In this document: piece after piece, positions 1-59,217 of the stretch
Position numbering within the stretch: the stretch's first letter is position 1
Layout of the letters: every line of letters starts with the position of its first letter
Origin: Desulfuromonas sp.
Lineage (GTDB): Bacteria; Desulfobacterota; Desulfuromonadia; Desulfuromonadales; Geothermobacteraceae
Reading direction: 5' to 3'
DNA: 59,217 nt
Assembly (NCBI GenBank): GCA_002868905.1
Contig: PKUA01000033.1
Coordinates: 1-59,217, forward strand
The notes under the pieces: model-generated
The model's database searches: none
What the model was told of the DNA's origin: nothing
What the model saw: the letters and a program-made list of their open reading frames with translations, nothing else
Position numbers and translations under genes: made by a program

Positions 1-31
1 CAATTTCCTGTTTGATCTGGTGCCCGTTCAT
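1..31 (-). CDS. 5' end of an unidentified protein (partial)
   Basis: An ATG on the minus strand at 31 is preceded by a strong purine-rich ribosome binding site (GGAGAGGAGG just upstream). It opens ten codons (MNGHQIKQEI) that run off the left edge. The product cannot be identified from ten residues. It is divergent from ubiA. Confidence 0.5.
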   Translation of the reverse strand, partial: MNGHQIKQEI

Positions 32-264
32 GACGTCCTCCTCTCCGATACCGGTCGAGTGTTATGGCTCATTATCATTATATCGTGTGATGGTGGGATG
101 TGGTTGCATTCCATTGTTGAATTGTGAAAGCATGACGGGCGTCTTTGTCGCAAAGCCCTGGTAAAGTCGCTTGGTCAAACAGGTGACAATGAAAGGCCGA
201 GGGGGAGAAAGAAGTTTGGATTTGCTAAAATCTGGTTTCTTGCGGTAGAATGCAGCTCAAAACA

Positions 265-296
265 CATCAAGGCGGACCGAGTGGTCCGCCTTGATG
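265..296. promoter_or_regulatory. perfect 14-bp hairpin ahead of ubiA
   Basis: CATCAAGGCGGACC, a four-base loop (GAGT), then the exact complement. It sits in the divergent intergenic region about 70 bases before the chosen ubiA start. Neither flank has a long T run, so it is not a canonical terminator. It could be a leader hairpin or an operator. Apart from this hairpin I see no gene or clear promoter in 32-363. Confidence 0.4.
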
Positions 297-363
297 TTTG
301 ATACGGTTTCCCGGTTTTCAGCGCTACGATTCTATGGATAGTTCCCATCACCTCAGTTCAGGA

Positions 364-1227
364 ATGGCGGAGAAAGTTCGCCATTTCCTCGAAATGATCA
401 AATTCTCCCATACGGTGTTTGCCTTGCCGTTTGCTTTTATGGGGTTGGTCCTCGCGTCTATGGCCAATCAAGCCATGCCGACCGTTGCACAAATTTTTTG
501 GATTTGTGTCGCGATGGTTGGCGCTCGTTCAGGTGCGATGGGCCTCAACCGTATTATTGATGCGAAAATCGATGCTGCGAATCCACGAACAGCCGAGAGG
601 CATCTGCCCGCAGGGAAAATCAAGTTGGGTGAGGCCTGGAGTTTTGTTTTGGTATCGATTTTATTGTTAGTTGTGGCGGCGTGGATGCTGAATCCCCTCT
701 GCCTGCAACTCGCACCGATCGCCATCGGGTTTCTCGTCCTCTATTCGTTTTGCAAGCGATTTACGGCCATGGCTCATCTGGTTCTCGGAGTTTGCCTCGC
801 CGCAGCACCAATTGGTGCCTGGATCGCACTGCGGGGAGATGTTTCATGGCAGATTGTCGTTCTCGGTTTGGCGGTCATGTTCTGGGTTGCCGGCTTTGAT
901 ATTTTTTATGCCCTGCAGGACCTGGAATACGACCGTGGAGCCGGGTTGCACTCGATTCCTGCGAGGTTTGGCGTCACGAAAGCATTGCGGTTTGCCAGGG
1001 TCCTGCACGTTTCCATGGTGGTCTTGCTTCTGTTGTTGCTGGTCGGGACCGGTCTCGGCTGGATTTACCTGTCGGGGGTGACGATTGTCGGGGGGTTACT
1101 GTTGTATGAACACTCTTTGGTGAAGCCCGATGATATTTCCCGTCTCGACGCGGCGTTTTTCAATATGAACGGTTACATCAGCGTGACCATTTTGGCCTTC
1201 ACCCTGGTGGACGCACTGGTCGGATGA
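364..1227 (+). CDS. ubiA: UbiA-family 4-hydroxybenzoate polyprenyltransferase (MqnP/UbiA)
   Basis: An integral membrane prenyltransferase that attaches a polyprenyl chain to an aromatic ring in quinone synthesis. Both Asp-rich motifs that bind Mg-diphosphate are visible: N62-R-I-I-D66-A-K-I-D70 in the first cytoplasmic loop and D186-L-E-Y-D190 in the second. The rest is a series of hydrophobic helices, and the 287-residue length is normal for the family. The open frame extends 66 bases further upstream, but I start at the ATG at 364 because the sequence then begins like known family members (short amphipathic start, then IKFSHTVFALPFAF) and a GGA lies just before it. It overlaps ubiX by ATGA, so the two are co-translated. 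Whether the substrate is 4-hydroxybenzoate or a futalosine-pathway naphthoate cannot be told from the sequence. Confidence 0.9.
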   Translation: MAEKVRHFLEMIKFSHTVFALPFAFMGLVLASMANQAMPTVAQIFWICVAMVGARSGAMGLNRIIDAKIDAANPRTAERHLPAGKIKLGEAWSFVLVSILLLVVAAWMLNPLCLQLAPIAIGFLVLYSFCKRFTAMAHLVLGVCLAAAPIGAWIALRGDVSWQIVVLGLAVMFWVAGFDIFYALQDLEYDRGAGLHSIPARFGVTKALRFARVLHVSMVVLLLLLLVGTGLGWIYLSGVTIVGGLLLYEHSLVKPDDISRLDAAFFNMNGYISVTILAFTLVDALVG

Positions 1228-1853
1228 TGGGCGACCCGAGAGCAAAAGAGTTTATCGTCGGGATCGCGGGCGCGTCGGGAGTTGCATACGGATTGCGCCT
1301 GGTTGAGGAACTGTTGCGTGCCGACTGTGGGGTTCAGCTGTTGATAACCGATGCCGGCAGACAGGTTCTGGCCCACGAAGCAGGCTTGGCCGTTCCTGTT
1401 GCTTCGGCTGACGCCGAAATGTTTTTGAGGGGGCACTTTTCAACCGGAGGGCAATTGAGGCATTATGCCATCAAGGACCTGTCTGCTCCACCTGCCAGCG
1501 GTTCGAACACGATAGATGGCATGATCGTTTGTCCGTGCAGCATGGGGAGCGTAGGACGTATCGCTTCCGGATTGTCAGAGAACCTATTGGAACGGGCAGC
1601 GGATGTCTCCCTGAAAGAGCGGCGTCACCTGATCCTGGTGCCGCGGGAAACTCCGATCAGCACCATTCACTTGGAAAATCTGCTACGGCTGTCCAGGAGC
1701 GGGGTGACCATCCTCCCTGCAATGCCCGGTTTTTACCAAGGGCCGAAGACGGTCGATGCCCTGGTCGATTTTGTTGTTGCGAAAATTTTAAGCCAACTCG
1801 GGCTTGAGTCGAGTCACCTCCTCCAGCCATGGGGGGGGATAAATCAAACATAG
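1224..1853 (+). CDS. ubiX: flavin prenyltransferase UbiX
   Basis: Makes prenylated FMN from reduced FMN and dimethylallyl phosphate, the cofactor of UbiD-type decarboxylases. The N-terminal flavin-binding GIAGASG motif is present at about residues 13-19, and the C-terminal signature PRETP..TIH and PAMPGFY is intact. Length 209 aa fits the family. The ATG overlaps the ubiA stop by four bases, giving translational coupling with the prenyltransferase. A second ATG lies directly after the first and could be the real start. No UbiD partner gene lies inside this window. Confidence 0.93.
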   Translation: MMGDPRAKEFIVGIAGASGVAYGLRLVEELLRADCGVQLLITDAGRQVLAHEAGLAVPVASADAEMFLRGHFSTGGQLRHYAIKDLSAPPASGSNTIDGMIVCPCSMGSVGRIASGLSENLLERAADVSLKERRHLILVPRETPISTIHLENLLRLSRSGVTILPAMPGFYQGPKTVDALVDFVVAKILSQLGLESSHLLQPWGGINQT

Positions 1854-1892
1854 AGTGGCAGGATTTTTCATTCCTGCGGAAGGGAAAGAGTC

Positions 1893-2540
1893 ATGAAGTT
1901 TTTTATCGATACTGCCGAAGTTGCGGAAATCAAGGCAGCTTCTGAATTAGGGCTTGTTGACGGTGTGACCACCAATCCATCCCTGATTGCTGCGAGCGGC
2001 CGGATTCACGAAGAGGTTCTGAAGGAGGTGGCCGGTTTCATCGATGGGCCGATTTCGGCAGAGGTCATCTCCCTTGACGCCGACGGTATGGTGCGGGAAG
2101 GGAAGGAGTTGGCCAAGATTGCTCCCGAGAAGGTGGTTATCAAGGTTCCGATGACCGAAGAGGGGCTCAAGGCCGCCAGCCGTTTTGCTGCCGAAGGTAT
2201 CCGCACAAACGTCACGTTGATTTTTTCGCCGTTGCAGGCCCTGTTGGCAGCCAAGGCCGGTGCTTCGTTTGTTTCACCGTTCGTGGGGAGACTGGACGAT
2301 GTCGGTACGGATGGCATGGAAGGGGTCGACCAGATTCGGAACATTTTCGACAACTACGGATACACGACTGAAATCATAGTTGCTTCAGTTCGAAGTCCCA
2401 TGCATGTGTTGTCCGCTGCGATGATCGGCGCGGACATTGCGACGATTCCCTACAAGGTGATGTTGCAGCTGGCAAAACACCCCTTGACGGATGTCGGGAT
2501 CGACAAGTTTCTTGCCGACCACAAAAAGGCGCAGAAGTAA
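1893..2540 (+). CDS. tal: transaldolase / fructose-6-phosphate aldolase family
   Basis: A small (215 aa) single-domain TIM-barrel transaldolase of the TalC/FSA type, moving dihydroxyacetone units between sugar phosphates. The start [10 protein letters not shown], the DGVTTNPSL motif at residues 23-31, and the Schiff-base lysine K84 in VVIKVP are all present. A good ribosome binding site (GAAGGGAAAGAG) precedes the ATG. It stands 39 bases after ubiX, probably in the same transcript, and is followed by a strong terminator. Transaldolase and true fructose-6-phosphate aldolase activity cannot be separated by eye in this family. Confidence 0.92.
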
Positions 2541-2647
2541 CGAAGAAACATTGTTGAGGCTCGGCTGCCGGCACAGATCTTTAGGGGTGTCATGGCGCAG
2601 CCGCGAATGGTGCCTTTTCCGTAGCGCAAGAAGTTTTAAAAAAATCT

Positions 2648-2713
2648 GGCCCGCTCGACACCCTCTGATAGAGTATAAACTCCAAAGGGTGTCGAGCGGG
2701 CCTTTTGTTTTTT
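2648..2713 (+). terminator. strong Rho-independent terminator after tal
   Basis: A perfect 17-bp stem (GGCCCGCTCGACACCCT and its complement) with a 21-base loop, followed by TTTTGTTTTTT. It closes the ubiA-ubiX-tal transcript. Confidence 0.93.
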
Positions 2714-2724
2714 GGTCTGACCTA

Positions 2725-2753
2725 TTGACGAATGCAGGAAATAGGTCTATAAA
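2725..2753 (+). promoter_or_regulatory. sigma-70 promoter of sucCD
   Basis: TTGACG, 17 bases, TATAAA. It lies directly after the tal terminator and about 280 bases before sucC, implying a long leader. I see no gene between them. Confidence 0.7.
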
Positions 2754-2776
2754 ATCAGAGTCGAATAACATATCTA

Positions 2777-2790
2777 CCTGTTTAAACAGG
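2777..2790. promoter_or_regulatory. palindrome CCTGTTTAAACAGG (candidate operator)
   Basis: A perfect 14-bp palindrome that begins 24 bases downstream of the -10 box of the sucC promoter, a usual place for a repressor site. The regulator is unknown. Confidence 0.4.
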
Positions 2791-3032
2791 AATTTAGGAC
2801 CATGAATCTTGTGTTTGGCAGGACTGGACCGACGGGTGGATTCATGTTGTCTGACCAATTATGGCGAGTCTTGGCCGACAATGGCCGTCAATGACCAGGG
2901 AATGAGCCGGTTTGACCGGTGTGTATGAAGATGTTTCCAGTGATATCGGTAGATTGCCTTTTTGGCACTCTGCTTGCCATGCTAGGTGGGGATGGTTCAA
3001 CTCTTTTGATTCCTTGTGCGAGGTGAGGACGT

Positions 3033-4202
<1,170 letters not shown>

Positions 4203-4214
4203 GGAGAGAGAGCG

Positions 4215-5087
4215 ATGAGTATTCTGATTGATAAAAGTACCAAGGTCATCACCCAGGGGATCACCGGAGCCACGGGCCTGTTCCACGCCCAGGGCGCTCG
4301 TGAGTACGGGACGCAGATGGTCGCAGGGGTGACTCCCGGCAAAGGGGGAACCAGCATCGATGGTTTCCCGGTGTTCGACACTGTTGAAGACGCTGTCAAG
4401 CAGACCGGCGCGACCGCCTCGGTGATCTACGTGCCGCCGATCGGTTCGGCCGACGCCATCATGGAAGCGGTTGATGCCGGTATCGAACTGGTGATCTGCA
4501 TCACCGAAGGGGTTCCGGTGCTCGACATGGTTAAGGTCAAGCAGTTCATGCAAGGTAAGCAGGCTCGCCTGATCGGTCCGAACTGCCCCGGGGTGATTAC
4601 TCCCGAAGAGTGCAAGATCGGGATCATGCCGGGCTATATTCACAAGAAAGGCCCGGTCGGGGTTGTTTCCCGTTCCGGCACCTTGACCTACGAGGCGGTC
4701 TGGCAGTTGACCACCCGGGGAATCGGTCAGTCGACCTGTGTCGGCATTGGGGGGGATCCGGTCAATGGTACCAGCCATCTCGACGTGTTGGAGATGTTCG
4801 AGGCCGATCCCGAAACCGAAGCTGTGATCATGATCGGCGAGATCGGCGGAGACGCCGAAGAGCAGGCCGCTGAATATGTCAAGAACAAGATGAGCAAACC
4901 GGTCGCGGCCTTTATCGCCGGGGCGACAGCCCCCGCTGGCAAGCGGATGGGGCACGCAGGGGCCATTATCTCCGGTGGCAAGGGGGATGCTGCCAGCAAG
5001 AAGGCATTTTTGCGCGAGTGTGGAATCAGCGTCGCAGACAGCCCGGCTGAAATGGCTGAAGCACTTCTGCAGGTCTGGACCGCGTAG
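4215..5087 (+). CDS. sucD: succinyl-CoA synthetase, alpha subunit
   Basis: Partner of SucC. It carries the CoA-binding Rossmann domain ([13 protein letters not shown] at residues 14-26) and the histidine that is transiently phosphorylated, H247 in GHAGAI. Length 290 aa is normal. AAGGAGAGAG gives a strong ribosome binding site, and a terminator follows 25 bases after the stop. In acetate-oxidising Desulfuromonadia this enzyme can be partly bypassed by succinyl-CoA:acetate CoA-transferase, which is not in this window. Confidence 0.97.
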
Positions 5088-5112
5088 CAAAACGAGTTAG
5101 GTGCGATTCAGC

Positions 5113-5142
5113 AAAAACGCCGGGGCTTGCCCCGGCGTTTTT
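5113..5142 (+). terminator. terminator of sucCD
   Basis: A 13-bp stem (AAAAACGCCGGGG and complement) with a four-base loop (CTTG), merging into a run of T. Confidence 0.93.
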
Positions 5143-5271
5143 TTTTGTGTATGGTAAACACATTATCGCAGAAATATACGAAAGTGTATTTCTGCCTTGC
5201 AATTGTTTGGCAAAGGTATTAATATGGGCTCATCTTTTTTGGCCCATTTCTTTATGCGCGGTGTGACAGGA

Positions 5272-5880
5272 ATGTTGAACGTTTGGCGTTGGGTACTGAC
5301 ATGTGCGCTGGTGCTCCCACTGATGACCGCTTGTAGCGGACCATCACTGCGGGTCAAGCATGGCGATGAAACCTTGGCGAGGCCGGGGAAGATCGCCGTT
5401 ATTGCGCTGAACAACCCGCAGGTCGCCGATCTCATATCCGAGCACATCTCCCCCCTTCTCGAAAAACAGGGTATACGCGTCCTTCACCGGAGACAGACGG
5501 AAATTCTCGGTGGAAAGACCATATGTCCCGGTCAGCAGCTCCGCTCCAAGGGGGCTCTCAATCTTTTGTTGGCCAGTGGCGTCGATGCCCTGATGTTCGT
5601 CAAGGTCACGGAAGAGATGGAACTCCTTTCGCCCGGTGCGATCCAGGCTGAAATAGTCGCCATGCCTCATGGAGAGCCGTTGGTGTCAATCGTCTGGTCC
5701 AACAGCAGGCCGCTGTTGCAGGAGATCAAGCCGAAGCACGAAGTGAGTGTCGGCACTGCCTGCCAGATTGTTGCCGAGAGAATCGCCGAGGCCCTGGGGG
5801 ACTTCACCGTCATTGAAGCTGCCCGGTTTTCATCGGCCATTGCCGCCAAGTTGACCGTCTCCGAGGAACAGACGGACTAG
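5272..5880 (+). CDS. putative lipoprotein, unknown function
   Basis: From the ATG at 5272 (preceded by GACAGGA) the product is 202 aa: a short basic start, a hydrophobic stretch, then LMTAC at a position expected for a signal peptidase II site. The mature part begins with Ser-Gly-Pro. After it comes a region with alternating hydrophobic strands (KIAVIALNN, GVDALMFVKV) that resembles the fold of lipoproteins with a GNA1162/DUF799-like or LpoB-like domain, but I cannot place it in a named family. The frame stays open upstream to 5197, but that extension would bury the signal peptide. It stands alone between the sucCD terminator and the def promoter. Confidence 0.7.
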   Translation: MLNVWRWVLTCALVLPLMTACSGPSLRVKHGDETLARPGKIAVIALNNPQVADLISEHISPLLEKQGIRVLHRRQTEILGGKTICPGQQLRSKGALNLLLASGVDALMFVKVTEEMELLSPGAIQAEIVAMPHGEPLVSIVWSNSRPLLQEIKPKHEVSVGTACQIVAERIAEALGDFTVIEAARFSSAIAAKLTVSEEQTD

Positions 5881-5964
5881 ACTTTGCCTGTTTGAGCCGT
5901 GTTCGCCGATCGACCCCTCCGTACGACTTTATCCCTGTCGAAAAAACGATCTTGACCGTATCGG

Positions 5965-5994
5965 TTGACTTGCCGGCCACGCCTTGCGTATCAT
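5965..5994 (+). promoter_or_regulatory. sigma-70 promoter of the def operon
   Basis: TTGACT, 18 bases, TATCAT, 37 bases before the def start codon. Confidence 0.55.
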
Positions 5995-6030
5995 ATTTAT
6001 TTGGGCGTAACGACAAGGGAAATCGATTCG

Positions 6031-6549
6031 ATGGCACTGAGAAAAATCTATCATTATCCAGACCCCGTTCTGAAACAACCGGCTGAGAAAATTACGGTTT
6101 TCGACCAGGAGCTTGAAACTCTGGCAAAAGATATGGCCGAGACCATGTATGCCGCACCCGGTGTGGGCCTGGCGGCACCCCAGGTCGGTGTGTCCAAACG
6201 TTTGATCGTGCTTGATTGCTCTCCGCGGGAAGAAGGTCCTGGTTTGGTCGTCGCGGTCAATCCCGAGGTCGTGTCGGGAGAGGGTGAGGCCTGCGAAGAG
6301 GAGGGGTGCCTGTCGGTGCCAGGATATTATGCCAGGGTTGAACGACACGCCCGGGTCAAGGTTCGCTATCAGGATGTGACCGGGGGAGATCATCTGGTTG
6401 AAGCCGAGGGGCTCTGGTCCATTTGTTTCCAGCACGAAATCGACCATCTCGATGGCAAGTTGTTCATCGATTACCTGTCACCTCTGAAAAGATCCCTGTT
6501 TAAAAAGAAATACCAGAAAATTCTCCAACAACTCGAGGAACAACTTTAA
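6031..6549 (+). CDS. def: peptide deformylase
   Basis: Removes the formyl group from the N-terminal methionine of new proteins. All three catalytic motifs are intact: GVGLAAPQVG (residues 44-53), EGCLS with metal ligand C93, and QHEIDH with H135, E136 and H139. The ATG at 6031 gives the standard 172-aa protein; the longer open frame upstream covers the promoter. The stop codon overlaps the fmt start by one base. Confidence 0.97.
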   Translation: MALRKIYHYPDPVLKQPAEKITVFDQELETLAKDMAETMYAAPGVGLAAPQVGVSKRLIVLDCSPREEGPGLVVAVNPEVVSGEGEACEEEGCLSVPGYYARVERHARVKVRYQDVTGGDHLVEAEGLWSICFQHEIDHLDGKLFIDYLSPLKRSLFKKKYQKILQQLEEQL

Positions 6550-7487
6550 TGCAACCAGCAGAGATTCGTACCGTGTTCATGGGTACGCCGGAGTTTGCCT
6601 GCCCGACCCTGCAGGGCTTGATCGAGGCCGGGTGCAACATGGTCGGGGTTTTCACCCAGCCGGATCGACCGAGTGGACGGGGGAAGAAGATGACACCGCC
6701 TCCGGTTAAACTTCTGGCCGAGCAGGCCGGGTTTCCAGTCTACCAACCGGAACGGCTGAGACGTCCCGAGGCGGTGCAACAATTGCGTGATCTGGCGCCG
6801 GACCTGGTCGTGGTGGTTGCCTACGGGCAGATCCTGCCAAAAGCGGTGCTGGAGATTCCCCGTTTCGGCTGCATCAACGTGCATGCATCCCTGCTCCCGG
6901 CTTACCGGGGAGCGGCACCGATCAACAAGGCGATCGTCGATGGTTGTTCGGAGACCGGCGTCACCACCATGTTTATGGATGAGGGGCTGGATACCGGTGA
7001 CATGTTGTTAAAGAACACCCTGCCGATCGGCCCCTTTGATACAGCAGGCGGTTTGCATGATCGCCTTGCTGTGCTGGGGCGCGATACGATGGTGCAGACC
7101 CTGCAGCAACTCTGCAATGGCACCCTGGAGAGGATTCAGCAGGACGATGCCCGGAGCAGCTATGCCCCCCTGATGAAAAAAGAGGATGGACGCATCGATT
7201 GGCAGCTCACGGCCAATGCGATTCACAATCTCATCCGCGGGCTCGATCCATGGCCTTCGGCTTATACTTGTCTTGAAGGGCAGGTTCTGAAACTGGCCGA
7301 TTCCGCTCCTGCGGAGGGCAACGGGGAGCCCGGTGAGATCGTCTCCGCCGGACCGGAAGGGGTGGTGGTCGGCTGTGGTGAAGGTCTGCTGCGCGTTGGT
7401 GCTTTGCAGCTTCCCGGTAAGAAGATGTTGCCCGCTGCCGACTTTCTCCGTGGACGGAAACTCGAAAGTGGCATCCGACTCGGTTGA
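6549..7487 (+). CDS. fmt: methionyl-tRNA formyltransferase
   Basis: Puts the formyl group on initiator Met-tRNA using 10-formyl-tetrahydrofolate. The formyltransferase motif INVHASLLPAYRGAAP (around residues 104-119) contains the catalytic Asn-His pair, and a C-terminal beta-barrel domain follows to residue 312. It overlaps def at its start and the next gene at its end, so def-fmt-DUF116 are translationally coupled. Confidence 0.97.
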   Translation: MQPAEIRTVFMGTPEFACPTLQGLIEAGCNMVGVFTQPDRPSGRGKKMTPPPVKLLAEQAGFPVYQPERLRRPEAVQQLRDLAPDLVVVVAYGQILPKAVLEIPRFGCINVHASLLPAYRGAAPINKAIVDGCSETGVTTMFMDEGLDTGDMLLKNTLPIGPFDTAGGLHDRLAVLGRDTMVQTLQQLCNGTLERIQQDDARSSYAPLMKKEDGRIDWQLTANAIHNLIRGLDPWPSAYTCLEGQVLKLADSAPAEGNGEPGEIVSAGPEGVVVGCGEGLLRVGALQLPGKKMLPAADFLRGRKLESGIRLG

Positions 7488-8278
7488 TGATGTCTGAAGG
7501 GGCGGAGACACGTTATCAGCCGAAAAAGCGGCTGTTTATCGGCTTACTCGGCATCGCCTGCGCGGTGGTTCTCGGTATCGCCTTTTTGCTCTGGTGGATT
7601 CCGTCCGTCGGCCTGGTCAATATTCACCCGGCCCTCCCCGTGGTGTTCGGAGCGGTTTTGGCCGTTCTGTCATTGGTTCTGGTCGGGGGACTCTCTCTGC
7701 TCATCCTGACCCTGCTGACCGGCCGCGATCTCTTTTTCTCGGAGCGGTTGCGAAAAATCGTTATTCGCTACCTTTTTCCGGGAATCATTAGCCTTGGTCG
7801 CCTGGTCGGGGTTGACCGCGATACCCTGCAGCAATCCTTTATCGCTCTCAACAATCAGCTGGTGCGGGCCAAGCGAATCCGGGTCTCTCCGGACAAGGCA
7901 CTGATTCTGTTGCCCCACTGTATTCAGCTGTTCGATTGTGACATCAAGATCACCGGGGACATCCAGAAGTGTATCCGCTGTCAGCGTTGCGATATAAGCG
8001 GTCTGGCCGAAGCCGCAGCCGAGCGGGGGATCGACATCGCCGTTGCGACCGGGGGAACCCTGGCCAGGAAAATCATTGTCGAGAAACGGCCTCGGTTCAT
8101 TCTGGCTGTTGCCTGCGAGCGGGACCTCACCAGCGGAATTCGTGATTCCTACCCGTTGCCGGTGATCGGGGTCCTCAATCACCGACCCAACGGCCCCTGC
8201 TTCAACACCAGCGTGATTTTGGAGGAAGTTCGCTTCGTCCTGGACGAACACGTGCTGCCGGTGTCGATCCCCTCTTGA
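7487..8278 (+). CDS. DUF116 membrane protein
   Basis: A 263-aa protein with two N-terminal membrane helices (about residues 16-37 and 48-75) and a cytoplasmic domain with a conserved cysteine cluster: CIQLFDCDIK, then CIRCQRCDI, a later Cys in ACERD and one in GPCF. This matches the DUF116 family, which is of unknown biochemical role; the cysteines suggest a metal or Fe-S site. The def-fmt-DUF116-htpX-rsmB order is, from memory, common in Geobacter relatives. ATG at 7487 or 7490 are both possible starts. Confidence 0.85.
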   Translation: MMSEGAETRYQPKKRLFIGLLGIACAVVLGIAFLLWWIPSVGLVNIHPALPVVFGAVLAVLSLVLVGGLSLLILTLLTGRDLFFSERLRKIVIRYLFPGIISLGRLVGVDRDTLQQSFIALNNQLVRAKRIRVSPDKALILLPHCIQLFDCDIKITGDIQKCIRCQRCDISGLAEAAAERGIDIAVATGGTLARKIIVEKRPRFILAVACERDLTSGIRDSYPLPVIGVLNHRPNGPCFNTSVILEEVRFVLDEHVLPVSIPS

Positions 8279-8376
8279 TTTTCTGCCGAACCGTTTTTAT
8301 CTTGATGGTCAAATGGCAGATCGTACCAACGAAGATTCATTAACCGGGGCGGCTTGACCCGCCTGATTGAGGAACG

Positions 8377-9210
8377 ATGATGAACACTGCTAAAACGGTT
8401 ATATTAATGACTTTCCTGACCCTGCTGTTGGTGATGGCCGGTGGTGCCATCGGTGGTCAGCAGGGGGCGCTGTTTGCGCTGATCATGGCCGGGGTGATGA
8501 ACTTCGGCACCTACTGGTTCTCCGACAAGGTCGTCATCAAGATGTACCGGGGGCAGCAGGTACAGAGCGGACCGCTTTTCGAGGTGGTCGCAGAGCTTTG
8601 CCAGCGCAACAACCTGCCGCTGCCGAAAGTTTATGTTTTGCCACAACCGACCCCGAACGCTTTCGCGACCGGCCGTAACCCGCGGCATGCGGTGGTGGCG
8701 GCCACCGAAGGAATCCTGCAGATTCTTTCCCGCGAGGAGCTGGCCGGTGTCATGGCCCATGAGCTGGCCCATGTGCAGAACCGGGACATTCTGATCGGGA
8801 CCATCGCCGCAACTATCGCCGGAGCCATCTCCTGGATGGCCCACATGGCGCAATGGGCGATGATTTTCGGCGGCGGCCGGGATGACGAGGACGGCAACCC
8901 GCTGGCGATGATCGGTGTCATGATCCTGGCCCCGATTGCGGCGATGCTGGTGCAGATGGCGGTCTCCCGGTCCCGTGAGTATGCAGCGGATGCCAGCGGT
9001 GCGCGATTCTGCGGCAATCCGCGCTACCTTGCCGATGCCCTGCGTAAGCTCGAATCGGCGAACCAGCGGATGCCGATGCGACAGGTGAACGAGGCGACGG
9101 CCCACATGTTCATCGTTAATCCACTGCGTGGCAACAAGCTGGCGAAGCTCTTTTCCACTCATCCGCCTATGGAAGAGAGGATTCGACGCCTGGAAGGGAT
9201 GGGAATTTGA
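8377..9210 (+). CDS. htpX: membrane zinc metalloprotease HtpX
   Basis: An M48-family protease of the inner membrane that degrades misfolded membrane proteins. The zinc site HELAH (H128, E129, H132) and the downstream [11 protein letters not shown] segment with the third ligand are present. Two N-terminal helices and a central hydrophobic pair anchor it. Length 277 aa is typical. A terminator-like hairpin follows 35 bases after the stop. Confidence 0.95.
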
Positions 9211-9245
9211 TAATCAGCGGTCGGTTGAGAGTGAACTCTGATGGG

Positions 9246-9273
9246 GAGGACGTCGCTGTACGTCCTCTTTTTG
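9246..9273 (+). terminator. terminator after htpX
   Basis: GAGGACGT, six-base loop, ACGTCCTC, TTTTT. It ends only about 8 bases before the rsmB start codon. Confidence 0.8.
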
Positions 9274-9280
9274 TGTCGTG

Positions 9281-10648
9281 ATGCCCGGTTCACGCCAAGG
9301 CAAGCCGGACTCCCGCCAGAGCGCGTTTAATATCCTCTGCCGAGTTGAGGAAGGGGGGTATGCAGACCTGCTGCTCGATCACGAATTGAGGCGTTCCGGT
9401 TTGGCTGACCCACGGGATCGAGGCCTTTTGACCGAGCTGGTTTACGGTGTTCTCCGTCAGCGGGGACGGCTTGACTTCGCTTTGGGCCAGGTTGCACGGC
9501 AACCGTTGGCGAAGATCGAAGACAGGGTCGTGCAACTCTTACGTCTCGGTGCCTATCAGTTGCTGCTGCTCGATCGCATTCCCGCTTCGGCGGCGGTCGA
9601 CACCACCGTGCGGTTGGCCAAGGCGAATGGCCTGCAGCGCGCGACGGGTTTCATCAACGGAATTCTGCGCAATCTCGATCGCCGCCGGGAGAATATTCCC
9701 TGGCCCGACCCTGCCCGAAAACCCGATCAGTATTTCGAGCACATGCTCTCTTTGCCGCCCTGGCTGGCCAGGGATTGGCGCACACGCTGGGGGGATGAGG
9801 GAGCTCGTGAATTGGCCGCCAGGTTGTTGGAGCCGGCGCCACTGACGGTGCGGGTCAATACCCTGCGCGGGGGGCGGGGCGAGTTGCTGTCCAGGTTGCA
9901 TGCAGAAGGTCTTGCAGCGGAAGAGTGCTCCTTCGCTCCGGAGGGGGTAAGGGTCACCGGACAGGCCGCCCTGACAGCTCTGGACAACAGCGAATTCCAG
10001 GTTCAGGATGAGGCGAGCATGTTGATAGCACACCTGGTCGGCTGCCGTTCGGGCGAGACGATTCTCGATGCCTGCGCCGCCCCTGGTGGCAAGACCACCC
10101 ACCTCGCTGCTCTTGGTGAAAACCGGGCCACCATTACCGCTCTCGATCTTCATCCCCACCGGCTCAAGTTGCTCCGTGAAGGGGCCGAGCGCCTTGGTTG
10201 TCAGGGGATCACGAGCAAAAGCTGGGATCTGTCCAGCCGACCCGATTTTTTGCCTCCGGCAAGCTTTGATCGGATTCTGGTTGATGCCCCTTGCAGCGGT
10301 CTTGGCGTGCTGCGACGCAATCCTGAGCTCCGCTGGCGACGTCAGCCCAGGGACATCGTAAAGCTGGCCGCGTTGCAGTCGACGATCCTGGGCAACGTCG
10401 CTCATTTGCTCAAGCCCGGCGGTGTGTTGCTCTACAGTGTCTGCACCGTCAGCCGGGAAGAGACCGAAGGGGTCCTCGCCTCTTTTCTCGCGACACATTC
10501 GGATTTTGTTGTTGATGATCTGGCTCAGACCGTCCCTGCGACCTGGCGCCACATGATCGGTATCGATGGGACATTGCAGACCTGGCCAGGCGAGACGATG
10601 CTCGATGGTTTTTTTGCAGCGCGCTTGATGCGCCAAGCCAAGCCGTGA
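9281..10648 (+). CDS. rsmB: 16S rRNA (cytosine-967-C5)-methyltransferase
   Basis: An N-terminal NusB-like RNA-binding domain (residues 1-140) is followed by a SAM-dependent m5C methyltransferase domain. The SAM motif DACAAPGGKTTHL, the catalytic-site DAPCSGLG with the releasing Cys, and YSVCTVSREE with the nucleophilic Cys are all present. Length 455 aa. The start is uncertain: GTG (9278) and ATG (9281) come directly after the T run of the preceding terminator, and no Shine-Dalgarno sequence fits, yet no better start is available. Confidence 0.93.
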   Translation: MPGSRQGKPDSRQSAFNILCRVEEGGYADLLLDHELRRSGLADPRDRGLLTELVYGVLRQRGRLDFALGQVARQPLAKIEDRVVQLLRLGAYQLLLLDRIPASAAVDTTVRLAKANGLQRATGFINGILRNLDRRRENIPWPDPARKPDQYFEHMLSLPPWLARDWRTRWGDEGARELAARLLEPAPLTVRVNTLRGGRGELLSRLHAEGLAAEECSFAPEGVRVTGQAALTALDNSEFQVQDEASMLIAHLVGCRSGETILDACAAPGGKTTHLAALGENRATITALDLHPHRLKLLREGAERLGCQGITSKSWDLSSRPDFLPPASFDRILVDAPCSGLGVLRRNPELRWRRQPRDIVKLAALQSTILGNVAHLLKPGGVLLYSVCTVSREETEGVLASFLATHSDFVVDDLAQTVPATWRHMIGIDGTLQTWPGETMLDGFFAARLMRQAKP

Positions 10649-10743
10649 CCAATTAAACTTCTGTTGTATGTTTCTTTCATGCTAAAAAAGAGCAGTTTGC
10701 AGGGTTTCGCCAAACCGTATGACTGCCTGACGAGGAGACAATA

Positions 10744-11406
10744 ATGGTCAAGATAGCCCCTTCGATTCTGTCGGCCGATTTCGGTCGATTGTCGGAAGAG
10801 ATTCTCGATATTGAACGCGCCGGCGCCGACTACGTCCATGTCGATGTCATGGACGGCCACTTCGTGCCGAATATCACCATCGGCCCACTGGTGGTGGAGG
10901 CGGCCCGTCGGGCGACCCGGCTGCCGCTCGATGTTCACTTGATGATCGAAAATCCGGATCTTTACATCCCCCAGTTTGCCGAGGAGGGCGCGGACATTAT
11001 CACCGTCCACCAGGAAGCGGTACCGCACCTGCATCGCACCGTGCAGTTGATCAAGAGCCTGGGGAAAAAGGCGGGCGTTTCCATTAATCCGGCGACGCCG
11101 GTCCAGACCCTCGACGTGATTCTGGAAGAGATTGACCTGGTTCTGGTCATGAGTGTCAACCCCGGTTTTGGTGGCCAGAGCTTTATCGAGAGTTGCCTGC
11201 CGAAAATCGAAGCGTTGCGGCGGGCCATCGATCAGCGCGGATTGCCGGTCGAACTTGAGGTCGATGGTGGCGTCAAACCTGACAATATTGCCAGGATTGC
11301 CGCGGCGGGGGCCGATGTGTTCGTGGCTGGCAGCGCTGTGTTCAACAGTGATGATTACGCCGCCACCATCCGGCATCTGAAACAACAGGCTGATGGAGCA
11401 TTCTGA
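10744..11406 (+). CDS. rpe: ribulose-phosphate 3-epimerase
   Basis: Interconverts ribulose-5-phosphate and xylulose-5-phosphate. Standard (beta/alpha)8 signatures are visible: APSILSADF near the start, HVDVMDGHFVPN with metal-binding His/Asp, VMSVNPGFGGQ and VDGG. Length 220 aa is exact for the family. ACGAGGAGA precedes the ATG. The next gene starts 14 bases before its stop. Confidence 0.97.
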   Translation: MVKIAPSILSADFGRLSEEILDIERAGADYVHVDVMDGHFVPNITIGPLVVEAARRATRLPLDVHLMIENPDLYIPQFAEEGADIITVHQEAVPHLHRTVQLIKSLGKKAGVSINPATPVQTLDVILEEIDLVLVMSVNPGFGGQSFIESCLPKIEALRRAIDQRGLPVELEVDGGVKPDNIARIAAAGADVFVAGSAVFNSDDYAATIRHLKQQADGAF

Positions 11407-11974
11407 ACTCTTTCCTGATGAGGTCGAGCGGGTTCTTTCAGCCCGGACCTTTCGAACGTTTCCCCTGGACGACCTGCGACCGGCCGCGGTGTTGGTGCCG
11501 CTGCTGGTACGGGAGGGAGAGTGGAGCGTCCTCCTGACCCGACGCACTGAGCATCTCCCTCATCACAAGGGGGAGATTTCCTTTCCCGGGGGTGCGGTTC
11601 ACGCCGAGGATGCCAGTCTTGCCGCAACAGCCTTGCGGGAGAACGAGGAAGAAGTCGGAGTTCCCGTCGAGAAGGTGCAGCTGCTGGGTCGGCTGGATGA
11701 CTTCTATTCGGTTCACGGGTATCATGTCGTTCCGTTTGTCGGGATTTTTCCTCCATCTCCAAGATTCCGCGTCAACCGGGATGAAATTGCCGAACTGATC
11801 GAAGCTCCCTTGGCCGATTGTGCCGAACCGGAGCGTTGGCGCCGGGAAAACTGGCGTCACCGGGGGCGCGTGGAGGAAGTTTTTTTTCTGCAGGTCGCTG
11901 GAAATGAAGTCTGGGGTCTGACGGCGGCTATCCTCCGTCAGTTCATGCAGTGTTGCGGTCTGATTAAAATCTGA
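11393..11974 (+). CDS. NUDIX hydrolase, CoA pyrophosphatase type
   Basis: A 193-aa NUDIX protein. The box (FPGGAVHAEDAS...ALRENEEEVGV, around residues 64-89) has the spacing and the preceding PAAVLVPLL/HKGEISFPGG region typical of the YeaB/NudL coenzyme A diphosphatase group, which cleaves CoA to phosphopantetheine and ADP. The start overlaps rpe by 14 bases, so it is in the same operon. Exact substrate is inferred from family only. Confidence 0.88.
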   Translation: MEHSELFPDEVERVLSARTFRTFPLDDLRPAAVLVPLLVREGEWSVLLTRRTEHLPHHKGEISFPGGAVHAEDASLAATALRENEEEVGVPVEKVQLLGRLDDFYSVHGYHVVPFVGIFPPSPRFRVNRDEIAELIEAPLADCAEPERWRRENWRHRGRVEEVFFLQVAGNEVWGLTAAILRQFMQCCGLIKI

Positions 11975-12054
11975 ATGATTTCAGATTATTGCATTGTCGT
12001 TCCGATCGGATAAACTTCCCGCATGGCAAAGGTTCGGGGCGGAGGTTCAGAATA

Positions 12055-13299
12055 ATGACGGTGTGGCGAGATCTTGGTCTTTTCAGTAAAACCAGTATCA
12101 TTATTGCGCTGGTGCTGGTGGTGTTTTTCTTTGTCGGTGCTGTGGTTGAGTACCGGCAACAGCGTGAATTCATTATCGAGGAGGCGATCGCCAAGGCAGA
12201 GCTGGTCGCGGCCGAGGCAATCAGGTCCCGCGAGTACCTCTCGGCCCAGTTGACGACCGGCAAGGTGGAACTCTCCCTCGACCGCTACGGTCTGATTCCG
12301 GTGGTTGCTTCGCAGCGAATCGGCGAGCAGGTCGGGATCGATCTCGGCTATCGAATCCGGCAGGTTTCCCTGCGCAACCGGAATCCGAAAAATGCGCCCG
12401 ATCCGTTTGAAGAAAAAATTCTGAACCGGTTTATCAGCAACCCCGCCGTGGATGAGGGGTTTGCGATCTCCACGCTCGACAAGGAACAGGTCTTCCGCTA
12501 CCTGAAGCCGTTTCGGGTGGAGGAGAGCTGTCTGGTCTGCCACGGGGTGCCGGACGAAGCGCCCGGGTTCATCAAACAACTCTTTCCGCCGGAGAGTGAC
12601 CGGGCCTACAATTACAAAATCGGCGAAATTATTGGTGCCGCCTCGGTCACTATCCCGATGGAGCGCCTCCAGCAGCGGTTGATTATTAATCTGCGGGATG
12701 ACCTTGTCGCCTTGGGGGCGATGCTCCTGGCGCTGGTTTTTTGCCTCGGCCTGCTAACCAGAGTGACGGTTGTTAACCCCCTCGGACGGTTCAATGCGTC
12801 GATTGAACGGATTATCCGGACCGGGCGGTTCGATCAGAAGCTCCCTCTGCGCGGACGGGATGAAATAGGTCGACTGGTTGCGGCCTTCAATGAAATGCTC
12901 GACCATCTCTCGGAGAAGAGCCGCCATATCGAGGAGTCGGAACAACGCTATCGGGCCTTGACGGAATCGGCGCGTAATCCGATCATTTCTTTCCTTGCCA
13001 ACGGCCAGATCATTCTGTTCAATCGGCAGGCGGAAAAGGTGTTCGGTTACAGTAAGCGGGAAGCCCTGGGTTTGCACATCAGGCAGCTGATCGACCCGGA
13101 CTGCCCGTCGTTGGACGGGAAGGATTTTGACGAGTTCTGGCAGGGGGAGCTTTCCGAACTGTTGAGCGAAACAAGGATGATTTCCTGTCGGAGTCGTGAC
13201 GGTAGCGCCATGCAACTGGAGTTGAGCCTGACTGAAGTCGAGACGGAGGGTGGGGGGTTCTACACGTCGGTCCTGCGGAGGCCGCCGACTGAACGCTGA
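12055..13299 (+). CDS. heme-binding DUF3365 sensor with HAMP and PAS, no output domain
   Basis: A 414-aa membrane protein. An N-terminal helix (residues 14-32) is followed by a periplasmic DUF3365 (Tll0287-like) domain carrying one covalent heme site, C159-L-V-C162-H163, then a second helix (about 222-242), a HAMP linker (VVNPLGRFNASIERI...) and a PAS domain (about 300-410). The chain ends after the PAS, with no kinase, cyclase or methyl-accepting domain. It could signal through a separate partner, or be a truncated chemoreceptor. GGCGGAGG precedes ATG 12055; the frame upstream to 11989 is unlikely to be translated. The following gene is convergent. Confidence 0.85.
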   Translation: MTVWRDLGLFSKTSIIIALVLVVFFFVGAVVEYRQQREFIIEEAIAKAELVAAEAIRSREYLSAQLTTGKVELSLDRYGLIPVVASQRIGEQVGIDLGYRIRQVSLRNRNPKNAPDPFEEKILNRFISNPAVDEGFAISTLDKEQVFRYLKPFRVEESCLVCHGVPDEAPGFIKQLFPPESDRAYNYKIGEIIGAASVTIPMERLQQRLIINLRDDLVALGAMLLALVFCLGLLTRVTVVNPLGRFNASIERIIRTGRFDQKLPLRGRDEIGRLVAAFNEMLDHLSEKSRHIEESEQRYRALTESARNPIISFLANGQIILFNRQAEKVFGYSKREALGLHIRQLIDPDCPSLDGKDFDEFWQGELSELLSETRMISCRSRDGSAMQLELSLTEVETEGGGFYTSVLRRPPTER

Positions 13300-13370
13300 A
13301 TCGCTGATTTGGAACTGTTGCTCAGAGAGGGTCGGCCGTTGCGCCGTAATGTCGCATCGGGAGGCGACGA

Positions 13371-13643
13371 TCAGTCAAGCAGGTTGTAAGGTTTCCTGAG
13401 AAGGGCATTAAGCTTCCCTTCCTCGTCCAGCTTGAACAGTTCATCACAGCCGCCGATCGGTTGGCCATCGATAAAAATTTGCGGAACGGTGACACGACCG
13501 GAGCGTTCGTGCATTTCGTTCTCTCGCTCCGGGTCCTGACTGATCTCGTGTTCGGTGAAGTCGACACCCTTGATGCGGAGCAGGTCCTTGGCCCGCTTGC
13601 AATACGGGCAGTAGTCCTTGGTGTAGATTTCAATCTTCTGCAT
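13371..13643 (-). CDS. grxC: glutaredoxin (GrxC type)
   Basis: A 90-aa dithiol glutaredoxin with active site C12-P-Y-C15, the TVPQIF cis-proline region and GGCDEL near the C-terminus, all typical of GrxC, which reduces disulfides with glutathione or a similar thiol. The ATG at 13643 has GAGGTGG in front; an in-frame GTG at 13652 is less likely. It is a lone minus-strand gene, divergent from the lipoprotein gene that follows. Confidence 0.93.
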   Translation of the reverse strand: MQKIEIYTKDYCPYCKRAKDLLRIKGVDFTEHEISQDPERENEMHERSGRVTVPQIFIDGQPIGGCDELFKLDEEGKLNALLRKPYNLLD

Positions 13644-13726
13644 GGTTGCCACCTCGGCCTAGCATGTGGATGAAAACTCAGTCTAGCTTATTGATCACGA
13701 CTTGCAAGTCTTGGAAAGGGGGCTTC

Positions 13727-14176
13727 GTGAAAAATCGTTGGTTCGTCTGGTTGTTGTTCGCAATCCTCTCTGTTTCTCTGGCCGCTTGCGGCACCCCGAG
13801 AAAATCGGCTTTTTCTCCTCGGGCCAAGTTCGGAGCGACCCATGAGTCTTATCTTAACCTGTTGCGTTGGCGTGAGTTCAGGTCGGCAGCCGTTTACTAT
13901 ACCGAGCCACGCCGGGAAAAATATCTCTCCAAGGTGCAGGACGTCGAGGAGTTTCAGGTGACCGAGGCCGAACTTGTCAAAACCGATTATCTCGAGGAAA
14001 CCAGGGAGATGGATACGGAAGTTGTTGTTAAATACTATCTCCTCTCATCTCCGCGGGTCCGTTCGCTGGAACTGAAGCAACGCTGGGCCTATTTCCCCGG
14101 CAGTGGTTTTGAGTCCGGCCAATGGTTTATTACCACCCCCTTTACCGGATTTCCAGTCGATTCCGACTCTCCCTGA
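13727..14176 (+). CDS. small lipoprotein, unknown function
   Basis: Starts at GTG 13727 with GGAAAGGGGG before it. The 149-aa product has a signal peptide ending in SLAAC, a textbook lipobox. The mature domain (residues 35-145) is rich in Tyr, Arg and Glu with a C-terminal WFITTPF; it resembles small outer-membrane lipoproteins of unknown function common in Geobacter relatives. Unlinked to neighbours. Confidence 0.75.
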   Translation: MKNRWFVWLLFAILSVSLAACGTPRKSAFSPRAKFGATHESYLNLLRWREFRSAAVYYTEPRREKYLSKVQDVEEFQVTEAELVKTDYLEETREMDTEVVVKYYLLSSPRVRSLELKQRWAYFPGSGFESGQWFITTPFTGFPVDSDSP

Positions 14177-14228
14177 TGGGTCGATTTTGCTTGATTCGCC
14201 CTTTTCATCTATGGTAAACAACTGCATA

Positions 14229-14238
14229 CTGTATACAG
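14229..14238. promoter_or_regulatory. palindrome CTGTATACAG upstream of sfrB
   Basis: A perfect 10-bp palindrome inside GCATACTGTATACAGAAT, about 110 bases before the sfrB start. It is a possible operator; the regulator is unknown. Confidence 0.3.
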
Positions 14239-14347
14239 AATTTCGGGAAAGGCCGGCAGCCTGACGCCGCATGTCTTTCCCTTTTTTCAAGCTCATTTCC
14301 TGCCCTTCACACTCCATGGAAGGGCAAAGAAGCGTTGGAGGTCAACG

Positions 14348-16372
14348 TTGTCTCAGGTCGTGTTTTCAAGTTGGGGAAGAGAGGTTGTCGATAATCGGCA
14401 GGGGGGGGACGGCGAAGTCGAAGCTGTGCAGCGCCGCCTTCCGGTGACGTTTGACGGCAACCAACCGATCGCTGCCTTCATGGGTTGGGATGGTGTTGTC
14501 ATCAAGGACCCGTCAATCGATGTGGTTGCGATGGCGGCCGAATATGCCAAGCGGGTTCAGGAAGACTACTGCTGCGCCAAGTGCTCCCCGGGTAAAAAGG
14601 GGACCAAGGTCATGCAAGACGCCCTGGCCCGGATCCTTGCCGGACAGGGTTCTGAACAGGACCTGACCACAATCGAGGGGTTGGCGGATCTTCTGCAGAA
14701 CTGCAAGTGCACCCTCTGTGCGACCTCGGTCATTCCGGTGGTCGATACCATCAAGCATTTTCGCAACGATTACCTTGCCTACATCAGCGGTGAAAACCAG
14801 CCGAAAGGTGAGCATCGCTACACGGTGAAACTGACGGCTCCCTGCCAGTCCAAGTGCCCGGCCCATATTGATATTCCGAGTTATATCGAGGAGATCAAGG
14901 ATCGTAAGTACTCCGAGGCGCTGGCAACCATCCGTGAGAGCATGCCGCTGCCGGCCGTTTGCGGTCGGGTCTGTCCCCACCCGTGCGAATCGGCCTGCCG
15001 TCGCAAGAATGTCGACGACTCGGTCAATATCATGGTCCTCAAGCGGACAGCCTCGGATTACGAGTGGCAACACGCCCTGCAGCCGCCGATGCAACCGAAG
15101 CCGCGCAAGGATAAAACGATTGCCGTGGTCGGTGCCGGTCCGGCAGGCTTAACCTCCGCCTACTATCTCGCTCTGGAAGGTTATCCCGTTACGATCTATG
15201 AGGCCCTGCCTGAGGGGTATGGCGGCGGGATGATCGCCGTTGGCATTCCAGCCTACCGGATGCCGCGTCACATCCTGCAGCGGGATATCGATATCATCAG
15301 CAGCATGGGGGTTGAGATTAAATACGACACCCGAGTCGGGGTCGATATTACCCTGCCGGAGCTGAAAGAGAAATTTGACGCCGTCTTGCTCGCCCCGGGT
15401 GCCCACAAATCGAAGCCGATGGGGGTCGAAGGTGAGGACCAGGGTTACACGGGATTCCTTGCCGGCGGGATAGAGTTTCTGCGTGAAGCGTATCTCGGTC
15501 GTCCGACCGGTATGGGTAAGAAGGTTGTCGTCGTTGGCGGCGGCAACACCGCCATCGACTGTGTCCGGGTTGCCCTGCGCGAGGGGGCCGAGGAATCGAT
15601 CCTGCTATATCGTCGGACCCGAAAGGAGATGCCGGCTGATGAGTGGGAGATCGACGGCGCCGACGAGGAGGGCGTCCGGTTCGAGTTCCTGGTGCTGCCG
15701 ACCAAAATCCTGGTCGATGACAACAACCAGGTGACCGGAGTCGAATGTGTCCGGATGGAGCTCGGCGAACCTGATGATTCGGGGCGCCGGCGTCCGCAAC
15801 CGGTCGAAGGGAGTGAATTCGTCGTCGAGTGCGATACGGTCATTCCGGCGATCGGGCAGGATCCCGACCTCTCCTTCATCCCCGAGGATATGGGGATCGA
15901 AATCACTCGCTGGAAGACCGTGGTGACCAAGACCCTGCCGTTGCAGAACGCCATTGGCCGCGACCTGCAGGACGACATGGGCAACGCCCTGACCCGAACC
16001 CTGGTCACCGACTGTGATGGTGTCTTCGCCAGCGGAGACGCCGAGATCGGACCGTTGACGGTTGTCGCCTGCGTCGGCAACGCCCACCGCGCGGCCAAGG
16101 TCATTCAGCGTTGGCTCGAGGAAGGTGAGGCCTATCTGGACGATGACGATCTGATGGAGGATATCATCTGGAGTCTCGGTGTTTACGATCAGGACGAGAA
16201 GGTTGCATGGCTCGATTCGGTCGAGCGGACGAACCAGGATGAGGTTCACGGTCGCGAGCGGGCCAGTAAAGGGAACTACAGTGAGGTCGAGCTCGGCTTC
16301 AAGGACAGCAAAGCGGTACAGGAGGCTGAGCGTTGCCTGCGTTGTTACCGGGTTGGAATGCTGGCGCTTTAA
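14348..16372 (+). CDS. sfrB: NADPH-dependent Fe(III) reductase beta subunit, GltD-like flavoprotein
   Basis: A 674-aa iron-sulfur flavoprotein. After a Cys-rich N-terminal part (CCAKC near residue 76, NCKCTLC near 118) come the GltD-type cluster motifs (CQSKCP; CGRVCPHPCESAC), an FAD-binding GAGPAGL site and a second nucleotide site GGGNTAID for NAD(P)H. With the NuoG-like next gene this is the arrangement of Geobacter SfrAB, first purified as a soluble Fe(III) reductase and thought in vivo to oxidise NADPH. The start is a TTG at 14348 with GGAGG at the right distance. The alpha/beta naming is from memory. Confidence 0.85.
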   Translation: MSQVVFSSWGREVVDNRQGGDGEVEAVQRRLPVTFDGNQPIAAFMGWDGVVIKDPSIDVVAMAAEYAKRVQEDYCCAKCSPGKKGTKVMQDALARILAGQGSEQDLTTIEGLADLLQNCKCTLCATSVIPVVDTIKHFRNDYLAYISGENQPKGEHRYTVKLTAPCQSKCPAHIDIPSYIEEIKDRKYSEALATIRESMPLPAVCGRVCPHPCESACRRKNVDDSVNIMVLKRTASDYEWQHALQPPMQPKPRKDKTIAVVGAGPAGLTSAYYLALEGYPVTIYEALPEGYGGGMIAVGIPAYRMPRHILQRDIDIISSMGVEIKYDTRVGVDITLPELKEKFDAVLLAPGAHKSKPMGVEGEDQGYTGFLAGGIEFLREAYLGRPTGMGKKVVVVGGGNTAIDCVRVALREGAEESILLYRRTRKEMPADEWEIDGADEEGVRFEFLVLPTKILVDDNNQVTGVECVRMELGEPDDSGRRRPQPVEGSEFVVECDTVIPAIGQDPDLSFIPEDMGIEITRWKTVVTKTLPLQNAIGRDLQDDMGNALTRTLVTDCDGVFASGDAEIGPLTVVACVGNAHRAAKVIQRWLEEGEAYLDDDDLMEDIIWSLGVYDQDEKVAWLDSVERTNQDEVHGRERASKGNYSEVELGFKDSKAVQEAERCLRCYRVGMLAL

Positions 16373-16415
16373 CGACAGTCAATGATTCGAATTTCGCAAC
16401 TGAGGAATTTGCTAT

Positions 16416-18965
16416 ATGGTCAGCTTAACGATTGACGGTAAAACAGTGAGTGTTGCCCGGGGGACGACCATCCTCGAAGCGGCGCGTCAACTCGGTATCA
16501 CTATCCCGACCCTCTGCTGGTTACAGAAAGTCTCTCCGACGGGTGCCTGCCGCATTTGTGCGGTCGAAGTCGAAGGGGTTGACCGTACCATGACTGCCTG
16601 CAACACGGTCGTCAAGGACGGGATCGTTGTCACCACCCAATCCGAGAGGCTGTTTACCATCCGTAAGCAGATCGTCGAACTGCTGCTGGTTAATCATCCT
16701 CTCGATTGTCCGGTTTGTGATGCCGGTGGTGAGTGCGAATTGCAGGACATTACCTACGCCTTTGGGGTTAATCGCCCCTCTTTCGCCGCCGAGAATGTGA
16801 ACCCCGACACCATTGACGGTTGGCCGTTGATTCAGCAGGTTCCGTCTCGCTGCGTCCTGTGCGAAAAATGTGTCAAGGTCTGCCACGAAACGGTCGGTGC
16901 CCAGGCTCTCCTGGTGAACGACCGCGGGGATCGCGCCTTTATCGACAAGCGTTTGGAAAATTGTGAATATTGCGGCAACTGTGTCCAGGTCTGTCCGACC
17001 GGGACCATGATCTCCAAAACATTCAAGTTCAAGGCACGCCCCTGGGAACTGCAGAAGACCGCTTCGATCTGCACCCTCTGTCCGTCACAGTGCGAGGTCG
17101 ACGTCCACACCAAGCAGAACCAGGTCTGTCGGGTGACCTCCGAAGACGGGGAGACGGTAAACAACGGCAGTCTCTGTATCGGTGGCTTTTTCGCTCACGG
17201 TTTTTTGAATTCGGAAAAGCGGTTGACCTCCCCGCTGAAAAAGCGGGTTGACGGCCAGCAGCCATTGGACTGGGACGAGGCCCTGAGTTCGGTTGTGGAG
17301 AAGGCGGCCACGGCGGGCGGAGAGGCATGTGCCGGACTGACCGGTGGGCGGCTCGGAAATGAAGAGTACTACCTGTTCCAGAAACTGTTCCGGGCCGGTT
17401 TCGGCAGCAATAATATCGACAGCGAGGCCCGGTTCGGCTACCTGCGCGGCATCGAGGTCCTGCAGTCGGCTCTCGGTCTTGGTGGTGCCAGCCATCTGCC
17501 GGACAGGATCGGTCAGGTTGATGCCGTCGTGGTCGTCGGCGCCGATCCGACCTCAGAGGCTCCGTTGGTCGACTGGCAGATTCAGCAGGCGTGTCGCGTC
17601 GGTGACGGGAAACTGATTCTCGCCAATCAGCGCAAGGTCAAACTGAACCAGTATGCCAACACCCCAATGGTCTATCGGCCCGGATCCGAAGTCGCATTGG
17701 TCAATGCCCTGACCAAACTGGTGCTTGAGCAGGACGGGGCCGACGACGATTTCCTGGGACGTTACCTGGGCAATGTTGATGAGCTCAAGTCCTTTTACGC
17801 CGCAGTCGATCTTGGCCAGGCGATCGAGGCGACCGGGGTCAGCGCCAAGACACTGCAGGATGCGGCCGGGTACCTGGTCAAGGCGGAATCCGTCGCAGTG
17901 GTGTTCGGAGGCGAGGTGTTGCGTGGGCCGATGTCAGCCGAGGCGACCCGTGCCCTGGTCAACCTGGCGCTGGTATGCGGTGCGCTCCATGGTGACATCG
18001 GTGGGCTGTTCCCGCTCGATGAAAAAGGCAACCTGGCCGGAGCGATCGATGCCGGCGTCGCGCCGGGACTGCTGCCTGGTCAGCAGGCCTATGGCCAGGC
18101 GGGTGGTCAATTCGCTTCTTCCTGGGGCGTCGACCTGCCACAGCAGGGGAAAGACGCCAACCAGATTCTCCACGGGATCGAGGCGGGTGAGATTCGCTTC
18201 CTCTACCTGGCCGGTGTCAACCCGCTGCTGGCGTTCCCGCAGGCGGCACGCTGGCGCAAGGCACTGGAGAAGGTCGAATTCCTGGTTGTCCAGGATATCC
18301 TCGCATCCGAATTGACCTCGATGGCCGATATTGTACTGACCGGCGCTGGCAACTTCGAAAAATCCGGCTCCGTGACCGGTCTCGGTGGGCGGGTCGGCTA
18401 CCTCAAGCCCGCAGTCTCACCCGTCGGGGAATCACGCCCCGATTTCGAGATCTTCGCGGGGCTTCTCGCCAAAGTGCAACGCGATAGCGCCCCGGCCAGC
18501 CTTGCCGCCGTCCAGACGGAAATGAAGGATTTGTCCGGGCTCTACGAAGATGTCTGCTTTACCGCCTCCGGAAGGCGTTTCTGCTACCGAAAGGGGTGGA
18601 AGCCGGTAGATGGCAGCCTGCGCTTTGCCCCGGCCGAAGGGGTTGCCCAACTTCCCGAGCTGGTGCTGCTCACCGGTGCATCAATGTTCCAGTTCGGGTC
18701 CACCACGACCTTTTCGCCCGGCACTGCGACAGTCGCTCCGACCGGTCAGTTCCTGGTCAACCCGGCCGACGCACTCTCCTGTGGCGTCAACGACGGTGCC
18801 CTCATCAAGGTGAGTGCCGCGGGTGAGGAGATCCAGGGGGCGATCAAGCTCAGCGACGATGTCCCGCGCGGTGTTCTGTTCGCGCCGGCCAATTTTGCCG
18901 ATCTGCCGGTGAGGCAGTTGATCCCGGAAGGGAACCTGGTCGGGGTCTCGATAGCAAAAGCTTGA
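16416..18965 (+). CDS. sfrA: NADPH-dependent Fe(III) reductase alpha subunit, NuoG-like
   Basis: An 849-aa protein built like NADH dehydrogenase subunit G. In order: a plant-type [2Fe-2S] ferredoxin domain (residues 1-78), the His/Cys cluster segment HPLDCPVCDAGGEC, two [4Fe-4S] motifs (CVLCEKCVKVC and CEYCGNCVQVC), then a molybdopterin-oxidoreductase domain with its own cluster (CTLCPSQC...C). It lies 43 bases after sfrB, and a terminator follows. Whether a molybdopterin is actually bound is not evident from the sequence. Confidence 0.85.
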   Translation: MVSLTIDGKTVSVARGTTILEAARQLGITIPTLCWLQKVSPTGACRICAVEVEGVDRTMTACNTVVKDGIVVTTQSERLFTIRKQIVELLLVNHPLDCPVCDAGGECELQDITYAFGVNRPSFAAENVNPDTIDGWPLIQQVPSRCVLCEKCVKVCHETVGAQALLVNDRGDRAFIDKRLENCEYCGNCVQVCPTGTMISKTFKFKARPWELQKTASICTLCPSQCEVDVHTKQNQVCRVTSEDGETVNNGSLCIGGFFAHGFLNSEKRLTSPLKKRVDGQQPLDWDEALSSVVEKAATAGGEACAGLTGGRLGNEEYYLFQKLFRAGFGSNNIDSEARFGYLRGIEVLQSALGLGGASHLPDRIGQVDAVVVVGADPTSEAPLVDWQIQQACRVGDGKLILANQRKVKLNQYANTPMVYRPGSEVALVNALTKLVLEQDGADDDFLGRYLGNVDELKSFYAAVDLGQAIEATGVSAKTLQDAAGYLVKAESVAVVFGGEVLRGPMSAEATRALVNLALVCGALHGDIGGLFPLDEKGNLAGAIDAGVAPGLLPGQQAYGQAGGQFASSWGVDLPQQGKDANQILHGIEAGEIRFLYLAGVNPLLAFPQAARWRKALEKVEFLVVQDILASELTSMADIVLTGAGNFEKSGSVTGLGGRVGYLKPAVSPVGESRPDFEIFAGLLAKVQRDSAPASLAAVQTEMKDLSGLYEDVCFTASGRRFCYRKGWKPVDGSLRFAPAEGVAQLPELVLLTGASMFQFGSTTTFSPGTATVAPTGQFLVNPADALSCGVNDGALIKVSAAGEEIQGAIKLSDDVPRGVLFAPANFADLPVRQLIPEGNLVGVSIAKA

Positions 18966-18992
18966 CCGGAGCGGCAGGCTTGTTAGAATCAG

Positions 18993-19023
18993 GGCGCTAT
19001 GGAGGATTCCATAGCGCCTTTTT
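18993..19023 (+). terminator. terminator of sfrBA
   Basis: GGCGCTATGGA, four-base loop (GGAT), perfect complement, TTTTT. Confidence 0.92.
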
Positions 19024-19076
19024 GCATGGTGCCGCGTCACCGGCATCTTATTTAGAACCAGTCTGAGGAGTCGATC

Positions 19077-19391
19077 ATGACCGATTCGTTTTTTCAATAC
19101 CGAGAGCATGTCGAGTTCAGCCAGGAGAAGGCGAACAAGGTTCCCTTGGGGGTGGGCGATCACTCCCGAACCACACTCTGGTGCCTGCTCCCCGGCCAGG
19201 GGATCAAGCCGCACGTTCATGCCGGGGATCATGTTTGGGTCGTGCTCGAGGGGGAGGGGGAGTTTCTGACCGAGACAGACACGGCATCGATTCGGCCCGG
19301 GACAGTTTTGACCGCCCCGGCAGGCGAGTCCCACGGGGTGACCAACAGCAGCACCGGCAACCTGGTGTTTTTGAGTATCTCGGCCGGATAG
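19077..19391 (+). CDS. small cupin-domain protein
   Basis: A 104-aa single-cupin protein. Motif 1 reads GIKPHVHAGDHVWVVLEGEG (His-x-His and Glu metal ligands) and motif 2 reads PAGESHGV with the last His. Such proteins bind a metal and serve as small enzymes or ligand sensors; the substrate is unknown. CTGAGGAG precedes the ATG. The aminotransferase gene begins 10 bases after its stop, so they share a transcript. Confidence 0.88.
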   Translation: MTDSFFQYREHVEFSQEKANKVPLGVGDHSRTTLWCLLPGQGIKPHVHAGDHVWVVLEGEGEFLTETDTASIRPGTVLTAPAGESHGVTNSSTGNLVFLSISAG

Positions 19392-19401
19392 CGAGGTTGG
19401 C

Positions 19402-20568
19402 ATGCCAGCGTTGACCATCCCGATGTCCCACCGTTCCCAGGTCGTTACCCCGTTTATGGCCATGGAAGTGATGGAAAGGGCCAAAGCGCTCGAGGCGAGC
19501 GGCCGTGATGTGATCTACCTCTGCCTCGGTGAGCCGGATTTCCCGACCCCGGAACCGATCGTTGAGGCGGTTCATGCCGCAGTATCGCGCGGGGAGACTT
19601 CCTACACCCACTCACTGGGGCGACTCGACCTGCGGGAGGAGATCGTCGCCCACTACCGGCAGCGTTATGGCGTGTCTATCTCCCCGGAACAGGTCCTGGT
19701 CTCTTCCGGGACCAGTCCGCTAATGCTGCTTTTGTTCGCTGCCTTGCTCGAAAATGGCGACGAGATTATTCTCCCGGATCCGAGTTACGCCTGTTACCCG
19801 AACTTCATCACCTTTTTCGGCGGGCGACCCCGCTACCTTGAAACCCGGCCTGAAGACGCCTTCCAGCCGACTCCCCGTGCGGTTCGCGAGGCTTTGACGG
19901 AACGGACCAGGGGGGTGTTGATCAATTCGCCTTCCAACCCCGCCGGTTCGGTCATGCCGGCCGACTGGCAACGGGAAATGGCCGAGCTTTCGGTTCCGGT
20001 CATTGCGGATGAGATCTATCACGGGTTGACTTATGAAGGTGAGGAACGCTCCATTCTGGAATTCACCCCGGATGCGTTCGTGCTCGGCGGTTTCTCCAAG
20101 ACCTACGCCATGACCGGCTGGAGGCTCGGCTATCTCATCTCCCCCAGCCAGGTTGCCCGCACCTTGCAAAGCCTGCATCAGAATTTCCTGATCAGTGCGA
20201 ATAATTTTGTGCAGGTCGCCGGAATCGCCGCCTTGCGCGAGTGCGGAACGCACGTGGCCCGGATGCGGCAGGAGTACGACCGGCGCCGTCGCCATCTGTT
20301 GAGCAGGTTGCCGGAGTTGGGGCTCAAGGTGGTGCGGGCACCGGTCGCAGCCTTTTATGTTCTGGCGGATGCGCGCCACATAACCGACAATTCACAGGCT
20401 CTGGCCCTGCAGTTGCTCGAAGAAACGGGCGTGGCCTTGACCCCCGGCTCTGATTTCGGGCCGGCTGGCGAGGGATTTCTCCGTTTCTCTTACGCCAACT
20501 CTATTGACAACCTTGATAGAGCCGTAGAAAAATTAAAGGGTTATTTTGTCGATCAAGGATGGCTATAG
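19402..20568 (+). CDS. PLP-dependent aminotransferase, class I
   Basis: A 388-aa fold-type I aminotransferase of the aspartate aminotransferase superfamily. The SPSNPAG motif, the Asp/Tyr pair in VIADEIYHGL, and the PLP lysine in GGFSKTYAMTGWRLG are present, as is the C-terminal FLRFSYA arginine. The substrate cannot be assigned. It follows the cupin gene closely. Confidence 0.92.
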   Translation: MPALTIPMSHRSQVVTPFMAMEVMERAKALEASGRDVIYLCLGEPDFPTPEPIVEAVHAAVSRGETSYTHSLGRLDLREEIVAHYRQRYGVSISPEQVLVSSGTSPLMLLLFAALLENGDEIILPDPSYACYPNFITFFGGRPRYLETRPEDAFQPTPRAVREALTERTRGVLINSPSNPAGSVMPADWQREMAELSVPVIADEIYHGLTYEGEERSILEFTPDAFVLGGFSKTYAMTGWRLGYLISPSQVARTLQSLHQNFLISANNFVQVAGIAALRECGTHVARMRQEYDRRRRHLLSRLPELGLKVVRAPVAAFYVLADARHITDNSQALALQLLEETGVALTPGSDFGPAGEGFLRFSYANSIDNLDRAVEKLKGYFVDQGWL

Positions 20569-20634
20569 TAAGAGATTGTTTGCATCGACTTTATGGCTGG
20601 ATGCTGCGATAGGAATGTATGTGAGAGAGGGATT

Positions 20635-21339
20635 ATGAGTGACGATCCGAAGGTATTGCTGGTCGATGACTCCCGGGTGTTCATCGCTATCGAAAAACAG
20701 TTTCTGTCCAAGATGCCGGTCACGGTCCGAGAAGCGTGCAGTGCCGATGCTGCCTTGGAAATGTGCCGGGCGGAAAAGCCAGACTTGATCTATCTGGCGG
20801 TGGACCTGCAGGGGATGAACGGGTTCGATTGCTGCCGTCAACTTAAGCAGGATAGCCAGTTCAAGGATATCCCGGTGGTGCTCCTGTACGATAAAAATGG
20901 CCCGGAGGTCGAAAAACTCTGCCGGGAGGCGGGTTGTGACGGGACCCTGGAAAAACCGATCGATCGCTACCAGTTTCTCGAAGCCGGTCGGCGTTTTCTC
21001 GATGGAATTCGCGAACCACGCAAGTCGTGCCTTGTTCGTTGCAAGTTCGGTTACAAGGGGGAGACTCATTCCGCCAATGGCCTCGATATCAGTAGCGGTG
21101 GACTTTTTATCGACAGCCTGTTGCCTGTCATGCCTGGGGAACTGGTCGACCTGGAGTTCAATTTGCCGATGGCCGGCGGCCTGATCATTACCTGTGTCGC
21201 GGAGGTGACCTGGCTCAATACGCGCAAGGACCAGCGCAAGCCGAACTACCCCATCGGTTTCGGCGTCAGCTTCAGTCGCATGGCGGAAGACAAGGTCGAA
21301 CTGGTCCGGAAATTTCTCATGCAGACGAAGCGTCGCTGA
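20635..21339 (+). CDS. response-regulator receiver fused to a PilZ domain
   Basis: A 234-aa protein. The N-terminal receiver domain begins KVLLVDDSR and has its phospho-acceptor candidate in IYLAVDLQGMNG (around residue 54). The C-terminal half is a PilZ domain: RKSCLVRCKF, then DISSGGLFI, the expected c-di-GMP-binding RxxxR/DxSxxG pattern in a slightly altered form. It probably joins phosphorelay and c-di-GMP inputs, perhaps for surface attachment or pili. Start chosen at ATG 20635 after GAGAGAGG rather than the upstream frame start at 20593. It stands alone. Confidence 0.85.
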   Translation: MSDDPKVLLVDDSRVFIAIEKQFLSKMPVTVREACSADAALEMCRAEKPDLIYLAVDLQGMNGFDCCRQLKQDSQFKDIPVVLLYDKNGPEVEKLCREAGCDGTLEKPIDRYQFLEAGRRFLDGIREPRKSCLVRCKFGYKGETHSANGLDISSGGLFIDSLLPVMPGELVDLEFNLPMAGGLIITCVAEVTWLNTRKDQRKPNYPIGFGVSFSRMAEDKVELVRKFLMQTKRR

Positions 21340-21423
21340 AACGGGTTCATCCGGGCTGAAAGGGAGGTCGGTCCTGCGTTGAACCCACTTTCCGAAGTCG
21401 CGTGAGAACCTCGGAAAAAGGCC

Positions 21424-21452
21424 TTTACAGAGTCCCCCCCTTATTGTATTCT
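21424..21452 (+). promoter_or_regulatory. promoter of tRNA-Ser
   Basis: TTTACA, 17 bases, TATTCT, ending 12 bases before the mature tRNA 5' end, as usual for stable RNA genes. Confidence 0.75.
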
Positions 21453-21464
21453 ACGCCCCCTTGC

Positions 21465-21554
<90 letters not shown>

Positions 21555-21642
21555 TTTATTCTCCTGTTCCTTTTCCAGGAGAGGAACTGATCGCGGAGTT
21601 GCAATGCCGGCTCCGCATTTGCTGTTGTTCTTTGGCGAGCCC

Positions 21643-21774
21643 ATTGCCGTCAGGAGTGACAGCCGGGTCCCGCGCAACGGCCGGCTGCAAACCCCGTCAG
21701 GCCCGGAAGGGAGCAGCGGTAGCGGCTTTCGTCGTGTGCCGCGGGGGTGCCTGGCTGTCACTCGTGGCGGCAAT
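21643..21774 (+). ncRNA. ffs: signal recognition particle RNA, small bacterial type
   Basis: The apical domain GTCAGGCCCGGAAGGGAGCA with the GGAA tetraloop and the Ffh-binding internal loop is unmistakable. The long basal helix is visible: GAGTGACAGCC (from 21654) pairs with GGCTGTCACTC (to 21763), and ATTGCCG/CGGCAAT extend it outward to 21643 and 21774, probably including unprocessed ends. Mature ends are therefore uncertain by about 10 bases. It is between tRNA-Ser and dnaX, the usual arrangement in related genomes. Confidence 0.93.
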
Positions 21775-21818
21775 GCCGCCGGAACCCTGCCCGACGATTG
21801 AGGAGCAACCAGCGACTC

Positions 21819-23516
21819 ATGTCCTATCTGGTCTTGGCCCGCAAGTGGCGTCCGCAGACTTTCTCCGATCTGGTTGGCCAGGAGCATGTCAGCCAGACCC
21901 TCGGCAACGCCATTCAATCTGATCGCGTGCACCATGCGTTCCTGTTCACCGGAGCGCGTGGCGTCGGTAAAACATCGGCCGCGAGAATCCTTGCCAAAGC
22001 ACTCAACTGCGAAGAGGGGATGACGACCGAACCGTGCGGTCAGTGCCGCTCCTGTGTTGAAATCGCCGGAGGGAACGGGGTTGATGTCCAGGAGATCGAT
22101 GGTGCCTCCAATACCGGGGTTGACGCTGTGCGGGAGTTGCGTGACAATATTCGTTATCTCCCGTCTGTTTCCCGCTTCAAAATCTTCATTATCGACGAAG
22201 TTCACATGCTGTCGGTGAACGCCTTCAACGCGTTACTCAAGACTCTGGAGGAGCCGCCGGAGCATGCCAAGTTTGTCTTTGCCACGACCGAACCGCACAA
22301 AATCCCGCTGACGATTCTCTCCCGCTGTCAGCGCTTCGACTTCCGCAAGATTGCTCTTCCCCTGGTGACCCGTCGTCTGCGCGAGATCGTGGATGCCGAA
22401 CAGGTCAGCATCAGCGACAGGGGTCTCGCCCTGGTCGCACGCAAAGGGGAAGGGAGTATGCGGGATTCTCTCTCGACTCTCGACCAGGTTTTGGCTTTCT
22501 GCGGTGACAAGGTCGGTGATGATGACCTGTTGTCACTGCTCGGAGTCATCGATCGACGGCTTATCCTGGCAACTTTAGGCGCACTGCGGGAGCGTGACAG
22601 CCGTCAGCTGCTCGATATCGTGCGGCGAGTCGATGAACAGGGGTATTCCCTGCGGCAATACTGCCAGGAGTTGGTTGAGCTGTTTCGTTCGTTGATTATC
22701 TGCCAGGTGGTCGAGGACCCGGCCGAACAACTCGAATTCGGGGTCGAGGAGATTGACGAGATGAAGGATCTGTCGAGTCGATTTGCCTCGGAAGAATTGC
22801 ATCGGTTGATCACGGTGTTGCTCAAAGCTGAAACCGAAGTCGCTGTCAGCACCCAGCCGCGCCTGGTGGTGGAGATGACCCTGGTTCGACTCGCCCAGTT
22901 TCCGGCGGCCCGCCCGATTGGCGAAATGCTGCAGTCGTTGGAGCGGCTCGAAAAACGGATCGGGTCAGGGGGCGGCGCACCCCCCTCCTCCGGCGACGCT
23001 GAGCCGAGAGGGTTCACCCCGCCTCCGCCGACCGCTCCAACGCCGGTCGATCCCCCCGACGAGGGCAAAAAAAAAACCGCTGAACCGGCCCCTTTAGCCT
23101 CAGGATCATTGAACTGGCCTGCCCTGGTTCAGTATGTCAGAAGTGAAGGGCGTCCGCGCATCGCTTCCTTCCTGGAGCAGGCGAATCTGCTTGAGGCGCC
23201 CTTGCCGAAGCTGGTGCTCGGTCTGCCCAAGGGGTCGTTCGTTTTCTCACAGTTGGAAGATGCCGAGACCCGGGAAATTTTTGAGCTGTTGGCGGCCAGG
23301 TTCTGCGGCAGGGAAACAATCAAGCTGGAGTTGCGGGAGGTGGACGGGAAACAGCCTCTGCCCCCGTCACTGATCGAGAAGAAAGACAAAGAAGAGAGCG
23401 ACCGGAAGCGTCGCTTGCGTGAGGACGCCTTGAACCATCCGACCGTGAAGACGGCGCAGGATCTTTTCGGCGGGAAGGTGGTTGAGGTTAAGGCGATCGA
23501 CAAGGGATTCGTTTGA
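21819..23516 (+). CDS. dnaX: DNA polymerase III subunits tau (and probably gamma)
   Basis: The clamp-loader ATPase, 565 aa. Walker A GARGVGKT (45-52), zinc cysteines C64, C73, C76 and C79, and IIDEVHML are intact, followed by the sliding-clamp-loader collar (to about 370), a Pro-rich linker and a short tau-specific tail. The longer open frame starts inside the SRP RNA; ATG 21819 fits the family start [12 protein letters not shown] and has GAGGAG upstream. The linker contains a run of ten A that can produce the shorter gamma form (see the slippage entry). ybaB and recR follow. Confidence 0.96.
23067..23083 (+). promoter_or_regulatory. predicted dnaX slippage site producing gamma
   Basis: Ten consecutive A (23067-23076) encode codons 417-419 (AAA AAA AAA) and the first base of codon 420. 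A one-base backward slip gives AAC CGC TGA, so a 421-aa gamma-like protein ending ...KKKNR would result. A slip in the other direction also meets a stop (TAG at 23095). Gamma forms by frameshifting or polymerase slippage at A-runs are known in E. coli and Thermus. Confidence 0.6.
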
Positions 23517-23586
23517 CGATGGAGGCCGGGCATTGTCCTCCGGTCCATCGTTCATTGTAGACAATAGCACGAGAAGGAGTGAAACA

Positions 23587-23901
23587 ATGGCAAAAGGGCT
23601 GGGAAATATCATGAAGCAGGCACAGCAGATGCAGCAGAAAATGGCGCGCCTGCAGGAAGAGTTGGCGGAGAAAACCGTCGAGGCAAGCAGTGGCGGAGGG
23701 ATCGTCACGGCGGTTGTGAATGGAAAGCAGCAGATTGTCGAGCTGAAGATTGATCAGAGCGCTGTTGATCCGGACGATGTCGAAATGTTGCAGGATCTGG
23801 TTGTCGCGGCGGTGAATGAGGCGCTGAAGGAGAGCCAGGAGATGGCTCAGGCCGAGATGGGGAAAATTACCGGAGGGATGAACATCCCGGGTCTGTTCTG
23901 A
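23587..23901 (+). CDS. ybaB: nucleoid-associated protein YbaB/EbfC
   Basis: A 104-aa dimeric DNA-binding protein of the YbaB/EbfC family, recognised from [11 protein letters not shown] near the start, the GGG...GxxxIVELKID strand and the C-terminal GGMNIPG(L/M)F. It lies in the classical dnaX-ybaB-recR order. GAGAAGGAG precedes the ATG at 23587; upstream in-frame codons are outside the gene. Confidence 0.95.
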
Positions 23902-23919
23902 GGTCGGATGCCGGTGATC

Positions 23920-23958
23920 AAAACGGGCCGCTTCAGGCTGAAAACGGCCTGTTTTCCC
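23920..23958 (+). terminator. terminator after ybaB
   Basis: AAAACGGGCCG pairs with CGGCCTGTTTT (one G-U pair) around a 14-base loop. The 3' arm itself provides the T run. Confidence 0.7.
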
Positions 23959-23969
23959 TTAAAAAACAA

Positions 23970-24033
23970 CTGTTTCGTTAGTCGAAACAGGATTGATCTG
24001 TGAATCTAAAACCTTGATTCACAGGGTGAATCA
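23970..24033 (+). promoter_or_regulatory. structured leader between ybaB and recR
   Basis: Three hairpins can be drawn. CTGTTTCG/CGAAACAG (23970-23990) stands alone. Then GTGAATC (24000-24006), GATTCAC (24016-24022) and GTGAATC (24026-24032) share one complementary middle strand, so two hairpins exclude each other; the second (TGATTCAC-AGG-GTGAATCA) is the stronger. The rest of 24034-24157 is AT-rich with no gene. Confidence 0.5.
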
Positions 24034-24157
24034 TGGTATTACAAGTGCAATGGTATGGCCATCTTACCTGGTAATTTTTACGATAACTGTAAGAAGTTTT
24101 TGGCCAGTCTAAAAAAATAAAACAGCATTTTAAAGGTTTGGATTTTTCCAAAATCTC

Positions 24158-24757
24158 ATGCTAGACTCCATCCCGTCTTTTACGCGATTAGTGGCGGAAT
24201 TGGCCAAGTTCCCCGGCGTTGGCAGGAAGACTGCGGCACGTCTTGCCTATTTTGTCTTGCGTCAACCGGAAGCCGATGCCGATGCATTGGCGGAGGCCAT
24301 CCGCGAAGTGAAGAAGAACATACGGTTCTGCTCGGTCTGTTTCCATCTGACCGAAGACGATCCGTGTCCACTCTGTACGGACCCTGGTCGCGATGAACGG
24401 GTAATTTGCGTTGTCGAGCAGCCGCAGGATCTGCTTGCGATCGAAAGGACTCACTCCTTTCGAGGGCGTTATCATGTCCTGCACGGAGCACTTTCTCCTC
24501 TGGACGGCATTGGCCCCGAGCAGATTCGGGTCGCGGAACTTCTCGCGCGGTTGAAGTCAGGGCAGGTGGAGGAGTTGCTGGTCGCGACCAATTTCTCGGT
24601 CGAGGGTGATGCGACGGCGCTCTATCTGGCCGGCCTGGTTAAACCGCTCGGCGTCAGAATTACCCGTCTGGCGCACGGTATCCCGACCGGAAGCGACCTT
24701 GAATTCGTAGACGACGCCACCGTTTTCCGGGCCGTCGAGGGGCGGCGCGAGTTGTAG
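24158..24757 (+). CDS. recR: recombination mediator RecR
   Basis: Works with RecF/RecO to load RecA on gapped DNA. The helix-hairpin-helix at the start (LAKFPGVGRKTAARL), the four-cysteine zinc motif CSVC...CPLC (around 57-71), and the Toprim domain (VVEQPQDLLAIERT) are present; length 199 aa is exact. The start lacks a recognisable ribosome binding site and lies in a small hairpin (TTTGGA-TTTT-TCCAAA), so translation may be weak or regulated. Confidence 0.95.
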   Translation: MLDSIPSFTRLVAELAKFPGVGRKTAARLAYFVLRQPEADADALAEAIREVKKNIRFCSVCFHLTEDDPCPLCTDPGRDERVICVVEQPQDLLAIERTHSFRGRYHVLHGALSPLDGIGPEQIRVAELLARLKSGQVEELLVATNFSVEGDATALYLAGLVKPLGVRITRLAHGIPTGSDLEFVDDATVFRAVEGRREL

Positions 24758-24941
24758 GTTGTCCGTCGTGGAATGGATCCCTGGTTTTTCTTGCGGTGCG
24801 ACGTATACTTTACGATTATGCTTGCTCCCTTGTCGGCCGGCGCTTCGGTTGCGGGACAACTCAAAGATAAGGTTTTGGAAGAAGTTTGAGATAACAAACA
24901 CCAAGACATGCTGTTGAAGCATGCCAAAAGGAGGAAAGTCA

Positions 24942-28529
<3,588 letters not shown>

Positions 28530-28554
28530 TCAGGGTTCAGCAACGTGATAAAAT

Positions 28555-28592
28555 CGCAAAAGCTCCCGGAGATGACTCCGGGAGCTTTTGCG
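28555..28592 (+). terminator. terminator after nifJ
   Basis: A perfect 16-bp stem (CGCAAAAGCTCCCGGA and complement) with a six-base loop. The A- and T-runs lie inside the stem, so it can work in either direction. Confidence 0.88.
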
Positions 28593-28751
28593 TCACTGAA
28601 ATCCCCTTGATGTTTTAGCAGGGACGATGCTATAACTCTGCGAGTATGCAATGGAGGTCCGGTCCGGTTAGTCGGTCGGGACCTCGTGCCATTTTCAGCC
28701 GGAAGGGTGACCCGCCTCCGGTGGTTTTAACCTCGAATAAGGAGTCAGCAC

Positions 28752-29249
28752 ATGTTGGGGCCACAATCAGCCTTCGTAATGTACGAGGAAGAACTCAATC
28801 AGATCAATGAAGTTCTCAACAAACTGCTGCGCGACTCTAACTCGAAGGTGATTTTCCTGGTCGACAAGAACGGCCAGTTGATCTCGGCTGTCGGCGAGAC
28901 GGAGAATCTCGACACAACCAGCCTGGCATCGTTGACGGCGGGGAATATCGCCGCAACCGGCGGGCTGGCCAAATTGATCGGGGAGAAAGAGTTCTCGATT
29001 CTTTTCCACGAAGGAGAGAAGGATAACATCCATATCTCCATTGTGGCGCAGCGGGTGATTCTGGTGGTGATCTTCGACCAGCGTTCCTCTCTCGGTTTGG
29101 TGCGGTTGCGGGTGAAAAAGGCCAGTGATGAACTGGGAAGGATCTTTGAAGATCTTACCCAGAAGACCGAAGAGCAGGAACGGAGCGGTCAATCGCAAAG
29201 CCCGTTCGCCGAAATCACCGACGATGATATCGACAACCTCTTCAAGTGA
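28752..29249 (+). CDS. mglB: MglB-like Roadblock/LC7 protein
   Basis: A 165-aa Roadblock/LC7 domain protein (core residues about 10-130, with VIFLVDKNGQLISAVGE and IHISIVAQRVILVVIFD). In Myxococcus the homologue MglB is the GTPase-activating partner of MglA and sets cell polarity. The gene is directly followed by the GTPase gene. AAGGAG precedes ATG 28752; an internal ATG at 28779 would remove nine residues. The C-terminal tail is acidic. Confidence 0.9.
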   Translation: MLGPQSAFVMYEEELNQINEVLNKLLRDSNSKVIFLVDKNGQLISAVGETENLDTTSLASLTAGNIAATGGLAKLIGEKEFSILFHEGEKDNIHISIVAQRVILVVIFDQRSSLGLVRLRVKKASDELGRIFEDLTQKTEEQERSGQSQSPFAEITDDDIDNLFK

Positions 29250-29263
29250 GGCACTAGGGAAGC

Positions 29264-29851
29264 ATGTCGTTCATTAACTACGCATCCCGCGAAATCAACT
29301 GCAAGATCGTCTATTACGGTCCGGGGCTCTGCGGCAAGACAACCAATCTGCAGTATATCTACCAGAAGACCGATCCGACCGCCAAAGGGAAGATGATCTC
29401 CCTGGCAACCGAGACGGAGCGGACCCTGTTCTTTGACTTTCTGCCGCTGGCGCTGGGAGAGATCCGCGGGTTTAAGACCCGTTTCCATCTCTATACCGTT
29501 CCGGGGCAGGTCTTCTACGATGCATCGCGCAAGTTGATTCTTAAAGGGGTCGATGGCGTGGTCTTCGTGGCGGATTCTCAGGAGGAACGCCTCGACGCTA
29601 ACATCGAATCCCTGGAGAATCTCAAGGACAATCTCGAGGAGCAGGGGTACCGGCTTGAGGATTTGCCGTTTGTCATGCAGTACAACAAGCGGGATTTGCC
29701 AAATGTCTCCTCGATGGAAGAGCTCCGCGAACTGCTCAATCCGGACGGGGTCCCGGAATACGAGGCATGTGCCACCACCGGCGAAGGGGTGTTCGAAACC
29801 GTCAAGGCGGTCGCCAAACTGATTCTGCTCGAGTTGAAGAAAGGCGGCTAA
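29264..29851 (+). CDS. mglA: MglA-like Ras-type GTPase
   Basis: A 195-aa small GTPase. The P-loop GPGLCGKT (residues 19-26) and the guanine-specificity motif NKRD in QYNKRDLP are clear; switch 2 is VPGQV, with Gln following the Pro-Gly as in MglA (DTAGQ is replaced). It forms a pair with MglB 14 bases upstream. In non-gliding relatives it is thought to place type IV pili and signalling proteins at cell poles; that role is inferred here. Confidence 0.93.
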
Positions 29852-29857
29852 AAACCC

Positions 29858-29886
29858 TTGACAAGGGGCGGCCTTTCGACTAAATT
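29858..29886 (+). promoter_or_regulatory. promoter ahead of the broken tRNA-Asn
   Basis: TTGACA, 17 bases, TAAATT, ending 19 bases before the tRNA 5' half. This is a good stable-RNA promoter left driving a fragment. Confidence 0.7.
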
Positions 29887-29905
29887 TCCGTTTCGTTATT
29901 CTCAA

Positions 29906-29929
29906 TCCCCGATAGTTCAGTTGGTAGGG
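29906..29929 (+). pseudogene. 5' half of a disrupted tRNA-Asn gene
   Basis: TCCCCGATAGTTCAGTTGG plus TAGGG is a tRNA acceptor 5' strand and D-arm. It then breaks off into a T run (29930-29937). Its acceptor strand TCCCCGA pairs perfectly with TCGGGGA of the 3' half at 30370-30376, so both pieces appear to come from one gene. The stretch from 29938 (GGCCCGGGGAG...) may hold another shred of tRNA 3' sequence. Confidence 0.65.
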
Positions 29930-29987
29930 TTTTTTTTGGCCCGGGGAGTTCACTGCATATGTAAATGTTTGATTTTGCAGGGTAATA

Positions 29988-30016
29988 AAACCAGTAAATT
30001 TACTGGTTTGGTTTTT
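29988..30016 (+). terminator. 22-bp palindrome with T run
   Basis: A loopless perfect palindrome (AAACCAGTAAA followed by its complement) at 29988-30009, then GG and five T. It probably terminates transcription from the promoter at 29858. Confidence 0.55.
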
Positions 30017-30024
30017 GCTGAAAC

Positions 30025-30053
30025 TTGACTTATAACGGGGAATAGAGTATTAA
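30025..30053 (+). promoter_or_regulatory. promoter of intact tRNA-Asn
   Basis: TTGACT, 17 bases, TATTAA, 23 bases before the tRNA. Confidence 0.7.
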
Positions 30054-30076
30054 TATCTCCGTTTCTAGCCATACAT

Positions 30077-30152
30077 TCCACCTTAGCTCAGTTGGTAGAG
30101 CAGGCGACTGTTAATCGCCTTGTCGCTGGTTCGAGCCCAGCAGGTGGAGCCA
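30077..30152 (+). tRNA. tRNA-Asn (anticodon GTT)
   Basis: A 76-base tRNA. Acceptor TCCACCT/AGGTGGA, discriminator G, encoded CCA. Anticodon stem GGCGA/TCGCC encloses CTGTTAA, giving GTT. T-arm GCTGG-TTCGAGC-CCAGC. It is intact and has its own promoter and terminator. Confidence 0.97.
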
Positions 30153-30157
30153 ATTTG

Positions 30158-30197
30158 GAAAAGCCCACGAATTATTTCGTGGGCTTTTCTTTTTGGG
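30158..30197 (+). terminator. terminator of tRNA-Asn
   Basis: GAAAAGCCCACGAA, four-base loop (TTAT), perfect complement, then TTTTT shortly after. The following stretch 30198-30331 shows no gene. Confidence 0.9.
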
Positions 30198-30331
30198 GGT
30201 CGGACGCCGCTGGGCAAGGATGTAGCTTTTGACCTTATGAAAGCGGTTGTCGGTGCTGCGACGGCCGAAAGCAGTGTCTCACATCCCTAGCCTGAAAACC
30301 TTTCTGGGACAACTATTGAGATTGTGGACAT

Positions 30332-30380
30332 GTGGCTGTTAACCACCCTGTCGCTGGTTCGAGTTCGGCTCGGGGAACCA
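30332..30380 (+). pseudogene. 3' half of a disrupted tRNA-Asn gene
   Basis: It starts at an anticodon arm (GTGG-CTGTTAA-CCAC, anticodon GTT) and runs through variable loop, T-arm (GCTGGTTCGAGTTCGGC, two G-U pairs) and acceptor strand TCGGGGA, A, CCA. The D-arm and 5' acceptor are missing here but are found 400 bases upstream at 29906. The intact tRNA-Asn lies between the halves. Confidence 0.7.
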
Positions 30381-30420
30381 ACAAAATAGAGGGCCTACGG
30401 TTTTGACCGTAGGCCCTTTT
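30371..30420 (+). repeat. direct repeat copy A (tRNA 3' end plus terminator)
   Basis: These 50 bases match 39309-39358 at 45 positions without gaps. They cover the last bases of the tRNA 3' half, a spacer and a complete terminator (GGGCCTACGGT-TTTG-ACCGTAGGCCC-TTTT). This looks like one edge (att-type repeat) of an inserted segment. The rest of the segment contains no integrase. Confidence 0.7.
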
Positions 30421-30421
30421 T
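30391..30421 (+). terminator. original terminator of the broken tRNA-Asn
   Basis: An 11-bp perfect stem, TTTG loop, then five T. Confidence 0.85.
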
Positions 30422-30471
30422 GTCTGTGCGCTGAGAAGGTGCCAAGAAAATTGTTTTTTTTGAGAGATATT

Positions 30472-30648
30472 TTATGCCGGTGTCCAGTAACAGCGCTTTG
30501 GCGAAACGATCTTTTCTTCCTTTTTCAGTTGAGCCATTGCCTTGTCTACGGCCTTGCGATCAAGCCCGCCAAGTTCAGCAATTTTCCCGGCGTTAAGCGG
30601 CGCCCCTTCGGCGCGCATGACTTCAAGAACCATTTCAGTAATATCCAT
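30472..30648 (-). CDS. mini winged-helix protein (58 aa)
   Basis: Below the usual length cut-off. Reads [20 protein letters not shown], continues with a helix-turn-helix ([20 protein letters not shown]) and [18 protein letters not shown] at the end. GGAAGAG precedes the ATG. The pattern (helices, recognition helix, beta-wing with aromatic end) is that of a lone winged-helix domain. It follows the PNPOx-like gene by 39 bases on the same strand. I believe similar small proteins occur widely in Desulfuromonadia; function unknown. Confidence 0.75.
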
Positions 30649-30687
30649 GTCTCTTCCTTTGGCAAAGCACTTCTTTTAAAGATTTCT

Positions 30688-31059
30688 TTACCAGGTTTGG
30701 GTCGCGGAATCGATGGTGACGGCGAGCGTTGCCCTTAACCAGGTAAACTTTTCCTTCAGGATATCGTAATCAGGCCCGGACGTTACAAATTCGGCCTTCC
30801 CTTTGATCAAAAACCCTGCCCCTGCTCCATGCAGGCCCTTAACTTTGCTGCTCGCAGTTGTGATGACAACCTCGGGGTTAAGTTTGATGTTTTCTTCGGT
30901 CTTATGCATATAGCCAGCGGGGATCAGGAAGCGTTCTTCCGATGAAATCTTGACGTAGCTATTCCAGGTATTGACCATATGGATGCCATCATCCCCCAGC
31001 GTCGCAATCGAAACGATCCCGTCATTTTTAAGAATCTCAAGCAGTTTTTCAGAAATCAT
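30688..31059 (-). CDS. FMN-binding split-barrel protein (pyridoxamine 5'-phosphate oxidase-like)
   Basis: A 123-aa protein starting MISEKLLEIL at ATG 31059, with AGGAG in front; the longer open frame to 31176 reaches into the regulator's promoter. The fold is indicated by SIATLGDDGIHMVNTWN, then RFLIPAGYMHKTEENIKLNP and GFLIKGKAEF. These are small flavin (or heme) binding proteins of mostly unknown activity. It is divergent from a MocR-type regulator, which probably controls it. Confidence 0.8.
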   Translation of the reverse strand: MISEKLLEILKNDGIVSIATLGDDGIHMVNTWNSYVKISSEERFLIPAGYMHKTEENIKLNPEVVITTASSKVKGLHGAGAGFLIKGKAEFVTSGPDYDILKEKFTWLRATLAVTIDSATQTW

Positions 31060-31179
31060 AACGCGGGCTCCTGGTTTGAAAGGTTTGTTATCAAAGATGA
31101 TTGAAGGATACTTGATCACTGACCCCTTCAAAAGGTACAATCTCCAAAAAAACAATGGGGACAGAATGCCTGACATTCA

Positions 31180-32574
31180 ATGATGTTTATATTAAACAAC
31201 ACCGATTCGACGCCGCTCTACCAGCAGCTTTTCCTGCAAATCCGAGAGAAGGTTCTTTCGGGGAAGTTCCCGGCGCATTTTAAGCTTCCCTCGATTCGTG
31301 ACTTGTCAGGCGAACTGGAAATCAGTCGAAATACGGTCGATGGCGCTTTCCAGGAGCTCTGCGCAGAGGGATATATCTACAGCAAGTCGCGGAGTGGTTA
31401 CTTTGTTTCAGATCTTGAGCTGGACCTTGCGACTTCGACAACCACGCCTTACCCGAAACAGGACCTCCATCCGAAGCTGGCGGAGCGTTATCGATTTGAC
31501 TTTCATCCGGCTCGACTCGATCCTGAGGTCTTCCCCGCGGCACTTTGGAAGAAATGCTTTACTGATTGTTTTCGCTCCGAACCAGGTGCTTTCTCGGAGT
31601 ACAGTGACCCACAGGGGGAGTGGGGTTTGAGATGCAATGTCCAGTTTTACCTGGAGCGGTCTCGCGGGGTACGCTGTAGCCCGGATCAAATAATTATCAA
31701 TTCAGGATCGCAACAGAACCTGGAGATTGTTGCCCAGCTTATTCGTGAGACGCACAATTCCGTTGCGGTTGAAAATCCCGGATACCACCTGCCCCGGGAT
31801 GTCTTCCGAAATCTCGGGTTCAGAATCAATCCCATAGATATCGGTTCCTCCAGCCTCAATCCGGACGCCCTTAAATCGAGCGAGAGTAGTGTTGTCTACA
31901 TAACGCCTTCACACCAGATGCCGCTCGGTTACGTGATGCCTGTCGCCGATCGCCTGAAGCTCATTTCGTGGGCCGATACAGGTGGGAGGTTAATTATCGA
32001 GGATGATTACGACAGTGAACTGCGCTATGTCGGGCGGCCCATATCGTCTTTGCAGGGTCTGAATCCACAGGGGAACATCATCTATCAAGGCACCTTCTCC
32101 AAGGTTTTCTCACCGGCTCTACGTTTATGCTACATGGTTCTTCCAACTTGGCTGGCAGATGCTTACAGACAGAAGTTCATGAATTATCTGTGCCCGGTGC
32201 CGCTTTTGACGCAAAGAGCGATGATCGCTTTCATGGAGCAGGGTCACTGGGAGCAGCATTTGAGACGTGTGCGGATATTTTACAAGAAGAAGCATGATTT
32301 GATGCTGCACACAATCGAGCAGAGGCTCTTGAACAAGGCCAAAATCATAGGCCAGGGTGCTGGCCTTCATCTCGTTCTGGAATTGAACGATAGGATTCAA
32401 GACGAAGCGGAATTTGTTGAACGAGCAAAGCAGCATGGGTGCCGGTTGCTGCCTTTTTCAGCATTTTATGCGGATGGAAGAAAGGAGCAGAATAAGTTGC
32501 TGCTCGGGTTTGGTGGAATCCCCTTAGGCGAAATCCCGGCGGGGGTGGATCTGCTTTCCGGTCTTCTTGAGTGA
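31180..32574 (+). CDS. MocR-type regulator: GntR helix-turn-helix fused to an aminotransferase domain
   Basis: A 464-aa chimeric regulator. The N-terminal GntR winged helix spans about residues 8-78 (PLYQQLFLQIREKVLSG, LPSIRDLS, SRNTVDGAF). A linker is followed by a fold-type I aminotransferase domain, with the PLP lysine in GTFSKVFSPALRL and IIEDDYDSELRY. Members such as PdxR use PLP as a ligand. The divergent PNPOx-like gene 120 bases away is the likely target. A downstream ATG just after the first is an alternative start. Confidence 0.9.
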   Translation: MMFILNNTDSTPLYQQLFLQIREKVLSGKFPAHFKLPSIRDLSGELEISRNTVDGAFQELCAEGYIYSKSRSGYFVSDLELDLATSTTTPYPKQDLHPKLAERYRFDFHPARLDPEVFPAALWKKCFTDCFRSEPGAFSEYSDPQGEWGLRCNVQFYLERSRGVRCSPDQIIINSGSQQNLEIVAQLIRETHNSVAVENPGYHLPRDVFRNLGFRINPIDIGSSSLNPDALKSSESSVVYITPSHQMPLGYVMPVADRLKLISWADTGGRLIIEDDYDSELRYVGRPISSLQGLNPQGNIIYQGTFSKVFSPALRLCYMVLPTWLADAYRQKFMNYLCPVPLLTQRAMIAFMEQGHWEQHLRRVRIFYKKKHDLMLHTIEQRLLNKAKIIGQGAGLHLVLELNDRIQDEAEFVERAKQHGCRLLPFSAFYADGRKEQNKLLLGFGGIPLGEIPAGVDLLSGLLE

Positions 32575-32601
32575 CAAGGTTTCCTCCTCGTTCCCAACAC
32601 T

Positions 32602-32617
32602 GTCCGGTTCGGGGAGC
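32602..32617 (+). repeat. third copy of the tRNA-Asn 3' core
   Basis: GTCCGGTTCGGGGAGC resembles the tRNA-Asn T-arm/acceptor 3' strand and the cores of the repeats at 30371 and 39309, but the terminator part is absent. The rest of 32575-32852 is AT-rich and shows no gene. Confidence 0.4.
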
Positions 32618-32852
32618 AAGAAAAACTCGAGCACCTGAATTGAAAATCCGTATTTGTCACGGATTACGAGAGAAAATCTCCAATCTGACCTCGCATGTAT
32701 TTACAGACGCGACAGTCTGCTCGGATCGGCATTTTTGTGGACCTAAGCTCTGGTTCGACCACTTTGTAATTTTTTTTTGTTACTTCAACCCTCCATTTTT
32801 TTGACAAGCTCATGCCATAGAACTCGTGAAATTTTTTTTGAAATCTTTAAAC

Positions 32853-33749
32853 TCAAATTAAGATATAGAGTAAAGGCAAGGATATAAATGCTAGAGCCAT
32901 TCCTAAACTTACCATTGCCGCTGCAAGTTCTGGAACCATGCCTGCTGCAATAGCTAAAGCTCCAGCAGTCACCATGGGTGGCATCCCCGCTTCGAAGATT
33001 GAGATATCAGCCGCCAAGTTTGATAGCCCCAGAACGCGACACCCGGCCAAAGCAACCAGTGGACCGATAGCTAGTTTTATCGCTAAACCATATACCAATG
33101 GTTGAAGTATCGTAGGACTTAGTCTGATTTTCAATTGGAAACCAATCGCTGTCATTACCAGAGGGGTTAACATTCCTGCCAGGGTCTCAAGTCCCTTGGT
33201 GACAGCCTCAGGGTAGGGCCAGTTTCGAAGCAGCAAGCCTATCAGGAGGGCCATAGTGGGTGGAAAAAACAAGGCCCGTTTGGCTACTTCAGCAATTTTG
33301 ATAGTCCCCGCCCGGCCGTAAAGCGCTAGGACGACAGACCCGTAGATGGCAAAAATAAGCATAGTGCCGATCTGGTCATAAATGATCAGGTAAGGGATGC
33401 CTGCTTCGCCAAAAAATGCATTGACCATTGGAACGCCCATAAATGAAGTGTTGCCGATAGGCACGACGAGAAGCAAAACCCCGATTGTCTCTCTTGACCA
33501 GGAAAACCTCTTGCCAATAATCAAAACCAAAGTTGCAGAAAGGGCAAGCATCGACCAGGGGACAATCGCTGGAACGATCATTTCTCCGGAGAACTCCAGT
33601 TGTGGAACTTTGAGCAAAATGACGGCAGGAAGGGCAACGTATAGCGCGAACATGTTGAGGACTTGTGCCGTCTGATCCGGAAAGGCCTCTATCTTGCGAA
33701 ATAGTGCCCCAAGTCCAACAAAGAGGGCAATCAAAACGAAATTTTCCAT
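32853..33749 (-). CDS. AEC-family permease (auxin efflux carrier type)
   Basis: A 298-aa inner-membrane protein with about ten helices in two five-helix halves, the pattern of the AEC family. Family-like segments include FALYVALPAVILL, GNTSFMGVPM and EAGMPPMVTAG. Bacterial members export or import organic acids such as malate; the substrate here is unknown. The start has only a weak ribosome binding site. Its own promoter lies upstream. Confidence 0.88.
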   Translation of the reverse strand: MENFVLIALFVGLGALFRKIEAFPDQTAQVLNMFALYVALPAVILLKVPQLEFSGEMIVPAIVPWSMLALSATLVLIIGKRFSWSRETIGVLLLVVPIGNTSFMGVPMVNAFFGEAGIPYLIIYDQIGTMLIFAIYGSVVLALYGRAGTIKIAEVAKRALFFPPTMALLIGLLLRNWPYPEAVTKGLETLAGMLTPLVMTAIGFQLKIRLSPTILQPLVYGLAIKLAIGPLVALAGCRVLGLSNLAADISIFEAGMPPMVTAGALAIAAGMVPELAAAMVSLGMALAFISLPLLYILI

Positions 33750-33820
33750 AGAATTCCAGACTTTTTAGAAACACTTGGGTGAGTTTGGATGCATGTAAAG
33801 GCAATTTTTTGAGGCTTGTT

Positions 33821-33849
33821 TGTATACACGTGGATTTGCGCTGGTGCAA
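33821..33849 (-). promoter_or_regulatory. promoter of the AEC permease gene
   Basis: On the minus strand TTGCAC, 17 bases, TATACA, about 72 bases before the start codon. The remaining 33850-34142 holds no gene that I can support. Confidence 0.6.
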
Positions 33850-34142
33850 GATTTTTTATGTATGGCATCCTGATTTGTTTTGTATAATATTGGCGATTTC
33901 CATGTCGCAATTTCTGATTAATGTGGTGAAATCTCCCTTTTCTAGAAGAAATTTCTAAGGTCCTTAGGGGTCACGAATTGTGAAATTCTTGAATTGATAG
34001 GATTTGTTGGTGCAGCTTTGAATAAAGAGTTGAACCAGGTTGCCCAGGGGTTCATGTGATTGAATGGATCCTCGGTGAGGTGCGTCGGGCTCCATTTTTC
34101 TCTGGAGGAATGGGGCATGAGTCAAATAGAAATACTTTGAAT

Positions 34143-35024
34143 TTACCTTACAATTGCGAATCCGATACGGACCGCTTGAACACGCTCTTCGTAATTTAAC
34201 AGGCTTTCGGATCGAACATTGGAATACTCCACCTGCAGGTAGAGGTCAAAGTTGCCCCCTGTCAGATTCGAAACCGGGTAGGTTAGGTCGGAGATGAAGG
34301 AAATACCTTTTTTTGCCATTCTGATATTCGACGTAAAAACAAAACCATCTGCTTTGCCAAGTTTGGTTTCAAGGTCAAAATAGCCTCGATAGTCTGACAA
34401 ATCGGCGTTGCTCTCACCGTCATTGTTGATATAAAGAAAAACTCTGGGACTTAACTGAAGTCCAAGTTTAGTGACAGGGTTGTATTGAATGAAGTAGGGC
34501 TTTAAATAGAAAAAATTGGTACTTCTGCTATGCTGCTCTCCTCTGCCGTTGGACTCGTGCTGCAAACCGAATTGAAAAAACAAACCTTCAAACTTTGGAA
34601 GGTAACGATTGAGATTGCTCGTCAGGAAAAAGAATTCAGGCTTGTAACTTGTGTCTGAAAAAGGGGCGGAGTCTGATTTTAAATCCCAAAATGATGTCTG
34701 CGTGTAGGCAAGATGAATGCCTGCAAGCCAAGGGTGTCGTACATTTAGAGAGCCTTTTGGATTGAAAAGTCGATATTTCATGCTGAGCTGAAACTTGCTT
34801 TCTTTGGGGTCAGCACCAACAAGGAAATAGATTGGTTCATACGCTGAAATGTTTGCAAGGTAGGGCTGGTAAAGAGAAAATAAATCACTGAGATCACTAT
34901 AATTTGAGAGGGGAGATTCTGGTCCCTCCCCGGGATAGGTTTTCAATGGTTCGGACTGACAAGGGTAAATGCCAAACCAAAATATACTTGAGACCGTCAA
35001 GCAAAGTTTAAACAACCAATTCAT
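34143..35024 (-). CDS. pldA: outer-membrane phospholipase A1 (OMPLA)
   Basis: A 293-aa outer-membrane beta-barrel enzyme that hydrolyses phospholipids reaching the outer leaflet. A signal peptide ends around residue 25 (YPCQS). The catalytic region is recognisable as LQHESNGRGEQHSRSTN with the His/Ser pair and the partner Asn, and the barrel motifs YTQTSFWDL and SYKPEFF are in place. ATG 35024 with AGGA upstream is preferred to the TTG at 35030. Lies alone, with gene-poor flanks (35025-35313 shows nothing). Confidence 0.88.
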   Translation of the reverse strand: MNWLFKLCLTVSSIFWFGIYPCQSEPLKTYPGEGPESPLSNYSDLSDLFSLYQPYLANISAYEPIYFLVGADPKESKFQLSMKYRLFNPKGSLNVRHPWLAGIHLAYTQTSFWDLKSDSAPFSDTSYKPEFFFLTSNLNRYLPKFEGLFFQFGLQHESNGRGEQHSRSTNFFYLKPYFIQYNPVTKLGLQLSPRVFLYINNDGESNADLSDYRGYFDLETKLGKADGFVFTSNIRMAKKGISFISDLTYPVSNLTGGNFDLYLQVEYSNVRSESLLNYEERVQAVRIGFAIVR

Positions 35025-35313
35025 CAGCAATCCTGTCTGGAAGGTATCAAAAAGATTGGGATGTTGTTGTTCCTTTAAGCCGATGAGTGTTTTTGAATGG
35101 CAACTTTTTAGAAGTCCTTTAATTTGAGCCTGAATTCCATGTGCAGCTATTATCGCCCCTGAACCACGTCGAAAATTTAATAATCTGAGTCTGATCGGAT
35201 GGCGAAGCTAGATCTGGTTCGATTTCATAATCATGTCTGAGTAGGCCCTTCGAAAATGGAAATCTCTGTTCGGTTTGCGAAGAATGCGAGAATTTTAATC
35301 CGTTTCAGCTCAA

Positions 35314-36153
35314 TTACACCTGCACGCCCGCTTTAGGCATTTCATGCAAATGCACATCCCGTTGCGGGAACGGGATAGTGAGGCCGGCCGCTTCGATTTT
35401 TTCCTTGATGACCTTGTTGTGCTCCCAGATCACATCCCAGTAATCATCTACGCTGGCCCAAGCGCGTAGTTGCAGATTCACTGAACTGTCACCCAGCGTT
35501 TGTACCATGATCTTGGGTGCCGGTTCTTTATGAAAACGGCTTTCGGCCTCAATAATCCCCTTAAGGACCTCGAAGCCTCTATCGATTGAATCCCCATAGG
35601 AAATCCCCACGACCAAATCCATACGTCGTTTACCATTGCATGTAAAGTTTTTGATCGGAACTCCCCACAAAGTGCTATTCGGCATTGACAGGAAAAGGCC
35701 GTCAATCGTTTCAAGGATCGTGGTGAACAGGCCGATTTCCTTGACCGTGCCACTGTAAGAACCGCATTCGATAAAATGGTTGACCTTGAATGGACGCAGG
35801 ATCAAGAGCATGATACCTGCGGCAATATTGCTCAATGTGTCTTTCAGTGCCAGGCCGACCGCCAGACCGGCTGCTCCGAGGAGGGCGATAATGCTGTTGG
35901 TATTGACTCCGAAAATGTCGAGAACAATGACCAGGCCAATTGCGTAAACAGAATAGCTGCCTATGGCACCGAGGACCGGTGCCATAGTCTCGTCAAGACT
36001 TTCGATTTTAAAGTTGGCTCGTTGAATCGATTTTCGGACAAGTTTGGCAGCAAGGCGGCTGGCGAAAAAAACGGCCAGAGCGAGAAAAAGTTGGTAGCCA
36101 ACTGAAATGATTTTGACCGAGTTACTAGCCCAGAATTGGTCCAATTGTTCCAT
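35314..36153 (-). CDS. mscS: MscS-family mechanosensitive channel
   Basis: A 279-aa small-conductance channel with three N-terminal helices (about 17-33, 62-83 and 88-115). The pore helix GAAGLAVGLALKDTLSNIAAG has the Ala/Gly packing pattern, and the C-terminal beta/alpha vestibule domain includes VGISYGDSI and FPQRDVHL. It releases solutes on osmotic downshock. The zntB-like gene lies 24 bases upstream on the same strand, so both may be co-transcribed. Confidence 0.93.
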   Translation of the reverse strand: MEQLDQFWASNSVKIISVGYQLFLALAVFFASRLAAKLVRKSIQRANFKIESLDETMAPVLGAIGSYSVYAIGLVIVLDIFGVNTNSIIALLGAAGLAVGLALKDTLSNIAAGIMLLILRPFKVNHFIECGSYSGTVKEIGLFTTILETIDGLFLSMPNSTLWGVPIKNFTCNGKRRMDLVVGISYGDSIDRGFEVLKGIIEAESRFHKEPAPKIMVQTLGDSSVNLQLRAWASVDDYWDVIWEHNKVIKEKIEAAGLTIPFPQRDVHLHEMPKAGVQV

Positions 36154-36177
36154 GGTTAATCCTTTTGTTCGAAAAAA

Positions 36178-37149
36178 TTAAATCCAACGGATACGCCGGA
36201 ATATCAGAAATTGCAGGATAGCGATACCGGTCAGAAACGAACAGACAAAAAGAAAGGCGTGGGGGTTTTCGGTGCCTGGAATTCCCCCGACGTTGATTCC
36301 CAAAAGGCCAGTAAAAAGTCCAAGTGGTAGAAAAATGGCTGTCACAATAGAAAGCAGATACATGGTTTGGTTCATGCGGCTGGCCATTTGACTCTCAAGT
36401 TCGTCTTGAACTACCGCTGTTCTTTCCCTGGCGGCGTTGAGGTCCTCAACGTACCGTGTCAAACGGTCAGATGTTTCCCGCAGGATGGCCTGGTCGGCAG
36501 GAGTGATCCAGGCAATTTTTTCAATTTGAATTCGTTCGAAGACGTCCTTTTGAGGGATGAGATATCGCCGCAAACCAATTATTTGTCGGCGCAGTTCGCT
36601 GATAACCGTACGCAGTGGCTTGTCTTGCTGTCCAAAAACCAGTTCTTCAAGCTCATCGACCCGCTCAGACAGGTTGTCGAGGGATTCTGCCATGCGCAAT
36701 GAGAGTTTTCGGGTCAACTGCGCCAGAAAATCTCCTTCTGTTTTGGGGCCCTCTCCGTTCAATATCTCCATGCGAAGATCGTCTACAGCCATCACTTTTC
36801 GGTGTCGCATGGAAATTATCCGTCCTGGTTCGATCCACACTCTGAGTGAAACCATATCGTCCGGCTCTGAGCCCGGGTTGAGATTGATACCTCTCATAAT
36901 GATAAGAAGCCCGGGCCCATGAATAAAGAAGCGAGGCCGTGTGTCTTCTGCCAAAAGTGCTTCGAGAACCGATGTGTCCAAGCGGCTTTTCAGGTGCAGC
37001 CAGCGGTGACTCTCTTTAGATTTGTAGTCCAGGTGTATCCAGAGCAATCCATCCTCTGTGTGCCATTTGTTTATGTCATTCCAGCCCTCTTCAATGGGTT
37101 TTTCATGACCAGTCATCCGAATTGCCGAAATCAAACCGACTTGATTCAT
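36178..37149 (-). CDS. zntB: CorA-superfamily cation transporter, ZntB type
   Basis: A 323-aa protein with a large cytoplasmic domain, a long coiled helix (residues 140-255) and two C-terminal helices. The first helix ends in GLLGINVGGIPG; the GIN form with downstream GGIP is that of ZntB rather than the GMN of CorA. ZntB moves zinc with protons. AAAGGGAGATGG gives a strong ribosome binding site. Likely first gene of a two-gene unit with mscS. Confidence 0.9.
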   Translation of the reverse strand: MNQVGLISAIRMTGHEKPIEEGWNDINKWHTEDGLLWIHLDYKSKESHRWLHLKSRLDTSVLEALLAEDTRPRFFIHGPGLLIIMRGINLNPGSEPDDMVSLRVWIEPGRIISMRHRKVMAVDDLRMEILNGEGPKTEGDFLAQLTRKLSLRMAESLDNLSERVDELEELVFGQQDKPLRTVISELRRQIIGLRRYLIPQKDVFERIQIEKIAWITPADQAILRETSDRLTRYVEDLNAARERTAVVQDELESQMASRMNQTMYLLSIVTAIFLPLGLFTGLLGINVGGIPGTENPHAFLFVCSFLTGIAILQFLIFRRIRWI

Positions 37150-37371
37150 GTTCCATCTCCCTTTTTAGGAAAATCTATTTAACAAGTACCACCGTGACTA
37201 GGTTATTGAATTATTCACAAGAAATAAATTTGACCGTGATCTCCATATCAGTTAATCAATTTTCGGCAATGTTGTTTCATGGATTTTTCGCTAAGAAACA
37301 TATTCAAGCCCCGATCACCATCACAGCTTTTGTAGTATATTGCCTATTTATGTCTGACTGAAGATGCCATA

Positions 37372-37830
37372 TCAATTTTCATTTGAGTGGTTTCGGCCTT
37401 CTGTTGACTGGACAATGCGCGCCTCTCTCTGATACATCATGATTGAGCCTAACCTCAATATCGTTAGTACCAGCAATAGAAGACTGATTGCGTAAATCTC
37501 GCTTTCGCTTGCTTTGTGTTGAAATAGCATGATCATGACCTCCCTCACAATAAAAACAATGGCTGCATCCACAATAAAAGTCATTCTTAATCGGTTTGCG
37601 TGGAAATATTCAACGAGAGATTTGGACAATTCGACCAGAACAAAGAGTGTGAGAACATCAGTGATTAGGTTTAGATATTTTCCCGTTATTCCCGGGACAG
37701 TGATGGTATGCCATATCCCGAGAAAGAGTTTCCCGCACCCAATGACCAAGGCGACAATAAGAGCAAAAAGAATTGCTGAAAAAATCAGCCTGACAACGCG
37801 ATTGAACAGATTATTTATACTTATCTCCAT
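37372..37830 (-). CDS. PsiE-family membrane protein
   Basis: A 152-aa protein with four membrane helices (about 14-36, 52-75, 83-103 and 112-135). It matches the phosphate-starvation-inducible PsiE family (LVELSKSLVEYFHANRLRMTFIVDAAIVFIVREVMIML). Function unknown in all bacteria. ATG 37830 has GGGGGCAGG ahead; the frame extends further upstream to 37890. The region 37831-38181 contains no clear gene or known riboswitch. Confidence 0.8.
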   Translation of the reverse strand: MEISINNLFNRVVRLIFSAILFALIVALVIGCGKLFLGIWHTITVPGITGKYLNLITDVLTLFVLVELSKSLVEYFHANRLRMTFIVDAAIVFIVREVMIMLFQHKASESEIYAISLLLLVLTILRLGSIMMYQREARIVQSTEGRNHSNEN

Positions 37831-38181
37831 GGCCTGCCCCCATTTTGGTGTTTTATTCAAGATTTTTAACCAAGTAAAGTTATATAGCAAAATAAAATTA
37901 CTAAAATTTCCGCCTCTTCATTTCGCCCTGTAGAGGGTATGTCCCGGAGGTGAAAATACGAGAGCGGCCCGGGAAAATTGGTTTTTGGTGCAATTGGGTA
38001 GGAGAAGACAGCGGAACAGTCTCACTAAGGATCTCCCTGGGATATCTTTCCTGCACGCAATTTAAAATGATATAAAGTTAATTTGCTGGCGTGTTCCAAA
38101 AGGAGTGTGTCGGCTGGAACGCATGCCAGCGATAGCTGTTGGTGCGCATTACAATTTTCCTTCAAGGGACTTATATTTCAC

Positions 38182-39150
38182 ATGGTGCTGCCCTTTGTCG
38201 CAATTGCAATCGGGTTGGCGGTTCTGGTATGGAGCGCAGACCGTTTCGTCGAAGGTTCCGCCTCTGCCGCCCGCCATTTTGGGATGCCGCCGCTGCTGAT
38301 CGGTATGGTGATCGTCGGCTTCGGGACCTCCACACCGGAGATGGTGGTTTCGGTGCTGGCCGCTTCGCAGCACAATCCTGGAATCGCACTGGGTAACGCC
38401 TACGGTTCCAATATCTCCAATATCGCCCTAATCCTCGGGGTCACTGCGCTCATTAGTCCCATCACTGTTCATTCGCAGGTGCTCCGCAAGGAGCTGCCGA
38501 TTCTCACGGTTGTTACTGCGATTGCCGCATGGCAGATTTGGGATGGCAAAATTACCCGGCTTGATGCCATCGTGTTGCTGGCCGTGTTCAGCGGCTTGAT
38601 GACCTGGACCATCTGGCATGGGCTCAGGAAAAAAGAGGATACGCTGGGAAGCGAGATGGAACAGAAGCTGGAAGTCCGCGTCATGCCCATTCGCCGTGCT
38701 CTCTTCTGGTTAGGGGTGGGACTGGTGCTGCTTATTGCCAGTTCCCGCGTTCTGGTCTGGGGCGCGGTTGAGATCGCGCATGGGTTCGGGGTCAGCGACC
38801 TGATTGTCGGCCTGACCATCGTCGCAGTCGGCACCTCGCTGCCGGAACTGGCCTCCTCTATCATTGCCGCCCGCAAGGGGGAACATGACATTGCCCTGGG
38901 CAACGTCCTTGGTTCCAATCTCTTCAACACATTGGCTGTGGTCGGTATCGCCGGAGCGATTCATCCACTGGCGGTCGGGCCGGAAGTCTTCAACCGTGAC
39001 ATGCTGGTGATGGTCTCTCTGACACTGTCACTTTTCTTGGTCGGTTACGGATTCCGGGGGGCTGGCCGCATCAACCGCATCGAGGGTGGGGTGTTGCTAG
39101 CCTGCTACATAGGCTATACGTTCTATCTGGTCAATATGGTATTCGCTTAA
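38182..39150 (+). CDS. calcium/sodium antiporter, CaCA family (YrbG-like)
   Basis: A 322-aa membrane exchanger with two inverted repeats. Both alpha-repeat motifs are visible: VGFGTSTPEMVVS...GNAYGSNISNIALILG in the first half, and VAVGTSLPELASS...GNVLGSNLFNTLAVVG in the second. The chain fits ten helices. Start taken at ATG 38182 because the signature first helix begins there; the open frame upstream adds 33 hydrophilic residues. Confidence 0.92.
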   Translation: MVLPFVAIAIGLAVLVWSADRFVEGSASAARHFGMPPLLIGMVIVGFGTSTPEMVVSVLAASQHNPGIALGNAYGSNISNIALILGVTALISPITVHSQVLRKELPILTVVTAIAAWQIWDGKITRLDAIVLLAVFSGLMTWTIWHGLRKKEDTLGSEMEQKLEVRVMPIRRALFWLGVGLVLLIASSRVLVWGAVEIAHGFGVSDLIVGLTIVAVGTSLPELASSIIAARKGEHDIALGNVLGSNLFNTLAVVGIAGAIHPLAVGPEVFNRDMLVMVSLTLSLFLVGYGFRGAGRINRIEGGVLLACYIGYTFYLVNMVFA

Positions 39151-39308
39151 AAGCATAGTCAATTCGGGTTGCCTATTGTGATGTTCGAAGCGCTCAAACC
39201 ACCCCTTCTGAACCATAAAAACCTCCCGGAAGCTATTTCGGAAAGCTGGCCTAGATGCCTAGGGTACACAATTTATGATTTCTTCCCAGTGCCCACGACC
39301 GTCCGTCT

Positions 39309-39358
39309 CGGGGAGCCAAAAAAATAGAGGGCCTGCAGTTTTGACCGTAGGTCCTTTT
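39309..39358 (+). repeat. direct repeat copy B (decayed tRNA 3' end plus terminator)
   Basis: Matches copy A (30371-30420) at 45 of 50 positions. TCGGGGA-G-CCA still reads as a tRNA end, and the preceding GTCCG recalls the T-arm. In the terminator stem three changes weaken pairing. This is probably the other boundary of the segment inserted at tRNA-Asn. No further gene lies in 39151-39483. Confidence 0.65.
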
Positions 39359-39483
39359 CTTTTTTGCACCCTCTTTCCCTAAGGTCTTCCCAGCAACACA
39401 ACAGGACCAAAGCATTCTACGACCCATAGGTTGGATGTTAAGGATAAACATTCCTACCCCTTTCCCGAAGCAGTGAGGGGTGA

Positions 39484-41325
39484 TTAAAGCCCATACAGTA
39501 ACGGTAGAACCCAGGACAAGGTTCCCCAGAGAATCAACACCAATGGGATGCCAATGCGAAGAAAGTCATTAAAGGTGTATTCACCGGCATTCATGACGAG
39601 GAGATTTGTTTTGTAGGCCATTGGTGTGGCAAAGCTCATGTTGGACCCGAAAAGTACCGCTAGGACAAAGGGCTCGGCAGGTTGGCCCATCTGGGCTGCA
39701 ATTGAAATGGCGATGGGGGTGCCCATGACTGCTGTGGCGTTATTGGAGACGGCGTTGGTCAAAATTGCCATCAACAGCATTAAACCGCTAAGCATGACTG
39801 TTGGTGAAGCGTTCCCCGAAAGGCTAAGGAAAATTTGTGCAAGATAGTCGGCTCCCCCTGTTTTCAATAACGCCGAGCCAAGCGCCAAGCTCGCCACAAC
39901 GATCATGACCACCTGGGTACTTAAGGCTTTAGTTGCGTCGCTCCAGCTTAGGGCCCCGCTGAGGATCATGATCAGCGCACCGCATGATGCGCTGATCGAG
40001 ATCGGCAGCCAACCGAAGGCTGCCGTGAGTATGATCGCCAGCATGATCAGCAGGGCAAGGGGGGCTTTCTGGGTGAAGGGGAGATCAACGGTGGCATCGA
40101 GCACCAGGAGGTCCTTCTCTTTTTTCAGGTTGGCAATCTGTTCTCTCGGCCCCTGGACCAGCAGGATATCTCCGGCTTGCATGCGGATGTCACTGATTGA
40201 ATCGAACCCTTTTTGTATCCGTTTGCCAGCCCTGTGAATGGCTAGAATGATGGTTCCGTAACGATCCGAAAAACGTATTTCGTTGAAGGTTCTTCCCCGC
40301 AGGGAAGAGCCTTGAATGACGGCTATTTCGGCAATCTGCTGGTCCTCTGCTTTAAGAGGGTGATCATCATCCACGGGGCTGCCGAGGTTTTCGTCCTGAT
40401 AAAGGGTGCCTTCTAACACCGCTTCGATCTCTTTTAGCCCTTCCGGGGTGTCGCGAATCATCAGTTGATCACCGATTTTCAGGACAACGCTTGGGAGTGG
40501 CATGATGTGTTTTTCATTGTCGCGCCTGATACTCTTGACTTTCAGCTTTCCATCCATCTTCTGGATTGCCTCTCCAAGAGTTTTCCCGACAATAGAGCTC
40601 TTTTCCAGGATTGCCAGGTGTGCGGAAAAAACCCTTGGCGAAGTGTCTGCCAGTGCCAGTTTTCGTTCCGGTATAATCCGAGGTGCAATCAACCAAAGAT
40701 AGGCAATGCCAACCCCCCCGGCAATAATGGCTGGGACGAGAAAATCAAACATTCCCATCCGTTTAAGCCCCATGTCCGTCGCAACGGAGACAACCAGGAG
40801 ATTCGTTGATGTACCGATGGTGGTGCAGGTCCCGCCCAATAGAGTCGCAAATCCCATTGGCATCAGCACTTTAGAGGCTTTGGTCTTGGTCCTGATTGAG
40901 ACACTGATCAGGATCGGAAGGAGCAGGACAACAACGGGAACGTTATTGATAAAGGCGCTGATGAAAGCTGCAACCAGAAGGGTGAGCAGTAAGGAAACTC
41001 CCGGGCTGATTTTCCATAAGCGGGCGAGCCCCCTCCCGACAGGTTCAAGTGCACCGGTGCGGACAACACCCTGACCGGCAATCATCAGGGCACAAACCGT
41101 CACCAATGCTTCATGTCCAAAACCATGGAAAAAATTTTCCGCATGAAGAAATTCGCCATCGATCTGAAAGGGAATGAGCGTAAAGCCAACGGTTAGAGAA
41201 ATCAGGACTATAAAGCTTGCTGTCTCCAGGGGAAGATTTTTCCTGGTAAACAGATACATGGCGAAAACGGCGAGAAGGAGGACTGCCGTGGCATGAGGGT
41301 TCGGAGGCAGAGGAAGGCTGAGCAT
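39484..41325 (-). CDS. SLC13-family permease with two TrkA-C (RCK) domains
   Basis: A 613-aa permease. About twelve helices in two blocks (1-205 and 400-613) surround two RCK_C domains (roughly 205-295 and 300-385). The helix-loop motif LLGGTCTTIGTSTNLLVVS and its counterpart near SNNATAVMGTPIAIS are typical of the DASS/SLC13 family. Substrate may be sulfate, a dicarboxylate or another anion. GGAG precedes the ATG. 41326-41642, which must hold its promoter, shows no gene. Confidence 0.88.
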   Translation of the reverse strand: MLSLPLPPNPHATAVLLLAVFAMYLFTRKNLPLETASFIVLISLTVGFTLIPFQIDGEFLHAENFFHGFGHEALVTVCALMIAGQGVVRTGALEPVGRGLARLWKISPGVSLLLTLLVAAFISAFINNVPVVVLLLPILISVSIRTKTKASKVLMPMGFATLLGGTCTTIGTSTNLLVVSVATDMGLKRMGMFDFLVPAIIAGGVGIAYLWLIAPRIIPERKLALADTSPRVFSAHLAILEKSSIVGKTLGEAIQKMDGKLKVKSIRRDNEKHIMPLPSVVLKIGDQLMIRDTPEGLKEIEAVLEGTLYQDENLGSPVDDDHPLKAEDQQIAEIAVIQGSSLRGRTFNEIRFSDRYGTIILAIHRAGKRIQKGFDSISDIRMQAGDILLVQGPREQIANLKKEKDLLVLDATVDLPFTQKAPLALLIMLAIILTAAFGWLPISISASCGALIMILSGALSWSDATKALSTQVVMIVVASLALGSALLKTGGADYLAQIFLSLSGNASPTVMLSGLMLLMAILTNAVSNNATAVMGTPIAISIAAQMGQPAEPFVLAVLFGSNMSFATPMAYKTNLLVMNAGEYTFNDFLRIGIPLVLILWGTLSWVLPLLYGL

Positions 41326-41642
41326 GCTATAGCTCCAAAAATCGTGGATTAAGGCTTACTTTACAGGGTTTGTAATAAATGTGCCACAAAACGCTTAAAA
41401 TCCAATTGCTCCGGTTTGATATTGTCTTTTTGTAGGGAAGTCACCCAGGCTGTCGGATAAAATTTCCAGCAGGTTGCGTCTTTGAAAGGCAGGAAAGATG
41501 TTTTTTATTTTATTTCCGGCACATGAAAAGTGTTGGTAAGAGTCTTGAAGTTTTCCAGTCTGGACGGAAAACGAAATCGGGGAGTTTTTAGAAAGCTATG
41601 TATCATTTTCAATTCCACGTTAGTCAATCTGAGAGAATATTT

Positions 41643-43028
41643 TTATCCCAATCTTGGAAGAATTGCACTGGCGAAACTCAGAACGAAGAAAAACCCACAC
41701 ATGTCTGTCACCGTGGTCAATAAAGGGCCCGAAACCAGTGCCGGGTCCATCTTGAATTTTTTTAAAAGCAGCGGCAGAAGACCGCCAAGGGTAACGGCAA
41801 CGATTGTATTTGCGGCAAGTGCACCACCTACTACCAAGCCAAGGAAGGGGTTTCCTTTCCACAAATAAGCCACACCACCCAGTAAAATTCCTAGTGCCAA
41901 ACCGTTGATTATGCCAAGTGTTGCCTCTTTTCGCATGACACGCAGTAGCTCATTTGGCCTTACCAAACCCAGAGAGAGTTCACGCATGCTGACGGCGACG
42001 GCCTGATTGCCGCTGCATCCACTCATGTCACTGACCATGGGCAAAAAGACCGCTAAAGTGATTGCTGCGGCCAAGGTGTCCTGATATAGGGCGATCACGC
42101 TGGCTGCAATAATATTGAGAATAATGTTTAAGCTTAACCAAGAGAGGCGACGCCCTGAACGGTTAAGCAACGGCATTGTACGGAACTCCTCTCCACCGAT
42201 AATACCGCTTAAACCTAAAAACTGCCTGACAGCGCTCTCTCTGCGCGCTTCTTCAACTGATTCGGGCAATACAACACCAAGCAGATGCCCAGCCTTGTCG
42301 ACGACAGGTGCACCGAAAAGGTCGTGGTCCTCAAAAAAATCTCGCAATTGATCGAGGCGGGTTTCAACCGCGAGTTTTAAGGGATTTCGAATCATGACGC
42401 TGTCCAAGGTTGCACTCCGCTTTGGAAATAGGAGGTCGTGCATGCGGAGTACGCCGGTCAAATGGTTTTCTTTGTCAGTTACATAGAAATACTGAACATG
42501 GTAATCCGCATAGGTTTGCCTGTTGTTTTGAAGGTCTTTAAGGACATCCAATATCGTCATGTCACCAGTAAAACTCAGGAATTCTGAGATCATAAGGCCG
42601 CCTGCGGTATCCGACGGGAAGGCCATAAATTGCCGAGCTTCCAGGGCATCCTCCGGGTCCATCTGCTCAAGAATCGCCTCGGCATCCTCGTCATCCATCT
42701 CGCTTAGTAGATCAACGAGATGGTCACTGTCTAGCTCCTCAAGAATTGCGGCGGCGTGTTTCGGAGGAAGATCATCTATAAGGTCCGCAGCTTGCAAATC
42801 TGAAATATCTTCGATGATCTCAGCAGCATCCGAGGGGGAGAGTAGCCGAAATAGACGGCTCTGATATTCTGAGCTGAGCCGAGAAATTGCTCTGGCCGTC
42901 TCGGTCGGGCTCATCTGGTCAATGTATTGAAACAACTGGTCTGCATCACCAGAATCGATCAACTCTTGTATGTTTTCCCAGGGATGTTCGAGCGACCCCG
43001 GTGAAGCACTGATTGGTGCAGTATTCAT
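41643..43028 (-). CDS. mgtE: magnesium transporter MgtE
   Basis: A 461-aa Mg2+ channel. The N-domain (residues 20-130) has the acidic repeats (AAEIIEDI, VDLLSEMDDEDAEAIL), two CBS domains follow (about 135-260), then five C-terminal helices with SGCSGNQAVAVSMREL and GGLLPLLLKK. The intracellular acidic domains gate the channel by Mg2+. I see no M-box type riboswitch in its leader. Confidence 0.95.
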   Translation of the reverse strand: MNTAPISASPGSLEHPWENIQELIDSGDADQLFQYIDQMSPTETARAISRLSSEYQSRLFRLLSPSDAAEIIEDISDLQAADLIDDLPPKHAAAILEELDSDHLVDLLSEMDDEDAEAILEQMDPEDALEARQFMAFPSDTAGGLMISEFLSFTGDMTILDVLKDLQNNRQTYADYHVQYFYVTDKENHLTGVLRMHDLLFPKRSATLDSVMIRNPLKLAVETRLDQLRDFFEDHDLFGAPVVDKAGHLLGVVLPESVEEARRESAVRQFLGLSGIIGGEEFRTMPLLNRSGRRLSWLSLNIILNIIAASVIALYQDTLAAAITLAVFLPMVSDMSGCSGNQAVAVSMRELSLGLVRPNELLRVMRKEATLGIINGLALGILLGGVAYLWKGNPFLGLVVGGALAANTIVAVTLGGLLPLLLKKFKMDPALVSGPLLTTVTDMCGFFFVLSFASAILPRLG

Positions 43029-43170
43029 AATTTATGATCTTTCATTGGGTATCAACTCTTGGGTTTTTGCAGCCTGTTGTAAATACACTATGCCGTATTG
43101 GTAAGTGGACAAGCAACCAATGGGATTTCACATATTACAGAGTTTGCAATTTCCTCTGTAATGGACAACT

Positions 43171-43290
43171 TTAAACTGCAGGGTCTCGGAAAATAGGACG
43201 TGGGTCCGCAAGAGTCGACACCGTGTTTATGATCAGCCCTCCGTCCTCAACGAGATTGACTACCTCATGACCGGCCAACTGCCGAATCAA
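43171..43290 (-). pseudogene. possible gene remnant (39 codons)
   Basis: A short minus-strand frame from TTG 43290, IRQLAGHEVVNLVEDGG then LIINTVSTLADPRPIFRDPAV, looks like real protein sequence rather than noise, but has no clear start signal and is preceded directly by a stop. It may be the C-terminal end of a lost gene. Family not recognised. Confidence 0.25.
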
Positions 43291-43301
43291 GGTCTAGGTG
43301 T

Positions 43302-44390
43302 TCAGCCACCTCCAGAAGGCGGCTTGCAGCCGCAATCTGTTTCGGGCGATTTTTTTGCAGGGAGGTAATTCCTTGCCAGGAGCAAAAGGAGAACAATCGC
43401 GCTGATAAGGTAGAGGGGGGAGTCTGTTGAATGCTCCGCCAGATCAACCCATTGGGTAATGTCGACCTCAAGGGCGGCATACAGAACGTTGGTCAGCCAG
43501 CCGATGACCAGGGAACAGATGGCAATGGCGATGACGTAAACCGTGACAGCAGCTTTCCCAAGCTGTTTCGCCACGACGGTCATGGTCGCGGCATTGGTCG
43601 CCGGACCCGCCAGCAGGAAAACCAGGGCCGCTCCGGGAGAGAGTCCTTTGAGGACCAGGGCGGCTGCGATTGGCGTCGATGCACTGGCGCAGATATAGAG
43701 GGGGATGCCGACGACCAGCATGATGAGCAGAGAGCTGAGTTCCCCTCCCAGGTAGCGTTCGACAAAATTGACCGGAACGAAGTAGGAGATGGTGCCGGCA
43801 ATCAGAATGCCGAGCATCAGCCAGCCTCCGATGTCTTTCAGCAACTCGGTAAACGCATAGACAATCCCCTGGCGTATCCTCTGGAAAAGGGGTTGCCTTG
43901 AATTGTCGGAACTTGCATTTCCATCTTCCACGCATCCACAGTCGCTAGTGGGTTCGGTCGATTGCAGTGACTTCTCCTCGGGCAGGAGGTTGATCAACCC
44001 CCCGGTCAACAGGGCGGTCAGAAAAGCCGCTATCGGACGGATGACGGTCATCAACGGATCAAGCAGGGCCCAGGTAATGGCGACCGAATCGACGCCGGTT
44101 TCGGGGACCGAGACCAGAAACGAGGCCGTCGCTCCTTTGCTCGCTCCCTGCTTGCGCAACCCGGTGGCGACCGGGATGACCCCGCAGGAGCAGAGCGGCA
44201 GGGGGATGCCGAAAAGCGAGGCCTTGAAAACCGAACTGAAGCCGTTTCCCCCGAGGTGGCGCAGAATCATCTTCTCGGGGATTAAAGCTTTGAGCAATCC
44301 CGCCGCAAAGAAACCGAAGAGGACATAAGGGGCGGCTTCGTTCAGAATATTCCAGCATTCCGCGGCAATGCCACTCAGCGCATTGATCAT
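43302..44390 (-). CDS. COG0701 permease, SO_0444-like (ArsP/DUF318 family)
   Basis: A 362-aa permease with two four-helix halves. The first contains LCSCGVIPVATGLRKQGAS, typical of the family, and the second GIPLYICASASTPIAAAL. A Cys-rich linker (DCGCVEDGN) and a Cys-rich C-terminus (DCGCKPPSGGG) suggest soft metal or metalloid handling. The start overlaps the stop of the upstream arsR gene by ATGA, so the repressor and pump are co-translated. Related proteins are annotated as Cu/Zn or organoarsenical exporters; the actual ion is unknown. Confidence 0.85.
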   Translation of the reverse strand: MINALSGIAAECWNILNEAAPYVLFGFFAAGLLKALIPEKMILRHLGGNGFSSVFKASLFGIPLPLCSCGVIPVATGLRKQGASKGATASFLVSVPETGVDSVAITWALLDPLMTVIRPIAAFLTALLTGGLINLLPEEKSLQSTEPTSDCGCVEDGNASSDNSRQPLFQRIRQGIVYAFTELLKDIGGWLMLGILIAGTISYFVPVNFVERYLGGELSSLLIMLVVGIPLYICASASTPIAAALVLKGLSPGAALVFLLAGPATNAATMTVVAKQLGKAAVTVYVIAIAICSLVIGWLTNVLYAALEVDITQWVDLAEHSTDSPLYLISAIVLLLLLARNYLPAKKSPETDCGCKPPSGGG

Positions 44391-44758
44391 GAAGACTTGT
44401 CTTTCTCTCTATCGTCCAGATGGCGGAACATGTCCGCCAGCAGGTGCTGAACGTGGTGGTCGGCAAGGGAGTAATAGACGATTTTGCCGACTTTGCGAAA
44501 GCGAACGATCCCCTTGGCGCGCAACAGGCGGAGTTGATGCGACATGGCCGAGGACGAGGTTTCGAGGAGGGCGGCGAGATCGCACACGCAAAGCTCCGTG
44601 GTGCCGAGGGCGAGCAGAATCCTCAAGCGCGAGGCATCTCCCAACAGGCTGAAAATGTCCGCTGATTCGGCGACGCGTCGACCCTCCGGCATGTTGAGCT
44701 TGGCCTGCTCGACCTGGTCCTGGTGAATGGCGCTAATTTGACAGGTATCGTTTTTCAT
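44387..44758 (-). CDS. ArsR/SmtB-family metal-sensing repressor
   Basis: A 123-aa winged-helix repressor. The metal box ELCVCD (C57, C59) lies on the helix before the recognition helix (SSSAMSHQLRLLR), as in ArsR/CadC; C6 and His residues at the start (CQISAIH) resemble the extra N-terminal ligands of CadC-like sensors. The ATG at 44758 has GAGGGTGG in front; the frame start at 44770 is less likely. It is expected to repress its own operon and release DNA on binding a thiophilic metal(loid). Confidence 0.9.
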   Translation of the reverse strand: MKNDTCQISAIHQDQVEQAKLNMPEGRRVAESADIFSLLGDASRLRILLALGTTELCVCDLAALLETSSSAMSHQLRLLRAKGIVRFRKVGKIVYYSLADHHVQHLLADMFRHLDDREKDKSS

Positions 44759-44770
44759 GTCCACCCTCAC

Positions 44771-44822
44771 TTCAATATGTATTCACATGTTTAATTATGC
44801 CGAGGTCAGCCGGTTGAGTCAA
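44771..44822 (-). promoter_or_regulatory. promoter and candidate operator of arsR-permease
   Basis: On the minus strand TTGACT (44817-44822), 17 bases, CATAAT (44794-44799). Directly downstream comes ACATGTGAATACATATTG, an imperfect inverted repeat of the style bound by SmtB/ArsR proteins. The adjacent plus-strand stretch has no gene before 44998. Confidence 0.55.
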
Positions 44823-44997
44823 CCCCGGCCGGGTCGGCTGTATCAAGCGGTCGGGACGTTTCGGCGGATTCACCCATGGCCACCCTGAGTCCGCGTCAGC
44901 AATCACGTCGTTGATTTGCAGTTGAACTCTGACCCTTAATGGTTAAGATGGTCGGGAAGAACACATGCCCTTGTCCCCATGCAGAGAGAGGCACACC

Positions 44998-45501
44998 ATG
45001 CCCGAGATCGTCTACCGCCATGCCATCGAGGACGACCTGCCGAGGTTGTTGGAGATATACAACGATGTCATCTGCGAAGGGGGGTTCACGGCCGATCTCG
45101 AGCCCTACAACCTGGAGCAGCGGCGGGCGTGGTTCGAGGCGCATCGTGATGCCCCGTTTCTGGTTTACGTGCTCGAGACCGGGCAGGGGGTTGTCGGATA
45201 TTTCTATTTTTCCCCCTGGCGCAGCGGCCGGGCGGCCCTGGCCCGGGTCGCCGAGGTGAGCTACTACCTGGCAAAGGAGGCCCGGGGCAAAGGGTTGGGG
45301 CATGATATGCTCCGGCAGGCCGAAACAGTAGCACGCGGAGCCGGGATGAATTACCTGGTCGCTATCCTTCTCGAAAGCAACTCCGCCAGCCGGGCGCTGC
45401 TGGAAAAGGGAGGGTTCAGCCGGGCCGGGCTGTTTCCCGAAATTGCCGACCTGGGTGACCGGCTGTGCGGACAGTTGTTGATGTACAAGCGGTTGACCTG
45501 A
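44998..45501 (+). CDS. GNAT acetyltransferase, PAT/Bar-like
   Basis: A 167-aa N-acetyltransferase. The acetyl-CoA motif A segment VSYYLAKEARGKGLGHDML is present, with the N-terminal YRHAIEDDLPRLLEIYNDV and C-terminal ARALLEKGGF-type region (SRALLEKGGFSRAG) typical of phosphinothricin/methionine-derivative acetyltransferases (PAT, ArsN). In ars clusters such enzymes can acetylate organoarsenicals, so its position between two arsR units is suggestive but not proof. Start at ATG 44998 after GAGAGAGG. Confidence 0.85.
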   Translation: MPEIVYRHAIEDDLPRLLEIYNDVICEGGFTADLEPYNLEQRRAWFEAHRDAPFLVYVLETGQGVVGYFYFSPWRSGRAALARVAEVSYYLAKEARGKGLGHDMLRQAETVARGAGMNYLVAILLESNSASRALLEKGGFSRAGLFPEIADLGDRLCGQLLMYKRLT

Positions 45502-45544
45502 ACAGCCGAGGTTGACGAGCTCCACGCATTCTCGGGTTCCGGCC

Positions 45545-45579
45545 TTGCAATCGTTTGGCAATTTGGTTATATTGCCAAA
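45545..45579 (+). promoter_or_regulatory. promoter and operator O1 of the second arsR
   Basis: TTGCAA (45545-45550), 17 bases, TATATT (45568-45573). The palindrome TTTGGCAAT-N8-ATTGCCAAA (45554-45579) covers the spacer and -10 box, an ideal repressor site. The related palindrome O2 lies after arsR. Confidence 0.7.
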
Positions 45580-45594
45580 TAGAAGGAGGAAGAA

Positions 45595-45927
45595 ATGGAC
45601 GAAGTTAGAAAATCCCTGCTCAACGCGCGAGCCGGGGTCCTCAAGGCGATGGCTCATCCGACCCGACTCTTTATTATCGAAGAGTTGGACAAGGAAGAAC
45701 GTTGTGTCTGCGACCTGACCGAACAGATCGGGGCTGACGTTTCGACCGTATCAAAGCATCTCTCGGTTCTTAAGCAGGCGGGGATTGTTATCGATGACAA
45801 GCGGGGCAACCAGGTTTTTTACCGCCTTCGTGTACCCTGCATTCTGAACTTTTTCGGCTGCGTCGAGTCAGTATTGGAATCGAGTGCCCGTGACCATGCG
45901 ACCTTGATGAACGCCGCCGGCAAGTAA
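45595..45927 (+). CDS. arsR: ArsR-family repressor (second)
   Basis: A 110-aa winged-helix protein with the As(III)-type motif ERCVCDL (C37, C39), followed by the recognition helix VSTVSKHLSVLKQ. A further Cys pair, C82 in RVPC and C89 in FFGC, could complete a binding site. AGAAGGAGGA lies before the ATG. It heads the arsenic-type gene run to 51673, and is flanked by the palindromes O1 and O2, so it probably controls itself and the following permease. Confidence 0.92.
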   Translation: MDEVRKSLLNARAGVLKAMAHPTRLFIIEELDKEERCVCDLTEQIGADVSTVSKHLSVLKQAGIVIDDKRGNQVFYRLRVPCILNFFGCVESVLESSARDHATLMNAAGK

Positions 45928-45943
45928 AAATTTTTGACCGAGT

Positions 45944-45963
45944 ATTTGGCGGTATCGCCAAAT
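45944..45963 (+). promoter_or_regulatory. operator O2 between arsR and the permease
   Basis: ATTTGGCG-GTAT-CGCCAAAT, a perfect 8-bp inverted repeat with a four-base centre. The half-site TTTGGC is shared with O1. It is 19 bases before the permease start and could also form an mRNA hairpin near the ribosome binding site. Confidence 0.55.
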
Positions 45964-45982
45964 GCTCGGGGTGGGAAGATCG

Positions 45983-47302
45983 ATGACCTGGACGAAAGAA
46001 TGGAAACCTTTGGCGGCGATCTTGACGGTCTTTGTCGCCATCTATTATCTGCCGGTCGACTGGCTGCAAGAGACGGAGCGGGTCGAGAATGCCCTGTGGG
46101 AAGCGCTGCATCTGGCCAGGTGGTATGCCCGCGAACATGTCCTGCTCTGTCTGGTGCCGGCCTTCTTCATCGCCGGAGCCGTCGGGGTCTTCGTCAGCCA
46201 GGCTGCAGTGATGAAGTACCTCGGTCCCAAGGCGAACAAGGGTTTGGCTTACGGGGTCGCCTCGGTGTCGGGGAGCATCCTGGCGGTCTGCTCCTGCACC
46301 ATCCTGCCGTTGTTCGCCGGGATTTACCGCATGGGGGCGGGGCTGGGTCCGGCGTGCGCCTTTCTCTATTCCGGCCCGGCGATCAATATCCTCGCCATTG
46401 TTCTGACTGCCGCCGTCCTTGGGCCGCAGATGGGCATTGCCCGGGCGGTTGGGGCCGTCAGTTTTTCGGTCATCATCGGCCTGTTCATGCATCTGTTCTT
46501 TCGTAAGGAAGAGCTGGAAAAAGTCGCAGCAGCCGCAGCGATGCCGGAGCCGGACGTCAAGCGACCTCTCTGGCAGAACGCGCTGTTCTTCGCCTCCATG
46601 GTCGGGATCCTGGTCTTCGCCAATTGGGGAAAACCTGTCGATCCGACCGGCCTCTGGCAGTCGATTTATGTCTCGAAGTGGATGGTGACGGGACTGTTCG
46701 CCCTGGGACTGGCAATCATCCTGGTTCTCTGGTTCAAAGTGAAACCATGGCAGATGGTGGCGGTTGCCGCACCGACACTGGTTCTGGCCCTGTTGCTGCC
46801 CGACCATCCTGAGCTTGCTTTTGTGGCGGCAACCATCGGCTTGACCGTGCTGTTGACAGCCGGTCGAGATGACGACGGCGAACTGGAGGAGTGGTTCGAC
46901 ACCAGCTGGGATTTCGCCAAAAAGATCCTGCCGCTGCTGTTCTGGGGCGTCCTGATCGCCGGCGCCCTGCTCGGCAGGCCTGATCACGAAGGGCTGATCC
47001 CGTCGCAGTGGATCGCCAATCTCGTCGGCGGCAATTCGTTCTGGGCCAACCTGTTCGCCTCGGTGGTCGGGGCCTTCATGTATTTCGCCACTCTGACCGA
47101 GGTGCCGATCCTCCAGGGACTGATCGGCGCCGGCATGGGCAAGGGGCCGGCGTTGGCCCTGCTGCTGGCCGGACCGGCCCTGAGCCTGCCGAACATGCTG
47201 GTCATCCGCAGTGTCATGGGGACCAAGAAAACCGTTGTCTTTGTCTTGCTCGTGATCGGCATGGCGACGATATCGGGGTTGATTTACGGCGCGATATTTT
47301 AA
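45983..47302 (+). CDS. COG0701 permease (ArsP/DUF318 family)
   Basis: A 439-aa membrane protein with two homologous halves of four to five helices. The signature CSCTILPLFAGIYRMGAG and GPAINILAI are in the first half; FATLTEVPILQGLIGAGMGKGPALALLLAGPALSLPN in the second. In Desulfuromonadia such permeases stand next to arsR and a small thioredoxin, and are thought to export arsenite or organoarsenicals. Start chosen at ATG 45983 after GTGGGAAG; an ATG at 45962 is inside O2. Confidence 0.85.
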   Translation: MTWTKEWKPLAAILTVFVAIYYLPVDWLQETERVENALWEALHLARWYAREHVLLCLVPAFFIAGAVGVFVSQAAVMKYLGPKANKGLAYGVASVSGSILAVCSCTILPLFAGIYRMGAGLGPACAFLYSGPAINILAIVLTAAVLGPQMGIARAVGAVSFSVIIGLFMHLFFRKEELEKVAAAAAMPEPDVKRPLWQNALFFASMVGILVFANWGKPVDPTGLWQSIYVSKWMVTGLFALGLAIILVLWFKVKPWQMVAVAAPTLVLALLLPDHPELAFVAATIGLTVLLTAGRDDDGELEEWFDTSWDFAKKILPLLFWGVLIAGALLGRPDHEGLIPSQWIANLVGGNSFWANLFASVVGAFMYFATLTEVPILQGLIGAGMGKGPALALLLAGPALSLPNMLVIRSVMGTKKTVVFVLLVIGMATISGLIYGAIF

Positions 47303-47326
47303 CCTGGCTGGGCACCAGGGACTTTT

Positions 47327-47371
47327 TTAACGAAGAGGCGCAGAGCAGGAGAGGACGCAAAGAGAGATCAT
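47327..47371 (+). repeat. GCAGAG/GCAAAG-type repeat fragment
   Basis: ACGAAGAGGCGCAGAGCAGG and GGACGCAAAGAGAG within the intergenic stretch look like the dispersed 'cgcagag..cgcaaag' repeats common in many Proteobacteria intergenic regions. Copy number in the genome cannot be seen here. Confidence 0.35.
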
Positions 47372-47446
47372 GGTCTTGGGGAATAATAAAACCTGGCTGA
47401 TTTTTCTCTTATTGTTTCAGTGGACAAATATTGAAATCATGAAATG

Positions 47447-47495
47447 GTAGTGGCGCTGCTTGCCGCGCCCAGGGCGAAGCGAGCAGCGCCACTAC
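47447..47495. repeat. REP-like palindrome
   Basis: GTAGTGGCGCTGCT (47447-47460) and its exact complement (47482-47495) enclose a 21-base centre that is itself GC-rich. There is no T run, so it is not a terminator. It is a candidate REP/BIME-type element between the permease and the thioredoxin genes. Confidence 0.5.
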
Positions 47496-47543
47496 AGTCT
47501 CTTCGTTGTTTTTCCGATGGAAAACTATAAAAGGAGCAAAAAC

Positions 47544-47786
47544 ATGAAAAAAATTCAGATTCTCGGCACCGGTTGTGCCAAATGCAACGAACTGGCCGCC
47601 AACGCCAAGGAAGCCGCCGTCGGGTTGGGTGAAGAGGTCGAGATCGAGAAGGTCACAGAGTTGACTGAAATCATGCAGTTCGGTTGCATGACCACCCCGG
47701 GCCTGGCCATCGATGGAACTTTGGTTTCGCAGGGGAAACTCCTCAAGCCGGACCAGATCGCGAAATTTCTGCAGTCCGCGTCTTAA
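47544..47786 (+). CDS. small thioredoxin-like protein (redox-active disulfide protein)
   Basis: An 80-aa minimal thioredoxin fold with active site C11-A-K-C14 and cis-proline in TTPGLAIDG; no signal peptide, so cytoplasmic. This group (TM_0996/MTH895-like glutaredoxin-like) is regularly found next to arsR and COG0701 permeases and probably keeps protein thiols or arsenate/arsenite-binding cysteines reduced. AAGGAG precedes the ATG. The next gene follows after 16 bases. Confidence 0.9.
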   Translation: MKKIQILGTGCAKCNELAANAKEAAVGLGEEVEIEKVTELTEIMQFGCMTTPGLAIDGTLVSQGKLLKPDQIAKFLQSAS

Positions 47787-47802
47787 AAGCAACGGAGAGG
47801 CG

Positions 47803-48177
47803 ATGATAACCAAAACTTTTATCGGGAAAATGCTCGTGACCGGCCTGTTTTTGCTGGTGGGCGCGGGCACAGGTTTCTCTGAGCCGCTCCCACGGCTGGT
47901 CGATGTCGGCGCCGACAAGTGTATCCCCTGCATCAAGATGGCGCCAATCCTCGATCAGCTCAGGGAGGATTTTGCCGGTCGGCTTGAGGTCAAATTCGTC
48001 GATGCCTGGAAGAACCGGGAGGAGGCCTCCGGCTACAAGGTACGGATGATCCCGACGCAGATATTTTATTCTTCCGATGGAAAAGAGCTTTTTCGTCATT
48101 CCGGTTTCTACGGTCGTGAAGAGATTCTCGGAAAGTGGCGGGAACTCGGTTATGTCTTTGACCTGAAGCAGCCATGA
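47803..48177 (+). CDS. exported thioredoxin-family protein
   Basis: A 124-aa protein with a cleavable signal peptide (residues 1-26, ending GFS) and active site C40-I-P-C43. The MIPTQIFYSSDG segment holds the cis-Pro. It acts in the periplasm and should receive electrons from the CcdA-like protein encoded immediately downstream, whose start overlaps this stop by ATGA. Confidence 0.9.
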   Translation: MITKTFIGKMLVTGLFLLVGAGTGFSEPLPRLVDVGADKCIPCIKMAPILDQLREDFAGRLEVKFVDAWKNREEASGYKVRMIPTQIFYSSDGKELFRHSGFYGREEILGKWRELGYVFDLKQP

Positions 48178-48875
48178 TCGAAGCCGTTCTGAGCAGTTTG
48201 AGCCAGGCGATGTCCGGAGCGCCTCTGGTCGCGTTGGCCGCCGCTGTCGGGTGGGGGGTGTTGAGTATTGTGTTGTCCCCCTGCCACCTGGCGAGCATCC
48301 CCTTGGTCGTCGGCTTTATCGACGGCCAGGGAGAGATGACCACGCGGCGCGCTTTTGTAATTTCCAACCTGTTCGCCGTCGGCATTTTGCTTTCGATCGC
48401 GCTGATCGGATTTCTGACCGCGGCGGCGGGGAGGATGCTTGGCGATATCGGTGCATATGGCAACTGGCTGGTCGCGGGAATCTTCTTCCTGTTCGGCTTG
48501 CATCTGTGGGGCTTGATACCATTGCCCTGGTCGGGGCCGGGACAGGTTCGTACGACCCGGAAAGGTTTGCTCGCCGCGTTTCTGCTCGGAGCCGTTTTCG
48601 GGATCGCGCTGGGGCCATGCACCTTCGCTTTCATGGCGCCGGTACTCGGAGTTGCCTTGACCGAGGCGACCGGGAACATGCTTTATGCGGCATTGCTGTT
48701 GCTCGCCTACGGGATCGGTCATTGTGCCGTCATCGTTTTTGCCGGAACCTTTACCGAGCAGGTTCAGCACTATCTCGACTGGAACGAACGCTCCAGGGGG
48801 ACTGTTTGGGTCAGAAGAATCTGTGGGCTTCTGGTCATCGTCGCCGGGGGCTGGCTCATCAATACGTCCCCTTGA
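48174..48875 (+). CDS. ccdA: CcdA/DsbD-type thiol-disulfide transmembrane carrier
   Basis: A 233-aa inner-membrane protein with six helices. The two redox cysteines are C37 in SPCHLASIP and C149 in GPCTFAFMAP, each at the start of a three-helix half, as in CcdA. It carries electrons from cytoplasmic thioredoxin to periplasmic thiol proteins. Here its partners appear to be the exported thioredoxin before it and the exported rhodanese after it. Confidence 0.92.
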   Translation: MIEAVLSSLSQAMSGAPLVALAAAVGWGVLSIVLSPCHLASIPLVVGFIDGQGEMTTRRAFVISNLFAVGILLSIALIGFLTAAAGRMLGDIGAYGNWLVAGIFFLFGLHLWGLIPLPWSGPGQVRTTRKGLLAAFLLGAVFGIALGPCTFAFMAPVLGVALTEATGNMLYAALLLLAYGIGHCAVIVFAGTFTEQVQHYLDWNERSRGTVWVRRICGLLVIVAGGWLINTSP

Positions 48876-48900
48876 AATTCGACGCACGAGGATGCCTGTT

Positions 48901-49350
48901 ATGAAGATACTGCCATTGATTGTATTCGCGATGCTGTTGCTGTGTGCCCCCGCCGTAGCGAACGACAATGTGTTGGAAGGGTACATCAAGAACTACAATT
49001 ATGATTCGCGCCTGGAGATGAAGGCCAACAGCAAGCAGTTGATCGAGTGGCTCGAAGACGGAAAAGCCGTGCTGGTCGATATCCGCTTCAAGGAAGAGCA
49101 GGAAGCCTGGGGGCCAGGTTTTGCGCTGAAGATTCCTCTCAATGAGCTTCCCGGACGCTTCGATGAATTGCCGAAAGATAAAATAATCGTCACGGCATGT
49201 CCGCACAAGGATCGGGCCATTATTGCCATGACCTACCTGCGGTCCAAGGGGATTCCTGCCCGCTACCTGACTGACGGTTTGATTGGAGTGGCGGAGAACC
49301 TGCGCGGTGATGACGCCTACTATTTTTTAAAAATGCTGAATGAGCATTGA
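48901..49350 (+). CDS. exported rhodanese-like protein
   Basis: A 149-aa protein with a signal peptide (1-20, ending AVA) and one rhodanese domain. VLVDIRFKEE and the catalytic loop TACPHKDRA with C100 are clear. It may carry persulfide sulfur or a metal(loid)-thiol in the periplasm. GAGG lies 9 bases before ATG 48901; an in-frame ATG at 48892 is also possible. Probably co-transcribed with ccdA (25-base gap). Confidence 0.88.
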   Translation: MKILPLIVFAMLLLCAPAVANDNVLEGYIKNYNYDSRLEMKANSKQLIEWLEDGKAVLVDIRFKEEQEAWGPGFALKIPLNELPGRFDELPKDKIIVTACPHKDRAIIAMTYLRSKGIPARYLTDGLIGVAENLRGDDAYYFLKMLNEH

Positions 49351-49372
49351 ACGGTGCAACGGGCGGAGCTGG

Positions 49373-49401
49373 TTGACAATTTCCGTGCAGACGGCTAAAG
49401 A
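49373..49401 (+). promoter_or_regulatory. promoter of gapdh-arsJ
   Basis: TTGACA, 17 bases, TAAAGA, 35 bases before the gene. It allows separate expression from the upstream ars genes. Confidence 0.6.
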
Positions 49402-49435
49402 ATGCCGAAGATAACCTTCAAAGGGAGATGCTTGA

Positions 49436-50443
49436 ATGAGTATTCGTGTCGGCATTAATGGCTTCGGCCGGATGGGACGGCTCGCCCTGCGGGCGGCGTG
49501 GGATTGGCCGGATTTCGACATCGTCCATGTCAATGAGTTAAAAGGTGGCCCGGAAACCGCGGCTCATCTGCTGGAGTTTGATTCGGTCCATGGCCGCTGG
49601 CAGAGAGAGAGCCAGGTCGAAGATAATGCCATTGTCATTGACGGCAAACGGGTCAGCTTCAGCGCAGAGAGCTCTCCCGGTGATGTCGCCTGGCAAGAGG
49701 CAGGTGTTGATATCGTCATTGAATCCTCCGGCAAGTTTCGGACACCGGAGCTGTTGCAACCCTATTTCGATTATGGCATCAAAAAAGTGATCGTCGCAGC
49801 ACCGGTCAAGCAGGGTGCGCTGAACATTGTCATGGGGGTCAACGACCACCTCTACGAACCGGACAAGCATCACTTGTTGACGGCTGCATCCTGTACCACC
49901 AACTGCCTGGCGCCGGTCGTCAAGGTCCTGCACGAGAAGATCGGCATTGAACACGGCGTCATTACCACCATCCATGATGCGACCAACACCCAGGTGGTCG
50001 TCGATGCCCCGCACAAGGACTTGCGGCGTGCCCGCGCGGCAAGCATGTCGCTGATCCCAACCACCACCGGCAGTGCGACGGCGATCACCCTGATCTACCC
50101 GGAGCTTCAAGGGAAGCTCAACGGGCACGCCATCAGAGTGCCGCTGCTGACCGGTTCCATCACCGATGCCGTGTTTGAGATGCAACGTGAAGTGACAGCC
50201 GACGAGGTTAACCGGCTGTTCCACGAAGCAGCCGATACTTATCTCAAGGGGATCCTCGGCGTCGAAGAACGACCATTGGTCTCCATCGATTTTAAGAGTG
50301 ACCCCCGCTCGGCGATCGTCGACGCCCCCTCAACCATGGTGGTCGACGGCACCCAATTGAAGCTCTACATCTGGTACGACAACGAAATGGGCTATGCCAA
50401 TCGTATGATGGAACTCTGCAGAAAAGTGGCGCAATCCCTGTAG
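49436..50443 (+). CDS. ArsJ-associated glyceraldehyde-3-phosphate dehydrogenase
   Basis: A 335-aa GAPDH with NAD site INGFGRMGR, catalytic C153 in [10 protein letters not shown], and TTTGSATAI. The adjacent arsJ gene (9 bases later) shows that this is the arsenate-resistance paralogue: it uses arsenate in place of phosphate to make 1-arseno-3-phosphoglycerate, which ArsJ exports. The N-terminal sequence differs from glycolytic GAPDH in having [29 protein letters not shown] lies before the ATG. Confidence 0.93.
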
Positions 50444-50452
50444 AATAAATCG

Positions 50453-51673
50453 ATGACCGATCTTCGTAACTATGTCCTGGTGACTGCGGCCTACTGGGGG
50501 TTCACCCTCACCGACGGCGCTTTGCGCATGCTGGTGTTGCTGCACTTTCATGACCTCGGTTACACGGCGGTGCAGATCGCCTTGCTCTTCCTGCTCTACG
50601 AGTTCTTCGGCGTCGTCACCAACCTGGTCGGCGGCTGGATCGGCTCGCATCTCGGGTTGAAGGTGACGCTGTTTGCCGGACTCGGATTGCAGGTCTTTTC
50701 CCTGTTTGTCCTGGCGCTGCTCAATCCCGCCTGGCCGGTGGCCGTTTCGGTCGCTTATGTCATGGGGGCGCAGGCGCTTTCCGGTATCGCCAAGGATCTG
50801 ACCAAGATGAGCTCAAAAAGCGCCATCAAGGTGCTGGTCCCCGAAGAGGCCGACAGCGCCCTGTTCAAATGGGTCGCCCTCCTGACCGGCTCGAAGAACG
50901 CCCTGAAGGGGGGCGGGTTCTTCCTCGGCGGCGTACTGCTGACCTGGTTTGGTTTCAGGGGGGCTCTGATCGCCATGGCCCTGGGGTTGGCCGCCGTCCT
51001 GACCGTTGCGGTCGTCGCTTTGCCCCGCGACATGGGGTGCGCCAGGGTCAAGGTCAAGTTCTCCCGGATTCTGTCGAAAACTCGCGAGATCAACCTGCTT
51101 TCGGCGGCCCGGATGTTCCTGTTCGGTTCGCGCGACATCTGGTTCGTGGTCGGTCTGCCGGTCTTTCTCTCCGCCAGCCTCGGCTGGAGCCATACCGAAG
51201 TCGGGGGTTTTCTTGCCCTCTGGGTCATTGGTTACGGCGGGGTCCAGGCGTTAGCCCCCGGCCTGCTCAAGGGGGTGCTGGCCGGAGGCACGCCCCGTGG
51301 GGGCACTGCCACGCTTGGTGCGATTTCCCTGGCCCTGTTGACCGCGTTGATCGCGGCTGGAGTCTCTCTTGGTCTCCCGCCCTGGTTGACCGTTGTTGGC
51401 GGTCTCGCCCTGTTCGGTCTGGTTTTCGCCATCAATTCCTCGGTTCACAGTTACCTGATCCTCGCTTATACCGAAAGTGACCAGGCGGCGCTGAACGTCG
51501 GGTTTTACTACATGGCCAATGCCATGGGGCGGCTGGTTGGTACCCTGCTCTCCGGGGTGGTTTTCCAAATGGGCGGGCTTGTCTCCTGCCTGTGGGTCTC
51601 TGCGGTCTTCGTTGCAGTGGCCGCTCTCTTTTCGCTCGGGCTCCCCCGCGGCAGGGTCGTCGGTAGCTCCTAG
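50453..51673 (+). CDS. arsJ: organoarsenical efflux MFS transporter ArsJ
   Basis: A 406-aa major facilitator with about twelve helices, starting MTDLRNYVLVTAAYWGFTLTD, which I recognise as ArsJ. Expected to export 1-arseno-3-phosphoglycerate, which then falls apart to arsenate outside the cell. It completes the arsenate branch. 51674-52029 after it has no convincing gene: the frame at 51832-52026 lacks a ribosome binding site and similarity. Confidence 0.92.
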   Translation: MTDLRNYVLVTAAYWGFTLTDGALRMLVLLHFHDLGYTAVQIALLFLLYEFFGVVTNLVGGWIGSHLGLKVTLFAGLGLQVFSLFVLALLNPAWPVAVSVAYVMGAQALSGIAKDLTKMSSKSAIKVLVPEEADSALFKWVALLTGSKNALKGGGFFLGGVLLTWFGFRGALIAMALGLAAVLTVAVVALPRDMGCARVKVKFSRILSKTREINLLSAARMFLFGSRDIWFVVGLPVFLSASLGWSHTEVGGFLALWVIGYGGVQALAPGLLKGVLAGGTPRGGTATLGAISLALLTALIAAGVSLGLPPWLTVVGGLALFGLVFAINSSVHSYLILAYTESDQAALNVGFYYMANAMGRLVGTLLSGVVFQMGGLVSCLWVSAVFVAVAALFSLGLPRGRVVGSS

Positions 51674-52029
51674 TCCGGGTCGCCCGCCCCGCCACGTTTC
51701 GTTGAAAACCAAATCCTGCAAAATGGGGGTGGCTCTACGTTGCCTCCCCTGTAAGTTCCCGTAATTTTTGCACCAGAATCTTGGGGTTCGGGGTGTACGT
51801 TTTGCCGTGAGCAGGGGAGCCCGGAGATGAAATGGGAGAATTTTTGTTTGCTTTTACGGCGCAGTGGCAACAAAACTTGCCCGAAACGACGTCAAGGTGG
51901 TTGCGCATGAGAAGATACTATACTTATAATCAGTTCTTTAATCAGTGTATTTTCGGCCGGTTCGCCTTTCATTGGTTGATGATGACCCCGAACGCCCTTT
52001 GGCGGGAGCGAATGCTTCTGATTTGAACC

Positions 52030-53277
52030 ATGTCAAGGAAGGATGACAGCTTGGCCAAATTCTTCGAGCGGATTTTCGATATCTGCGCCTCAGTCCGATT
52101 AACGGTCGTTCTGCTGCTCTCGCTGGCGGCGGTGGCAATCTTTGGCACTATCTGGCCGAGTCGGGAAGAAGCCCTGGAGGCTTTTCGTTTCGAGTTGTTC
52201 TACCAGTCTCCCTGGTTCCGTCTGCTTCTCCTGTTGTTGGCCATCAACATTATCGTCTGTACCGTTCGCCTGGTCGGGCGTCGTCTCGGGCAGCAGCGTC
52301 GTTGGCTTGTGGAGTTGCCGGCGCAGGGGGGGGTAGCAGACAGCCGCCCTGCCTCCGACCTCGAGGCCGGTTTTCGCCGTCTCGGGTTTCGTTCCAGGGC
52401 GACCCCTTACGGGTATTATCTTTGGCGTGGCACGGTGGGGCGTTGGAGCGTGGTCGGGGTTCACCTTTCGGTTCTACTGATCATGGCCGGGGCATTGGCC
52501 GGTAGTCTCGGTTTCGTCGCGACTCTGAATATCTACAGCGGAGACAGCAGTCGTCATTTTTTCGACTGGGATGCCCAGCAGGACCGCCCGATCGGCTTCA
52601 CGTTTCGTTTGGATCACTTTGAACCGCGCTATTATCCGATCGAGCTGAAATTTGCCGTGATTGACCCGATGACCGGTCAGTCCGTTGAGGAGATCGTCGG
52701 TGCCGTGGGCGAAACCGTATCCATCCCCTCTCTCGGCCTGGAGGCCGGGATCGAACGGTTCGATCCGATCCGGCAAAGATTGGAACTGGAGTTAAGTCGT
52801 GACGGGCGTGCGGTTGGTCGTTATGAGGCCAGGGGGGGAGAACGAGATCCATCCAATACGGTTGCAGGACATGTCCTCTATCCGGTCGCCTTCCGTGACC
52901 CGAGACTGCGCCAGTACTACAGCGAAGTCTCGATCCTCGAGCAGGGACGTGTCGTTCACCAGGGGGTGATTCAGATCAATCATCCGCTGAAGTACCGGGG
53001 AGTCTGGATCTACCAGACAGCCTTTCGTGCCGATGACGATGGCCGTTTGTATGCCGGCTTTCAGTTTGTCAAAGATCCCGGAGCGAACCTGGTTTGGGGG
53101 GGGTGCATAATGTTCGTCCTGTTTCTCTGCCTGAACGGCATGGTCCGGTTCCGGGCCGTGGGGCTCGAGCAGGGGGATGTCTGTCGCCTCGTGCCGCTGG
53201 CGGGACTAAAATCACGTGACGGTGCTCATTCGATTGAGGCGTTGTCGGAGAGGTTGAATTCCGAGGGTACGGGATGA
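52030..53277 (+). CDS. resB: ResB-family cytochrome c biogenesis protein
   Basis: A 415-aa protein. Helices at about 22-42, 63-84 and 140-162 plus one near the C-terminus (about 360-380) enclose a large periplasmic domain, the ResB/Ccs1 plan. Family segments LLLSLAAVAIFGTIWPS, SLGFVATLNIYSG and NHPLKYRGVWIYQTAF are present. It delivers heme to apocytochromes in system II together with CcsA, but no ccsA follows; instead its stop overlaps a histidine kinase gene by ATGA. Confidence 0.9.
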   Translation: MSRKDDSLAKFFERIFDICASVRLTVVLLLSLAAVAIFGTIWPSREEALEAFRFELFYQSPWFRLLLLLLAINIIVCTVRLVGRRLGQQRRWLVELPAQGGVADSRPASDLEAGFRRLGFRSRATPYGYYLWRGTVGRWSVVGVHLSVLLIMAGALAGSLGFVATLNIYSGDSSRHFFDWDAQQDRPIGFTFRLDHFEPRYYPIELKFAVIDPMTGQSVEEIVGAVGETVSIPSLGLEAGIERFDPIRQRLELELSRDGRAVGRYEARGGERDPSNTVAGHVLYPVAFRDPRLRQYYSEVSILEQGRVVHQGVIQINHPLKYRGVWIYQTAFRADDDGRLYAGFQFVKDPGANLVWGGCIMFVLFLCLNGMVRFRAVGLEQGDVCRLVPLAGLKSRDGAHSIEALSERLNSEGTG

Positions 53278-55541
53278 AGAAGTCGCTCCGGTATAAGGTC
53301 ATGTTGCTCCTCGGGATGTTTTTGGGGGCAGGCCTTGGCCTGGGGACCATGTTGAACTGGCAGATGGTGCTGCGACAGTTTGTCGACCTCGAGGAATCCC
53401 ACGTTTATCATCGTCTCACGGTCGTGGGGGATGCCTACCGGGCCGAGTTGAATAAGTTGGATCACCTGCTGCAGGACCTCCAGGCCATCCCGGCGATTGA
53501 AGACGCCCTTCTGGACAAGGAAAAAGGGGTTCTTGAACATTACCTTTCCAATGAGTTCATGGTTGTCAATCACCTCAACGTCGCCTTTGCCTACGATCGG
53601 AGGGGAAATGTGGTCTTCGGAAGGCGAATCGACTGGAACCGTCGCAGCGAAGTTTCCATAGCCGAGTTCCCGTCCGACGGTCCGCCTGCCGAGCCTCTTC
53701 TGGTGACGCACCAGCAGCCAGGCTCATCCCGCCTCGGGCTGGTCAGGACGGAACTCGGTGTCATGATGGTGGCCACGCGGCCGATGGAGAGTCGCCATTT
53801 CCAGGGGATGGCCACCGGAACCCTGGTCGTGGGGAGGTTGTTCGCTGATTTCGAAATGAAACTCGAAGACAGGTCGTTAGTCGGAAAGGTTGAAATCTTA
53901 AAATTTGATATGGACCGACCTTCCACCGAGATGCAGTTCATGCTCGATATGTTGAAAGGTCAGGTTCAGGAAGATATCGCACCGGCGACGGAAGACGAAA
54001 TCTCGGGCTACCGCTTATACAGGGCCTTGGCAGGAGAGCCTCTCTTTGCCAGCAAGGTCACCATGCCGCGCGACGAGTATCATGTCGGCCGAGAAACTGT
54101 CTTCTGGAGCAGCATCATCACAATCGCGAGTATTGCCTTTATCGCCCTCGTCTTTTTTGTGACTCTGCAGCGATTGATATTCGACCCTCTGCAGGAGTTG
54201 ACCACTCAGGTCAAAGGGTTTGATGAGAAAAAAAGCTTTCCCCTGACTCTTCCGGAGCGGAGTGATGATGAAATCGGGGAGTTGAGCGAGGCCTTCAGCG
54301 ACCTGAGCACGAGATTACAGACCTCCATCGACGAGTTGTGGCAGGAGGTTCGGGACCGTCGCAGAATTGAAAGTACCTTGCGACACAGTGAAGCGAGCTA
54401 CCGGAAATTGTCCCTCGAATTTCGTGCCGTGCTCAACGGCATCCAGGACTCGCTGATGTTGCTCGACAGCGAGCAGAATATCGTCTGGGCCAATGATGGG
54501 GCGGTCAACCAGCTTGGTGCCGTGCCCGGGTTCGAGGGGGTCCATCGCGAAGGGGAGTTGCACGGCAGGACCCTCCCGCTCAATCAGGATTCTCCCATCC
54601 CGGATTGCCTGGAGCGGGGCGAAATCGTGGAACGGATCGAGCGCTGGCCGGAAGGGAAGCTTTATGGCGTCAAGGCCTTCCCGATCGTGACCACGGAAGG
54701 GGACCTGCGGGTGCTGCGCTTTTCAACCGATATCACGGAAAAATTCAAGTTGCGGCTTGAGGCAACCCGTGCTGCCCGTCTGGCCGCTCTGGGTGAGTTG
54801 GCAGCCGGAGTTGCACACGAGATCAATAATCCGAATGCCATCGTCAATGTGAACGTCGGCCTGTTGATACCGTTCTGGGAGAAGATCCAGCAGGTTTTCG
54901 ACGAGGTGCGGGGTCAGAGCACCACGCCACTGGTCGAGGAGGTCGCAGGAAGTCGGCTATGGCGTGAGGCGCCGGTGCTGTTGCAGGAGATGCTTGACGG
55001 GACTCGCCGAATCCAGGGTATTGTCGACGATCTGAAGCATTTTGTCCGAGATCAACAGGATTACCAGTCGGAACCGGTCGACCTCAATCAGGTGGTCAAG
55101 GTCGCTATCCGTCTGACCAAAAACCTGATCCAAAAATCGACCAGCGACTTCAACCTTGAACTGGCCAAGGGGTCATTGATGGTCCTGGGGCGGCAGCAGC
55201 AGCTCGAGCAGATTGTCATCAACCTGGTACAGAATGCCTGTCACGCCTTGACCGACACCGGTCAGTCGATACGCGTTTCCAGCCATCTCGATGAAGAGCG
55301 GCAACTCTGTACGGTCTGTGTCGAGGATTGCGGTAAGGGGGTATCCCCGGAGGATGCTCCCCATCTGTTCGATCCGTTTTTTACCACCAAGCGTGAAGAT
55401 GGGGGGACCGGTCTTGGTTTGTCGGTCTCTTTCCGCATTGCCCGTGAGCACGGGGGGCGGCTCGATTTCACGTCCGAAAAGAATAAAGGGAGTGCCTTTT
55501 GCCTGGAACTTCCCACTTATAGTGAGGAGATGGAGTCATGA
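53274..55541 (+). CDS. membrane histidine kinase (CHASE4-like, HAMP, PAS)
   Basis: A 755-aa sensor kinase. Helices at about 8-27 and 282-302 flank a periplasmic CHASE4-like domain; then HAMP (about 303-365), a PAS domain (about 375-490), a HisKA domain with the phospho-His in AAGVAHEINNPNA, and an HATPase domain (NLVQNACHAL, VEDCGKG, GGTGLGLS). The start overlaps resB and the stop overlaps the regulator gene, so three proteins are made from one coupled message. A heme- or redox-linked stimulus is plausible from the resB link but unproven. Confidence 0.92.
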   Translation: MKKSLRYKVMLLLGMFLGAGLGLGTMLNWQMVLRQFVDLEESHVYHRLTVVGDAYRAELNKLDHLLQDLQAIPAIEDALLDKEKGVLEHYLSNEFMVVNHLNVAFAYDRRGNVVFGRRIDWNRRSEVSIAEFPSDGPPAEPLLVTHQQPGSSRLGLVRTELGVMMVATRPMESRHFQGMATGTLVVGRLFADFEMKLEDRSLVGKVEILKFDMDRPSTEMQFMLDMLKGQVQEDIAPATEDEISGYRLYRALAGEPLFASKVTMPRDEYHVGRETVFWSSIITIASIAFIALVFFVTLQRLIFDPLQELTTQVKGFDEKKSFPLTLPERSDDEIGELSEAFSDLSTRLQTSIDELWQEVRDRRRIESTLRHSEASYRKLSLEFRAVLNGIQDSLMLLDSEQNIVWANDGAVNQLGAVPGFEGVHREGELHGRTLPLNQDSPIPDCLERGEIVERIERWPEGKLYGVKAFPIVTTEGDLRVLRFSTDITEKFKLRLEATRAARLAALGELAAGVAHEINNPNAIVNVNVGLLIPFWEKIQQVFDEVRGQSTTPLVEEVAGSRLWREAPVLLQEMLDGTRRIQGIVDDLKHFVRDQQDYQSEPVDLNQVVKVAIRLTKNLIQKSTSDFNLELAKGSLMVLGRQQQLEQIVINLVQNACHALTDTGQSIRVSSHLDEERQLCTVCVEDCGKGVSPEDAPHLFDPFFTTKREDGGTGLGLSVSFRIAREHGGRLDFTSEKNKGSAFCLELPTYSEEMES

Positions 55542-56965
55542 CGGCGATTGCCGATATTAAAGATCCAGTCCTGTTGGTGGATGATGAAAAAGCCTGGTTG
55601 CGTAGTCTCGAGTTGACTCTGGAGACCAGGCTCGACCTGCATCAGATTCTGACGTGTCATGACAGTCGCGAAGTGATGACCTTGTTGGCTAACCAACCGG
55701 TCAGCCTCGTTCTTCTCGACTTGACCATGCCCCACATCTCCGGGGAGCAGCTGCTGGAGCAGATTGTCTCTCAGCACCCGGATCTCCCTGTGATTATCGT
55801 CAGCGGCATGAACCAGGTCGAAACGGCCGTGCGTTGTGTCAAAAAGGGTGCCTACGATTACTTTGTCAAGGGGAGCGAAATCGACCGTCTCATGGTCAAC
55901 GTCCAGCGCCTGCTGGAAATGCAGAATCTGAAACAGCAGAACCAGGATTTGAAGCAGCAGATGCTGCTTCCCCGGTTGCGCTATCCCGAGGCTTTTCGGC
56001 ATATCGTCACTCGCAGTTCGAAGATGCTCGCGATTTTCCGCTATGTCGAAGCGATTGCCGGGCACCGGGAACCGGTCCTGATCACCGGTGAGAGCGGCGT
56101 CGGCAAGGAACTGGTTGCCCGTTCGCTGCACCTGATCAGTCGGGAAAAGTTCCCGTGGGTGGTGGTCAACGCGGCCGGGTTGCAGGAAAATCGGTTCGTG
56201 GAGACTCTGTTCGGGAAGGGACGAGATTCTCAAGGGGGGGAACCAGATCACCCGGGGTTGGTCGGTCGGGCCAAGGGTGGGACCCTGTTTCTCGATGAGA
56301 TTGGCGACCTCTCCCATGAAGCGCAGAGTGCCCTGCTCCGGTTTGTCCAGACCGGGGAATACATTCCGGTCGGCAGCGATTGCGTCCAGCATTCCGATGC
56401 GCGATTGATCTGCTCATCGTGTCACGATCTGGAAGCGCGACAGAACTCCGGTCTTTTGCGCAAGGATCTTTTTTATCGCCTCAATGTTCATCATATTCAG
56501 GTGCCTCCGTTGCGGGAGCGCAAGGAAGACATTTCTCTTTTACTCGATTTTTTCCTCGCCGAGGCGTCCGAGTCCCTTGGGCGGGAGAAGCCGACTCCGC
56601 CACAGGAGCTCGCCCAGTGGCTGAGCGTCTATGAATTCCCGGGCAACATCAGGGAATTGAGGAATATGGTGTTTGACGCTGTCGCCCAGCACCAGGGTCG
56701 AATCTTGTCGACCGAGCGATTTCGGCAGGCGATGGGCCTTGAAGAGGGCGGGTGGCAGGAGCAAAAGACCGGAGAGCTGCCGGAGGTGGTCTTTCCCTCC
56801 CATCTGCCGACTCTTTCCGGGATGTCGAATCTGCTCATCGATGAAGCCCTTGATCGCTCCGGAGGAAACCAGAACCTGGCAGCCCACATGCTTGGCATTA
56901 CCCGCCAGGCCCTTAACCAGCGGTTGAAGAAGCGTGCCCAGCTGGAAAGGGAAGGACAGGGCTGA
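55538..56965 (+). CDS. NtrC-family response regulator lacking the GAFTGA loop
   Basis: A 475-aa regulator: receiver (phospho-acceptor D61 in LLDLTMP), AAA+ domain with Walker A GESGVGKE (184-191) and FLDEIGDL (251-258), arginine finger region FYRLNV, and a Fis-type helix-turn-helix (NLAAHMLGITRQALNQRLKK) at the end. Between TLFG (223-226) and HPG (238-240), where family members carry GAFTGA, the sequence reads KGRDSQGGEPD, so sigma-54 contact is doubtful. Cognate of the overlapping kinase. Confidence 0.92.
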   Translation: MTAIADIKDPVLLVDDEKAWLRSLELTLETRLDLHQILTCHDSREVMTLLANQPVSLVLLDLTMPHISGEQLLEQIVSQHPDLPVIIVSGMNQVETAVRCVKKGAYDYFVKGSEIDRLMVNVQRLLEMQNLKQQNQDLKQQMLLPRLRYPEAFRHIVTRSSKMLAIFRYVEAIAGHREPVLITGESGVGKELVARSLHLISREKFPWVVVNAAGLQENRFVETLFGKGRDSQGGEPDHPGLVGRAKGGTLFLDEIGDLSHEAQSALLRFVQTGEYIPVGSDCVQHSDARLICSSCHDLEARQNSGLLRKDLFYRLNVHHIQVPPLRERKEDISLLLDFFLAEASESLGREKPTPPQELAQWLSVYEFPGNIRELRNMVFDAVAQHQGRILSTERFRQAMGLEEGGWQEQKTGELPEVVFPSHLPTLSGMSNLLIDEALDRSGGNQNLAAHMLGITRQALNQRLKKRAQLEREGQG

Positions 56966-57492
56966 GGGTCCTCCAGCGCCGTTGTTCCGAATCTGCCCTG
57001 CGTGATTTCGATCTGTCATGCCTCTTCCCGTTAGCGTGCGAGCCTTGCAGGTGAGCAGCGCCCCTCATGCGTCATCACATGTTGTAAAAAGAATCGGCAA
57101 TGCTGGATTCCCCACATCATCTCCTGCCCTCCGGCATGGTTTAGGCCGTCTGGTTGATTACGGCATTTGCCCGAGCTGCTGGGTTTGCTACGCCAAAAGC
57201 CGATTGGCTTATTGTTGCCTCTTAAGTTATTAAAAATAATTATCTAATGATTGAAAAAAACGGTCACCAAAGGGGGCAATCTTTTTTGCTCATACAGGTT
57301 TGGCATGCCTATTCAATCCTGCATAGGAGTTGGGTTTTCTTCGAACGGTTATGAGGACGTCAATTTTTATTGCCCGGATAATATTTTTCGCTGAATATCG
57401 TAAGGTACTGAAATTTAACCATAAGGTCGAGTTTTCTTGCTATTTGCTACTGAATTGGTAGCTGATTTTACTGCTAGTTGCGCTGGGCTTTT

Positions 57493-57508
57493 TGGAACAG
57501 GGCTTGCC
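57493..57508 (+). promoter_or_regulatory. sigma-54-type promoter
   Basis: TGGAACAGGGCTTGCC has GG and GC exactly ten bases apart, and the TTGC of the -12 element. It lies 93 bases before the MarR-like gene. The remainder of 56966-57600 shows no gene that I can support; a 71-codon frame at 57018 has no ribosome binding site and unlikely composition. Confidence 0.5.
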
Positions 57509-57600
57509 ATATAACCGGTGGATTCCAACAACATTTCACTGGCGAATTGATATCGGTTGGAAAATACAAAATCATCAGTCTGTTTGGAGGAGGTTCCACC

Positions 57601-58041
57601 ATGGTCGAAGTTACTCGAATTTTCAATGTCGTTGAATTCCTGCGGGGTCGTATCAGCAAATCGATGCCGATTCAGCATGTCGCACTGTTTCTGCTGGTCG
57701 CCCAAAAGCAGGGAATCACCATGCCCGATCTCTGTGAGCAGTTGAGCATGCCGCAAGGGAGTCTGAGCCGGAATGTTAAACTGTTATCCCGGTTTCTGGA
57801 AAAATCGAATGGGCGGATGGTTGCCAGGGGATATGATTTGCTGCGGACCGAGCCGTCAACCGCCAATCCTCATGCCTTGGCGGTGTTCCTGACTCCAAAG
57901 GGTGAAGATTTGGTTGAAGAGATGGTCGATATGCTGGAAGGGGTCGAGATCGACGCTGCTGTTCAGCAGAAGAGTGCCGCCGGAAGTGAACGAATCGCTG
58001 AAAAGAGTGTGAATGTTGTGGGGCGTTCCCAGGTTTGTTGA
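57601..58041 (+). CDS. MarR-like winged-helix regulator
   Basis: A 146-aa protein. The middle (residues 25-70) has a winged-helix pattern: HVALFLLVAQKQGITMPDLCEQL, then the recognition helix SLSRNVKLLSRF, then a wing and FLTPKGEDLVEEM, which is MarR-like. GTTTGGAGGAGG precedes the ATG. The long upstream extension to 57478 covers the sigma-54-type promoter and is not used. Lies between a two-component operon and a multiheme cytochrome gene, either of which it may regulate. Confidence 0.78.
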   Translation: MVEVTRIFNVVEFLRGRISKSMPIQHVALFLLVAQKQGITMPDLCEQLSMPQGSLSRNVKLLSRFLEKSNGRMVARGYDLLRTEPSTANPHALAVFLTPKGEDLVEEMVDMLEGVEIDAAVQQKSAAGSERIAEKSVNVVGRSQVC

Positions 58042-58070
58042 CCTAATCACGGCTTGACAACATATTGATT

Positions 58071-58106
58071 AAGAGGCCGACCGGGGTATCCCGGTCGGCC
58101 TCTTTT
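58071..58106 (+). terminator. terminator after the MarR-like gene
   Basis: AAGAGGCCGACCGGG, GTAT loop, perfect complement, TT. A strong hairpin usable in either direction. Confidence 0.9.
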
Positions 58107-58323
58107 CGTTCCAGACCCCCGCCTTCCTATGCCTGCCTTCCATCCTTCCCCTTCTTGCTGACAAAATCGATCAGTTTTTCAGAGCGATTCATCTTCTAAC
58201 TAGCCAGAGTTTGGTCTTTTTCACGGTGTCGGTGATTTAGCGAAGAAGCACTGGAAAAAGACGTAAAATTGGCAAAATATAATGCATTAAATTTTATTAG
58301 TACCTGTTTATAAAGGGGATTTA

Positions 58324-58428
58324 ATGTTCGGTATTTATTTTGCATCTCTGTGTGATCTGGAAGTTTCTAATTTGTTTTCACCGGGACCTCTGACCCGAGA
58401 TGCGTTAAGGGCAGGAGGATTTCGTTAG
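58324..58428 (+). CDS. possible 34-aa leader peptide
   Basis: A short frame (MFGIYFASLCDLEVSN... to TAG) with AAAGGGGA six bases before its ATG, 40 bases before the cytochrome gene. It may be chance; there is no similarity to judge by. The rest of 58107-58467 shows no gene. Confidence 0.2.
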   Translation: MFGIYFASLCDLEVSNLFSPGPLTRDALRAGGFR

Positions 58429-58467
58429 AGATTGGTTCTATCGCGAATGAACAAACTGGAGGATCTG

Positions 58468-59217
58468 ATGGCCGGTAAAGAGCAGAGGAAATTCGATCTG
58501 CTTGCCATACTCTTTCTGGGTATCGGCATTTGGACATTCTTGGTTATTGTCTCATCGTTGCTGTTCTTCTGGGGGACGGCTTACGGAGCGAACCTGACAG
58601 AAAAGGGTGCGGTGACCGTCAAGCCGGGCCCGGCGACTTTGTCCGGCAGCCCGGAGATCGATGTCACGGTCACCTATCTCGGGGATGACAATGCCGACAA
58701 CAGCATCCTGATCGAGTGGGGCCTTGACGGGGTCGATTTCTCTCTCGGCAGTAATGTCTCGGGAACTCACCCTGCCATTCCATACTCCTATGCTATTACG
58801 GGATTGAGCAACAACCAGATCTACCAGGTCCGTGTCACCCTGCAGGATGGCGATGGTCAACCGGCGGCGGTGGTCAGGACGGGGGTCCGCCCGTACCAGG
58901 AGCACCTGCACAATGCGTTGAGCACGGGCTCCGGCACGTCGAAATGGGCGAGTGGCTGGGGAACAGCTGACGGCAGTAGCCAGTACGGTGAATTCACCTG
59001 CAAGACCTGCCACGACCCGAGTGCGACCAATATCAAACGAATCCGGAGTGACTGGACGGACGGCAGCCTGCCTGCCGTGCCGGCCAAGATCAACACCGTT
59101 ACCACCGTGTTTACCTCGGACGCGGACGGTACTGCCGATTTTGCCGATGACGATTCGACCAGTCATTCGAGCTCGAACCGGATCTGTGAATCGTGCCACA
59201 CCGCTACCAGCTATCAC
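58468..59217 (+). CDS. multiheme c-type cytochrome with fibronectin-like domain (5' part)
   Basis: Open to the right edge, 250 codons seen. An N-terminal signal/anchor helix (residues 10-36, ending AYG) exports the protein. A beta-rich region (45-140: VTVKPGPATLSGSPEIDVTV, YSYAITGLSNNQIYQVRV) is like a fibronectin type III domain. Two heme sites follow: C178-K-T-C181-H182 and C240-E-S-C243-H244. This matches large extracellular or periplasmic cytochromes of Geobacter relatives. Start ATG 58468 has GGAGG; the ATG at 58447 is less well placed. The opposite-strand frame at the edge is a shadow. Confidence 0.85.
   Translation, partial: MAGKEQRKFDLLAILFLGIGIWTFLVIVSSLLFFWGTAYGANLTEKGAVTVKPGPATLSGSPEIDVTVTYLGDDNADNSILIEWGLDGVDFSLGSNVSGTHPAIPYSYAITGLSNNQIYQVRVTLQDGDGQPAAVVRTGVRPYQEHLHNALSTGSGTSKWASGWGTADGSSQYGEFTCKTCHDPSATNIKRIRSDWTDGSLPAVPAKINTVTTVFTSDADGTADFADDDSTSHSSSNRICESCHTATSYH

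What the first reader, a model, noticed from the sequence alone, without database searches (positions are those of the whole stretch)
29858..30421. tRNA-Asn gene split in two around an intact tRNA-Asn gene
Seen: a tRNA 5' half (29906-29929) and a 3' half (30332-30380, anticodon GTT) have matching acceptor strands (TCCCCGA and TCGGGGA). About 400 bases lie between, holding a palindromic terminator, a new promoter, a complete tRNA-Asn(GTT) with different acceptor sequence, and its own terminator. The old gene still has a good promoter (29858) and terminator (30391). Inference: an insertion brought a replacement tRNA-Asn, so the cell could lose the original. A trans-joined or permuted tRNA is possible in principle, but no bacterial precedent makes it likely.
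Basis: partly seen in the sequence, partly recalled or inferred. Interest (0 to 1): 0.68.

Follow-up and report, generated by a model that had tools for sequence, protein, structure and literature searches.

The report
Transfer-RNA gene displaced by inserted substitute
In this bacterium the gene for the asparagine transfer RNA has been broken in two by about 400 bases of DNA that carry a different, complete asparagine transfer-RNA gene, so the newcomer has apparently taken over an essential job and the old gene is decaying; it looks like the end point of a known trick of some phages and mobile elements.

Summary
A tRNA-Asn(GTT) gene stands at its usual place after mglA but survives only as positions 1-22 (29906-29927) and 25-76 (30329-30380). 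About 400 bp lie between, with an intact tRNA-Asn of another sequence type (30077-30152), a promoter-like sequence and terminators. In two same-family relatives (G001, G002) the mglA-linked tRNA-Asn is whole, with the old acceptor sequence and no block. The inner gene is the only tRNA-Asn found in the held draft assembly. The old gene is a pseudogene: positions 11, 23, 24, 61 and 73 differ from all 33 distinct tRNA-Asn compared, so a working split tRNA is very unlikely. A second tRNA 3' end with terminator (39301-39367, 84% like 30363-30429) bounds an 8.9-kb low-GC segment: this tRNA was probably a landing site before. Best reading: DNA bearing a relative's tRNA-Asn entered the single-copy gene and replaced it, the fixed counterpart of 'tRNA-dependent lysogeny'. 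Direct insertion versus an element later trimmed by deletion is not resolved: no integrase in the window and no common core at the junctions. New variant of a known kind; modest interest.

The parts
29264..29851 (+). mglA-like small GTPase gene, a common upstream neighbour of tRNA-Asn in this order
   Evidence: ORF; tRNA-Asn downstream on the same strand, within 1.4 kb, in 26 of 110 loci with this gene, own locus included; upstream gene order shared with G001, G002 and G004. The name mglA is my assignment from recalled knowledge; no family search was run on this protein
29858..29886 (+). promoter-like site of the old tRNA-Asn (TTGACA-17-TAAATT)
   Evidence: consensus match only; number found is at chance level
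29906..29927 (+). 5' piece of the old tRNA-Asn, tRNA positions 1-22
29928..30328 (+). intervening block (about 400 bp), 46% G+C against 57% in the 29.85 kb upstream (G+C taken over 29929-30325)
   Evidence: outside tRNA and terminator no match in the held loci or in the listed matches
29988..30009 (+). terminator-like palindrome between the old 5' piece and the inner promoter
   Evidence: -13.0 kcal/mol, z -3.3, for 29980-30020
30025..30053 (+). possible promoter of the inner tRNA (TTGACT-17-TATTAA)
   Evidence: read by eye; not reported by the consensus scan
30077..30152 (+). intact tRNA-Asn(GTT) with acceptor TCCACCT/AGGTGGA, encoded CCA; the only tRNA-Asn found in the assembly
   Evidence: closest among held sequences 72/76 to G013's tRNA-Asn, which also follows mglA
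30157..30190 (+). terminator hairpin of the inner tRNA
   Evidence: -24.9 kcal/mol, z -9.5; not listed by the scan
30329..30380 (+). 3' piece of the old tRNA-Asn, positions 25-76, anticodon GTT, encoded CCA; C61 to T, G73 to A, pair 27-43 broken
30388..30419 (+). terminator of the old tRNA-Asn (within copy 1 of the 67-bp repeat, 30363-30429)
30430..39300 (.). 8.9-kb low-GC (47%) segment with PNPOx-like, GntR/aminotransferase regulator, Mem_trans permease, PLA1, MscS, CorA, PsiE and Na/Ca exchanger genes; no integrase; probable decayed genomic island
39301..39367 (+). second tRNA-Asn 3' end (positions 59-76, still with C61 and G73) plus terminator; 84% like 30363-30429 and 83% like G002's native tRNA 3' flank

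Best explanation
A single-copy tRNA-Asn gene at its ancestral place after mglA was broken near the D-arm by DNA carrying a complete tRNA-Asn gene of a type found elsewhere in the order. The newcomer supplies tRNA-Asn; the old gene is a decaying pseudogene that still has a promoter-like sequence and a terminator. Shown by sequence: the two nearly abutting pieces, the whole gene in two relatives, the inner tRNA as the only tRNA-Asn of the assembly, the loss of invariant positions. Inferred: inner promoter activity, that the substitute came with the disruption, and the vehicle. For the vehicle I think most likely (about 0.5) an integrative element that used this tRNA gene as its landing site, carried its own tRNA-Asn as in tRNA-dependent lysogeny, and was later deleted down to that tRNA; next (about 0.35) direct illegitimate insertion of a short fragment. 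An older island, ending at 39301-39367, probably used the same gene before, while it was still functional. The first two rivals below concern the vehicle and are not exclusive of this statement.
For: Whole tRNA-Asn of the old type after mglA in G001 and G002. Upstream synteny with G001, G002 and G004 runs through mglA and breaks after it. Joined pieces fold as canonical tRNA-Asn; best boundaries 22 and 25; no tRNA similarity beyond either break above background. Inner gene unique among 43 tRNA hits. In the visible part of the listing (46 of 136 genomes) 37 show a GTT hit, 35 of them exactly one, 9 none, so single copy is usual. Inner gene nearest to G013 (72/76) and 57/76 to the old gene. Old gene differs at positions 11, 23, 24, 61, 73 from 33 of 33 distinct tRNA-Asn, whereas the 39301 copy keeps C61 and G73, so that decay came after that duplication. 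Precedent: PMC10865867.
Against: No held genome of the same genus shows the empty site. The assembly is a draft: among its 43 tRNA hits no tRNA-Ile or tRNA-Glu was found, so an unassembled second tRNA-Asn cannot be excluded. Against an integrase-borne element: no Phage_integrase in the window (two in the assembly, on other contigs; serine recombinases were not searched for), and the junctions share no word longer than 4 bp, at the low end of 300 random pairs, where published cases have 8-17 bp. No viral contig holds the inner tRNA's first 40 bases exactly. Against one clean break in one gene: positions 22-27 right of the block match G002 at only 2 of 6, against 46 of 49 beyond. Against a chance insertion: a 400-bp fragment that happens to hold the needed isotype is improbable a priori.
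Confidence: 0.78

Rival explanations
1. The two pieces come from separate events. The right piece is the displaced 3' fragment left by an island that crossed over near the anticodon and first rebuilt the host tRNA; the left piece is that rebuilt tRNA after a later deletion took its 3' part and most of the island. They abut by coincidence, but a substitute tRNA-Asn is still there and the old gene is still lost.
For: Displaced 3' tRNA fragments are the normal mark of islands: 3760 of 3919 islands in Islander have one, and 2083 have an anticodon-centred site (PMC4383910, passages). The right piece is 46 of 49 identical to G002 from position 28 on but only 2 of 6 at positions 22-27. Another displaced 3' end lies at 39301, so tandem use of this site is plausible.
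Against: Left end at 22 and right start at 25 nearly abut, and bases 22-25 on the right side (GGAC) still pair with bases 10-13 of the left piece (GTTC). I estimate the pairing at about 1 in 32 by chance and the abutment at about 1 in 10 (own estimates, no call).
Confidence: 0.35
2. Direct illegitimate insertion: a short foreign DNA fragment with a complete tRNA-Asn unit was captured in the D-arm by end joining or micro-homology repair, with no mobile element.
For: Nearly abutting pieces; no integrase in the window, no common core, longest terminal inverted match 6 bp; the inner tRNA resembles tRNA-Asn of the order (91% over 95 bases to G013) more than the listed phage matches (at most 82%, 20 of 1876 records listed; 29 unlisted records have a best place of 90-95% identity).
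Against: It needs a random fragment of about 400 bp to hold just the isotype whose single gene it destroys.
Confidence: 0.35
3. The old gene is still functional as a split or trans-joined tRNA, or its block is removed like an intron.
For: Joined pieces fold as tRNA-Asn; acceptor strands pair fully; bases 11 and 24 changed together so that the D-stem still pairs; a promoter-like sequence and a terminator are present.
Against: Positions 61 and 73, invariant in 33 of 33 distinct tRNA-Asn compared, are changed and pair 27-43, formed in 33 of 33, is broken. The block holds terminators and another tRNA, its ends share at most 6 complementary bases, no intron family matches, and a complete tRNA-Asn makes it unnecessary. 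The split tRNAs in the passages that I saw of one review are archaeal (PMC4390854).
Confidence: 0.01
4. Assembly artefact: two tRNA regions joined wrongly.
For: Draft of 84 contigs; tRNA genes share short identical stretches.
Against: Apart from short tRNA-like and inverted-repeat matches the block is unique in the assembly, the left side carries the conserved mglA neighbour, and the right side carries a terminator homologous to G002's native one.
Confidence: 0.03

Closest known systems
tRNA-dependent lysogeny of actinobacteriophages (Fionnbharth, LeBron and others; PMC10865867: abstract and three sections read)
   Different: Here only about 400 bp remain, no integrase and no 8-17 bp common core is seen, the break lies near the D-arm whereas attB in the worked example overlaps the 3' half, the substitute resembles tRNA-Asn of the same bacterial order, and the old gene has begun to decay.
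tRNA-gene genomic islands with displaced 3' fragments (Islander; PMC4383910, abstract and passages seen)
   Same: tRNA 3' ends at 30329-30380 and 39301-39318 on the same strand bound an 8.9-kb low-GC segment.
   Different: No integrase; no rebuilt tRNA at the left end; the repeat runs about 50 bp past the tRNA through the terminator.
tRNA gene fragments from integrated elements (PMC9897764, abstract and one section read)
   Same: Non-canonical partial tRNA sequences beside a complete gene of the same isotype.
   Different: There the complete copy is the rebuilt target; here it is a gene of another sequence type.
Archaeal split tRNA genes (PMC4390854, passages seen)
   Same: 5' and 3' pieces of one tRNA stand apart in the genome.
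   Different: No complementary leaders, conserved positions lost, a complete substitute present, and the organism is a bacterium.

Membership tests
tRNA-dependent lysogeny / integration | host tRNA gene disrupted and not rebuilt | tested here: met
   neither piece is called a tRNA at the default threshold; that it was never rebuilt cannot be told
[quoted passage not shown]
   inner tRNA-Asn(GTT)
tRNA-dependent lysogeny / integration | tyrosine integrase in the element | tested here: not met
   PF00589 hits only on contigs C22 and C33, none in the window; none among the 20 window proteins scanned with Pfam
tRNA-dependent lysogeny / integration | short common core (8-17 bp) at both junctions | tested here: not met
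   longest shared word at the junctions 4 bp; a later deletion could have removed it
tRNA-dependent lysogeny / integration | host gene otherwise single-copy | tested here: inconclusive
   one tRNA-Asn in the assembly; 35 of the 37 shown relatives with a GTT hit have one (46 of 136 genomes visible); draft assembly
Integrative island in a tRNA gene (8.9-kb segment) | displaced tRNA 3' fragment at the far end, same strand | tested here: met
   39301-39367
Integrative island in a tRNA gene (8.9-kb segment) | integrase gene | tested here: not met
Split / trans-spliced tRNA | conserved tRNA positions kept in the joined molecule | tested here: not met
   61, 73 and pair 27-43 altered
Split / trans-spliced tRNA | complementary leader sequences next to the break | tested here: not met
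   at most 6 exactly complementary bases between the first and last 60 bases of the block
Split / trans-spliced tRNA | joined mature RNA in the cell | not testable with these tools
   no RNA data
Group I intron in a tRNA gene | intron RNA family match | tested here: not met
   no match at gathering level in the window, nor up to E 5 in 29800-30500

The most novel reading that the evidence does not exclude
A fixed, post-mobile end state of tRNA-dependent integration: an element landed in the single tRNA-Asn gene of a member of this order, its passenger tRNA became the cell's only tRNA-Asn, and the element then vanished, leaving an essential gene of the translation apparatus permanently displaced in place by a foreign copy. 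(Living cases outside Actinobacteria have been suggested in print; the scar without the element is the new part, so I set the interest at 0.5.)
Probability: 0.4. Interest if true: 0.5.

Novelty: new variant of a known kind. Interest (0 to 1): 0.38.

Why it matters
tRNA genes are favourite landing sites of mobile elements because the element usually rebuilds them. This locus looks like the rarer outcome, in which the target ends up broken and a passenger tRNA takes over for good. It would show one route by which an essential single-copy tRNA gene is swapped for a relative's version inside its own locus, and would carry the idea behind tRNA-dependent lysogeny from living phages to an old chromosomal scar. 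It also warns annotators: the remaining pieces look like a split tRNA but are a pseudogene.

Tried and rejected
Split tRNA, permuted tRNA or intron: rejected (lost invariant positions, no complementary leaders, no intron family).

Right piece as a full-length tRNA with a decayed 5' half, or left piece with a decayed 3' half still next to it: rejected, since the flanking bases score no better than random window stretches (2785 of 5000 and 4468 of 4934 score at least as well). CGGGGAG at 29942, which looks like an acceptor strand, is a common word in the window (22 occurrences on both strands).

Origin of the block: in 136 order genomes the listed matches fall on the tRNA and its near flanks (5 candidates per genome scored, list cut). 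The listed phage and plasmid matches to the block do so too (20 of 1876 and 20 of 1096 records listed). The right part gave only a weak 26-bp plasmid match, E 0.1, and was not run against phages; the left part gave none in phages and was not run against plasmids. The inner tRNA's first 40 bases: no exact match in viral contigs. mglA in viral contigs: no relative.

Similar halves elsewhere: scanning up to 2.5 kb after mglA in 110 loci (some short, some records probably present twice) gave orphan 5' motifs in the own locus, L071 and L074 (L074 with 4 mismatches, taken as chance) and an orphan 3' motif only in the own locus. Ten further regions, chosen mostly for a long mglA-tRNA distance or a possible second copy, showed none.

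Literature: nine searches found the precedent for replacement but, in the titles and abstracts listed, no report of this locus or of a bacterial tRNA gene split around a substitute tRNA; the library lacks most subscription journals. Williams 2002 (integrase sublocations) is not held and is known to me only through citations.

Full report
What is there. The window is C28 of a 3.3-Mb draft genome in 84 contigs. At 29264-29851 lies an mglA-like GTPase gene (my naming, from recalled knowledge). A common downstream neighbour of this gene is tRNA-Asn(GTT): 26 of 110 loci with the gene, own locus included, have one on the same strand within about 1.4 kb (many of the other loci are cut short by contig ends or lie outside the order, and some records are probably present twice). 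Upstream gene order, window 21.4-29.85 kb, is shared with same-family genomes G001, G002 and G004; G003 has it in pieces, and the gene itself was not found there.

The old gene. After mglA come a promoter-like sequence (29858-29886; such matches are at chance level) and TCCCCGATAGTTCAGTTGGTAG, tRNA positions 1-22. Positions 25-76 follow only at 30329-30380, then a strong terminator. The boundaries come from a column-wise likelihood against 16 tRNA-Asn sequences with a TCCCCG acceptor: best left end 22, best right start 25. Joined without the block the pieces make a canonical tRNA-Asn by ARAGORN, 68/76 identical to G002 and 66/76 to G001. In those two genomes the gene is whole, after mglA (838 and 115 bp away), with the same acceptor stem. 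So the old gene is the ancestral one.

The inner gene. 30077-30152 is an intact tRNA-Asn with acceptor TCCACCT/AGGTGGA, a cloverleaf as its lowest-energy fold, and its own terminator. A promoter-like sequence at 30025-30053 is read by eye and was not found by the consensus scan. The gene is 57/76 identical to the old gene and, among the sequences held, nearest (72/76) to the tRNA-Asn of G013, from another family of the order, where it also follows mglA. It is the only tRNA-Asn among the 43 tRNA hits of the assembly. Caveat: no tRNA-Ile or tRNA-Glu was found either, so the draft is not complete for tRNAs. Single copy is usual: of the 46 genomes visible in the listing (136 searched), 37 show a GTT hit, 35 of these exactly one, and 9 show none; the two with two copies (G069, G078) are listed with 7% and 5% contamination.

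The old gene is dead. Among 33 distinct tRNA-Asn in all loci held (own inner gene left out), base 11 is C, 23 A, 24 G, 61 C and 73 G in every one, and pair 27-43 forms in every one (one of the 33 has A13, so the D-stem as a whole is not invariant). The old gene has T11, G23, A24, T61 and A73, and its 27-43 pair is T-C. Bases 11 and 24 changed together so that the D-stem still pairs, which is weak evidence that the two pieces were once one molecule. On the other side, positions 22-27 right of the block match G002 at only 2 of 6, against 46 of 49 from 28 on, which would also fit a fragment that begins near the anticodon stem.

The wider locus. A 67-bp repeat of the tRNA 3' end plus terminator lies at 30363-30429 and again at 39301-39367, 84% identical, start to start 8,938 bp apart. 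G002's native tRNA 3' flank is 83% identical to the 39301 copy. That copy keeps C61 and G73, so these two losses in the old gene came after the duplication. The segment between is 47% G+C against 57% upstream and holds transporter, channel, phospholipase and regulator genes but no integrase. In the four held same-family genomes the matches listed for 30381-48000 are few and, apart from the tRNA 3' end itself, none lies on the mglA contig (at most 40 candidates per genome were scored). I read the segment as a decayed island that used the same tRNA gene earlier; without an integrase this stays an inference. After the tRNA, G001 and G002 share nothing with each other on the same strand in the 3.5 and 2.1 kb compared, as expected of a variable site.

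How it works. Most likely, DNA with a self-contained tRNA-Asn unit entered the single tRNA-Asn gene; cells survived because the newcomer supplied the tRNA; the old gene then drifted. Vehicle: an element of the kind that practises tRNA-dependent lysogeny, later lost by deletion (about 0.5), or a directly captured fragment (about 0.35). The first is favoured by the built-in isotype match, by published precedent and by the sign of earlier use of the site. It is weakened by the absence of an integrase in the window and of a shared core longer than 4 bp at the junctions; published cores are 8-17 bp (PMC10865867, Table 2). Outside its tRNA and terminator the block has no match in the loci held or among the listed matches in 136 order genomes (capped).

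Compared with what is known. [quoted passage not shown] PMC12429752 (passages) says that its group had described the mechanism for prophages similar to a Mesorhizobium phage, and that the prophages studied there rebuild the tRNA. Islander (PMC4383910, abstract and passages) and PMC9897764 (abstract and one section) describe displaced tRNA fragments as ordinary marks of integration. This locus works like the first and carries marks of the second, but as two defining features of an integrase-borne element were tested and not met, I do not file it as a member. It is a new variant of a known kind, of modest interest.

Noticed in passing
L071:4658-4740 (Desulfuromonadaceae BB27, JADGED010000139.1): Second truncated tRNA-Asn after mglA: positions 1-31 run straight into GCGCAAATAAAATC and a terminator that resemble a native tRNA 3' flank, as if about 40 nt were deleted; no intact tRNA-Asn was seen in the held part of that genome. 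Real loss or MAG assembly error.
   Followed up: partly
window 47406-47498: A stretch of about 90 bp with 17 listed copies, 78-85% identical, elsewhere in the same assembly, plus an inverted match to itself, and not listed in same-family relatives (capped scoring): an interspersed repeat of unknown kind.
   Followed up: no
L010 and L011, downstream of mglA (G002, G004): Near relatives also have extra or rearranged DNA between mglA and tRNA-Asn: 838 bp in G002, and in G004 what looks like an IS21-type transposase pair (my reading of the sequence, no family search), with its tRNA-Asn match on another contig.
   Followed up: partly
loci L051, L054, L056, L058-L061, L065, L069, L070, L075, L080: In 12 of 110 mglA loci (three titled Geobacter or Geobacteraceae) the tRNA after mglA is tRNA-Ser(GCT), in one case followed by tRNA-Arg and tRNA-SeC, instead of tRNA-Asn.
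   Followed up: no
window 21465-21759: tRNA-Ser(GGA) followed by the small SRP RNA gene; ordinary.
   Followed up: no
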